Notes under the pieces: generated by a model | What the model was told of the DNA's origin: nothing | Database searches by the model: none | What the model saw: the letters and a program-made list of their open reading frames with translations, nothing else | Assembly: GCA_031256445.1 (NCBI GenBank) | Contig: JAIRQN010000045.1 | Span: 1-40,345, forward strand | DNA length: 40,345 bases | From: Treponema sp. | GTDB lineage: Bacteria > Spirochaetota > Spirochaetia > Treponematales > Breznakiellaceae | Direction: 5' to 3' | Program-made: the position numbers and the translations under genes | Part shown: piece after piece, positions 1-40,345 of the stretch | How the letters are laid out: the number at the start of each line of letters is the position of its first letter | Position numbering within the stretch: the first letter of the stretch is position 1

Positions 1-180
1 CTCCGCAGAGGCCAATTTTTTTACATCAGCCTCGTTTCCAAGAACCGTGACTAAAGAAGCAAGCCCTTCATCAGTTACGTTTCTTGCCGCCCTCAGAATC
101 CTCTTTTCAGTTCCCTCAGGCAAAACAAGCGTTTTCCGCCTGGATTTTGCCCTGGTCTTCATTCTCTGTAGTAAGTCCAT
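1..180 (-). CDS. pta: Phosphate acetyltransferase, N-terminal part (runs off the window)
   Basis: Pta interconverts acetyl-CoA and acetyl-phosphate in the cytoplasm, the step before acetate kinase in fermentative or acetogenic acetate formation. Only the first 60 codons are here. They begin MDLLQRMKTRAKSRRKTLVL and continue PEGTEKRILRAA, the typical N-terminal strand and loop of the PTA_PTB family; catalytic residues lie outside the window. The ATG at 180-178 is chosen because GAGGTG precedes it at good spacing. That ribosome site overlaps the TGA stop of the upstream acyl-CoA synthetase gene (10 bases between the genes), so the two are probably co-transcribed. A phosphate butyryltransferase-like relative is possible, but the N-terminus favours Pta. 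Confidence 0.85.
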   Translation of the reverse strand, partial: MDLLQRMKTRAKSRRKTLVLPEGTEKRILRAARNVTDEGLASLVTVLGNEADVKKLASAE

Positions 181-190
181 TTGGTTCACC

Positions 191-1900
191 TCAAATTGTG
201 TGTCTTTTTATCTTTTTAGTTGTAGTCATCTCCATTGACTGATCAAGAATTACAGTCCTGTGGATTTTTTGGTAATGCTGTAATCTCTGATTCACCTCGG
301 TAACGATGCTTTCAATCCTGGTTTTTATCTCTTCCGGCGAAAGGGGCTTGTCATTCATGCCCTTTAGATCCGGCGTCGGGTGTATCAGGACTTCAATACC
401 TTCGATCTTCATCTTTTTATCAATGTTGAATCCCCTAACCAGGACTTGATCTATTTCCTCATAAAGCTGGAATTCATTTTCAATTTCTTCCGGGTATACA
501 TTTTTTCCGCCTTCTGTGACAATCATGTTTTTTGCGCGCCCTGTTAAATACAGGTAATTTTCTTTATCCATATAACCCAGATCGCCGGTTTTTAAATACC
601 CGTCTTCTGTAAATGAAGCGGCTGTTTCTTCAGGCATATTATAATATCCCTGCATGACCATCGGACCTTTCACGATTACTTCGCCAATGCCGCGTTCATC
701 CGGGTTGAGTATCTTCATGTCAACCTGCGGACAGGTGCGGCCTACGCTGGTTTCCTTGTACTGTTCAACCGGATTTATTGCGATAATGGGAGATGTTTCT
801 GTCAGACCGTAGCCCTGCACGAAGTCGATGCCCAACTGGTTGTATTTTCTGAATACGCTTGGCGCAAGCGGACCGCCCCCGCTGATACAGATGCGTACCG
901 ATGTAAGGCTCGCTTTATCAAGAATAAATTTGAACATTTTCTTGCCGGGATTCACTTTAAATACTTTTTTTATTATTCCGGAAATTCCCATCATAAATGA
1001 AATAAGGCCGTAAACAATGGGTCCTTTCGCTTTCAGTCCGCGCATGATTCCCGCAAGCACTTTATTAAAGAGCATAGGTACGCCCAATAACATTGTTATC
1101 TGCGCCTCTTTAAGGTCTTTTAATATCTGGCTTGTTACCATTTTCTTTCCGAATACCACCTCTGCGCCTATTGATATCGTTTCGATAAATACAGCCAGCA
1201 TTGTATATGAATGGTGAATTGGAAGAATTGCATAAAATACATCGGTATGAAGAATTATCAGCGGAGTTCCCTGCGCAAGGTAAACGTCCGAGACAAGGTT
1301 TCTGTGCGTTAGGACAACTCCCTTGGGTTTGCCTGTTGTTCCTGAAGTAAAAAGAATTGCCGCAACGTCAGTTTCCGCCGCCTGTTCAATTTTTGCCTGC
1401 GGTCCTTCTAAATCGTAGATATATGATCCGATTCCCTTCCTTAAAGAGACAATGTTTTCCAGGATGCCGGGATTTTTAACATAATGCTCGTGTTTTTCTT
1501 CGTCAACAAAAATTATGCGCGCGCCGGCTGTTTTAACCAATAGATCGATTTCTTCATTTTTAAGCTGGTAATCAATAGGGACTACAACGCCGCCGGCGAA
1601 AAGAACCGCAAGATACGCTACCGCCCATTCAGGTGAATTTTTACCTGTAACCGCAACGCGGTCGCCGCGGCGGATGCCTTTGCTGTGCAGCCATCGCGCG
1701 ATAGCCTCGATAAGCTTAAGAGATTCTGTATAATTCAGGCTAATTCTACCAGGCTCGTATACGGTGAAGCAGGGGCGCTCCGGAAAACGGGAGACGGTAA
1801 TTTTATACATTTCCGGCAATGTGGGCCATTCCCCGGAAAAGGCTTTTCCCCTGTAGTCTTTTAAAAAAGCCCAAGGTTTGTCAGTGTAAGGAACAGACAT
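191..1900 (-). CDS. AMP-forming acyl-CoA synthetase (long-chain fatty-acid CoA ligase type)
   Basis: An ANL-superfamily enzyme that would activate a carboxylic acid with ATP to an acyl-adenylate and then an acyl-CoA. The 569-residue length is normal. The phosphate-binding loop FTSGTTGKPKG is at residues 184-194, GYGLTETSP at 363-371, the TGD motif near 438-440 and the hinge region GRAKNMIVTEGGKNVYPEE at 454-472. The C-terminus carries lysines (TTTKKIKR) where the catalytic A10 lysine lies. A strong GGAGG precedes the ATG at 1900. The gene lies directly upstream of pta. Substrate cannot be read from the sequence; medium or long-chain fatty acids are the family default. A short inverted repeat at 1930-1945 sits just upstream and could be an operator. 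Confidence 0.88.
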   Translation of the reverse strand: MSVPYTDKPWAFLKDYRGKAFSGEWPTLPEMYKITVSRFPERPCFTVYEPGRISLNYTESLKLIEAIARWLHSKGIRRGDRVAVTGKNSPEWAVAYLAVLFAGGVVVPIDYQLKNEEIDLLVKTAGARIIFVDEEKHEHYVKNPGILENIVSLRKGIGSYIYDLEGPQAKIEQAAETDVAAILFTSGTTGKPKGVVLTHRNLVSDVYLAQGTPLIILHTDVFYAILPIHHSYTMLAVFIETISIGAEVVFGKKMVTSQILKDLKEAQITMLLGVPMLFNKVLAGIMRGLKAKGPIVYGLISFMMGISGIIKKVFKVNPGKKMFKFILDKASLTSVRICISGGGPLAPSVFRKYNQLGIDFVQGYGLTETSPIIAINPVEQYKETSVGRTCPQVDMKILNPDERGIGEVIVKGPMVMQGYYNMPEETAASFTEDGYLKTGDLGYMDKENYLYLTGRAKNMIVTEGGKNVYPEEIENEFQLYEEIDQVLVRGFNIDKKMKIEGIEVLIHPTPDLKGMNDKPLSPEEIKTRIESIVTEVNQRLQHYQKIHRTVILDQSMEMTTTKKIKRHTI

Positions 1901-1929
1901 TATATCCTCCAGAATAAAACGTTTAATTT

Positions 1930-1945
1930 AGGGTATACCTACCCT
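1930..1945. promoter_or_regulatory. Short inverted repeat upstream of the acyl-CoA synthetase gene
   Basis: AGGGTA (1930-1935) and TACCCT (1940-1945) form a 6-base inverted repeat with a 4-base centre, about 30 bases before the start codon at 1900. Its position suits an operator for a dimeric regulator. It is short and could be chance. Confidence 0.3.
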
Positions 1946-2062
1946 ATGAGATTTTAGACACATATAAAAAGTTAAAGTTGCATTTATTTTGACAAATATC
2001 CGGAAATTGTTAAAGAGGGTTGAAAAAAATAAATTTCCCGGTTTTTGGCAAAAAAATGACAA

Positions 2063-2091
2063 TTGAATTAACACCTGAATTGCGGTATGTT
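2063..2091 (+). promoter_or_regulatory. Possible promoter of the lipoprotein gene
   Basis: TTGAAT (2063-2068), a 17-base spacer and TATGTT (2086-2091). Eight bases then separate it from the ATG at 2100, which would make the mRNA leaderless or nearly so. The -10 box matches consensus only weakly. Confidence 0.35.
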
Positions 2092-2099
2092 TTTTTATA

Positions 2100-2819
2100 A
2101 TGAGATATTTTTGCTGTTTCCTGATGTTTTGCTTCTCCTGTCTGATGTTCCTTTCCTGTTCGGCGCAGATAAACGGGTCTCTGGCGGCGGACAGTTCCTC
2201 GGTATTGTCTGTCAGTACTTCTCTCGAACCGAGAATGACTTCGCTGATAAGGACGATTGCCTCGGCAGGCGGGCAAACCGGCGGTAATATACTTGACGGA
2301 TCCGCAATCGCAAAATCAATGTCGGCAGCGTCCGGCACTTCTGCAAATTTTAAAAATATCACTCCTGCCGCAATTGAAGGCACAGTACAGATTTCAAAGA
2401 TAAGCGAATTTCTTGCTTCCGCAAACGCGGGACGGGATATAACAAAAAATTTTATTTTTTTTGAACAGACACGCGCCGGAGGACGATGCCGGATTACAAT
2501 CAGCCTCATTAACGGCCCTGTAATAATCCAGTCTCTTTCACCGGAAATATTTGATTATTTAAACGCTCTTATGGCGCCTGTCGTTACCGGAGAGGTAATG
2601 ACCAAGCCTGAATATCTGGCGCTTGTCGCTTCCATTTACAGCAAAGCGATAAGCGATGAAATCTCCGGCTCAAGGATTCGCGCTTCTGTTGATTTTCCCG
2701 GTCCTGTTACAGATGTAAAGGGCGGAACCTGGACCGGCAGAAAAGTACAGTTCAATGTACCGTTACTCGATCTTTTGGTTTTGGAAACGCCTCTTGTTTA
2801 CGAAGTTGCCTGGAATTAA
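2100..2819 (+). CDS. Putative outer-envelope lipoprotein of unknown function
   Basis: A 239-residue protein with a hydrophobic N-terminus ending in LMFLSC at residues 15-20. This fits a spirochaete-type lipobox with Cys20 as the lipidated residue, so it is probably exported and membrane-anchored. The mature part starts with a Ser/Thr/Ala-rich low-complexity stretch to about residue 90. A more structured region follows, with EIFDYLNALMAPVVTGE near 144-160 and PGPVTDVKGGTWTGRKVQFN near 203-222. I do not recognise the family. No Shine-Dalgarno sequence precedes the ATG. A long reverse-strand ORF (1928-2509) overlaps the first half, but the signal peptide supports the plus-strand reading. It stands alone, 44 bases before the regulator gene, which has its own promoter. 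Confidence 0.65.
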   Translation: MRYFCCFLMFCFSCLMFLSCSAQINGSLAADSSSVLSVSTSLEPRMTSLIRTIASAGGQTGGNILDGSAIAKSMSAASGTSANFKNITPAAIEGTVQISKISEFLASANAGRDITKNFIFFEQTRAGGRCRITISLINGPVIIQSLSPEIFDYLNALMAPVVTGEVMTKPEYLALVASIYSKAISDEISGSRIRASVDFPGPVTDVKGGTWTGRKVQFNVPLLDLLVLETPLVYEVAWN

Positions 2820-2828
2820 AAAAAGCTA

Positions 2829-2857
2829 TTGATTATTTTGACACAATTCCCTATACT
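2829..2857 (+). promoter_or_regulatory. Promoter of the XRE-cupin regulator gene (predicted leaderless)
   Basis: TTGATT (2829-2834), a 17-base spacer and TATACT (2852-2857). Only six bases lie between the -10 box and the ATG at 2864, and there is no Shine-Dalgarno sequence, so transcription would start at or within a base or two of the start codon. Confidence 0.6.
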
Positions 2858-2863
2858 GTCATC

Positions 2864-3448
2864 ATGGCAACACATACACCGGGCGAAAGAATCGCCGAAA
2901 TAAGAAAAACTTATTCAATCAGCAGGGAAGACCTTGCGCAGCGGAGCGGCGTTACAGTCGATTTAATCACTAAAATTGAAGATGATGGGCATATTCCCGA
3001 TCTTGCGCCGTTAATCAAAATTTCCAGAGGCCTTGGAGTAAGGCTTGGCACTCTTCTTGATGATCATGAACAATTGGGGCCTGTTATTTGCAGGGCAGGG
3101 CAGGCCGCCGCTTCCACCCGTTTCAAGACAGGGCTTCCAGACGGAGCGGACGCGGCTGACGATCATCACGGCATGAGTTTTAACGCTCTTGCATCCGACA
3201 AGAACGGACGTCACATGGAGCCGTTTATTGTAACAATCGAAGCTGACGCGCAGCAGGATAAATCCGCACATGAGGGCGAGGAGTTTATTTTTGTGCTTAA
3301 TGGGAAATTGACGCTAGAATACGGCATGGACAAACAGGCGCTTGGCGCCGGCGACTCTGTTTACTACGATTCAATTGTTCCTCATCGTTTGTATTGCGCG
3401 GACAGTAATCAAGTGCGCATTTTAGCTGTAGTTTATACGCCGGTGTAA
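2864..3448 (+). CDS. XRE-family regulator with C-terminal cupin domain
   Basis: A cytoplasmic transcription factor of 194 residues. Residues about 9-63 are a Cro/C1-type helix-turn-helix ([20 protein letters not shown], then a second helix over [11 protein letters not shown]). Residues about 115-190 are a small cupin barrel ([19 protein letters not shown], then [18 protein letters not shown]) that in this family binds a small effector. The ligase gene starts four bases after its stop, an XRE-cupin plus AMP-ligase pairing that suggests it senses or controls acyl-CoA formation; this is inference. A promoter with an abutting -10 box predicts a leaderless mRNA. Confidence 0.85.
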
Positions 3449-3452
3449 CATC

Positions 3453-5096
3453 ATGGAATATATTGAAAAGACTTTGAGTCAGGTTTTAAGGGAACAGGCA
3501 GCGGCGCGCCCTGATCATGATTTTATTGTATACGCGGATCGAAATCTTCGTTTTACATATTCGGAATTTGATAAAAGGGTTGACGATTTTGCCAAAGGTT
3601 TGCTCTCCATGGGCATTAAAAAAGGCGATCATGTCGGCATTTGGGCGACGAATGTTCCGGACTGGAACACCGTGCTTTTGGCCTGCGCGAGAATCGGCGC
3701 GGTTCTTGTTACGGTAAACACAGGATACAAGACGCACGAGCTTGAGTATGTGCTGAAACAGTCTGATATGGTCTGCCTGTGCCTTACAAACGGATGGCGC
3801 GATTCTGATTATATCGAAATGGTAAATAAGCTTGTGCCGGAATTAAAAACATCGCAGCGCGGAAACATCAATTCTGAAAATTTTCCGTTCCTGAAATATG
3901 TTGTTCATATAGGACAGCAAAAACACCGGGGCATGTTCTGTTTCAGCGAACTCTTGCTGCTCGGCCAGCACACCGGTTCCGGACAGTTACGCGAAATTGA
4001 AGCGTCTCTGGATACCAATGATGTGGTGAATATGCAGTACACATCAGGAACAACAGGCTTTCCCAAGGGCGTTATGCTCACCCACAGGAATATCCTTAAT
4101 AACGGACTTGGTATCGGCGATAACCAGCGTCTTGGCGAAAATGACATTGTCTGCCTTCCGGTGCCGCTGTTTCACTGCTTCGGCCTTGTTCTGGGAATGA
4201 TGGCAATAATCACGCACGGCTCCACAGCTGCGCTGATTGAATGGTTTGATCCGCTTCTTGTGCTGGCTACCATTCAAAAAGAAAAATGTACGGCGGTTTA
4301 CGGAGTACCTACAATGTTCATCGCCGTTCTTAACCACCCCATGTTTAAAATGTTCGATCTTTCCAGCCTGCGCACCGGCATAATGGCCGGCTCTCCCTGT
4401 CCGATAGAGACAATGAGGCAGGTGATAGACCTTATGCACATGAAGGAAGTGACCATCTGTTACGGATTGACGGAGTCGTCTCCTGTCATGACGCAGACCC
4501 GCTATGATGACGGCATTGAGGTAAAAGTGGAAACTGTAGGCCGCTCTCTGCCCGGCGTTGAGGTAACGATCCGCAATCCGGAAACCGGCGATGAATGCCC
4601 CGACGGCGTTCACGGTGAGTTCTGCTGCCGCGGTTACAACACAATGAAAGGTTATTACAAAATGCCGGAAGCCACATCCCTTTGCATAGATAAAGCCGGA
4701 TGGCTCCACTCGGGGGATCAGGGTATTAAAGACGCAAACGGCAATTTTAAGGTTACTGGGCGCATTAAAGATTTGATTATCCGAGGCGGAGAGAATATTT
4801 CTCCCAAAGAGGTGGAAGACTTTTTGTACACCATGCCCGGTATCAAGGATGTGCAGGTAGCGGGTATCGCAAGCGAAAAGTACGGCGAAGAAGTCGGCGC
4901 TTTTATCATTCTGCACCCGGATGTAAAGATGACCGAGGAAGAAGTGCGTGATTTTTGCCGCGGTAAAATAGGCAGATATAAAATACCCAGATTTGTGTTT
5001 TTTGTGGATAGTTATCCTTTGACATCAAGCGGGAAAATTCAGAAGTATCTGCTTCGCGAAATGGGAAAGAAAATGGCGCTTGAACGGAATTCCTGA
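3453..5096 (+). CDS. AMP-forming acyl-CoA ligase (AMP-binding family)
   Basis: A second ANL-superfamily ligase, 547 residues, only distantly similar to the one at 191-1900. The phosphate-binding loop [10 protein letters not shown] is at residues 197-206, followed later by YGLTESSPV, the [21 protein letters not shown] hinge block and a C-terminal [11 protein letters not shown] whose Lys528 is the expected catalytic lysine. It would form an acyl-CoA via an acyl-adenylate in the cytoplasm. It sits four bases downstream of the XRE-cupin regulator and two bases upstream of the M15 peptidase gene, so all three are probably one transcript. The substrate is unresolved; the sequence is closer to fatty-acid CoA ligases than to acetyl-CoA synthetase, which is about 100 residues longer. 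Confidence 0.87.
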
Positions 5097-5098
5097 CA

Positions 5099-5971
5099 AT
5101 GGATAAAGAATTTCGTTTGTACTTTATAATTCTGTTTTCTCTATTCTTCTTAATTATAATTTTTGTCATTCTTATAAACTTTCAGTCTGAGGCGTTAAAA
5201 TACGAACACGCGCAGGAAACTGCAGAAAAAGCGGAAGATGATCATTTTTCCGCTTTAGTATTAAATGTTTTATCAGCTCAGCGTCTGCCCGTGCAGATAA
5301 CAGCGCGAATTCAGGATGAAATCGCGCGCACGGGCGCTGAAAGTTCTGATTTTATAAACGCGTTATTGGCAATATTGCAGGAAGATCCTTTTGAATGGAT
5401 TCTTGTTGACAAGGAAAATCCCCTTGATAAAGAGTATGAACCGGATGATCTTGTTGACGTAATAAGCGGTTCTTCCGGCGAGCGATCCGGCCGGATGATA
5501 AGAAAGGCGGCCCAGGCATCATTGGCGGAAATGATGGCAGCCGCGGACAGTGACGGCATAAGACTGGTTGTTCTTTCGGCTTTCCGGCCGTATTTTTATC
5601 AGAGCAGGATTTATTTAAATCTGATTTCAACATTGGGACAGCGCGAAGCTGACAGGGTATCCGCCAAACCCGGACACAGCCAGCATCAGCTTGGGACCGC
5701 TATTGACTTTAATCTGCTTGATAACAGACTTGCGCAAACGCCGGAAGGCGTCTGGCTTGCCGCTAACGCTTCCGGTTTCGGCTGGTCTATTTCTTACCCC
5801 GAAGGCTTTGAGGACGTTACAGGTTATGACTGGGAAAGCTGGCATTACCGCTATGTCGGCAGGGAGTACGCCATGTTTATTAATAAATATTTTAATGGCA
5901 TACAGCAGTATGCCAATATTTTTATGCAGGAACTTCATGCTGAACTTTTGGAAATAAATCCGGTTTTATAA
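5099..5971 (+). CDS. Membrane-anchored M15 D-Ala-D-Ala carboxypeptidase (VanY type)
   Basis: A zinc peptidase that in this family trims D-alanine from peptidoglycan stem peptides in the periplasm. Residues about 9-27 form one N-terminal transmembrane segment or uncleaved signal anchor. The M15B signature is complete: SxHxxGxAxD at residues 194-203 (His196, Asp203) and ESWH at 246-249 (catalytic Glu246, zinc ligand His249); SAFRPY (160-165) supplies the conserved arginine. The start ATG lies two bases after the preceding ligase stop, with only a weak ribosome site, so translation may be coupled. The stop abuts the stop of the convergent CNB-GGDEF gene with no spacer. Its place in a ligase operon has no obvious metabolic logic. 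Confidence 0.85.
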   Translation: MDKEFRLYFIILFSLFFLIIIFVILINFQSEALKYEHAQETAEKAEDDHFSALVLNVLSAQRLPVQITARIQDEIARTGAESSDFINALLAILQEDPFEWILVDKENPLDKEYEPDDLVDVISGSSGERSGRMIRKAAQASLAEMMAAADSDGIRLVVLSAFRPYFYQSRIYLNLISTLGQREADRVSAKPGHSQHQLGTAIDFNLLDNRLAQTPEGVWLAANASGFGWSISYPEGFEDVTGYDWESWHYRYVGREYAMFINKYFNGIQQYANIFMQELHAELLEINPVL

Positions 5972-7036
5972 TTAATTTACTGTTTTATTAAAGGTATATA
6001 CTTCGACCCTGTTTCTGCCAAGTTCTTTTGCTTTGCGTAACGCGAGGTCCGCTTTTTCTTCAAGGTCTTCTTTTGATTTTGCGTGAACTGGAGATATCGC
6101 TATTCCTATGCTTGTGCGCGTACTTAAAAAAACAGTACGCGGAAGATTTCGCCCTTCGGGCCCGCTGTCTGCGCTGGCGGGTTCCGGCGCTTCAACTTTT
6201 TTATTTTCGATATTTTTCCTGATACGTTCGGCGATTTTTATAGCGTCTGTTTTATCGGTGTCATTAAGGAGAACGGCGAATTCATCGCCTGAAAGCCGGG
6301 CCGCGATGTCTCCGGGACGCACGCATTTGATTATCATATCGGCTGCCGCTTTTATTATCAGATCTCCGGCTTTTGAACCGTAACTTTCATTTATCGCATG
6401 GATCTTGTCAAGGTCCATCATCAGCAGGGACATTACGCGCAAACTCATTGACGGATTGCTGAATCGCTCCTTGATGGATTCTTCCAGAAACAGGCGGTTA
6501 TGAAGGCCGGTCATTTCATCGGTAATGGCCCTGCGCCGCGCGGTCTCGCCCCAGCGCATAAGGTCGCTGTATGATTTTGAAGTCTGGTCAAGCCAGCGGT
6601 TTTGCACAACGCTGATGGCTTTTAATATTTTAAAGCCTATTACCGGGTGTTCCGATATTATCTGATAAAATTCTTCTCCGCTGAGCGTTATCACTAAACA
6701 ATGGCTGACAGCTTTAATTGTCGCCGACCGCGGTTCATGCGCGATAATTGACATTTCCCCGAAAAAATCTCCCTGTTTTACGTCGAATAACCAGCGCATT
6801 GTTCCGTCAGCCTGCGCGCGGTAAGCGCTTAGGGTTCCGGAAAAATGTATGAACAAATCGGCTCCGGTATCGCCTTCCTTAAAAACAGCGTCGTCTTTTT
6901 TTATTTTAAGAAGTTTTAAAAATACCGAGACAATTTTGAATTCGTCTTCGCTGAGAAATGAAAACAATGATAATTTTGATACGGCGGAGTATATTATTTC
7001 TGAATGTATGTCTTCTGTATTTGAAAAATCGCTCAT
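5972..7036 (-). CDS. CNB-domain diguanylate cyclase (GGDEF, intact)
   Basis: A cytoplasmic signalling protein of 354 residues. Residues about 20-135 are a cyclic-nucleotide-binding (CAP effector) domain with a good phosphate-binding cassette, GEMSIIAHEPRSAT at 93-106. Residues about 170-350 are a GGDEF domain: MTGLHNRLFLEE (175-186), MDLDKIHAIN (207-216), the active-site variant SGDEF (249-253) and an inhibitory-site RPGD (240-243) five residues before it. It is therefore predicted to make c-di-GMP from GTP, with product inhibition and control by a bound nucleotide or similar ligand. Its ATG overlaps the stop of the upstream, degenerate paralogue by four bases, so the two are translationally coupled. 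Confidence 0.87.
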   Translation of the reverse strand: MSDFSNTEDIHSEIIYSAVSKLSLFSFLSEDEFKIVSVFLKLLKIKKDDAVFKEGDTGADLFIHFSGTLSAYRAQADGTMRWLFDVKQGDFFGEMSIIAHEPRSATIKAVSHCLVITLSGEEFYQIISEHPVIGFKILKAISVVQNRWLDQTSKSYSDLMRWGETARRRAITDEMTGLHNRLFLEESIKERFSNPSMSLRVMSLLMMDLDKIHAINESYGSKAGDLIIKAAADMIIKCVRPGDIAARLSGDEFAVLLNDTDKTDAIKIAERIRKNIENKKVEAPEPASADSGPEGRNLPRTVFLSTRTSIGIAISPVHAKSKEDLEEKADLALRKAKELGRNRVEVYTFNKTVN

Positions 7037-8025
7037 ATCTTTTCCGCTTTGCTGTAATGGACTATCCTGTCTCCTCCGTTACGCCACGCGTCAAAAAGGC
7101 TTGCGTAATTTTCCCGGAAAAGATTTTCCCAGTCCGCGTCATCGGCGGGCCAGATTGCGTATGATATGGCCGCCGAGAATGAAAATTGGGGGAATCCATC
7201 CGCGGCCGGCGCGGGTTCCATTGCTCTGACTGCCGATAACAGCTCTTCTGCGGTTTTCTGCGCTTTACCTGCATCGCAGTTATTGATTATTATTCCCATC
7301 TCGTTGCTTTTGAACCTCATGGGCCAGCTGTTTCCGGCGCGCCTGGATGTGTTTTTAAGAATCAACGCTATTCTGATCAGCGCCTCGTCTCCGGGGCCGT
7401 GTCCTCTTGAATCTACAAATAATTTAAAATGATCCGGCTTAAGCATTATCAGCGCCGATGGGTTTTTCAGGGCATGGATAATTTCATCCGCAATCAGCGC
7501 CTGTTTCCAAAGGCCTGTGCCCGGGTCTTCGTAGGCTCTTCTGTGAAGTTCCTTTACCCATGACATATTTTCCAGTATCAGTTTTTGCGTGGTCTTTATG
7601 CGTTTTGTCATCATTACAATTGCTTTTAATAATATGCCGCATACCGTGCGCGGTTTCTCCTGCGCCATGGAATCCATTGAAAACCCGCAGCCGGGAAATT
7701 TAATCAACTCTGAATCTTCGGCCGCTTCGGCGAATGCGTCATATGCGGCTCCGCGCGCAAAATCAAAATCCCCGATTGCGTCTCCTGTGGCAAACCGGGC
7801 CATTTCATCCTGACCGCCGTCTTCCCTTGGCTTATATACGCGGATAACGCCGTTTTTTAAAATATAAAAATGTTTCGCTTCTTCTCCTGATGAAAATAAA
7901 AGATCACCTCTGGAAAGCCTGATTTTTCCGCAGCGCGAGATAACAAAATCCAGTTCATCATCGGGCATACCTTCAAATAACTCAGCGTTTCGGATAAGGG
8001 CGGAATCATCATTTGCTTCAGTCAT
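7033..8025 (-). CDS. CNB protein with degenerate GGDEF domain
   Basis: A 330-residue paralogue of the neighbouring cyclase. The N-terminal CNB-like domain (about 10-115) keeps the fold signature (HFYILKNGVIRVY at 52-64) but lacks the PRSAT cassette; the corresponding stretch is GDFDFARGAAYDAF (85-98). The C-terminal GGDEF-like domain (about 165-325) keeps DPGTGLW and PDHFKLFVDSRGHGPGDEAL, but the active-site loop reads KSNEM (239-243) and no RxxD site is present. It is probably catalytically dead and may act as a sensor or partner. It is first in the two-gene unit. No Shine-Dalgarno sequence precedes the ATG; a promoter ends six bases upstream. Confidence 0.78.
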   Translation of the reverse strand: MTEANDDSALIRNAELFEGMPDDELDFVISRCGKIRLSRGDLLFSSGEEAKHFYILKNGVIRVYKPREDGGQDEMARFATGDAIGDFDFARGAAYDAFAEAAEDSELIKFPGCGFSMDSMAQEKPRTVCGILLKAIVMMTKRIKTTQKLILENMSWVKELHRRAYEDPGTGLWKQALIADEIIHALKNPSALIMLKPDHFKLFVDSRGHGPGDEALIRIALILKNTSRRAGNSWPMRFKSNEMGIIINNCDAGKAQKTAEELLSAVRAMEPAPAADGFPQFSFSAAISYAIWPADDADWENLFRENYASLFDAWRNGGDRIVHYSKAEKI

Positions 8026-8031
8026 GGATAG

Positions 8032-8060
8032 ATTATGGTATTAATAATGCAAAATGTCGA
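8032..8060 (-). promoter_or_regulatory. Promoter of the CNB-GGDEF pair (predicted leaderless)
   Basis: On the minus strand TCGACA (8060-8055), a 17-base spacer and CATAAT (8037-8032). Six bases then lead to the ATG at 8025, with no ribosome site, which predicts initiation at or next to the start codon. Confidence 0.5.
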
Positions 8061-8115
8061 GACGAATGATGTTTTTTAAGAAAGGAATTTTTAATACATC
8101 TGTTGATTTTTACAT

Positions 8116-8168
8116 AAAAAAACGGCGCGCCTGCTTCGGCATTCCGCATCAGGTTCGCGCCGCTTTTT
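8116..8168 (-). terminator. Rho-independent terminator after putP
   Basis: CGGCGCG-CCTG (8123-8133) pairs with CAGG-TT-CGCGCCG (8150-8162), an 11-base-pair stem with a TT bulge. On the minus strand it is followed by seven U residues (8122-8116). Five T residues after the stem on the plus strand could also make it bidirectional. Confidence 0.8.
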
Positions 8169-8188
8169 AAACTAAATTGTGTTTATGA

Positions 8189-9742
8189 TCAGCCTGCTCT
8201 TACTTCGTCAAATTCCTTCTGCAGTTCTTCAGACGGAGGAGCCGTTAAAAGTGAAACTGCTATAATTACAATGGAAGAGCAGATAAAAGCGGGAAGCAGT
8301 TCGTAGATGTTCCACGCGCCGCCGAGCGGACGAATTACAAGTTTCCAGAAGAAGACCATGCCGCCGCCGCTTACCATACCTGCGATTGCGCCTGCGCGGT
8401 TAATGCGTTTCCAGAACAGCGAGAACAGCATCAGCGGGCCGAATGTCGCCCCGAAACCTGCCCACGCGAATGAAACAATTGTGAAAATGACGCTGTTTTC
8501 GTCTAACGCGATTATTATCGCTATAAGAGTGATGGTTAAAAGCGTAATGCGGGAAACATTCATAATCTCCTTATCGCCCGCATTTTTCCTGAACAGTTTC
8601 TGATACAGGTTTTTTGAAAGGGAAGATGAGGCTATTAAAAGGTAAGAATCGGAAGAGCTTATTGTCGCGGCAAGGATTCCGGCCATGACCAGTCCGGCGA
8701 ATACCGGGATAAAATGGTTAGTTGAAATTAAAATGAAAATATTTTCGGAAGCTGAGTATGTGCTGAAAGCAGTGGGGTACAGGGCCCTGCCGGCAATACC
8801 GATGAACACCGCTGTGCCAAGCGCTATAACGACCCATACGACCGCGATGCGTCTGGAGATTGTAAGTTTTTTCTCTTCTTTTATAGCCATGAAGCGGAGC
8901 AGAACGTGGGGCATGCCGAAATAGCCAAGGCCCCATGCCATTGTGGACATGATGGTTAAAAAACCATATGGAAGAATCTCTGCGAAAACCGGCGCTGAAT
9001 TCCTTACAATCTGTTGCCCGTTTTCCATGACAGGATTTGCCATTCCGAAGAATTCCAGAAAACCCGGTATTGATTTCGCGTTATGAATTACATGCCCCAG
9101 TCCGCCGGCCGCCGCAGTGCCGACTGCAAAAACCGCTATCAGCGCGAGGATCATCACAGTGCCCTGCATAAAGTCAGAGACGCTTTCGGCCAAAAAGCCG
9201 CCAATCATCGTGTAGACAAGCACGAATATCGCGCCCAGTATCATCATTGAAACATAGGAAGCGCCGAAAATTGTAGAGAACAGCTTGCCGCAGGTAACAA
9301 AGCAGCTTGCCGCGTATACCGTGAAAAATATCAGAATAAAGATTGAAGCAATGGACATAAGCACCTTTTTTTCTTCCCTGAACCTGTTGGAGAAGAAATC
9401 CGGCAGCGTTATCGCGTTTCCCGCCTTTTCGCTGTAACGGCGCAGGCGTTTGGAAACAAAGAGCCAGTTCAGGTATGTGCCGATTGCCAGACCAATCGCC
9501 GTCCATGCGGCGTCCGCAAGACCGAACCAGTACGCTACTCCAGGCAGACCCATAAGCAGCCAGCCTGACATATCGGAGGCTTCGGCGCTCATTGCAGACA
9601 CCCACGGCCCCAATGTCCGCCCTCCAAGGAAATAATGTTCCGAACTTTTGTTTGATATTTTGGCAAAATATAAGCCAATACCGATTACTATAGCCATATA
9701 TATAGCCATTGTAATTAAAATTTGAATTCTACCCGCATCCAT
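8189..9742 (-). CDS. putP: Sodium/solute symporter, PutP type
   Basis: A 517-residue SSS-family permease with about 13 transmembrane segments, of normal length for PutP. It would import proline, or a related solute, with Na+. The N-terminal block HYFLGGRTLGPWVSAMSAEA and then SDMSGWLLMGLPG (56-68) matches the PutP region around the Na+-binding aspartate (Asp57 here). The segment RYSEKAGNAITLPDFFSNRF is also characteristic. It is a single-gene unit with AGGAG before the ATG and a strong terminator downstream, divergent from the CPA2 antiporter gene. Proline specificity is inferred from similarity; related SSS members carry other substrates. Confidence 0.85.
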   Translation of the reverse strand: MDAGRIQILITMAIYMAIVIGIGLYFAKISNKSSEHYFLGGRTLGPWVSAMSAEASDMSGWLLMGLPGVAYWFGLADAAWTAIGLAIGTYLNWLFVSKRLRRYSEKAGNAITLPDFFSNRFREEKKVLMSIASIFILIFFTVYAASCFVTCGKLFSTIFGASYVSMMILGAIFVLVYTMIGGFLAESVSDFMQGTVMILALIAVFAVGTAAAGGLGHVIHNAKSIPGFLEFFGMANPVMENGQQIVRNSAPVFAEILPYGFLTIMSTMAWGLGYFGMPHVLLRFMAIKEEKKLTISRRIAVVWVVIALGTAVFIGIAGRALYPTAFSTYSASENIFILISTNHFIPVFAGLVMAGILAATISSSDSYLLIASSSLSKNLYQKLFRKNAGDKEIMNVSRITLLTITLIAIIIALDENSVIFTIVSFAWAGFGATFGPLMLFSLFWKRINRAGAIAGMVSGGGMVFFWKLVIRPLGGAWNIYELLPAFICSSIVIIAVSLLTAPPSEELQKEFDEVRAG

Positions 9743-9827
9743 AAAATTCTCCTATTATAAAACATCAGGATAATATTGTATTTGCTTAAATAGTATGAGT
9801 CAATGTATCGCCCTAGACATGTTTTAA

Positions 9828-9855
9828 TTTACAGATTAAAATTAATTTTTATAGA
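9828..9855 (+). promoter_or_regulatory. Possible promoter of the antiporter gene
   Basis: TTTACA (9828-9833), a 16-base spacer and TATAGA (9850-9855), with eight bases to the ATG at 9864. If used, the transcript would have at most a base or two of leader. The purine-rich GAGAAAG before the ATG is only a weak ribosome-site match. Confidence 0.4.
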
Positions 9856-9863
9856 GAAAGTGT

Positions 9864-11942
9864 ATGCAAATTACTGAGCTTGTATCCGAGCTGGTTCTCC
9901 AGCTTGGTATCATTCTTTTCGCGGTCCGTATTTTCGGGCAATTGGCAAAGAAGTTAAAGATTCCTTCGGTGCTGGGCGAACTGTTGGCCGGAGTGCTGAT
10001 TGGCCCTTACGCTCTTGGCGGGATTGCCCTTCCTTTATTCCCCCACGGCATTTTTCCCCTTGCGCTTACTGAACAGCACACTCTCGCTGTAAGCCTTGAA
10101 TTATACGCTTTTGCCACTGTCGCTTCCATTGTACTGCTTTTTTCCTCCGGTCTTGAAACCAACCTGAGCCTGTTTCTGCGGTATTCAATCGCCGGGAGCA
10201 TTATCGGCATCAGCGGAGCGCTGCTTTCCTTCACGCTGGGGACGTTCTGCGGCGTTTTTCTGTTTAACGCTTCATTCTTTGATTTTCGCTGTTTGTTTCT
10301 CGGCGTTATCGCCTGTACAACTTCGGTGGGCATAAGCGCCAGAACTCTCTCTGAACGCAAGAAAATGGATTCGCCCGAAGGCGTTACCATGCTGACAGCC
10401 GCGGTTTTTGACGATGTGCTCTGGATTATTCTTCTGGCTGTAGTGCTTGGAATTGTTTCTGTCATGAGCGGAAATTCCGCGGGCAGTCTGTCCCCGCAGG
10501 CAATTCTTTTACTGGCAGGCAAGGTATTCGGCATCTGGCTTGGCGTTACCTCGCTGTTTTTGGTCTGTTCAAAACCGCTTGCTGCCTTTTTAAAAATCTT
10601 TAAAAACAGCGTCGATTTTTCCATACTCGCGCTGGGGCTGTCGCTGATACTTGCCGGACTTCTTGAAAAACAGGGTCTGGCTTTGATTATTGGCGCGTAT
10701 ATCGCCGGACTCTCGCTTTCCAAGACCGATATTGCCGCGGTAATACAGGAGCGTATCCGGCCGTTATACACGTTTTTTGTGCCGATATTTTTTGCCGTAA
10801 TGGGCATGATGGTAAATGTGCGCGAAATACTTTCTCCGCCCGTGCTGATTTTCGGCGTGACATACACGTTAGTTGCAATTTTTGGCAAAATAATCGGCGC
10901 GGGCGGCTCGGCACTGCTTCTGGGATTTAACCGCATAGGCGCGATTCGCATCGGGACTGGGATGATTCCCCGAGGCGAGGGAGCCTTGATTACATGCGGT
11001 ATCGGACTTGCCGCGGGCGCGCTTGATAACCAGCTTTTTTCCGCCATAGTCTTTATGATCTTTTTAACCATTGTCGCTTCTCCGCCTCTTTTGGGGATTA
11101 CGCTTAAAATACCCCGGCAGGGAACCAGAAAGCCTGTCAAAAACGACGACAGCGTTCATGAAGCGTGGGAATTTGAATCCGGGGATATCGCCGATCTTGT
11201 TATGAGCAATCTTTTGAAGGAACTGCGCAGCGAAGGATTCTTTGTTCAGTCAATGAACGTTGACGAGGGATTGTCCCAGGTGCGCAAGGACGACATTGCC
11301 ATTTTTATCACCAAAGAGAACAGATCAATTTCAATCGCCACTTCCAGAAACGATATGCCGCTTGTCAGAAATGAAATTTACGAAGTAATCATAAACCTTT
11401 CGCATGTAATCGAAAAATTGAAAGAATCGGTTAATCCGGAAGAAATGAAAGAGGAGCTGCTTGATTACAAGGCCCGCACAACAAAGGATATACTCGCTCT
11501 TTTGGATCCGGAATGTTTCGCGATTGAATTGTTAGGTGCAACAAAAGAAGAGATAATTACCGAACTTGTCGATATACTCGCGGTAGCTGACATTCTGCTG
11601 GACAGGGATATGGTTCTTGCTGATGTGCTGGAACGCGAGCAGACAATGAGTACCGGAATGAATAACGGGATTGCCCTTCCTCACGCCAAAACTGACGGCA
11701 TTGCCTATACCGCGGTCGCGGTTGGAATAAAGAAAGAAGGCGCCTATTTTGAGTCAATGGACGGAAAACCTTCGCGGCTTTTTATTCTGGTTGTTTCTCC
11801 CAAAAAATCAATAGGCAGCATGCATGTGCAGTTCCTTGCCGCGGTTGGAGCAATTTTAAGAGACGAGGCTGTCCTTGAAGCTGTAATTAACAGCGCCACG
11901 CCGCATGATGCCGTTGAGCTGATGAGGAAACACAGGAAATAA
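9864..11942 (+). CDS. CPA2 cation:proton antiporter fused to a PTS EIIA domain
   Basis: A 692-residue fusion. Residues 1 to about 415 are a Na+/H+-exchanger (Kef-type CPA2) membrane domain with about 12 hydrophobic segments, including the LLAGVLIGPYALGG block near 41-54. A soluble linker of about 120 residues follows (about 420-540). Residues about 545-690 are a fructose/Ntr-type PTS EIIA domain with the active-site motif GIALPHAK and phospho-acceptor His607. The architecture suggests that cation efflux or pH control is tuned by PTS phosphorylation state. No HPr or EI gene is in the window, so the phosphate donor is unknown. It is divergent from putP and 45 bases upstream of a GH13 gene that has its own promoter. 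Confidence 0.87.
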   Translation: MQITELVSELVLQLGIILFAVRIFGQLAKKLKIPSVLGELLAGVLIGPYALGGIALPLFPHGIFPLALTEQHTLAVSLELYAFATVASIVLLFSSGLETNLSLFLRYSIAGSIIGISGALLSFTLGTFCGVFLFNASFFDFRCLFLGVIACTTSVGISARTLSERKKMDSPEGVTMLTAAVFDDVLWIILLAVVLGIVSVMSGNSAGSLSPQAILLLAGKVFGIWLGVTSLFLVCSKPLAAFLKIFKNSVDFSILALGLSLILAGLLEKQGLALIIGAYIAGLSLSKTDIAAVIQERIRPLYTFFVPIFFAVMGMMVNVREILSPPVLIFGVTYTLVAIFGKIIGAGGSALLLGFNRIGAIRIGTGMIPRGEGALITCGIGLAAGALDNQLFSAIVFMIFLTIVASPPLLGITLKIPRQGTRKPVKNDDSVHEAWEFESGDIADLVMSNLLKELRSEGFFVQSMNVDEGLSQVRKDDIAIFITKENRSISIATSRNDMPLVRNEIYEVIINLSHVIEKLKESVNPEEMKEELLDYKARTTKDILALLDPECFAIELLGATKEEIITELVDILAVADILLDRDMVLADVLEREQTMSTGMNNGIALPHAKTDGIAYTAVAVGIKKEGAYFESMDGKPSRLFILVVSPKKSIGSMHVQFLAAVGAILRDEAVLEAVINSATPHDAVELMRKHRK

Positions 11943-11950
11943 TTAAAAAC

Positions 11951-11979
11951 TTGATAAATCATTAATTTTTTAATATAAT
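11951..11979 (+). promoter_or_regulatory. Promoter of the alpha-glucosidase gene (predicted leaderless)
   Basis: TTGATA (11951-11956), a 17-base spacer and a perfect TATAAT (11974-11979), then eight bases to the ATG at 11988. The AT-only stretch before the ATG contains no ribosome site. Confidence 0.65.
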
Positions 11980-11987
11980 ATATTATA

Positions 11988-13661
11988 ATGTACAAAGACA
12001 GTATTGTGTACCAGATTTATCCCAGAAGTTTTCAGGATTCCGGTGAAACAGGGTTTCCTGATGACGGAATCGGCGATATTCCCGGAATTATTTCCAGGCT
12101 GAATGAGATAAAGGCGCTTGGCGTTGATATTATCTGGCTTTCGCCTGTGTATAAATCGCCTGATGCGGATAACGGTTATGATATCAGCGATTACTGTGAC
12201 ATAAATCCAAAGTTCGGGACAATGGCGGATATGGAAAGGCTTTTTGCCGAAGCCAAAAAGCGCGGATTGCGGATTATAATGGATCTTGTCGTTAACCACA
12301 CTTCCGATGAGCACGAGTGGTTTGTGAAAAGCCGCGATCCATCCAGCCCTTACCGCGATTATTATATCTGGCGGCCCGGAAAGACTGTTAACGGAAAAAA
12401 GAGCGCAAAGCCTCCCAATAACTGGACAGGTTTTTTTATGGGCGATACATGGGAATACGATGAAAAAAGCGGCGAGTATTATCTGCATCTTTTTGATAAA
12501 AAGCAGCCCGATCTTAACTACAGAAATCCCAAAGTAATAGAAGAAGTTAAAAATATCCTGCGTTTCTGGCTGGAAAAGGGCGCGGCAGGTTTCCGCTGTG
12601 ATGTGATCAATGTTCTTTACAAAACAAGCCTGGAAGATGGCAAACGCAGCATCGCAATCCGGGGCAAGGAGCATTACAAATCGCAGGAAGGAAATCACGA
12701 AGTGCTGCGCTGCCTGCGCCGCGATGTTCTTGATAATTACGATTGCTTTACAGTGGGCGAAACCGTAATGGTTGATCTCGCGGAAGCCAAACTGTTATGT
12801 GACGAAGACCGCAAAGAGCTTAATATGCTTTTTTATTTTGATCATCTTGAAACAGACCGACGCATCGCGCAGTTTATCCCCAAAAAATTCCGCGCGCGCA
12901 AACTGCTTGACGTGATGACAAAATGGCAGCAGGGCCTTGACTGGAACGCCGTTTATTTTGAAAACCACGATCAGCCGCGCATTGTTTCGCATTACGGGGC
13001 GGCGGAAAAAGCTCCCGAATACTGGCACCGCAGCGCGAAAATGCTCGCTCTTTTTCAATTGTCCCTGCGCGGCACTCCGTTTATTTATCAGGGGCAGGAA
13101 ATCGGAATGACCAATTTCGATTTTAAAAACATCGGAGATTTAAACGACGTGGTAAGCCACGGTCTTGAAAAACTGATGAAAAAATTCTGTATTCCCGGCT
13201 CCGTTCGCTGGAAGTGGATAAAAGCCAGTTCCCGCGACAATGCCCGCACCCCAATGCAGTGGGACGACAGCGAGAACGCCGGTTTTTCAAAGGGGAAACC
13301 CTGGCTCGGCGTTAATTCCAATTACAAACAAATAAATTACGCTTCGCAGAAAAACGACACCGACTCTGTCTTATATTTTTACAGAGAACTTATCGCGTAC
13401 AGAAAAAACAGCGAATGCCTTATTTACGGCGATTTCATTCCCGTGTTTGCAGATAACAGAATTATAATATATCAGCGTAAATACAGGGAAGAAACATTTA
13501 CCGCGGCTTTTAATTTTTCTTCTTCCGCAGTAAAGCCGCCGAAGAAATACGCCACTCTTTTATCAGGAGAACAGGTCGCTTCAGCGTCCGGCGAGGAATG
13601 GGAAGGGAAGCTGAGACCATGGGAAGGAGTTCTTTTTAAAACAATTCAGCGCAATTTTTAG
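11988..13661 (+). CDS. GH13 alpha-glucosidase (oligo-1,6-glucosidase / trehalose-6-P hydrolase group)
   Basis: A cytoplasmic glycoside hydrolase of 557 residues with no signal peptide, the usual length for the GH13 oligo-1,6-glucosidase group. The (beta/alpha)8 motifs are in order: DLVVNHTSDEH (99-109), GFRCDVIN with nucleophile Asp205, TVGE with acid/base Glu258 and ENHDQPR with Asp328. It would release glucose from alpha-1,4 or alpha-1,6 gluco-oligosaccharides, isomaltose or a related disaccharide; the exact substrate is not decidable by eye. It is convergent with the short-chain dehydrogenase pair. No ribosome site precedes the ATG, and a consensus promoter abuts it. Confidence 0.88.
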   Translation: MYKDSIVYQIYPRSFQDSGETGFPDDGIGDIPGIISRLNEIKALGVDIIWLSPVYKSPDADNGYDISDYCDINPKFGTMADMERLFAEAKKRGLRIIMDLVVNHTSDEHEWFVKSRDPSSPYRDYYIWRPGKTVNGKKSAKPPNNWTGFFMGDTWEYDEKSGEYYLHLFDKKQPDLNYRNPKVIEEVKNILRFWLEKGAAGFRCDVINVLYKTSLEDGKRSIAIRGKEHYKSQEGNHEVLRCLRRDVLDNYDCFTVGETVMVDLAEAKLLCDEDRKELNMLFYFDHLETDRRIAQFIPKKFRARKLLDVMTKWQQGLDWNAVYFENHDQPRIVSHYGAAEKAPEYWHRSAKMLALFQLSLRGTPFIYQGQEIGMTNFDFKNIGDLNDVVSHGLEKLMKKFCIPGSVRWKWIKASSRDNARTPMQWDDSENAGFSKGKPWLGVNSNYKQINYASQKNDTDSVLYFYRELIAYRKNSECLIYGDFIPVFADNRIIIYQRKYREETFTAAFNFSSSAVKPPKKYATLLSGEQVASASGEEWEGKLRPWEGVLFKTIQRNF

Positions 13662-13671
13662 TTATAAAACA

Positions 13672-13706
13672 GGCGGTGTCCGAAAAGATGAAAAACTTCT
13701 TCGGAC
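13672..13706 (+). repeat. Dispersed hairpin repeat, family B, copy 1
   Basis: Begins with the 16-mer GGCGGTGTCCGAAAAG (13672-13687), which recurs exactly on the opposite strand at 30873-30858. GTCCGAA (13678-13684) pairs with TTCGGAC (13700-13706), and AAG pairs with CTT inside. It lies between convergent genes and may also terminate transcription, although no clear T-run follows on either strand. Confidence 0.6.
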
Positions 13707-13711
13707 AGTTC

Positions 13712-14380
13712 CTACCAGGGGTGATGCCTGCCGTTCGCGTCACGCAGCGCGAGATTGCCTTCATCGTCACGTAACTCCTCTGTGTTTTCTATTCCCCGCC
13801 TGCGGGTAAAATAATTAAACGCCGCCTGCGCGGACAGAGGAGCTGAAATTTCTCCGTTCATTGGATCAAAGGCGCGCATCGCGTATCCTTTGGGAGCGAG
13901 CACATTGCGCGTTATCTGCAAAAACTGGTGCAGTCCCGCCTTTGCCATTTTGTAACCATAGCCGTCTGTGCCGCGCGTTTCGTTTATGCAAGCCTGCGCC
14001 GAAGTGAGAAAACACAGCCGCTTACCCTGTCCTGCCTCAAGCAGCGGGAAAAAAGCCTCCAGCATCGCCATCGGGCGCGTAACGTTCGCGTCATACAGCC
14101 CGCGGATAATACCGCCGTCAAGCCCTTTGCGCACGTCAAAATTATCGGACGGATTACGCTCATCGCTGACATCAATATAAATATCAATCAAACCTGAATC
14201 TGCCGGATTGGCTTCTTTTTGAATCGCCAGCGCCGCGTCTTTCAGATTATCAGGAAGCAGGTTTACCCCTTCGATTTTTTCTTCTCCAATCGCGAACACC
14301 TTATATCCCGCATTCGCAAAAGTTTTTGCCAGCTCTTTATCAAAATCTTTTTTTAACCCTGTAATTAACACAACATTCAT
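13712..14380 (-). CDS. Short-chain dehydrogenase-like protein with degenerate nucleotide site
   Basis: A 222-residue Rossmann-fold protein of the SDR family. It starts MNVVLITGLKKDFDKELA, so the classical TGxxxGxG cofactor loop is lost (TGLKKDFD). The later YKMAK (residues about 143-147) keeps the YxxxK catalytic spacing. The nearby CFLTSAQAC corresponds to the catalytic-serine strand. A good AAGGAGA precedes the ATG at 14380. It lies 36 bases downstream of an intact SDR gene on the same strand and the two share a similar C-terminal ending, so they may form a heteromer or be duplicates. Substrate and cofactor are unknown, and it may not bind NAD(P). Confidence 0.7.
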   Translation of the reverse strand: MNVVLITGLKKDFDKELAKTFANAGYKVFAIGEEKIEGVNLLPDNLKDAALAIQKEANPADSGLIDIYIDVSDERNPSDNFDVRKGLDGGIIRGLYDANVTRPMAMLEAFFPLLEAGQGKRLCFLTSAQACINETRGTDGYGYKMAKAGLHQFLQITRNVLAPKGYAMRAFDPMNGEISAPLSAQAAFNYFTRRRGIENTEELRDDEGNLALRDANGRHHPW

Positions 14381-14416
14381 CTATATTGTTCTCCTTGATA
14401 ATTTCTCACTTCTCAC

Positions 14417-15139
14417 TCAAAACGGCCATTCCTGATCGCGGTAATCGTATAACACAAGCCGGTGTTCATCGCCAAGGGGCGTTTCAAAGTATTTGGCGGC
14501 ATGAACGGCCGTGACAGACGGATCGAAAACAGCAATTTCAGATAATGCGCCGTCAGGCAGCATCTTCTTCATCCAGCCGGGATGGTACAGCCGGAAAGAG
14601 TAGCCCTGCGGATACAGAAGATTGTGCATGAGGCGGACTGCCATATTGAGCGAGGTTTTACTCATAGGGTAAGGGTAGCTGCTGCCGGCGCGGTGTTTCA
14701 TAAGTGCGATGCAGCTTACTTCGGAAGAGACAAAACACAGACGCTTCATTCCGCCTTTATCAAGAAGCGGCAGAAAATATTCCGTCATGCGCGCGGGACC
14801 GAGCGCGTTTATGTTAAAACTTCTCCACGGAGCTTCAAGTTCCATAGGCGGCTCGTCTATGCTGCATTTGACAGGTCCCATAATGGCGGCGTTGGAGATG
14901 ATCATGTCAATTGAGTCTGTTTTTTCCGCAACAAGATCGTGCGCGTTTTTAATGGAAGACACATCTCCGACATCCAGCGGAATAATTATCAGATTGGGAT
15001 TTTTTTCCCGCTCCTGTTCGAGCAGATTATAATCCTGCAGGTATTTTCCGCCAAAAACCGTCCAGCCGCGCGACAGGAATTCCCTGCACAGCGACAACCC
15101 AAGCCCGCGGTCAGCTCCTGTAACAATTACATTGGACAT
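14417..15139 (-). CDS. Short-chain dehydrogenase/reductase (SDR family)
   Basis: A 240-residue NAD(P)-dependent oxidoreductase with an intact cofactor loop TGADRGLGLS near residue 8, SNAAIMG for the NNAG motif, FVSSEVSC for the catalytic serine strand and YPMSK for YxxxK. I place the start at ATG 15139-15137 (MSNVIVTGADRG) because AAAAGGGG lies seven bases upstream. A longer reading from 15211 adds 24 residues with no ribosome site and no homology-like sequence. It is first in a two-gene unit with the degenerate paralogue and divergent from the rnf operon. The physiological substrate is unknown. Confidence 0.82.
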   Translation of the reverse strand: MSNVIVTGADRGLGLSLCREFLSRGWTVFGGKYLQDYNLLEQEREKNPNLIIIPLDVGDVSSIKNAHDLVAEKTDSIDMIISNAAIMGPVKCSIDEPPMELEAPWRSFNINALGPARMTEYFLPLLDKGGMKRLCFVSSEVSCIALMKHRAGSSYPYPMSKTSLNMAVRLMHNLLYPQGYSFRLYHPGWMKKMLPDGALSEIAVFDPSVTAVHAAKYFETPLGDEHRLVLYDYRDQEWPF

Positions 15140-15172
15140 ATTATCCCCTTTTTTATATTTTAACATATATAT

Positions 15173-15200
15173 TTGCATAAATGGATTTTTATTGTATAAT
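15173..15200 (+). promoter_or_regulatory. Promoter of the double rnf operon
   Basis: TTGCAT (15173-15178), a 16-base spacer and a perfect TATAAT (15195-15200). Transcription would start near 15207, giving a leader of about 38 bases that contains GGAGG at 15228-15232. This is the only convincing promoter I see for the 12-gene unit. Confidence 0.6.
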
Positions 15201-15244
15201 GGAAACGGCATTTATTATTTTCATTTTGGAGGCGGAAAGAAGCC

Positions 15245-16582
15245 TTGGAATTTACCTTTAAACGCGGTATTCACCCGAAAGATTATAAAGATTATACAAG
15301 ACACGAACATATTAATTATCTGCTTCCTGCCGCCGGAAGCGAAATAATTTTTCCTCTTGTAATGCATTTGGGCGCTCCCTGTAAACCGCTGGTTGAAAAA
15401 GGCCAGAAAGTTCTTGTAGGGCAGAAAATCGGCGACAGCGACGCTTTTGTCTGCGCTCCGGTACATTCAAGCGTATCGGGAATTGTAAAGGATATCCGCC
15501 CTCATTTAACGGTAGTGGGCACTGTTGTAGAGTCAATAATAGTTGAAAATGACGGAGAGCTTGCTGAACACGAAAGCATCAAAAGCCGCGACGGTTATGA
15601 CGATCTTTCAAAAGAGGATATTCTTCATATCATACGCGAAGCCGGAATCGTAGGGCTAGGCGGCGCGGGGTTTCCAACTCATGTAAAACTCTCTCCCCCG
15701 CCGGATAAAAAAATAGACACGGTTATCATCAACGGCTGCGAATGCGAGCCGTACCTTACGACCGACAACAGGGTAATGATAGAAGAATCCGATCGCATCG
15801 TAACTGGTTTAAAAATTATTTTAAAAGTGATACAGGGCGCAAGGGGAATTATCGCGGTAGAAGACAACAAGCCCCACGCCGTTTCTTCCATGCGAAAAGC
15901 GTGCGAGGATGTTCCCGGTATCGAAGTCGCGGCTGTTAAAACAAAATATCCGCAGGGCTGCGAAAAGCAGTTGGTTTACGCGATTACAAAAAGGGAAGTT
16001 CCTTCGGGCGGCATTCCGATTGATGTCGGCTGTATTGTAAATAATGTTGATACAGTTATCGCGATCAGGCGCGCGATTTTCCGCGGCCGCCCGCTTATGC
16101 GGAAAGTTGTTACGCTGTCAGGCGGGGCTCTGCGGAAACCGGGCAATTATAAAGCGCGTATCGGCACAAAGCTGGACGATCTTGTGGATCTGGCCGGAGG
16201 CTTTAAGGAAAACCCCGAAAAGATTATCGTGGGCGGCCCGTTAATGGGTACCGCGATTTTTGATACAGACGTTCCAATCGTTAAGACGACATCGGGCGTG
16301 CTTTTCTTTACAAAAGAAGAAGCGTATATCCCTCCCGAAAGAAACTGCATACGCTGCGGGCAGTGCGTTGAGCATTGCCCCACAGGGCTTATACCGACAG
16401 AATTAAACGCGGATATTTTAAAGGAAGACAGCGAGGCGTTTGTCAGGCACAACGGCCTTGATTGCATTGAATGCGGAAGCTGTTCCTATATTTGCCCTGC
16501 CAAACGGCGTTTGTCGCAGGCGATCCGCACAATCAGAAGAGTAGAACTCGCCAAACAGAAGAACAAGGAGAAAGCCAGGTGA
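15245..16582 (+). CDS. rnfC: Rnf complex subunit C, first copy
   Basis: RnfC is the cytoplasmic, NAD(H)-facing flavo-iron-sulfur subunit of ferredoxin:NAD+ oxidoreductase (Rnf). This 445-residue copy has the barrel-like N-terminus (FKRGIHP near 5-11), the glycine-rich GLGGAGFPTH at 137-146, NGCECEPYLTTDNR at 163-176 and two [4Fe-4S] motifs, CIRCGQCVEHCP (Cys368, 371, 374, 378) and CIECGSCSYICP (Cys407, 410, 413, 417). The start is TTG at 15245, the only in-frame start that follows the GGAGG at 15228; the 12-base spacing is long. Its TGA overlaps the ATG of a second rnfC by one base. Its N-terminal style differs from copy 2, so it may belong with the second DGEAB set. Confidence 0.93.
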   Translation: MEFTFKRGIHPKDYKDYTRHEHINYLLPAAGSEIIFPLVMHLGAPCKPLVEKGQKVLVGQKIGDSDAFVCAPVHSSVSGIVKDIRPHLTVVGTVVESIIVENDGELAEHESIKSRDGYDDLSKEDILHIIREAGIVGLGGAGFPTHVKLSPPPDKKIDTVIINGCECEPYLTTDNRVMIEESDRIVTGLKIILKVIQGARGIIAVEDNKPHAVSSMRKACEDVPGIEVAAVKTKYPQGCEKQLVYAITKREVPSGGIPIDVGCIVNNVDTVIAIRRAIFRGRPLMRKVVTLSGGALRKPGNYKARIGTKLDDLVDLAGGFKENPEKIIVGGPLMGTAIFDTDVPIVKTTSGVLFFTKEEAYIPPERNCIRCGQCVEHCPTGLIPTELNADILKEDSEAFVRHNGLDCIECGSCSYICPAKRRLSQAIRTIRRVELAKQKNKEKAR

Positions 16583-17892
16583 TGAGTAAATTGGGCGGAG
16601 TGAATTTACCGCATCGCAAGAATACAGCCCAATGTGCTCCCAGGGAAATACCCGTGCCTGCGGAAGTAAAACTTCCTATGTTAATGCATTCGGGAAAACC
16701 GGCGAAGGCAATTGTAAATGCGGGCGATACGGTTAAGGTAGGGCAGGTGATAGGCGAAGCGGACGGAATGGTTTCATCGCCGGTACACGCCAGCGTGTCG
16801 GGAAAAGTTAAAAGTATAGATTATATCGACAGCCTTACAGGCGAAAAATCCGTTACGGTGACAATCGCTTCTGACGGAAACCAGACGCCCTGGGAAGGAA
16901 TCGCGCCTGTTAATGTCACCAGCAGGGAAGAATTTATCGAAGCTGTCAAAAACTCCGGCGTTGTCGGGCTTGGCGGCGCGGGTTATCCGACAGCGCATAA
17001 ACTTGTTCTGAAAGATTACGGCAAACTGGATTATATTCTTGTCAACGGCGCGGAGTGCGAGCCTTATATCACATCGGATACAAGGACAATGATTGACGAC
17101 ACGGATTTTGTATGGGAAGGCGTAAAACTTTTAAAACAGTATCTTGAGCCGAAGAATATTGTTATATGCATAGAGAACAACAAGCCGCAGCCGATAAAAA
17201 AAATGCGGGAGCTCTGCGAAGGCGCGCAGGGCGTATCTGTCCGCGTTCTTCCGTCTTTGTACCCGCAGGGGGAGCGGAAAGTTCTTGTGTATAACGTAAC
17301 CGGGCGCATTGTGCCGGAAGGCGGACGCCTTCCCGATGTTGGGTGCATCGTTATTAACTGCACGACTGTCGCGGTAATAGCCAGATACATTAAAACAGGC
17401 ATGCCTCTGGTTTCAAAGTGCGTAACTGTTGACGGATCGGCCGTTAAAAATCCGCAGAATGTGATTGCACCGATTGGAACACCTGCCCGCGACATTTTTA
17501 ACTTTTGCGGCGGCTTGAAAGAAGACGTTAAAAAAATAACCTTGGGCGGCCCGATGATGGGTATCGCGATTCCAAATCAGGATGTTCCCATTGTAAAAAT
17601 CACGAACGCCCTGCTTGCGTTATCCGCAAAAGACGGCGAACCCGCCGAGCCTTCTGCCTGCATTAAATGCGGCCGCTGTATTTTTAACTGTCCCATGAAC
17701 CTCATGCCGCCAAATATTGAAAGCGCATATGAATTGAAAAAACCGGAGCTTCTTAAAAAGTTCAAGGTTAATATGTGCGCCGAGTGCGCCTGCTGCGCTT
17801 TTACATGCCCGTCGAAAAGACCTTTGGCACAGATTATGACCCTTTCCAAGAATATGCTGTGGGAATATGAGAAAAAGGAGGCGGGCAAATGA
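16582..17892 (+). CDS. rnfC: Rnf complex subunit C, second copy
   Basis: A second, divergent RnfC of 436 residues. It has an MSKLGGVNLPHRKNTAQCAP N-terminus, the glycine-rich GLGGAGYPTAHK at 129-140, NGAECEPYITSDTR at 155-168 and two [4Fe-4S] motifs, CIKCGRCIFNCP (Cys360, 363, 366, 370) and CAECACCAFTCP (Cys399, 402, 405, 409, plus an extra Cys404). The start is ATG 16582, which overlaps the upstream stop as TGATG and has AAGGAG upstream; a longer reading from 16471 would lie inside rnfC1. Its end overlaps the rnfD1 start by four bases (ATGA), tying it by translation to the first DGEAB set. Confidence 0.93.
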   Translation: MSKLGGVNLPHRKNTAQCAPREIPVPAEVKLPMLMHSGKPAKAIVNAGDTVKVGQVIGEADGMVSSPVHASVSGKVKSIDYIDSLTGEKSVTVTIASDGNQTPWEGIAPVNVTSREEFIEAVKNSGVVGLGGAGYPTAHKLVLKDYGKLDYILVNGAECEPYITSDTRTMIDDTDFVWEGVKLLKQYLEPKNIVICIENNKPQPIKKMRELCEGAQGVSVRVLPSLYPQGERKVLVYNVTGRIVPEGGRLPDVGCIVINCTTVAVIARYIKTGMPLVSKCVTVDGSAVKNPQNVIAPIGTPARDIFNFCGGLKEDVKKITLGGPMMGIAIPNQDVPIVKITNALLALSAKDGEPAEPSACIKCGRCIFNCPMNLMPPNIESAYELKKPELLKKFKVNMCAECACCAFTCPSKRPLAQIMTLSKNMLWEYEKKEAGK

Positions 17893-18827
17893 ACCAGAAC
17901 CTGATTGTCTCCTATGCGCCGCACATCCGCGACAAAGCCTCTGTAAACCGCATTATGCTGGATGTAATAATCGCGCTGTGCCCTTCCTTTATTGTGGCGA
18001 TATGGATTTTCGGCCCAAAAGCGGCGCTTGTCACGGGCGTATGCGTCGTATCCTGCGTTTTCTTTGAATGGGCTTTTGAAAAACTGACCAAAAGAAAAAA
18101 TACAATTTCCGATTTTTCCGCCGCGCTTACAGGAATTCTTCTGGCTTATAATCTGCCTGTGACAATTCCCCTGTGGCAGGCTGTTGTCGGCAGTTTTACC
18201 GCCATTGTTCTTGTAAAGCAGCTCTTCGGCGGACTGGGAAAGAATTTCGCCAACCCCGCCGTTACGGGGCGCATCGTAATGTTCCTTGCGTTTCCCATAA
18301 CAATGACGACATGGGTAGCGCCTTTTGATACTGTCACAGGCGCGACACCCCTTGTGGAACTTCTGCGTATGTTCAGAAATGAAATCTACGCGATGCCCGG
18401 AACATGGGATTTGTTTTTGGGAGTGCACGGAGGCTGTATCGGGGAAACAAGCGAACTTGCGCTTTTGATTGGCTTTGCGTACCTTTTAATCCGCCGCGTT
18501 ATTGCGCCGATTGTGCCGTTCGCTTTTATAGGAACAGTTTTTGTTTTAACTTTTTTGGCAGGCGGCGCTGATTTCGCCGTTTACCATATTTTAACAGGCG
18601 GACTTTTTCTTGGCGCGGTTTTCTGCGCGACAGATTATGTAACATCCCCCATTACAAACAGGGGGCGGCTGATATTCGGCGTTGGCTGCGGAATCATTAC
18701 GGTAGTAATCAGGCTATACGGAAGTTACCCGGAAGGCGTGTCATTCGCGATTCTTTTAATGAATATGCTTGTTCCGTATATTAACAAAATTTCTTTTAAA
18801 AAAGCGCTTGGGGGCAAATATAAATGA
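17889..18827 (+). CDS. rnfD: Rnf complex subunit D, set 1
   Basis: Integral membrane subunit of Rnf (312 residues, about 9-10 transmembrane segments) that carries covalent FMN and is homologous to NqrB. The flavinylation motif TGAT is at residues 150-153, so Thr153 is the expected FMN attachment site (attached by ApbE; no apbE gene is in the window). Family blocks include QLFGGLGKNFANPA (111-124), HGGCIGETSELA and ATDYVTSPIT. Both ends overlap neighbours by four bases (ATGA), so rnfC2, rnfD1 and rnfG1 are translationally coupled. Confidence 0.95.
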   Translation: MNQNLIVSYAPHIRDKASVNRIMLDVIIALCPSFIVAIWIFGPKAALVTGVCVVSCVFFEWAFEKLTKRKNTISDFSAALTGILLAYNLPVTIPLWQAVVGSFTAIVLVKQLFGGLGKNFANPAVTGRIVMFLAFPITMTTWVAPFDTVTGATPLVELLRMFRNEIYAMPGTWDLFLGVHGGCIGETSELALLIGFAYLLIRRVIAPIVPFAFIGTVFVLTFLAGGADFAVYHILTGGLFLGAVFCATDYVTSPITNRGRLIFGVGCGIITVVIRLYGSYPEGVSFAILLMNMLVPYINKISFKKALGGKYK

Positions 18828-19372
18828 GCGTAAAAAAAGATTTTATTCTGCCTGTAACCGTTCTCTCGCTTATCTGCCTTGTCATTTCTGGCGCTCTTGC
18901 CGTTGTCAACAATCTGACAAAGCCTGTTATTGAAAACGCCGCTTCTCAGCGGGCCGCCGCCGCCAGACAGGATATTATCCCTGCCGCTGAAGGTTTTGAG
19001 TTAATTGAAGCGGAAGGGCTGCCAAAAAGAATTACGGAAGTATACAGAACGACAAACAATGTCGGCTATATATTCATGATAACGACTCACGGATACGCGC
19101 CTGAAGATATTAAAATGATCTGCGGAATTGATCCGGAAGGAAAGGTTATAAAAACCGCGACACTTTCGCAGAATGAAACGCAGGGTCTTGGCACGCCGAT
19201 ATTTGAACAGCCTCACGCGGGACAGTACTGGGGCAGGGACAGAAGCGGCATCGAAGGCGTCGCCGCGATTTCCGGCGCGACAATTACATCCAATGCGTAC
19301 AAGAACGGCATAAGGGACGCTTTCGCGGCTTTTGAAATTGTAAAAACTCTTCGCGCCGGAGGGGGAAAATAA
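18824..19372 (+). CDS. rnfG: Rnf complex subunit G, set 1
   Basis: RnfG (182 residues) has one N-terminal transmembrane helix (about 8-28) and a domain outside the cytoplasm carrying covalent FMN, homologous to NqrC. The motif SGATIT begins at residue 150, with Thr153 in the SGAT core. Other family landmarks are VNNLTKPVIE after the helix and SQNETQGLGTPI (115-126). It overlaps rnfD1 by four bases, and its TAA overlaps the rnfE1 ATG by one base. Confidence 0.94.
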   Translation: MSVKKDFILPVTVLSLICLVISGALAVVNNLTKPVIENAASQRAAAARQDIIPAAEGFELIEAEGLPKRITEVYRTTNNVGYIFMITTHGYAPEDIKMICGIDPEGKVIKTATLSQNETQGLGTPIFEQPHAGQYWGRDRSGIEGVAAISGATITSNAYKNGIRDAFAAFEIVKTLRAGGGK

Positions 19373-20046
19373 TGAGCAGATTATCAATTTTACTGAAAGG
19401 CTTAATCAGGGAAAATCCGGTTCTGGTTTCCGTGCTTGGAATATGCCCCATGCTCGCCGTGTCAACGCAGGTGTCAAGCGCGCTTGGAATGGGAGCAGCA
19501 ACCACATTTGTTTTAATCGGATCAAATATTTTAATTTCGCTGTTCAGAAATATAATTCCCGACAAGGTGCGCATTCCGTGTTATATCGTTTTTATAGCGG
19601 GGTTTGTGACAGTTGTAAAAATGATAATCGAGGCGTACGCGTATCCGCTTTACATGGCACTTGGAATTTTTCTGCCGCTTATCACCGTTAACTGCATAAT
19701 TTTCGCGCGCGCGGAAATCTTCGCCAAAAAAAATTCAGTTCTCGATTCCGCGCTGGACGGAGCGGGCATGGGCGCGGGGTTCACTCTCGCGCTTATCGCT
19801 ATGGCTTCTGTGCGCGAAATAATTGGCAGCGGAAAATGGTTCGGAATTGAACTGCCGCTGTTGATCGATTTTAATGTTCCAATTCTGACGCTTGCTCCCG
19901 GCGGATTCGCGGCATTTGGAATCCTGATCGCGGTTGTAAACAAGGTTTCAAAGGGAAAAGCGATAAAGAAAAAAGAATTCGGCTGCGCTGGATGTCTTTC
20001 CGCCGAAGCATGCAGTAAAATATCACAGAAAGGAGGCGCCGCGTAA
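19372..20046 (+). CDS. rnfE: Rnf complex subunit E, set 1, with Cys-rich tail
   Basis: RnfE (224 residues, six transmembrane segments) pairs with RnfA around a membrane [2Fe-2S] centre. The ligand motifs are intact: ICP with Cys25 and VNC with Cys108. Compared with the second copy (201 residues) it has a C-terminal extension that is basic and then Cys-containing, FGCAGCLSAEAC, with Cys205, 208 and 214 in a CxxCx5C pattern. The tail could bind an extra metal or be structural; nothing in the sequence decides this. Start and stop overlap neighbours by one base each (TAATG). Confidence 0.94.
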   Translation: MSRLSILLKGLIRENPVLVSVLGICPMLAVSTQVSSALGMGAATTFVLIGSNILISLFRNIIPDKVRIPCYIVFIAGFVTVVKMIIEAYAYPLYMALGIFLPLITVNCIIFARAEIFAKKNSVLDSALDGAGMGAGFTLALIAMASVREIIGSGKWFGIELPLLIDFNVPILTLAPGGFAAFGILIAVVNKVSKGKAIKKKEFGCAGCLSAEACSKISQKGGAA

Positions 20047-20642
20047 TGGACTTTAAAGCGCTTGCTGTCATTTTAATGGGCACTGTTCTTGTGAATAATT
20101 ATGTGCTGTGCCAGTTCCTTGGAATATGCCCGTTTTTGGGCGTAACAAAAGCGCTCAAGAACGCAATCGGAATGGGGCTTGCCGTCACTTTTGTGATGGT
20201 TCTGGCGACGGCTGTAACATGGCCTGTGCAGGTTTTTATTCTTGATAGAAACGGCATGGGTTATATGCAGATAATAGTTTTTATTCTGCTAATCGGCGCG
20301 CTTGTTCAGTTTGTGGAAATTGTATTAAAAAAATATATACCTTTTCTTTACGAAGCGCTGGGAGTTTATCTGCCGCTTATTACGGTAAACTGCGGCCTTT
20401 TGGGCGTAACAATAGTAAATATCACCAAAGAATACACTCTAGTTGAATCTCTTGTAAACGCGCTTGGAGCGGGACTGGGTTTTCTGCTGGCGATGGTTAT
20501 TTTTTCCGGCATCCGCGAGTATACGGAAAACGCCGACCCGCCTGAATCATTCAAAGGTTTGCCGCTGACGCTTTTATCTGTGGCAATTCTTTCGCTTTCA
20601 TTCTTTGGATTATCGGGAGTAATAGAAAATCTGTTCGGGTAA
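20046..20642 (+). CDS. rnfA: Rnf complex subunit A, set 1
   Basis: RnfA (198 residues, six transmembrane segments) is the inverted-topology partner of RnfE and homologous to NqrE. The 2Fe-2S ligand motifs are GICPFLGV with Cys28 and VNCGLLGV with Cys116. NNYVLCQFLGICPF at the N-terminus is the family signature. AGGAGG lies upstream inside the end of rnfE1. An 18-base gap separates it from rnfB1, one of only two real gaps in the operon. Confidence 0.95.
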   Translation: MDFKALAVILMGTVLVNNYVLCQFLGICPFLGVTKALKNAIGMGLAVTFVMVLATAVTWPVQVFILDRNGMGYMQIIVFILLIGALVQFVEIVLKKYIPFLYEALGVYLPLITVNCGLLGVTIVNITKEYTLVESLVNALGAGLGFLLAMVIFSGIREYTENADPPESFKGLPLTLLSVAILSLSFFGLSGVIENLFG

Positions 20643-20660
20643 AAGAAGGTAAAATAAAAT

Positions 20661-21479
20661 ATGGATATGATTTATACGACAGTATTTTCGGTTACCGCAA
20701 TGGGCATTATCTGCGCGACTGTTCTCTGCGTAGCGTCAAAACTTATGTATGTGAAAACCGATGAACGCGTAGCTAAACTTATAGAAGCCCTTCCTGGCGT
20801 TAATTGCGGAGCGTGCGGTTATCCGGGATGTTCAGGTTACGCCGCGGCGCTTCTTTCCGGCGGAACATCGCAGATTAATTTATGCACGCCTGGCGGCGCG
20901 GAAGTAATGGCGAAATTAAGCGCGATTCTCGGCGTAGAAGCGGGAAGCATGGAAAAGAAAACAGCGGTTGTTAAATGTTTGGGCGATTGCGCCTCACAAA
21001 AGAAAAAAATGGATTATATGGGAATACAGTCCTGCGCCGGTGCGAAGCAGCTTTATGGCGGAGAAGGCGCGTGCGCGTTTGGATGCCTGGGTTACGGCGA
21101 CTGTCAAAAAGCATGCCCGTCCGGCGCAATCTGTACAGAGGATGATCTTGCGCGCGTTATCGCGGGTCTTTGCACCGGATGCGGGCTTTGCGTAAAATCA
21201 TGCCCCAATAATTTAATCGCGGTAGAAAACGCTTCGCTTCCCGGGAGCGCCGCGCCCGTATTTGTGTTATGCAAAAATATTGAAAAGGGCGCTGTAACCA
21301 GAAAAAAATGCGCGAAAGGATGTATAGCCTGCGGCAAATGCGCCAGAGAGTGTTCCGCGCAGGCGATAACGATGGCGGATAATCTTGCCGTTATTAACTA
21401 TGGGAAATGTACAGGCTGCGGACACTGCGCGCAGGTGTGTGTGTCAAAGTGCATTCAGTCAACGTACAGAAGCGCGTAA
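20661..21479 (+). CDS. rnfB: Rnf complex subunit B, set 1
   Basis: RnfB (272 residues) has one N-terminal transmembrane helix and a large cytoplasmic polyferredoxin part that accepts electrons from or donates them to ferredoxin. The first cluster motif is NCGACGYPGC with a later Cys (Cys49, 52, 57, 75). Further 4Fe-4S motifs follow: CAFGCLGYGDCQKACP, CTGCGLCVKSCP, CAKGCIACGKCARECS and CTGCGHCAQVCVSKC. The multi-cluster C-terminus is of the clostridial and acetogen style rather than the shorter proteobacterial form. GAAGG precedes the ATG. Confidence 0.95.
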   Translation: MDMIYTTVFSVTAMGIICATVLCVASKLMYVKTDERVAKLIEALPGVNCGACGYPGCSGYAAALLSGGTSQINLCTPGGAEVMAKLSAILGVEAGSMEKKTAVVKCLGDCASQKKKMDYMGIQSCAGAKQLYGGEGACAFGCLGYGDCQKACPSGAICTEDDLARVIAGLCTGCGLCVKSCPNNLIAVENASLPGSAAPVFVLCKNIEKGAVTRKKCAKGCIACGKCARECSAQAITMADNLAVINYGKCTGCGHCAQVCVSKCIQSTYRSA

Positions 21480-21497
21480 TAAAAAAGGTGTTAAAAG

Positions 21498-22481
21498 GTG
21501 AAAATTGTAATTAACCAGATAATGACAGTTTCTTCTCCGCCTCACATCTACGGCAATGATTCAATCGAAACGCGGATGCGTGATGTGCTAATCGCGCTGT
21601 CGCCTGCCCTGTTCATGTCCGTCTATAATTATGGCAAGCAGGCTCTGTACACGACGGCGATTGCGGTCATCGCCGCTTTAATGGCTGAATACCTGTTCCA
21701 GCGGGTAATGAACAAAAAAGTTACTATTAACGATTACAGCGCGGCGATTACCGGGGTTTTGCTCGGTTTTAACCTTCCCCCCGATGTTCCGTTCTGGGTG
21801 ACAATCGCCGGAAGTTTCTTCGCGATAATTGTTGTAAAGCAGCTCTTTGGCGGGCTTGGCTCCAATTTTATAAATCCCGCTCTTGCCGCCAGGGCGTTTT
21901 TGCTTGCGTCATTTCCGGTGCACATGACAACCTGGACATTCGCTCCGGCCGGTAAAGTCGCGGACGCCGTTTCAGGCGCGACATACCTCGCGATGGTAAA
22001 ACAAAACCCGTCTTTTACTCCCGAATTATCCGATTATATAGCTCTTTTATTCGGGAAAGTCGGCGGATGTGTGGGCGAAACAAGCGCGGCTGCCCTTATC
22101 ATCGGCGGAGCGTATTTGCTTGCAAGAAGGGTTATAAACTGGCGCATCCCTGTTTTTTACATAGGCAGCTTTATTGTTTTTGGTTTTATTTTCGGGAGGA
22201 CGGGGTTCTTCTCGGGGCATATCCTGTTCGAGGTTTTAAACGGCGGCCTGTTAATGGGAGCCTTCTTTATGGCAACCGATTACGCCACAAGCCCAATTAC
22301 ATCCAACGGCAAGATTGTAATGGGGATAGGATGCGGTCTGTTAACCGTATTTATCAGGTACTTCGGCGATTACCCCGAAGGCGTAAGTTACGCAATCATT
22401 ATAATGAATCTTTTTGTACCGCTCATTGATAAATATGTAAGGCCGCGCGTTTTCGGCCGGCGAAAGAGGGTAAAAGCATGA
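21498..22481 (+). CDS. rnfD: Rnf complex subunit D, set 2
   Basis: Second RnfD, 327 residues and clearly divergent from set 1. The flavinylation motif SGAT is at residues 159-162 (Thr162 for covalent FMN). Shared family blocks are QLFGGLGSNFINPALAARAF, GGCVGETSAAALI and ATDYATSPIT. The start is GTG at 21498, chosen because AAGGTG lies about seven bases upstream. It follows rnfB1 after 18 bases, which marks the junction between the two DGEAB sets. Its end overlaps rnfG2 by four bases (ATGA). Confidence 0.94.
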   Translation: MKIVINQIMTVSSPPHIYGNDSIETRMRDVLIALSPALFMSVYNYGKQALYTTAIAVIAALMAEYLFQRVMNKKVTINDYSAAITGVLLGFNLPPDVPFWVTIAGSFFAIIVVKQLFGGLGSNFINPALAARAFLLASFPVHMTTWTFAPAGKVADAVSGATYLAMVKQNPSFTPELSDYIALLFGKVGGCVGETSAAALIIGGAYLLARRVINWRIPVFYIGSFIVFGFIFGRTGFFSGHILFEVLNGGLLMGAFFMATDYATSPITSNGKIVMGIGCGLLTVFIRYFGDYPEGVSYAIIIMNLFVPLIDKYVRPRVFGRRKRVKA

Positions 22482-23041
22482 ATTATATTCTCCGTCCCGC
22501 CGCCGCGCTTTTAATAACCGCCGTTATCGTTGTCGCCGCCCTGAGCGTAGTATACAATCTTACTCTTGAGCCGATTGAAAAACAAAAACAAAAAACGCAG
22601 GAAGCGGCAATCAGGGATGTTTTGCCAGGCACTACAGATTTTCGTGAGATTCAAATTGAAAATACCGGAGACATAACCGCGGTGTTTGAATGCACAAGCG
22701 GCGGGACATTAACAGGTTATGTGGTGCGGCTTTCACCGGAAGGGTACAGCGGCAATATCGATCTTATTACCGGTATCTCCGCGTCCAGCGAAAAAATTTC
22801 CGGTATGCGCATAATGCGGCACAGCGAGACGCCGGGTCTTGGCGCGCTTGCGGTCAAGGAAAATTTTTACAGGCAGTATGACAACAGGGCTCTTGCGCCG
22901 CTTTCTGTAACAAGGACTTCTCCCGGAGTAAATGACATTCAGGCGATAACAAGCGCGACCATTACAACAAGAGCGGTAACAAAAGCCGTTAACGAAGCTG
23001 TAGAGTGGTATATATCATATAAAGGGAGCGGTGTTAAATGA
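22478..23041 (+). CDS. rnfG: Rnf complex subunit G, set 2
   Basis: Second RnfG, 187 residues, with one N-terminal transmembrane helix (about 8-28) and a covalent-FMN domain. The flavinylation core reads TSAT (158-161) rather than SGAT, within DIQAITSATITTRAV. The aspartate and the Ala-Thr pair that the ApbE recognition rule requires are kept, so I expect it to be flavinylated. RHSETPGLG (114-122) matches the ETPGLG family landmark better than the set 1 copy does. It overlaps both rnfD2 and rnfE2 by four bases. Confidence 0.93.
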   Translation: MNYILRPAAALLITAVIVVAALSVVYNLTLEPIEKQKQKTQEAAIRDVLPGTTDFREIQIENTGDITAVFECTSGGTLTGYVVRLSPEGYSGNIDLITGISASSEKISGMRIMRHSETPGLGALAVKENFYRQYDNRALAPLSVTRTSPGVNDIQAITSATITTRAVTKAVNEAVEWYISYKGSGVK

Positions 23042-23643
23042 AATATACTGAACTTATCGGAAACGGGCTGATCCGGAAGAATCCTGTTTTTGTGCAGGTT
23101 TTGGCGCTCTGTCCCCTGCTTGCCGTTACAACTTCCGCCGTTAACGCGATTATCATGGGGTTGGCCACAACGGCGGTAATGATCTGCGCAAGCAGCGCGA
23201 TTTCCATTGTTAGAAAGCTCCTTCCAAACGAAGTGCGGATAGCGGCGGCTGTAATTATTGTGGCAGGCTTTGTAACAGTAGTAGAATTTCTTTTGGAAGC
23301 GTACGCGCCGCCTGAAATAAACGAATCGCTGGGCATTTACATACCGCTTATAGTCGTTAACTGCATTTTATTCGCGCGCCTTGAATCATTCGCGTCAAAA
23401 AACAATGTGTTTGCCTCTTCTGTAGACGCGCTCAGTATGGGCCTTGGTTTTACGCTTGGGCTTTTTGTAGTAGCCGTAATAAGGGAGTTTCTGGGCAGCG
23501 GCTCGATCTTCGGATACGAGCTGCTGCATGACAACGCTTCTCATGTGCTTATTATGGTAATGCCTCCGGGAGCGTTCTTCACTCTTGGGATCATCATTAT
23601 GATAAGAAAGTATATGCAGATGAGAACCGGAGGCACGCGGTGA
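23038..23643 (+). CDS. rnfE: Rnf complex subunit E, set 2
   Basis: Second RnfE, 201 residues and six transmembrane segments, without the Cys-rich tail of the set 1 protein. The 2Fe-2S ligand motifs are LCPLLAV with Cys25 and VNCILFAR with Cys109. N-terminal KNPVFVQVLALCP and central EAYAPPEINESLGIYIPLI are typical. ATGA overlaps with rnfG2 and a GTGA overlap with rnfA2 indicate tight translational coupling. Confidence 0.94.
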   Translation: MKYTELIGNGLIRKNPVFVQVLALCPLLAVTTSAVNAIIMGLATTAVMICASSAISIVRKLLPNEVRIAAAVIIVAGFVTVVEFLLEAYAPPEINESLGIYIPLIVVNCILFARLESFASKNNVFASSVDALSMGLGFTLGLFVVAVIREFLGSGSIFGYELLHDNASHVLIMVMPPGAFFTLGIIIMIRKYMQMRTGGTR

Positions 23644-24215
23644 ACACATTTTTAATAATAGTCGGCGCTGTTTTTATAAACAATTATGTGCTGGTTCAGT
23701 TTCTTGGGATGTGCCCGTTCTTCGGCGTTTCCAAAAAAACAGAAACCGCCCTTGGCATGGGATTGTCCGTCATGTTTGTCATGACGCTCGCGTCAGCCAT
23801 GACATTCCTTTTTTATAAATTTATTTTAATGCCGTTTAATATAACGTACCTGCGGACTGTGGTTTTTATCTTAATCATTGCCTCTATTGTGCAGTTTGTC
23901 GAAGTGTTTATGAAAAAAATGTTTACAGCCCTTTACGCCATGCTTGGAGTTTATCTTCCCCTGATTACGGTTAACTGCGTTATTTTCGGCGTAACGCTGA
24001 TTAATATAAAAAATGAATATACGTTTATCGGCGCGCTGGTTAACAGTATCGGCGCAGGCGCTGGTTTTACGCTCGCTATTCTGCTGCTGGCCGCAATCCG
24101 TGAAAAGTACGAAGCCAGTCCTGACGTGCCGGAACTGTTTAAGGGATTCCCGCTTGCGCTGTTTTCGGCAGGGCTGATGAGCATCGCCTTTATGGGTTTT
24201 ATGGGGTTGATATGA
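23640..24215 (+). CDS. rnfA: Rnf complex subunit A, set 2
   Basis: Second RnfA, 191 residues and six transmembrane segments. NNYVLVQFLGMCPFFGV carries Cys25, and VNCVIFGV carries Cys113, for the 2Fe-2S centre shared with RnfE2. The start is GTG at 23640, overlapping the rnfE2 TGA as GTGA, with CGGAGG upstream. It overlaps rnfB2 by four bases; in set 1 the corresponding junction is an 18-base gap. Confidence 0.94.
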   Translation: MNTFLIIVGAVFINNYVLVQFLGMCPFFGVSKKTETALGMGLSVMFVMTLASAMTFLFYKFILMPFNITYLRTVVFILIIASIVQFVEVFMKKMFTALYAMLGVYLPLITVNCVIFGVTLINIKNEYTFIGALVNSIGAGAGFTLAILLLAAIREKYEASPDVPELFKGFPLALFSAGLMSIAFMGFMGLI

Positions 24216-25015
24216 TAGAAATTATATTAATCCCTGTCATATGCGTCGGCTCTCTCGCTCTTCTGTTTGGCGTAATTCTCGGCCTGTCCGCAAAAAAATT
24301 CGCCGTACAGTCAGATCCAAAAGTAGACCGCATAATAAGCGTTTTACCGGGCGCCAACTGCGGCGGCTGCGGGTATCCGGGCTGCACTGTTTTCGCCGAG
24401 CGAGTAGCGGAAGGAAAAGCAAGCTACCGCGGCTGTCCTCCCGGAGGCCAGAGCGCCGCGGCGGCTATTGCGAAGCAGATGGGAGTAGACGCGGCTGTGA
24501 CAAGCCGGAAAGCGGCGTATGTCAAATGCGGCGGAACCAACGAGAATATTAAAAGAAATTATATTTATGACGGCCCCAAAAGCTGCGTCTCCGCTTCCCA
24601 GCTTGCCACAGGCGGGAATAAAACGTGCAGATACAGCTGTATCGGCCTTGAAAGCTGCAAAAACGCCTGCCCGTTCAACGCGATAAAAATGGTCGACAGC
24701 ATCGCAGTTGTCATTACTGAAAAATGCAGCGCCTGCGGAAAATGCGTAAAGGTCTGCCCGAAAAATTTAATTGAAATTGTGCCTGACAGAAATACTGTCC
24801 GCATTTTGTGCAACTCAAGAGACAAGGGCAGGCTGGTAAGGGAAAATTGCCGCGTAGGCTGCATAGGCTGCCTTATCTGCCAGAAAGCGTGCAAAGCAGG
24901 CGCGATTACTGTCGCGGATAATATCGCCCATATTAATTATGATAAATGCACTTTGTGCATGGAGTGCGTTCAAAAATGCCCGTCAAAAGTAATTAAGGTA
25001 GCCGAATTTAAATAA
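24212..25015 (+). CDS. rnfB: Rnf complex subunit B, set 2
   Basis: Second RnfB, 267 residues: one transmembrane helix, then NCGGCGYPGC with a later Cys (Cys50, 53, 58, 75) and further 4Fe-4S motifs CRYSCIGLESCKNACP, CSACGKCVKVCP, CRVGCIGCLICQKACK and CTLCMECVQKCP. It is the last gene of the 12-gene unit. Its TAA is two bases from the stop of the convergent chemoreceptor gene, so no terminator fits between them; transcription must end within or beyond mcp, or by another mechanism. Confidence 0.95.
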   Translation: MIEIILIPVICVGSLALLFGVILGLSAKKFAVQSDPKVDRIISVLPGANCGGCGYPGCTVFAERVAEGKASYRGCPPGGQSAAAAIAKQMGVDAAVTSRKAAYVKCGGTNENIKRNYIYDGPKSCVSASQLATGGNKTCRYSCIGLESCKNACPFNAIKMVDSIAVVITEKCSACGKCVKVCPKNLIEIVPDRNTVRILCNSRDKGRLVRENCRVGCIGCLICQKACKAGAITVADNIAHINYDKCTLCMECVQKCPSKVIKVAEFK

Positions 25016-25017
25016 CA

Positions 25018-26904
25018 CTATACCTGAAACCCGTCTGCGATGACCGAGATTTTTTGAATGGAAGACCGCGTATTTACGGCCAGTTCGGAAACTCCCTGCG
25101 CTCCGTTATTGATGTTTTTAATGCCGACGGACATTTCTTCCATTCGGGTCATTATTTCCCCTGCGCTGCTTTGCAGGGCGTCAATTTCCTTTAACATAAC
25201 GGCGCTGCCGTGGCTCATTTCCTTTGAGCCGTCGTTGACCTTTTCCGTATGATCTTTCATCATCCGCAGCGAGTTAATTACCTGGCTTGCGCCGATTTTC
25301 TGCTCGCGTATTGCGTTGTTTACTTCATGAACCAGCTTTCCCGTTTCGTTAATGCGGTTGGTTACATCCGCAAAGGCGGCTGTTGAGGATTCGGAGTCTT
25401 TTACAATAAGGTCAATGGAATCTACAATTTGCTTTAGTTCAAGGCCAATCTTGTGAGACTCAGTCGATGAGTTTATCGCCAGTTTGCGTATTTCATCGGC
25501 GACAACGGAGAATCCCCTGCCCGCGACCCCTGCATGGGCGGCTTCGATAGCGGCGTTCATTGCAAGGAAATTTGTCTGGGCGGAGATACTCGCGATTATT
25601 TTATTTGCTTCCTGCAATGCCTGCGATTGGGTTACGATCTCCATAATACGCTTGGCGCTTTCTTTCTGGATGCTGCTTCCGCGATCCAGGGATACCCCGA
25701 CAGTTTTAAACTGTGACTCCATTCTTTCGGTTACAGAGCTTATTGATGTAATGTTTCCGACCATCTGTTCCACGGCGGCGGACGCTTCGTTCATGCTGGA
25801 TGTCTGAATTGTAATTGAATCATCCAGCGTTTTGATATTATCGGAAATATGCTGCACCGCCCGGGACGATGTGTTAACGCTTTCCATCTGGCTTTTGGTT
25901 TTTACCAGCACCTGTTCAGTCGCTACCGACATCTGCCCTACAGAAGCCGCCATACCGGAGGCGTTTTCTTCCAGCCGGTTCCCCACGTTGATAAGTTCAT
26001 TCTTCCCGGTTTTTATATCATTTATTCCGCCGCATAAATGTTCGCTGAATGAATTCACCATTCCTGCGATTGTGCCAAGCTCATCCACTGAACAGACTGT
26101 TATTCGCCGCCTTAGATCTTTTTGTTCCGAAGAAAGATTTTCCAGTTGTTCAATTATCGAAGAATACAATGTTGAAGCGTTTTTTTTCAGATTAATTGAC
26201 AAAGCGGTGACACAGATAAAAACAATGATGACTGGAATTAAAATCATCCGCCAATTGCCTGCGTTGAAATTGTCAATGTTTCCGCCGGCCTTGCTTACCC
26301 CCAGCAAGGTAACGGAAACGGCGAATATCAGCGCCATTAAAACAGCCGCCATCGGGATAATCATGGCTTTCAATTCCTGCCGTTTTTCCCGGAGTTCATT
26401 CGGATAATTGTAAAAATTCTGCGCTATCAAACTGCGCGAGACAAGACCGTCGCTTACGACATAGATAAATGTTCCTACCAGCATGCCGAAAGCCAGAGAC
26501 GCAAGAAAAAGAGGTCCCTGCATACCATCATGGATGGACAGGTATCTTTTATTGGCGTATACGCTGCCCAAAAAAGCGGCGTGAATCAGCACGTTAAGGC
26601 CGATCATTTTTATCGGCACCGCGCCTATTCTTTTTAGACGGCTTACAAAATCATCTTCCGGGTTATTCCCTGACTCCGTTTGTTTAAAAAAAGACGCGCT
26701 GAAGCATTTTGAGTTTCGTCCAAGAATAACAGAATAAGCGGTAAGAAAAACCATGCCCGGAATGCCGAGTTTAAAAATTAGCTGCGAAAAAGTTAAATCA
26801 AAATAAATTAACAACAGAAAATCCGCCGTTATCATGCTTAACCCGGTAAGGAGAACAAGCGCTAAAAATGATAATTGAAAGTTGTTCTTGTTTGTACTTT
26901 GCAT
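25018..26904 (-). CDS. Methyl-accepting chemotaxis protein with membrane-embedded input
   Basis: A 628-residue chemoreceptor. The first 240 residues or so hold about six hydrophobic segments without a long periplasmic loop, so sensing probably occurs in or at the membrane or through partners. A HAMP-like linker follows (SSEQKDLRRRITVCSVDELG), then the long MCP coiled coil with its highly conserved hairpin tip (ISAQTNFLAMNAAIEAAHAG, about residues 430-475) that binds CheW and CheA. A C-terminal CheR-binding pentapeptide is not seen. AAGGAG precedes the ATG. It is convergent with the rnf operon with two bases between stops. The ligand is unknown. Confidence 0.9.
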   Translation of the reverse strand: MQSTNKNNFQLSFLALVLLTGLSMITADFLLLIYFDLTFSQLIFKLGIPGMVFLTAYSVILGRNSKCFSASFFKQTESGNNPEDDFVSRLKRIGAVPIKMIGLNVLIHAAFLGSVYANKRYLSIHDGMQGPLFLASLAFGMLVGTFIYVVSDGLVSRSLIAQNFYNYPNELREKRQELKAMIIPMAAVLMALIFAVSVTLLGVSKAGGNIDNFNAGNWRMILIPVIIVFICVTALSINLKKNASTLYSSIIEQLENLSSEQKDLRRRITVCSVDELGTIAGMVNSFSEHLCGGINDIKTGKNELINVGNRLEENASGMAASVGQMSVATEQVLVKTKSQMESVNTSSRAVQHISDNIKTLDDSITIQTSSMNEASAAVEQMVGNITSISSVTERMESQFKTVGVSLDRGSSIQKESAKRIMEIVTQSQALQEANKIIASISAQTNFLAMNAAIEAAHAGVAGRGFSVVADEIRKLAINSSTESHKIGLELKQIVDSIDLIVKDSESSTAAFADVTNRINETGKLVHEVNNAIREQKIGASQVINSLRMMKDHTEKVNDGSKEMSHGSAVMLKEIDALQSSAGEIMTRMEEMSVGIKNINNGAQGVSELAVNTRSSIQKISVIADGFQV

Positions 26905-27123
26905 TTCAAATACTCCTTCTTATTCCTTATTAAGGTCGATTACAAGCAGCGTCAAGCCGCAATATCATCAACAATTGTAGTGCACGATGAAATAATATTC
27001 AACAGATTTTTATTATATTCACAGCAAATTCGTGTTGCCTCTTTAATTATAATTTCTATTATGCGCTTCTCCCTGCCGGTCAGTCGGCTATAATCTGCTG
27101 GCGGATATAGGAGAATGGCTGGC

Positions 27124-27250
27124 AAAAAACCCGTCAAATAGCAGGGTTTCCGGTCTATGCAGACGGTAAAACAGCACCCGCCGCGCGGCAACACATACAG
27201 CGGCTCAGGTGAGTTCCCGGAGTATTTGCGGTTGGTACCCATTCATTATT
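27124..27250 (-). ncRNA. Candidate small RNA of about 127 nt (unidentified)
   Basis: The gap 26905-27307 has no supported protein gene. On the minus strand a promoter (27285-27257) would start a transcript near 27250. It is GC-rich with several small hairpins, for example GTCT/AGAC around 27163-27152, and ends in AAACCC (27149-27144), an 11-base loop and GGGTTTTTT (27132-27124), which looks like a modest intrinsic terminator. I compared it by eye with SRP, 6S and common riboswitch cores and found no match. The remainder, 26905-27120, shows nothing I can name. Confidence 0.3.
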
Positions 27251-27256
27251 GATGAA

Positions 27257-27285
27257 ATTTTACCGGCTTATTGCCATAAAATCAA
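27257..27285 (-). promoter_or_regulatory. Promoter for the candidate small RNA
   Basis: On the minus strand TTGATT (27285-27280), a 17-base spacer and TAAAAT (27262-27257), just downstream of the stop of the small membrane protein gene. The -35 box is identical to that of the promoter at 2829. Confidence 0.45.
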
Positions 27286-27307
27286 GTTTTCACACGGGTG
27301 CGGGAAG

Positions 27308-27745
27308 TCAGTGATTATGACTTTCCGCCGGAGATGCTTTATTTGCTCTTGGAAAAACACTGCCGTGTCCGTGGCTGTCTTTCCATTCTTCCGGAATATT
27401 AAGGGAATCATTAATTATCCATCCGACTTCCGTGTTTCCATTGACGTTAAACGAAATTACAGTTCTGTCATTTACTTTTGCTTTTGTATATGTCCCGTTT
27501 TTACTGACATTATGCGCCAGGGCGGCGGTAAATTTTCCGTCGTTGAACAGCTGTACCGTCTGCCCGTGGTAACTGTAAATTTCCGTATTCCTGCTCCTGT
27601 TTAAAAATACAATTAACCCTGACGCTATAATTATTAATATTGCCGCGCATACGCATAACAGCCTGATTTTCTTCTGCTTTGACTTTTTTATCGCGATTTC
27701 TTTTTTCTGTTTTTTTGCTTTTGCCTTGATCCAGTTTTTAGACAT
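27308..27745 (-). CDS. Small single-pass membrane protein of unknown function
   Basis: A 145-residue protein. The first 27 residues are very basic (many Lys), followed by one transmembrane helix at about 28-48 and a soluble domain of about 95 residues, predicted to face the periplasm by the positive-inside rule. The soluble part contains TEIYSYHGQTVQLFNDGKFT, NGTYTKAKVNDRTVISFN and GWIINDSLNIPEEWKDSHGH. It has no cysteine in that part and no recognisable catalytic motif. TAGGGA lies six bases before the ATG. I do not recognise the family. The candidate small RNA lies directly downstream on the same strand, and palindromic repeats flank the upstream side. Confidence 0.6.
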   Translation of the reverse strand: MSKNWIKAKAKKQKKEIAIKKSKQKKIRLLCVCAAILIIIASGLIVFLNRSRNTEIYSYHGQTVQLFNDGKFTAALAHNVSKNGTYTKAKVNDRTVISFNVNGNTEVGWIINDSLNIPEEWKDSHGHGSVFPRANKASPAESHNH

Positions 27746-27767
27746 AATTTTTCCCTAAAATTATTGA

Positions 27768-27799
27768 AGTTGTTCTATAACTGAGGTTATCGAACAACT
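27768..27799. repeat. Palindromic repeat, family A, copy 1
   Basis: A hairpin with a 14-base-pair stem (one mismatch) and loop TGAG. Its right arm, GGTTATCGAACAACT (27785-27799), is the exact reverse complement of the left arm of the copy at 30796. Confidence 0.7.
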
Positions 27800-27863
27800 A
27801 CCTTAGAATTTACGGCATTTTCGCAGCCTTTAGGCGAGAATATGCATCGGACTAAAGTCCACG

Positions 27864-27898
27864 ACTTGTTCGGCAACTAACCGAGTTGTCGAACAAGT
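27864..27898. repeat. Palindromic repeat, family A, copy 2
   Basis: A hairpin with a 15-base-pair stem (one G-T pair) and loop AACCG. GACTTGTTCGGCAACT (27863-27878) is the exact reverse complement of 30813-30828. A short palindrome, GGACTAAAGTCC, lies at 27849-27860, between the two copies. Confidence 0.7.
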
Positions 27899-27945
27899 CA
27901 ATTGTAATCCGTAATGGAATTTTTTACAATACATTAAGGTTAATC

Positions 27946-29676
27946 ATGAAAATACTCTGGCGACTGGCAAAAGAAGCGGTAAGGTACAAGGGATGGCTGC
28001 TGTTATCAATTTTCGGGACGCTGTCATTGACAGTGGTTAATTTAACCGCTCCGCGGATTATGGCTTCGATGACCGGGCTTGTCGCAGCGGGAATGAATCC
28101 GGAAAGATTCAAAACAGTTATGTGGATGGCGGCCTCTCTGCTTGGGCTGTTCCTTCTGCGCATCCTGTTCCGGTTTTTAAGCAGCTACTGTTCGCACAGG
28201 GCGGCATGGCGGCTCGTCCTTGAACTGCGCATGAAAGTTTACAACGCGATTCAGTCGTTTTCCATGGATTACTTTCACAACAGGCAGACAGGCGAACTGT
28301 TAAGCCGCGTAATGAACGATGTCGCTACCTTTGAACTGATTTACGCCCACATCACTCCCGACATTATTACAAATTTTGTTACTCTTGCCGGCGTGACAAT
28401 TATCCTGTTCAGCATAAACCCCAACCTCGCACTGATTACATGCATCCCCGTTCCTTTTATCCTGGTATCGGGGTGGTTTTTCAGCAAAAAGGTGCGCCCG
28501 AATTTTCAGAAGATGCAGAAGTCGCAGGGGGAACTTTCAGCGCAGCTTCAGGATAATTTTTCCGGCATACAGGAAATACAGGCTTTTGGACGGCAGAAAT
28601 CAGCATCGGTAAAAGTGTTAAACAAGGGCGAGGATTTTACGCGCAATATGCTACGCGCCTTAAAACTAAGCGCCATTTTTCATCCCGGCGTTGAATTTCT
28701 TACCTCTCTGGGCGCTGTAATTGTTGTCGGTTTCGGCGGGTATCTGGCGTACAGGAATCAGCTTTCTGTGGAAGATATAGTGGGGTTTCTTTTATACCTT
28801 GCGCTCTTTTACGCGCCCATTACCGGCCTTGCCCAGATGATGGAATCGGCGCAGCAGGCGTTTGCCGGAGCGGAGCGCGTAATTGAAATTCTGGACGCTC
28901 CCCAGAGCATAAAAGACAGTCCCGGCGCGCGGCCAACGGGAAAAGCCGATGGGCGCATAACGTTTGATAATGTCAGCTTTTCCTACATAGAAAATACCGC
29001 CGTGCTGGATAATGTGTCTCTGGAGATAAAGCCGGGGCAGATGGCGGCGTTTGTCGGTGCGACAGGCGTTGGCAAAACGACGCTGAGCCAGCTTATTTCA
29101 AGGTTTTACGATCCAGTCGGCGGAAAGGTTTGTCTTGACGGAATCGATCTTCGTGAAATAACGCTGGACAGCCTTCGCAGCAACATTTCGGTTGTTTTGC
29201 AGGATACATTCCTGTTTAACGGGACTATCGAAGAAAATATCGCGTTCGCCAGGCCGGACGCCGCGTTTAAGGAAGTTGAGTCATCCGCGCGAACAGCAAG
29301 GATTCATGACGACATTATGGCGATGCCTGACGGTTACAACACGCAGGTAGGGGAGCGCGGCGTCAGGTTGTCCGGGGGCCAGAAACAGCGGATTGCCATC
29401 GCCCGCGCGGTGTTATGCAAAGCGCCTGTTCTGATTCTTGATGAAGCGACCGCTTCTGTGGATGTCCGCACCGAAGCGCAGATTCAACAGGCAATAAATG
29501 AAATCGCCGGAACCCGCACAATAGTAACAATCGCGCACCGCCTTTCCACAGTGCGTAACGCCGATATTATCTTTGTTTTTGAAAAAGGACGCATAGCGCA
29601 GCAGGGCAGCCACGCTGAGTTAATTGAAGCAGACGGCCTGTACCGCATACTGTGCCGGGCGCAGGAAAACCAATAA
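27946..29676 (+). CDS. ABC exporter, fused membrane and ATPase domains (MsbA/MdlB-like)
   Basis: A half-transporter of 576 residues: an N-terminal six-helix exporter domain (about 10-310) and a nucleotide-binding domain with Walker A GATGVGKTT (371-379), Q-loop VVLQD, signature LSGGQ (475-479), Walker B VLILDE (495-500) and His531. It would pump lipids, drugs or peptides out of the cytoplasm as a homodimer; no partner half-transporter is adjacent. I start at ATG 27946, which has AAGG six bases upstream. A reading 20 codons longer begins with TTG inside palindromic repeat copy 2 and is rejected. The next gene encodes a lipid-kinase-like protein with its own promoter. Confidence 0.9.
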   Translation: MKILWRLAKEAVRYKGWLLLSIFGTLSLTVVNLTAPRIMASMTGLVAAGMNPERFKTVMWMAASLLGLFLLRILFRFLSSYCSHRAAWRLVLELRMKVYNAIQSFSMDYFHNRQTGELLSRVMNDVATFELIYAHITPDIITNFVTLAGVTIILFSINPNLALITCIPVPFILVSGWFFSKKVRPNFQKMQKSQGELSAQLQDNFSGIQEIQAFGRQKSASVKVLNKGEDFTRNMLRALKLSAIFHPGVEFLTSLGAVIVVGFGGYLAYRNQLSVEDIVGFLLYLALFYAPITGLAQMMESAQQAFAGAERVIEILDAPQSIKDSPGARPTGKADGRITFDNVSFSYIENTAVLDNVSLEIKPGQMAAFVGATGVGKTTLSQLISRFYDPVGGKVCLDGIDLREITLDSLRSNISVVLQDTFLFNGTIEENIAFARPDAAFKEVESSARTARIHDDIMAMPDGYNTQVGERGVRLSGGQKQRIAIARAVLCKAPVLILDEATASVDVRTEAQIQQAINEIAGTRTIVTIAHRLSTVRNADIIFVFEKGRIAQQGSHAELIEADGLYRILCRAQENQ

Positions 29677-29684
29677 CAGCCCCA

Positions 29685-29713
29685 TTGACCTATGTGAATT
29701 TTGCGCTGATAAT
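29685..29713 (+). promoter_or_regulatory. Promoter of the lipid-kinase-like gene (predicted leaderless)
   Basis: TTGACC (29685-29690), a 17-base spacer and GATAAT (29708-29713), only five bases before the ATG at 29719. No ribosome site is present in between. Confidence 0.5.
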
Positions 29714-29718
29714 TAAAT

Positions 29719-30792
29719 ATGGATCTTTCATTTGTTCAGTCTCTGACAGGGATATGTGAACGTTCATTAATTGCTCCAGGACGTCCTTTACATTGTACGA
29801 TTATCGTTAACCCGGCGGCGGGAGGGTTTACAATCCCCGCGAGACGAACGGATAATCTTCGTATTCTGGGCGAATACCTTCAAAAAGCGCAGTCAAATCC
29901 GCAAAGACCGATTCATAAAACGATGAATGTGGTGCTGACCGAAGACAAAGATTCGGCCGGAGATACAATCAGGTTATTGATTAAAAGAGCTGAAAAGGAT
30001 CCTGATCCTTTTTATTTAATCATCAGCGCGGGCGGAGACGGTACCCACAGCGAAATAATGTACGCTCTTTATGGAGCGTCTCCCGGTGTCAGATCGAATA
30101 TTGCCCTGCTTCGTTTCCCGATGGGAACCGGAAATGACGGCGTTAATAACGCTACTCTGGAAGATTCCCTTGATATGCTCATTAAGCCTGTTCATGTTGA
30201 ACTTGCTTCCGCTGTGCAACTGACGACATCTCCTGACGGTCCTGCGTGCAAAGCGGGGCCGTACCTGGCTTTTAATATTCTTTCTGCAGGGCTGGACGCT
30301 TTCGTCACCCGCATGACCAACAAAATGAAGGGCAGAGTTCCCGGCGATTCGTATAAATTATGGGTGGATATCGCAGCTTTGTTCTACGGCTGTTTTTATA
30401 AAGTGGACTATCTTGATGTGCGCGCTCTTGACGGCGAAAACAGGGAAGTTCTTTCGTTAAAAGAAAAAATGCTGCTGCTGGCAATGGGCGTATCAGGTAA
30501 CAGAACATACGGTTCGCAGCAGAAAATTCTGCCGAATGAAAAAAATGTCTGCGGAATAAAGCAGATGCCCCTGCGGCGCAAAATGGTTCTCAAGAAACAG
30601 GTAGCCCTTGGCAAACACGCCGATAACCCCGAAGTAGTAAATTTTAACGCGCGCCGGATTGAATTTTCCGGCCGTCACCCAATCCTTGCGCAGATGGACG
30701 GCGAGACGATTCTCCTGCAGCCGGAAGATTTTCCCGCCGCAATGGAACTTACGCCTCCTGTAATCCCGCTTCTTAAACTGAACAGTAATTAA
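29719..30792 (+). CDS. Diacylglycerol-kinase-family protein
   Basis: A 357-residue member of the DAGK catalytic family, which phosphorylates diacylglycerol, sphingoid or related lipids with ATP. IIVNPAAGG at residues 28-36, the nucleotide-binding SAGGDGTHSE at 103-112 and LRFPMGTGNDG at 131-141 are the family signatures. The C-terminal half is less typical. No Shine-Dalgarno sequence precedes the ATG, and a promoter abuts it. It follows the ABC exporter gene after 42 bases, and repeats of both families lie directly downstream. The actual lipid substrate is unknown. Confidence 0.82.
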   Translation: MDLSFVQSLTGICERSLIAPGRPLHCTIIVNPAAGGFTIPARRTDNLRILGEYLQKAQSNPQRPIHKTMNVVLTEDKDSAGDTIRLLIKRAEKDPDPFYLIISAGGDGTHSEIMYALYGASPGVRSNIALLRFPMGTGNDGVNNATLEDSLDMLIKPVHVELASAVQLTTSPDGPACKAGPYLAFNILSAGLDAFVTRMTNKMKGRVPGDSYKLWVDIAALFYGCFYKVDYLDVRALDGENREVLSLKEKMLLLAMGVSGNRTYGSQQKILPNEKNVCGIKQMPLRRKMVLKKQVALGKHADNPEVVNFNARRIEFSGRHPILAQMDGETILLQPEDFPAAMELTPPVIPLLKLNSN

Positions 30793-30795
30793 TAG

Positions 30796-30827
30796 AGTTG
30801 TTCGATAACCTGAGTTGCCGAACAAGT
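30796..30827. repeat. Palindromic repeat, family A, copy 3
   Basis: An imperfect hairpin. Its left arm, AGTTGTTCGATAACC (30796-30810), matches copy 1 inverted. Its right arm, AGTTGCCGAACAAGTC (30813-30828), matches copy 2 inverted, so this copy looks like a composite. It begins four bases after the lipid-kinase stop. Confidence 0.65.
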
Positions 30828-30839
30828 CCAGTGAAGGCA

Positions 30840-30873
30840 TCCGAAGATGTTTTCAAACTTTTCGGACACCGCC
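30840..30873 (-). repeat. Dispersed hairpin repeat, family B, copy 2
   Basis: TCCGAA (30840-30845) pairs with TTCGGA (30861-30866). The minus strand from 30873 to 30858 reads GGCGGTGTCCGAAAAG, identical to 13672-13687. It lies between convergent genes, as copy 1 does. Confidence 0.6.
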
Positions 30874-30887
30874 TCTTGGCAGGGTTT

Positions 30888-31688
30888 TTACCTCAACAAT
30901 GTTTCATAGCTGAATTTTCTGAATAAGCTCTTTAAAATAAATACTGCTATTACCGCCATTGCCGCGCCCAGTATCAGAAATATATGAATACCCATCATCA
31001 TAATTCCGGTAAACTGCCCCATTATCAGTAAAAGAACCGGCAGTATAAGCATTAAACAGCTCTGCTGGGCTTCTTCGGATGTTTTTGCTTTTGCCGAATT
31101 GCGCACAATCAGACTGATGGAGATAAGCGCCGCCGCAGGAGAAACAAGAAGCATCATAATCAGCCAGTTTATATCGGGTAAAATAACAGCGCCATTGAGA
31201 ATTAAAAGCAGCGTTTCTGTCACAACCAGCATAATGATAAATGAAAAGACAGATACTGCCATGCCCAGCAGGAACGAAGCGAATATTTTCGCGTTAAATA
31301 TTTCTTTTAACGTCAGGGGGCAGTAGAGCAGGGTTTCCAGCGTCTTCTTGTCTTTTTCTCCCACAAACGAAGAAGCCGCCATGACGGTAGAAACCATAAT
31401 CGGAATTAAAAGGAAAAAAAGCGGCATCATATAATTTATGTATAAACTGATTAACGTATCCGCGGTATTTTCCGGCGCGGGATCAATTTTTGCCGATTCC
31501 AGCAGCTTGAGCATCTTCATCATGTCCGCCGAATCGGCCGGCGACAGTAAAATTACCAGAATAAAAATAACCGGAAGCGCAACCGTCATAATCAGCGGAA
31601 CAATTATCAGCACATAGAAAACATCCCTGTTGGCGGTAATGTTGTTAATGTCTTTTTTAATAATTGCCAGCTGCATTTTATTGATCAT
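30888..31688 (-). CDS. ABC-2 type permease (NatB-like)
   Basis: Membrane subunit of an ABC exporter, 266 residues, with about six transmembrane segments: the first at about 25-48 (DVFYVLIIVPLIMTVALPVI), then a short extracytoplasmic loop, and five more after KDKKTLETLLYCPLT, the usual coupling region of ABC-2 permeases. It overlaps the upstream ATPase gene by 11 bases and has AGGAGA before its ATG. NatAB-type pairs export Na+ in some bacteria, but many relatives have other substrates, so the substrate is left open. Confidence 0.8.
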   Translation of the reverse strand: MINKMQLAIIKKDINNITANRDVFYVLIIVPLIMTVALPVIFILVILLSPADSADMMKMLKLLESAKIDPAPENTADTLISLYINYMMPLFFLLIPIMVSTVMAASSFVGEKDKKTLETLLYCPLTLKEIFNAKIFASFLLGMAVSVFSFIIMLVVTETLLLILNGAVILPDINWLIMMLLVSPAAALISISLIVRNSAKAKTSEEAQQSCLMLILPVLLLIMGQFTGIMMMGIHIFLILGAAMAVIAVFILKSLFRKFSYETLLR

Positions 31689-32625
31689 TCTCTTTCTCCT
31701 GCGACTTGCGTTTCTCTATCAGCGCGAAATATATTTCTTCCAGCGAATGTTTGTGAGCTGACACATGATAAACTTTCCCGCCGGAATCAACAAAATTTCT
31801 TACTATTCCGGGAATTTCATCAATGGAATTCACTTCGACATTAAGCTCGTTGCAGTTCGCTCCCGTGTATTCGATTCCGAATTTCCTGCCGGGAATATTA
31901 ATATCTCCGCCTTCGATTTTTAATTTTAATGTCAGTCCGGCAAAAACAAGCGAGTGCAGTTCGTCAAGAGAGCCTGAGGCGAGTATCTTTCCTTCGCTTA
32001 TCAGTCCGTATTGCGTGCATATTTCTTCGGCGTAACGCAGCTGATGAGTGCATAAAAATACGGTTGTCCCTTTGCTGCGGGCGAGATTTTTTATTAAATT
32101 GTTCACATTCTGCGCGCTTTCCGGATCCAGCCCGGAGGTCGGCTCGTCAAGAAAAAGAATTTTCGGCTGATGGATAAGCGCGCGAGCGAGAGATAACCTC
32201 TGGCGCATGCCCGTGGAATATTCGCCTAATTTTTGATCCCTTGCGTCCAGAAGCGACAGCCGTTCCATGATCTCAAGGGCCCTGCGTTTTGTTTCATCTT
32301 CGCTGATGTTAAAGACAGAGCCGAAAAACATCAGGTTGGCAAGCCCTGAAAGATTATTGTACATCTGCGCGTGTTCGGTTACTACGCCGGACAGATTGTG
32401 AACCTTTTCAGGAGAGTCCGCAGGATCAATGCCGAAAACGGAGCATGAACCTTCTGTTAGCTGCAACATTCCGTTAAAAAGTTTTACCGCTGTTGTTTTA
32501 CCGGCTCCGTTGGGTCCCAGAAATCCGAAAATTTCGCCTTCTTTGATGGATAGATCCACGCTGTCAAGCGCTTTTTTCCCGCCCGGATATACTTTTGTCA
32601 GACGATCCGCAACTACTACTTTCAT
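31678..32625 (-). CDS. ABC transporter ATPase (NatA-like)
   Basis: ATP-binding subunit of the same exporter, 315 residues. Walker A GPNGAGKTT is at 37-45, a signature variant YSTGMRQRLSLARAL follows, Walker B is ILFLDEPTSG, and the switch histidine is in LCTHQL. An additional C-terminal region of about 80 residues is common in ABC-2-associated ATPases. AGAGGT precedes the ATG. It lies 67 bases downstream of the DksA-like gene on the same strand and could be co-transcribed with it. Confidence 0.87.
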   Translation of the reverse strand: MKVVVADRLTKVYPGGKKALDSVDLSIKEGEIFGFLGPNGAGKTTAVKLFNGMLQLTEGSCSVFGIDPADSPEKVHNLSGVVTEHAQMYNNLSGLANLMFFGSVFNISEDETKRRALEIMERLSLLDARDQKLGEYSTGMRQRLSLARALIHQPKILFLDEPTSGLDPESAQNVNNLIKNLARSKGTTVFLCTHQLRYAEEICTQYGLISEGKILASGSLDELHSLVFAGLTLKLKIEGGDINIPGRKFGIEYTGANCNELNVEVNSIDEIPGIVRNFVDSGGKVYHVSAHKHSLEEIYFALIEKRKSQEKENDQ

Positions 32626-32692
32626 GGTACCTCTGAGTTTATGGAAAATTTTTACTGGTAATTACCCGTATACCCAAAAGATTTTATGGTAT

Positions 32693-33088
32693 TCAGCGGT
32701 TTCGCCGTTCATCTTCGGACTTACACTCTATGCACATAAGAGCGTAGGGGATTGCGATAAGCCTGTCCTGAGGTATCCTCTTGCCGCATTTTATACAGTG
32801 GCCGTATTTACCCTGTTTTATGCGCGTCAGGGCTGCTTCGATTGATTTTAACCTCTTTAATTCCTGGGAGCCGATAACTTCAATCATTCGCCTGTCAATA
32901 TCGTCAGAGGCGATGTCGGCAAGATCTTTCGGATCCATTCCTTCCATTATTTCCTTGAAATCTTCGCTGCTTGCTACCAGATTATCAACAATTTCCGCCT
33001 TTAACGCGGACAGAGATGTTTCCATTTTATCAAGGAATTCCTGATCAATCGGCGGTAATTTTTTCTTTTTCTTACCGGTCGCAGCCAT
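32693..33088 (-). CDS. DksA/TraR-family zinc-finger protein
   Basis: A 131-residue relative of DksA, which enters the RNA polymerase secondary channel and modulates initiation, in some bacteria together with ppGpp. A Lys-rich N-terminus is followed by a coiled coil with acidic tip MDPKDLADIASDD (51-63) and a four-cysteine zinc finger, CIKC (98, 101) and CIEC (119, 122). GGAGGC precedes the ATG. Its promoter is at 33180-33151. Length is somewhat shorter than E. coli DksA (151), as in many Gram-positive and spirochaete homologues. Confidence 0.88.
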   Translation of the reverse strand: MAATGKKKKKLPPIDQEFLDKMETSLSALKAEIVDNLVASSEDFKEIMEGMDPKDLADIASDDIDRRMIEVIGSQELKRLKSIEAALTRIKQGKYGHCIKCGKRIPQDRLIAIPYALMCIECKSEDERRNR

Positions 33089-33150
33089 TATCTGCCTCCA
33101 TTATAGTTTTGGTTTTGCTGCACGAGCCATTTTCCTGAAACTGTCGGGAT

Positions 33151-33180
33151 ATGTTAACACTGTTTTTTTGCTTTTGTCAA
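33151..33180 (-). promoter_or_regulatory. Promoter of the DksA-like gene
   Basis: On the minus strand a perfect TTGACA (33180-33175), an 18-base spacer and TAACAT (33156-33151). It predicts a leader of about 55 bases ending in a strong ribosome site, in contrast to the leaderless class. Confidence 0.55.
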
Positions 33181-33207
33181 GGTTTTAATAAAAATTTGAG
33201 TTATTTC

Positions 33208-35334
33208 CTATATGTAAGCGATAATCCCCTCAGTTTCCGCTGTAAAACCATCCGGAAACAGAGGGCCTTCCTTGCCGCCGAAACCGGCCGCTATCATTGC
33301 CGCGGCAAGCAAAAGGCCGCCGTTGCCAGGCAGGTACAAGGGCAGGGCGCTGTCCCCTGTCTGCCGGTTATGACCGTTTTCCAGCCATGTGTTTTTTGGA
33401 CTGTCCATTAAAAGTAAATCCATTGCGTCTTTATGGCGTCCAAGGCGGCAGGCGGTCATTGCCATCATCGGAAAATCCCAGCCGTAAAAAGTGCTTTTGT
33501 CCCAAACCGAAAGCGTTTTATCCAAAGTCGCCGACATAATTTCCCTGTCGGTTTTTTCGCTGTCCAGAACGCCGTACATTGCCAGCATGGAAGGATGATC
33601 AGTATAAAAAGGCAGTTTGCTGAATGTATCAGGGCAGTTCTCATGCGCCGTGTACAGGCCGCCGCTTGCAGGCGGAAGGCTTATGTTTTCGGCGATTTCA
33701 CCGTAACGGCACGGCTCTCCAAGGCGCAGCAGCCATTCATCCGCCCTGCGCAGGCCCCAGCGGAAATATTCGAGTTCAAAAGCGGCGTTTAAAACTTTTT
33801 CCGGATCGTGGCGTTCCTGTGCGGGAATATACGGAGGGCCTAGCACATAACGGCTGCCGTCCCAATGCAGAAAACTTTTCATGAATTCCGCCGTTTCAAC
33901 GACAATCTCCCTGTAATCGCGTAAAATGCGGCCAAGTTTCCCGCTTGAAAATTCTTTTGATTGATCGCCGCCTGTTTTCTGTTCTTCGCATTTACACGCC
34001 CGCCATAACAATTCCGCGAACATGACCGGGTGAGGCTGCTGCCAGATTAACAGCACCGCAATTGACGAAGGCGTGTTTGCGCCTGACGGATCGCACATTT
34101 TGGGCCAGCGCGCTCCGCTGTACCCCTGCGAAGACGCGGTTTCTTTCGCCGCAGGCAGAATTTTTTTATAGTACTCAAGAGAATTCCGCAGTTCGTCTGT
34201 TCTTCCCCAAAGAGCGAAATGCGCGTGATGCCAAAAGTGCATTTCAAGATGAAACTTTCCGTACCAGCTGTTGCAGCCAAGGCCGGTTTCAGCCGGCGGG
34301 AGCGCCCCCCTGCCTTGAATCGCGGTTAAATACAAAGAGAGAATTATTCTGCGTTCCAGTTCAAACGCGCGTTTATCCGTTGAGCCTGAAAAATCCATAA
34401 AACCGCCTGAGAGCCAATAATTTTCCCAGAATGCTGCGCATTTTTCTTTTGCGTCATCAAATAAATCTGTCTGATTATCCGTTTCTTTGTAATCACCTAA
34501 TCCAATCCGGGATAACGCCGGAACATACACCGGCTTAAACCTGACGCAGAATTCAATTGACTGTTCATCAGGAATAAAATTAATTATATGCGGCTTTTCC
34601 CGTGATGCTGCATGAAAACCTGTTCCATCAACAGTAACTTCGTAAATAGTTTCATCCAGTTCTCTTTTTATGAAAATATTTTGCCGCTTTCCTGTCTCAT
34701 GGCGCGAAACAAATGTTTTATGCGAATCATGCGCTGTAAAATCCGCCGCGCATTTTTTATGACTGCCGTATGGAAAATTTACCGTTATGCGCAGATTCCC
34801 GTTTTTCAGCAAAGAGGATGCGGCGCGGACATATAAAGCGTCTTCCTGCGGGTGGACAAACGTCTGTGTTTTTACAGTTTCACCGTTTATTGAAAATTCC
34901 GAGTATAAAATTCCTTTCCATAAAGAGAGCAGCTGACTGACCGGTTTACATTCGTTCATTGATAAATTGCCGCCTGAAAATTCAAAACCAATTTTTCCAA
35001 GATGGAATTTATGCGCGTTTACCCTGATTTTCTTGAAAAGTTCTTCCTGTCCCGCGTCATCTGCGGCGTAATATACCGTCCTTCCGTAAGTATCAAACGG
35101 CGTTAAACGCAATTCCTGCTGGCCGCCCGCTGCCGGATACGAATGCCATCCCCACTCGGACATTGTGCAGAGCGGGAACGCGTCCTGCCCTTCGCAGTAT
35201 TCATCATAAAAAGTCTGAAGTCCCGTAAAGTCCGCCGTAAAGCAGAATTTTCCGTTTCCAACTGATAAAGGCGCGTTTTTATTTAATTTTGCGTAATGGG
35301 GATTATGCCTTTCCACTGTTTCACGCCGGTTCAA
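33208..35334 (-). CDS. Six-hairpin glycoside hydrolase-like protein (GH65/GH95-related)
   Basis: A 708-residue cytoplasmic protein (no signal peptide). The second half is rich in Trp, His and aromatic blocks typical of (alpha/alpha)6 glycosidases: SWYGKFHLEMHFWHHAHFAL near 355-375, ARWPKMCDPSGANTPSS and FYGWDFPMMAMTACRLG; the first part looks like a beta-sandwich. The family is only approximately placed, and GH65, GH95 or an unclassified relative are all possible. The start is TTG at 35334 with GGAGG seven bases upstream. That ribosome site spans the stop of the GH4 gene, three bases away, so the two are one operon and probably act on the same oligosaccharide. Confidence 0.65.
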   Translation of the reverse strand: MNRRETVERHNPHYAKLNKNAPLSVGNGKFCFTADFTGLQTFYDEYCEGQDAFPLCTMSEWGWHSYPAAGGQQELRLTPFDTYGRTVYYAADDAGQEELFKKIRVNAHKFHLGKIGFEFSGGNLSMNECKPVSQLLSLWKGILYSEFSINGETVKTQTFVHPQEDALYVRAASSLLKNGNLRITVNFPYGSHKKCAADFTAHDSHKTFVSRHETGKRQNIFIKRELDETIYEVTVDGTGFHAASREKPHIINFIPDEQSIEFCVRFKPVYVPALSRIGLGDYKETDNQTDLFDDAKEKCAAFWENYWLSGGFMDFSGSTDKRAFELERRIILSLYLTAIQGRGALPPAETGLGCNSWYGKFHLEMHFWHHAHFALWGRTDELRNSLEYYKKILPAAKETASSQGYSGARWPKMCDPSGANTPSSIAVLLIWQQPHPVMFAELLWRACKCEEQKTGGDQSKEFSSGKLGRILRDYREIVVETAEFMKSFLHWDGSRYVLGPPYIPAQERHDPEKVLNAAFELEYFRWGLRRADEWLLRLGEPCRYGEIAENISLPPASGGLYTAHENCPDTFSKLPFYTDHPSMLAMYGVLDSEKTDREIMSATLDKTLSVWDKSTFYGWDFPMMAMTACRLGRHKDAMDLLLMDSPKNTWLENGHNRQTGDSALPLYLPGNGGLLLAAAMIAAGFGGKEGPLFPDGFTAETEGIIAYI

Positions 35335-35337
35335 TTG

Positions 35338-36750
35338 TTACCCTCCGTTTTCATTCTCTGTCATGAACTTAAGGCTTTCCTTGCTCATTTCATCAAAGAG
35401 CGAACGGGCGTCCTTTAATTGCAATTTCTGCACAGCAAGATCATGTGAAAAGATACGGAAAGCCTTTTCTATATCGTTCTCAAATACCGCTTCGATTATT
35501 CCTTCCTGGGCAAGAACATGGTGCATAACCAAAGCTCTTATATCGGAGGTGAGGCCGTTAGTTGAAACGGCGGAAATTTTACCGCGTGTAAAGACAGCGT
35601 TGGTCTCAACTACAGGTCCGGATGGAAGATCAGGCATCTGCCCCTTGTTGGGCAGGTTTACATTCGTGGTAATGTCTCCCGCTCCCGATAACGCCTTCAC
35701 TATTTTCAGGCCTTCTTCCCCTGATTCAACGGGCGTCATTGACAAAGCGCCGCCGCAGTAAGCTATTGCTTTTTCTTTTAACATTTCACAGTCTTTTACT
35801 CGCCATGAAACCGGCGTAAGAGCAAAACCCCAGCTTTCAACCGCTTCGGGAGACGAAAGATACCATGAATGCGGGCAAAATTCCGCAAGATGCCTGTCTC
35901 CGGCGGCGGCGATTAGTCCGTAGCGCAGGAAAAGATCCATTTTTACGCGGTCTGTTGAGCCAAAAAGTTTTAACCTTGTCTTTTCATCTTCATTAAGGTT
36001 GTCATTGGCATTTTGCGCGTTTTTAAAACCTGTTTGCGCGTATTTAACTGCAAATTTTTTATAATATGGAAATATGTCAATATCCTTCCACGCCGCCCTG
36101 TCTATCCATGTAAAGTGATTAATGCCCATAACATTTACTTTTATTTCTTCCCGTTTAATGGATCCGGCAGGAGCAAGGCCGGCTTCTTCCAGAACGGAAG
36201 CAAGAAGCTTCTGGGTGTGAAACACTTCATGGCAGCAGCCGAACGCTTTTATCGCGGGAAATTCTTTGTAAAGCGCGCGCGTACAGACGCTCATGGGGTT
36301 TGTATAGTTGATAACCCACGCTTCAGGAGCGTATTTTTGCACCTCACGCGCGATGTGCCTGAACTGCGGAATTGCGCGCATGGAGCGGATAATTCCGCCC
36401 GCTCCGGCGCTGTCCCCGACTGGCTGGTAAATGCCGTATTTTTCCGGAACGTGAACGTCAACTGCCATCTCTTCAAAGCCGCCTGGAAGAATCGAAATAA
36501 TAACAAAATCGGCTCCGTTTAGCGCGTTCTGCAGAGAGGGGTTCGCGTGAAACCGCCAAATGCCCTTGTTGCGCTCTTCCATGAGTCTATTGCCGGTTAT
36601 TTCGTTTGTTACTGCGTCATCATGTTTTATGTCATACAGTTCAATTGTTCCGCCAATTTCTTTTTCAAAGGCAAGATCCTGCATTAAAACCCATGCCCAG
36701 TTGCGCGAACCGCCGCCGATGTAACATATCTTCAGTTTATTTATTTTCAT
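35338..36750 (-). CDS. GH4 glycosidase, alpha-galacturonidase (LplD) type
   Basis: GH4 enzymes use NAD+ and Mn2+ in a redox-assisted hydrolysis. This 470-residue protein has the N-terminal Rossmann loop IGGGSRNWAW (11-20), NYTNPMSVCTRALYK (148-162), metal ligands in GCCHEV (171-176) and INHFTW (210-215, His212). The stretches GIYQPVGDSAGAGGIIRSMRA and GCCHEVFHTQKLLAS closely resemble my memory of Bacillus LplD, an alpha-galacturonidase; this is recognition, not an alignment. I start at ATG 36750 (MKINKLKICYIGGG); an upstream TTG at 36786 lies inside the operator palindrome. It is divergent from uxaE, which supports a galacturonide substrate. Confidence 0.82.
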   Translation of the reverse strand: MKINKLKICYIGGGSRNWAWVLMQDLAFEKEIGGTIELYDIKHDDAVTNEITGNRLMEERNKGIWRFHANPSLQNALNGADFVIISILPGGFEEMAVDVHVPEKYGIYQPVGDSAGAGGIIRSMRAIPQFRHIAREVQKYAPEAWVINYTNPMSVCTRALYKEFPAIKAFGCCHEVFHTQKLLASVLEEAGLAPAGSIKREEIKVNVMGINHFTWIDRAAWKDIDIFPYYKKFAVKYAQTGFKNAQNANDNLNEDEKTRLKLFGSTDRVKMDLFLRYGLIAAAGDRHLAEFCPHSWYLSSPEAVESWGFALTPVSWRVKDCEMLKEKAIAYCGGALSMTPVESGEEGLKIVKALSGAGDITTNVNLPNKGQMPDLPSGPVVETNAVFTRGKISAVSTNGLTSDIRALVMHHVLAQEGIIEAVFENDIEKAFRIFSHDLAVQKLQLKDARSLFDEMSKESLKFMTENENGG

Positions 36751-36763
36751 GTATATCAGCTTA

Positions 36764-36791
36764 ATTCCTATTGCCAAAATTGGCAAGGAAT
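36764..36791. promoter_or_regulatory. Palindromic operator between the GH4 gene and uxaE
   Basis: TTGCCAA (36771-36777), centre AA and TTGGCAA (36780-36786), with outer arms ATTCC (36764-36768) and GGAAT (36787-36791). TTGCCA on each strand could serve as a -35 box for the two divergent genes (17-base spacing to TAATTA at 36794 on the plus strand and to TAAGCT on the minus strand). A bound dimeric regulator would therefore cover both promoters. No regulator gene lies nearby. Confidence 0.6.
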
Positions 36792-36817
36792 GGTAATTAT
36801 TAAAAGCATGGGGAATA

Positions 36818-38242
36818 ATGGGGGAATTAAAAGTTTATATAAATTCTGTTAATAATATTTTTTCTGCGGCTGTCTATATGGCTGACGATAACGGAAAAAC
36901 GGTTATTATAACAGAAGAACCGGGGAATAACGGACAATCCGCATTGGGGTTTGCCGCCGGTGATGTTGGCGGCGGTAAATTCCGTGCGGAACTGACGCAT
37001 GAAAACGCCTGTGCCCTTCGCAGGCTTTTTCCCTGGACAGCGCCTGTCCGCGGACTTTCCAGACCGGCGAGTTTCGGTCTTGGGGACAGGCTTGGAATAG
37101 CCGCTCCTGGTCATATAGATCTTTTTAAAAACAATGATGTGTTTCCCGTTTTCGCGCAGCAGTCCATCCGCGAGCTTAACCTGACCAACAGAACATACGA
37201 AGATGTTCTTGACGCGGCAACCTTCGCCGTGTTCCGCGAAGGATACAAAAAGGGCTTCGGCGCGGACGGAGATCATTTAAAAACCGCAAAAGATGTTGAA
37301 TACGCTCTTTCCCTTGGGTTCACAATGATAACACTTGACTGTTCCGATTATATAAAAAATAATGTTAACGCGGAAAACGCGCCGCCGCTTTCGCAGTATT
37401 ATAAAGACAAGTACCTTAACAGGGAATTTTTTATAGAAGATTTTGTCCTTGTTTTTTCCGAAGATGAATTAAGACAATGCGCCGCCATTTACGCGGGGGC
37501 GGTCTCCTTTGCCGCTGATATATATAAAAATTTTTTTGCCTCCGGCAAATATGACGCTGATTTTGAAATTTCGATAGATGAAACATTTTCTGTTACTGCG
37601 CCATTACAGCATTTTTTTACGGCGCGCGAACTGCTGGACGCGGGTGTAAAATTCGCTGCAATTGCGCCGCGTTTCTGCGGAGAATTTCAGAAGGGAATTG
37701 ATTATATTGGCGACACAGCTCAGTTTGAAAAAGAGATAAGAATACACGCCGCTGTCGCGCGCCATTTGGGGCATAAACTGAGCATTCATTCAGGCTCTGA
37801 CAAATTCAGCGTATTTGCGGCCATCGGGCGCGAAACGCGCGGTTGTTTTCATATAAAAACGGCAGGGACAAACTGGCTGGAAGCGATGCGCATAACAGCG
37901 CGCAAAGATCCTCCGCTTTACCGCGCGATTCACTGTTTCGCCCTTTCGGTGTTTGAAGATGCCAAAAAATATTATCATGTAACAACTGACCTCTCCCAAA
38001 TCCCGGATATTTCCGCAATGAAAGATGAGGATCTGCCTGAAATGTTCAACAATAACGGCGCGCGCCAGCTGATTCATATTACCTACGGATTTATATTGCG
38101 CCAAAAAAATGACGATGGGTCTTTTATGTTCAGGGACCGTCTTTATAATCTCTGGCGTGAAAATGAAGATGAATACCGCGCCGCTCTTGTGAAACATATC
38201 GGAAAGCATTTAGAATTATTGTTTGAAGGAGTTAAATCATGA
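36818..38242 (+). CDS. uxaE: Tagaturonate/fructuronate epimerase
   Basis: UxaE interconverts D-tagaturonate and D-fructuronate by C3 epimerisation, linking galacturonate catabolism to the glucuronate branch and 2-keto-3-deoxygluconate. The 474-residue protein matches the family in RRLFPWTAPVRGLSRPASFG and LGDRLGIAAPGHID (about 68-102), FAQQSIREL, GFGADGDHLKT, ISIDETFSVT and LGHKLSIHSGSDKFS. A metal-dependent TIM-barrel mechanism is expected. The only ribosome-site candidate is GGGGA four bases before the ATG. It overlaps the DJ-1/PfpI gene by four bases. The other genes of the pathway are not in the window. Confidence 0.82.
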   Translation: MGELKVYINSVNNIFSAAVYMADDNGKTVIITEEPGNNGQSALGFAAGDVGGGKFRAELTHENACALRRLFPWTAPVRGLSRPASFGLGDRLGIAAPGHIDLFKNNDVFPVFAQQSIRELNLTNRTYEDVLDAATFAVFREGYKKGFGADGDHLKTAKDVEYALSLGFTMITLDCSDYIKNNVNAENAPPLSQYYKDKYLNREFFIEDFVLVFSEDELRQCAAIYAGAVSFAADIYKNFFASGKYDADFEISIDETFSVTAPLQHFFTARELLDAGVKFAAIAPRFCGEFQKGIDYIGDTAQFEKEIRIHAAVARHLGHKLSIHSGSDKFSVFAAIGRETRGCFHIKTAGTNWLEAMRITARKDPPLYRAIHCFALSVFEDAKKYYHVTTDLSQIPDISAMKDEDLPEMFNNNGARQLIHITYGFILRQKNDDGSFMFRDRLYNLWRENEDEYRAALVKHIGKHLELLFEGVKS

Positions 38243-38799
38243 CAAAGAAAGCTCTTGTTCTGCTGGCGGACGGTTTTGAGGAAGTCGAAGCTGTAACGCC
38301 AATCGACTATTTGCGCCGCGCCGGGGTAGAGGTAACTACTGCTTCAGTTTCTGCGGATCTGATCGTTACGGGCAGATGGGGCGGCATCAGAATAACCGCC
38401 GACACTGTGTTACGTGAAATCGCAGGGAGCGCTGGCGAATGGGACGCTGTGATTCTCCCAGGCGGAATCCCCGGCGCGGAAAATCTGGCCGCTTCCAAAG
38501 AAACAGTCGCCCTTCTTAAAGAAATGGCGACCGCGGGAAAATTGATCTGCGCAATCTGCGCTTCGCCGGCTGTGGTTCTTTTCCCGCTTGGTCTTCTTGA
38601 CGGAAAAAAATTTACCTGCTATCCGGGAATGGAAGAAAAACTGACAGATGCCCTTTGGCTGCCGGATCGCGTAGTGGCGGACGGCAATATTATTACAAGC
38701 CAAGGCGCGGGAACAGCGGGAGAATTCGCGATAGCGATTATCGAAAAACTGGTTGACGAAGCCGCCGTCTGTAAAATAGCCGAAGCGATACTGCTGTAA
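38239..38799 (+). CDS. DJ-1/PfpI family protein
   Basis: A 186-residue DJ-1/ThiJ superfamily member. DGFEEVEAVTPID (11-23) carries the conserved glutamate, PGGIPGAENL (74-83) follows, and AICASP (105-110) places the nucleophile-elbow cysteine at Cys107. Members act as deglycases, glyoxalases or chaperones, and the precise role here is open; repair of carbonyl damage from reactive keto-sugars would fit its coupling to uxaE. It overlaps uxaE by four bases (ATGA) with AAGGAG upstream. Confidence 0.87.
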   Translation: MTKKALVLLADGFEEVEAVTPIDYLRRAGVEVTTASVSADLIVTGRWGGIRITADTVLREIAGSAGEWDAVILPGGIPGAENLAASKETVALLKEMATAGKLICAICASPAVVLFPLGLLDGKKFTCYPGMEEKLTDALWLPDRVVADGNIITSQGAGTAGEFAIAIIEKLVDEAAVCKIAEAILL

Positions 38800-38874
38800 A
38801 CTTTTCAGGCATTCACATAACAGGGATTTAATTTATAACCTTTTAACCATAATTCCTTCACTATGTGTTTATAT

Positions 38875-38940
38875 GGTATTCACATGAAAAAAGAGATACG
38901 CTTTATTTAAATATTACTGGTTCTCTGTCATGTGAATACC
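38875..38940. terminator. Long inverted repeat between convergent genes, probable bidirectional terminator
   Basis: GGTATTCACATGA (38875-38887) and TCATGTGAATACC (38928-38940) are a perfect 13-base inverted repeat around an AT-rich 40-base centre, in which AGAGA and TCTCT can extend the stem. It sits between the ends of the DJ-1/PfpI gene and the PfkB gene. A partial third arm, GCATTCACATAA, occurs near 38811-38822. There is no classical T-run, so a mobile or repeat origin is an alternative. Confidence 0.45.
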
Positions 38941-38949
38941 TGATTAAGG

Positions 38950-39990
38950 TTATTTTGCAAGGATCTTCGCGAATGATTTTAATTTCCCGCTTTTAATAAA
39001 TGTTCCAGGAACTTCAAGTATTTCGCGTGCTACTTTATTGCCGATAGCGGCGCTTTCCGAAATTGACTTGCCGCGAATCCATGCGGCGGTAAAAGCCGCG
39101 CAGAAGGCGTCGCCCGCTCCTACAGTGTTACGCGGAGTTATGGTGAATGTTTCTTCGCGGTATACATTGCCGCCTGCGACTACCACCGCGCCCCTGCCTC
39201 CCAGTTTGATAACCATTATGGGATATAATTCTCCGTCTGTGATTATTTGCAGAGTTGGGCAGACATCGCTGAGGATTATCGCTTCCTTTTCTTTTTCGGA
39301 AAGTACGGTATCTTCATCAAGGCTCTTCCTGATTGTATTGTAGAAAGTCAGAGTTTCATCCGCGTTCATAAAAATGAGCAGGGGATAATTGCGGCTGTAT
39401 GTCAGGATTTCTTCCGCTTTGCTGCGTACCTGCATTACAGACGCCGCGTCCAGAGCGACCGGAATTCCACGGCGGTTTGAAAGTTTTAAAATGTGCTGCA
39501 CCAAACTGCGGCGGTCAAGAATATAACCGTCCAGAACCACAACTTCCGCGGCGCTTATCAACTCCTCGCTGATATGGGATTCGTTCAGATCCAGAGCCGC
39601 GCCCGGGCTTGCCGCGAATCTTGTCTCCCCGTTTACGTTACACGCGAAACACAGCCCTGTCTTTCCGCCGGTTTTGGAGAGCATTGTTAACACGCCTGCT
39701 TCCGTCATTTCTTTTTCAAACAGACCGGCATGCTCGTCCTCTCCGATAGTGCCGTAAAACGCGGCGCTCATTCCCAGCATCGCCGCTATTTTCGCCACAT
39801 TTGCCGCGCCGCCTCCGGAGCTTTTTACCGCCTTTGAAAAATCAATCGAAGGCTCATTCAGGATAGATTCCGCCGCGTCCCGGCTTATATGCTGAACCGG
39901 ATCTGTAATGCCGTACTTTTCCGCGAGAGAAAGATCAATATCAATAAACACATCGACAATCGGATTGCCGATACAAAGCAGCTCAGTCAA
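38950..39990 (-). CDS. PfkB-family carbohydrate/nucleoside kinase
   Basis: A ribokinase-fold kinase of 346 residues. SGGGAANVAKIAAMLG near 58-73 is the substrate-side glycine motif, and TVGAGDAFCAAF near 298-309 holds the catalytic Asp of GAGD. The overall style is that of the adenosine-kinase/PfkB subgroup that phosphorylates nucleosides or sugars; substrate unresolved. I favour the TTG start at 39990 because GGAGG lies five bases upstream. An in-frame ATG at 40002 would put that ribosome site inside the coding region and has none of its own, adding only four residues. It follows the unidentified partial gene on the same strand. Confidence 0.83.
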   Translation of the reverse strand: MTELLCIGNPIVDVFIDIDLSLAEKYGITDPVQHISRDAAESILNEPSIDFSKAVKSSGGGAANVAKIAAMLGMSAAFYGTIGEDEHAGLFEKEMTEAGVLTMLSKTGGKTGLCFACNVNGETRFAASPGAALDLNESHISEELISAAEVVVLDGYILDRRSLVQHILKLSNRRGIPVALDAASVMQVRSKAEEILTYSRNYPLLIFMNADETLTFYNTIRKSLDEDTVLSEKEKEAIILSDVCPTLQIITDGELYPIMVIKLGGRGAVVVAGGNVYREETFTITPRNTVGAGDAFCAAFTAAWIRGKSISESAAIGNKVAREILEVPGTFIKSGKLKSFAKILAK

Positions 39991-40226
39991 TGAGACCTCC
40001 ATGAATATTTGTGGTTATATTTTCACATAAAAAAGAGGGGTTAGGGAATAGGGAGCAGAGTGAGACACGATAAGCCCGTAAAAGACAGCAGGCAGTTTCC
40101 CCAATCACGCTCATAACTCCAGCTTGCTCCTGCCTTTCCCGCTTCCGGTAGTAAGCGGCAGTGAACAGTTAATCCGCTGCCTGACCTGGGCGTTGCATTG
40201 CGCATAACATTCAAACCGGCGTTACA

Positions 40227-40345
40227 CTATTTATCCTTGTTTTGATTGGCTAAAAACTTGATGATACTTTTCATGTCTTCGATTGGGATATCCTGTTTAT
40301 CCTGAATAATGACTTCCTTTATATCACCTGTTTCATCGTCAATTA
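40227..40345 (-). CDS. C-terminal end of an unidentified protein (runs off the window)
   Basis: An open frame of 39 codons reading in from the window edge and ending at TAG (40229-40227). It ends IPIEDMKSIIKFLANQNKDK. The charged, helix-like composition looks coding, but no domain can be recognised. Between it and the kinase gene, 40003-40226 contains GC-rich short inverted repeats and no supported gene. Confidence 0.5.
   Translation of the reverse strand, partial: IDDETGDIKEVIIQDKQDIPIEDMKSIIKFLANQNKDK

Follow-up and report, generated by a model that had tools for sequence, protein, structure and literature searches.

The questions raised by this locus are which glycosidic linkages its paired enzymes attack and how its two divergently oriented units are controlled. 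The window, i.e., the whole stretch of 40,345 nucleotides that was analyzed, originates from a Treponema sp. genome of 2.79 Mb, representing a spirochaete of probable termite-gut origin, and contains the four genes concerned between positions 33208 and 38799. The best explanation, which in our judgement stands an even chance of being correct, is a catabolic locus for oligosaccharides of the rhamnogalacturonan-I (RG-I) type, featuring alternate action of the enzymes SHG and GH4 and a local control element. Beyond the brief mention given to it in an earlier sequence-only reading of this DNA, the SHG enzyme is the unusual part of the locus. The following features were assigned:

33208 to 35334, minus strand: SHG, a glycosidase of 708 amino acids recognized by fold match, with no Pfam or NCBIfam family above cut-off
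35338 to 36750, minus strand: GH4, putative LplD-type alpha-galacturonidase (matches to PF02056, PF11975 and structure 3fef; CHEV motif at residues 173-176)
36767 to 36792, plus strand: intergenic core CCTATTG-N8-GGCAAGGAATG, candidate operator over the divergent promoters (22 of 26 columns invariant in five congeners)
36771 to 36786, no strand: perfect palindrome TTGCCAA-AA-TTGGCAA, present only here among the five compared genomes
36818 to 38242, plus strand: UxaE, tagaturonate epimerase (PF16257, 2.2e-181)
38239 to 38799, plus strand: DJ-1/PfpI family protein (PF01965, 8.5e-46), overlapping the uxaE stop by 4 nt

Family matches at these coordinates bore out the identities of GH4, UxaE and the DJ-1 protein as well as their divergent layout. 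GH4 matched PF02056 (1.2e-53, 181.9 bits, cut-off 23.2) and PF11975 (1.4e-33, 117.1 bits, cut-off 24.1), and its closest known structure is Bacillus subtilis LplD (3fef; 8.4e-127, near full length; enzyme named according to the PDB record), followed by the next GH4 structure at 4.7e-21. With LplD far nearer than any other GH4 enzyme of known structure, the resemblance to alpha-galacturonidase appears well founded, and an alpha-galacturonide is the probable substrate, by analogy to LplD. The CHEV motif, which we take to be typical of LplD and which is also contained in the 3fef alignment, is invariant in five genomes. The B. subtilis lplD gene presumably resides in a rhamnogalacturonan cluster; the GH4 gene of the window differs in being paired with SHG and divergent from UxaE. 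Its previously listed start, TTG at 36786, falls inside the palindrome; ATG at 36750 was adopted instead, because the LplD alignment opens at residue 13 of the listed open reading frame. This correction results in an intergenic region of 67 bp between GH4 and UxaE. On the other side, SHG starts with TTG 3 nt past the GH4 stop.

UxaE covers the complete PF16257 profile (1-475 of 475; 604 bits, cut-off 27.1), and the Thermotoga maritima enzyme was recovered as positive control in the genome search for UxaE. Together with the LplD-like GH4, this full-length UxaE supports the predicted role in galacturonide catabolism. The divergent orientation of UxaE relative to GH4-SHG, as in the window, recurs in 4 of the UxaE loci of 20 relatives. 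A plasmid search with UxaE yielded three distant records. Uronate isomerase UxaC is encoded elsewhere in the genome (contig C101), and UxuA (PF03786) and a PF01081 aldolase were not found in this 97.7% complete genome, the uronate pathway thus being incomplete by the models used. Membership of the DJ-1 protein in the pathway was not supported, as no match occurred at the UxaE loci of the 20 relatives, four of whose contigs end within approximately 310 nt after UxaE; the gene is probably an incidental neighbour outside any conserved unit.

Regarding control of the locus, the 26-bp element overlaps the palindrome and is kept in five congeners including the window, where the core shows its 22 invariant columns as compared to 11/40 and 6/40 in the flanks. 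Allowing up to three mismatches, the core occurs once per genome in the five genomes, at this locus only; a looser core pattern with two mismatches gave 6 and 6 sites in the own genome versus 12 and 15 for the reversed control. Local control is therefore likely, and a scattered regulon is not. Shared control of both divergent units, as predicted previously, is probable in view of the conserved intergenic element, which likely acts as a local DNA switch between them. Lying across the promoters, it would control both units and serve this locus alone, and its cognate regulator, whose binding we infer, would be encoded at a non-adjacent position.

A possibility against which we lean mildly is that the element represents two overlapping promoters (-35/-10) of the divergent genes and involves no dedicated regulator; this reading concerns the control element alone and does not conflict with what the best explanation says of the enzymes. 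It is consistent with the absence of a second core copy in the five genomes and with the spacing of the boxes: on the plus strand, TTG(N)3 of the core precedes an AT-rich -10 by 17-18 nt, and in the congeners TTGCC(T/A) is separated by 15 nt from TATAAT-like boxes that closely precede the GH4 ATG. However, GGCAAGGAATG, mostly spacer on the plus strand, is invariant in all five, which a promoter alone would not require.

The designation of SHG as a six-hairpin glycosidase held as a fold, but no Pfam or NCBIfam family reached its cut-off for the window protein. The predicted architecture comprises a beta-sandwich and an (alpha/alpha)6 barrel of the GH65/GH95-like type. An AlphaFold2 (AF2) model computed on a 76-row alignment reached a pLDDT of 94.9, versus only 49.8 on a 5-row alignment; alignment A3 omits the homologues L154, which contains an X, L177, whose match is split in two, and the partial L130, L180 and L185. 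The model superimposes on the inverting alpha-1,2-glucosidase FjGH65A of family GH65 (7fe3) with a Z score of 37.5 over 584 residues at 3.0 A, and E507, present in 76/76 rows, aligns in the model with the GH65 general acid Glu472. Nevertheless, identity in the structure alignment is 15%, and the Pfam GH65 score of the window protein remained below cut-off (13.3 versus 27 bits); among 14 SHG members, six matched GH65 at E 0.1 (best 5.1e-4). Residues 642-667, placed opposite the GH65 general base Glu616 (hydrolases) in a loop matched by secondary structure only, contain no D or E conserved above 93%. This apparent lack of a conserved acidic counterpart was counted against the SHG proposal.

Alpha-L-fucosidases of GH95 and GH139 (2eab, 7kmq, 9hyq) share the modelled fold with Z scores of 23-27, values lower than for GH65, at 12-14% identity; the GH139 enzyme 9hyq acts on pectin RG-II according to its PDB title. 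Pfam GH95 gave no match for the window protein and weak matches for 3 of the 14 members (best 1.7e-4). Because GH95 fucosidases have the same fold, the specificity of SHG is not derivable from it. The reaction proposed for SHG is that of the GH78 and GH106 alpha-L-rhamnosidases, but Pfam models of these families matched neither the window protein nor three congeners and were not among the four Pfam families matched by the 14 members. GH78 (2okx) reached a Z score of 21.7 over 337 residues; among the 50 structure matches listed, GH78 is represented by a single entry and GH106 by none, which is no argument against either family. A DnaJ-like Pfam match in one of the 14 members (2.7e-6) was taken as spurious. 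The family occurs in spirochaetes, Bacteroidota, Planctomycetota and others, at least five phyla by record titles, and annotated RefSeq plasmid records name it 'hypothetical protein' only. No paper on it was found in the literature searched, and an existing CAZy family number is possible; the portions consulted of PMC13067680, PMC5167688, PMC6339884, PMC3870299 and PMC8626586 do not describe it.

Gene neighbourhoods, in which genes without a Pfam or NCBIfam call were named by eye from ORF-caller translations, provide the indications for a substrate. GH4 is located directly upstream of SHG on the same strand in 21/29 spirochaete loci, two of the other eight beginning at a contig edge. The Treponema locus L123 encodes GH4, SHG, GH43, two ABC transporter permeases, a substrate-binding protein (SBP), RhaB, RhaA and RhaD in this order; RhaA and RhaD exceed their NCBIfam cut-offs, and RhaB is the best match but scores below (388 versus 528 bits). 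No other glycosidase was recognized in this 12.7-kb stretch, which starts about 150 bp before GH4. Likewise, L131 comprises GH4, SHG, a transporter, a GDSL-like protein (below cut-off), an FGGY kinase and RhaA, and RhaA lies in the available flanks of 5 of 80 SHG loci (two spirochaete, three Bacteroidota). Moreover, Barnesiella encodes a single protein consisting of GH28, GH88/105 and SHG, SHG of Asticcacaulis is surrounded by pectate lyase, GH28, GH88, oligogalacturonate lyase and KduI, and in locus L113 a GH88/105 gene precedes GH4. GH78 was found near one SHG homologue (L183) and GH106 near six (L138, L139, L152, L161, L162, L165).

Based on these neighbourhoods, which suggest the rhamnose specificity, SHG is proposed to be an exo-alpha-L-rhamnosidase. 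The NAD-dependent, LplD-type GH4 would remove alpha-galacturonate from the non-reducing end, SHG, translated right behind it, would remove the alpha-L-rhamnose thus exposed, and both would alternate along the imported RG-I fragment; UxaC would then isomerize galacturonate and UxaE pass the carbon on as fructuronate. Extended to the whole family, a tentative proposal falling just short of an even chance is that SHG constitutes an unrecognized family of GH65/GH95 fold, whose exo-alpha-L-rhamnosidases act on Rha-alpha-1,4-uronate together with GH4, GH28 or GH105 galacturonidases and dismantle the RG-I backbone residue by residue, in the cytoplasm of spirochaetes and externally in Bacteroidota. 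By eye, no signal peptide was seen in the window protein, and signal sequences were seen in Bacteroidota SHG. A multi-phylum family of 'hypothetical proteins' would thereby acquire a role in pectin breakdown that can be tested. Should SHG be the partner of GH4 that takes off rhamnose, two enzymes would be enough for intracellular exo-degradation of the RG-I backbone; this would account for the use of imported pectin fragments by these spirochaetes, at whose 29 loci neither GH78 nor GH106 gave a match (one query each).

A less likely reading keeps SHG in this pathway as an exo-glycosidase but assigns it another sugar, such as a terminal arabinose, L-galactose/L-fucose or uronate residue that caps the side chains of pectin or arabinogalactan, with GH4 acting on the part exposed. 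Apart from the fold shared with the fucosidases, this reading draws on GH43: in a further set of 12 spirochaete loci, 10 carry it next to SHG, and 18 of the 80 named loci contain a GH43 match; in L134 its closest structure is 5c0p, named endo-arabinase (5e-71). The 12 loci were hand-picked (9 of 14 other genomes plus three from the earlier genome set), and neither GH4 nor a rhamnose gene occurs in the stretch read, a further point against the rhamnosidase proposal. In L109, moreover, SHG is followed by a GH2 enzyme most similar to beta-glucuronidase 6ncy. Against it, the operons of L123 and L131 end in rhamnose genes and include no other recognized candidate rhamnosidase, and the GH28-GH88/105-SHG fusion points to the backbone.

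Co-occurrence was analyzed in 146 genomes including the own one, uncorrected for phylogeny. Disregarding kinship, UxaE of the full-length class (E below 1e-140, a cut of our own) was present in 12/20 SHG genomes versus 14/126 others, and within the family in 12/16 versus 10/71. RhaA was present in 14/20 versus 40/126, the link being weaker within the family (10/16 versus 27/71, p 0.10, kinship likewise ignored). Two SHG genomes without RhaA encode a RhaI-like isomerase below the cut-off of that family, one scoring 482 versus 531 bits and one matched as two pieces, and a weak RhaA match in genome G022 (2e-5) was left out of the count because it is RhaI-like. Neither RhaA nor RhaI was found in the 97.7% complete own genome, so that released rhamnose has no recognized route there. 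None of nine pectin/rhamnose markers was found in 40 of the 80 SHG loci, including 28/61 loci of at least 10 kb and, in a separate breakdown, 32/51 outside spirochaetes, where marker counts are lower bounds based on one or two query proteins each. The missing isomerases and these marker-free loci were both counted against the rhamnosidase proposal. Also counted against it, two of the four plasmid loci read, those of Paenarthrobacter and Streptomyces, are without pectin genes near SHG.

It is very improbable that the palindrome marks a scattered uronate regulon, as the sequence-only reading had expected: although the own genome holds 29 sites at up to two mismatches versus 15 for the reversed pattern, 12 of the 13 examined among 27 sites off this contig lie inside open reading frames and no copies were found near uronate genes in this sample, no site was listed on the UxaC contig, four congeners of the same divergent layout lack the palindrome, and the conserved core occurs once per genome; this candidate was rejected. 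The palindrome itself is present with zero mismatches, as reported, and has one exact copy in the own genome; the two one-mismatch sites lie inside a flippase-like frame and between EF-G-like and RNA-methylase-like genes (by eye). When the 67-bp intergenic region was dinucleotide-shuffled 5000 times, 470 of the shuffled sequences contained a perfect inverted repeat of this class (arms of at least 7, loop of at most 8), and the palindrome alone is therefore not significant. A tidy palindrome seen in a single genome can thus be due to chance, and it is the five-genome comparison that reveals the conserved element. The outer arms described for the palindrome are offset by 2 nt relative to each other. 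Of its predicted position on both -35 boxes, the minus-strand half failed, no promoter pair being found there in a scan of 36500-37100; on the plus strand, a promoter-like pair does begin in the palindrome (TTGCCA-18-AATTAT, 9/12).

The main interest of this locus lies in the pairing of a GH4 enzyme with a six-hairpin-type glycosidase (SHG), more than in the operator proposed by the sequence-only reading. The following features were considered:

33208-35334, minus strand: SHG, 708 aa
35338-36750, minus strand: GH4 enzyme
36767-36792, intergenic: 26-bp conserved core, overlapped in this genome by the palindrome TTGCCAA-AA-TTGGCAA (36771-36786)
36818-38242, plus strand: UxaE
38239-38799, plus strand: DJ-1 protein
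38950-40002: PfkB-family kinase, adjoining DJ-1

The genome (2.79 Mb, 107 contigs, 97.7% complete) contains this locus on contig C83. The enzyme identities proposed earlier were correct: Pfam confirmed GH4, UxaE and DJ-1, and the GH4 enzyme matched the B. subtilis alpha-galacturonidase LplD (PDB 3fef) at 8.4e-127 over nearly its full length, with all remaining GH4 structures matching at 4.7e-21 or weaker. Since LplD aligns only from residue 13 of the ORF as listed, the GH4 start was placed at the ATG at 36750, giving an intergenic region of 67 bp. The SHG start lies 3 nt past the GH4 stop and is preceded by GGAGGG, and this arrangement suggests translational coupling of SHG to GH4. DJ-1 overlaps uxaE by 4 nt; the UxaE loci of 20 relatives gave no DJ-1 match, although four of them run out within about 310 nt past UxaE. 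For the adjoining PfkB-family kinase, the best NCBIfam models were of the ribose-1-phosphate kinase and ribokinase types, all far under cut-off. Elsewhere in the window (15362-25015), two Rnf-like gene clusters in tandem were named by eye from translations.

SHG matched no Pfam or NCBIfam family above cut-off. Its AF2 model (76 rows; pLDDT 94.9, pTM 0.95) was most similar to the GH65 inverting alpha-1,2-glucosidase 7fe3 (Z 37.5, 584 residues, 3.0 A, 15% identity), followed by human PGGHG and kojibiose phosphorylase, with GH95 and GH139 fucosidases lower; the GH78 structure 2okx reached Z 21.7 over 337 residues. Furthermore, the SHG sequence profile matched GH65 chains at 5e-8. For the 7fe3 enzyme, PMC8626586 gives Glu472 as general acid and Glu616 as base. 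The glutamate of the 7fe3 DEW motif, taken to be Glu472 because of the neighbouring Trp, aligned with E507 of SHG, which is one of the acidic positions shared by all rows of the 76-row alignment (E60, E349, E364, E507, D620). The base Glu616 sits between helices 11 and 12 of 7fe3, whereas the SHG loop 642-667, its counterpart by secondary structure only, contains no conserved acid in that alignment. Among the papers listed by the literature searches, none dealt with SHG. It is regarded as a candidate new GH family, newness being judged against Pfam, NCBIfam and these listings.

A five-row alignment searched against named genomes found 87 SHG relatives, and 80 loci were kept, comprising 29 spirochaete loci and 51 others by record title, the latter including Bacteroidota, Planctomycetota, Oscillospiraceae and Kribbella. 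Nearest to the window's SHG among the named genomes were Treponema sp. MAGs, for which we infer a termite-gut source from isolate names and literature. Plasmid records originated from Asticcacaulis, Arthrobacter, Paenarthrobacter, Nonomuraea and Streptomyces, and matches were labelled 'hypothetical protein' wherever annotated. Of 146 related genomes, 20 carried SHG, as did 15 of 392 sampled across the phylum, own genome included in both. Treponema Co191P3bin12 (L107 and L109) encodes a second SHG copy in addition to its GH4-SHG-UxaE locus; in L107 no GH4 match lies alongside SHG. One record titled Vibrio cholerae 35D (L153, WNZI01000004.1) encodes SHG with sugar ABC transporter parts; the title may reflect mislabelling or contamination.

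In 21/29 spirochaete loci, SHG is immediately preceded by GH4 on its own strand; of the remaining eight, two start at a contig edge. Among the 51 non-spirochaete loci, GH4 was near SHG in one. Selected neighbourhoods were as follows:

L123, spirochaete: GH4-SHG-GH43-two permeases-SBP-RhaB-RhaA-RhaD
L131, spirochaete: GH4-SHG-transporter-GDSL-like-FGGY kinase-RhaA
L160: RhaT, aldolase II and Fe-ADH near SHG
L161: RhaT, RhaA and FGGY kinase near SHG
L170:6415-11169, Barnesiella sp. WM24: single 1584-aa protein, GH28+GH88/105+SHG

RhaA and RhaD of L123 exceeded NCBIfam cut-offs; RhaB remained below (388 vs 528 bits). Since GH4 and SHG, plus GH43 in L123, were the sole glycosidases recognised in L123 and L131, SHG would be the simplest source of the rhamnose these operons are predicted to consume, and it may act as a rhamnosidase on rhamnogalacturonan-I (RG-I). 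The Barnesiella protein is possibly a complete RG-I exo-degradation tool. Moreover, SHG was found among pectin genes on one Asticcacaulis plasmid and beside a pectate lyase on another; no pectin genes were seen near SHG in the Paenarthrobacter and Streptomyces plasmid loci. Marker counts over the 80 loci (tblastn, flanks of varying length) are lower bounds, because only one to three queries were used per marker: RhaA 5, GH28 10, GH88/105 9, GH106 6, GH78 1, GH43 18, UxaE 5 and GH4 22. Against a role as rhamnose source, 40/80 loci showed none of the nine markers. Likewise, at 12 further spirochaete loci the 12 kb inspected contained neither GH4 nor any rhamnose gene; GH43 adjoined SHG in 10 of them and transporter parts were present in seven. 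A large DUF4450-like protein, which may belong to the SHG pathway, recurs near SHG in L160:4582-7650 (below Pfam cut-off), L161:11086-14139 (by eye) and the Asticcacaulis plasmids L186 and L189 (annotated). For termite Breznakiellaceae, GH105, an aldouronate-like transporter and a non-conventional rhamnose route are described in PMC13067680; the term GH4 is absent from its main text.

Across the 146 genomes, in counts that ignore kinship, UxaE was present in 12/20 genomes with SHG vs 14/126 without, and RhaA in 14/20 vs 40/126. Within the family, again ignoring kinship, the association held for UxaE (12/16 vs 10/71) and was weak for RhaA (p 0.10).

The remaining uronate genes had been predicted to be scattered and connected by the operator. 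UxaC is indeed encoded elsewhere, on contig C101 (563 bits vs NCBIfam cut-off 387), but no operator connects the pieces. It is convergent with a PfkB-type kinase that fits KDG-kinase-like models best, though far under cut-off. A PF08125 dehydrogenase on C18 most resembled the arabinitol dehydrogenase and fructuronate reductase models, without reaching the cut-off of either. Searches of the 97.7% complete assembly gave no UxuA (PF03786), PF01081 aldolase, RhaA or RhaI.

The palindrome between GH4 and UxaE is exact, but 470 of 5000 dinucleotide shuffles of the intergenic region also yielded a perfect repeat with arms no shorter (loop up to 8). The suggested genome scan yielded 29 sites vs 15 for the reversed control (≤2 mismatches), but 12 of 13 inspected sites, from the 27 outside the window contig, lay inside ORFs. 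UxaE was present in 47/146 genomes, own included, and 20 other UxaE loci were fetched, one of which (L056) begins at the gene. SHG-GH4 divergent from UxaE was kept in four, all of the same genus, and none of these intergenics contained the palindrome: its left half reads TTGTAAA or TTGATAA, and three carry CCTATT-N5-AATAGG in its place. Common to all five genomes is the core CCTATTG-N8-GGCAAGGAATG, with 22/26 columns invariant vs 11/40 and 6/40 in the two flanks, alongside 63-74% identity of the congener proteins to those of the window. At ≤3 mismatches the core occurred exactly once per genome, at this locus, and its reversed control not at all; in the own genome, a looser pattern with 2 mismatches showed no excess over its control. 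The notion of an operator marking a findable regulon was thus mostly wrong in form. No regulator gene was seen beside the core, which we read from its conservation and single occurrence as a putative local control element and candidate for regulator binding.

UxaE-family matches fell into two classes, strong (E < 1e-140) and shorter, distant ones (about 1e-37 to 1e-58), the latter mostly from family f4. In the UxaE loci L049, L051 and L053, from congeners or relatives and with no GH4 beside UxaE, the preceding gene ends GH105-like (by eye). Finally, in several of the loci L111, L112, L114, L115, L116, L108 and L110, a TATCAT/TATAAT-like box begins only some 12-15 nt ahead of the GH4 start, a position suggesting a very short or leaderless GH4 5' end.
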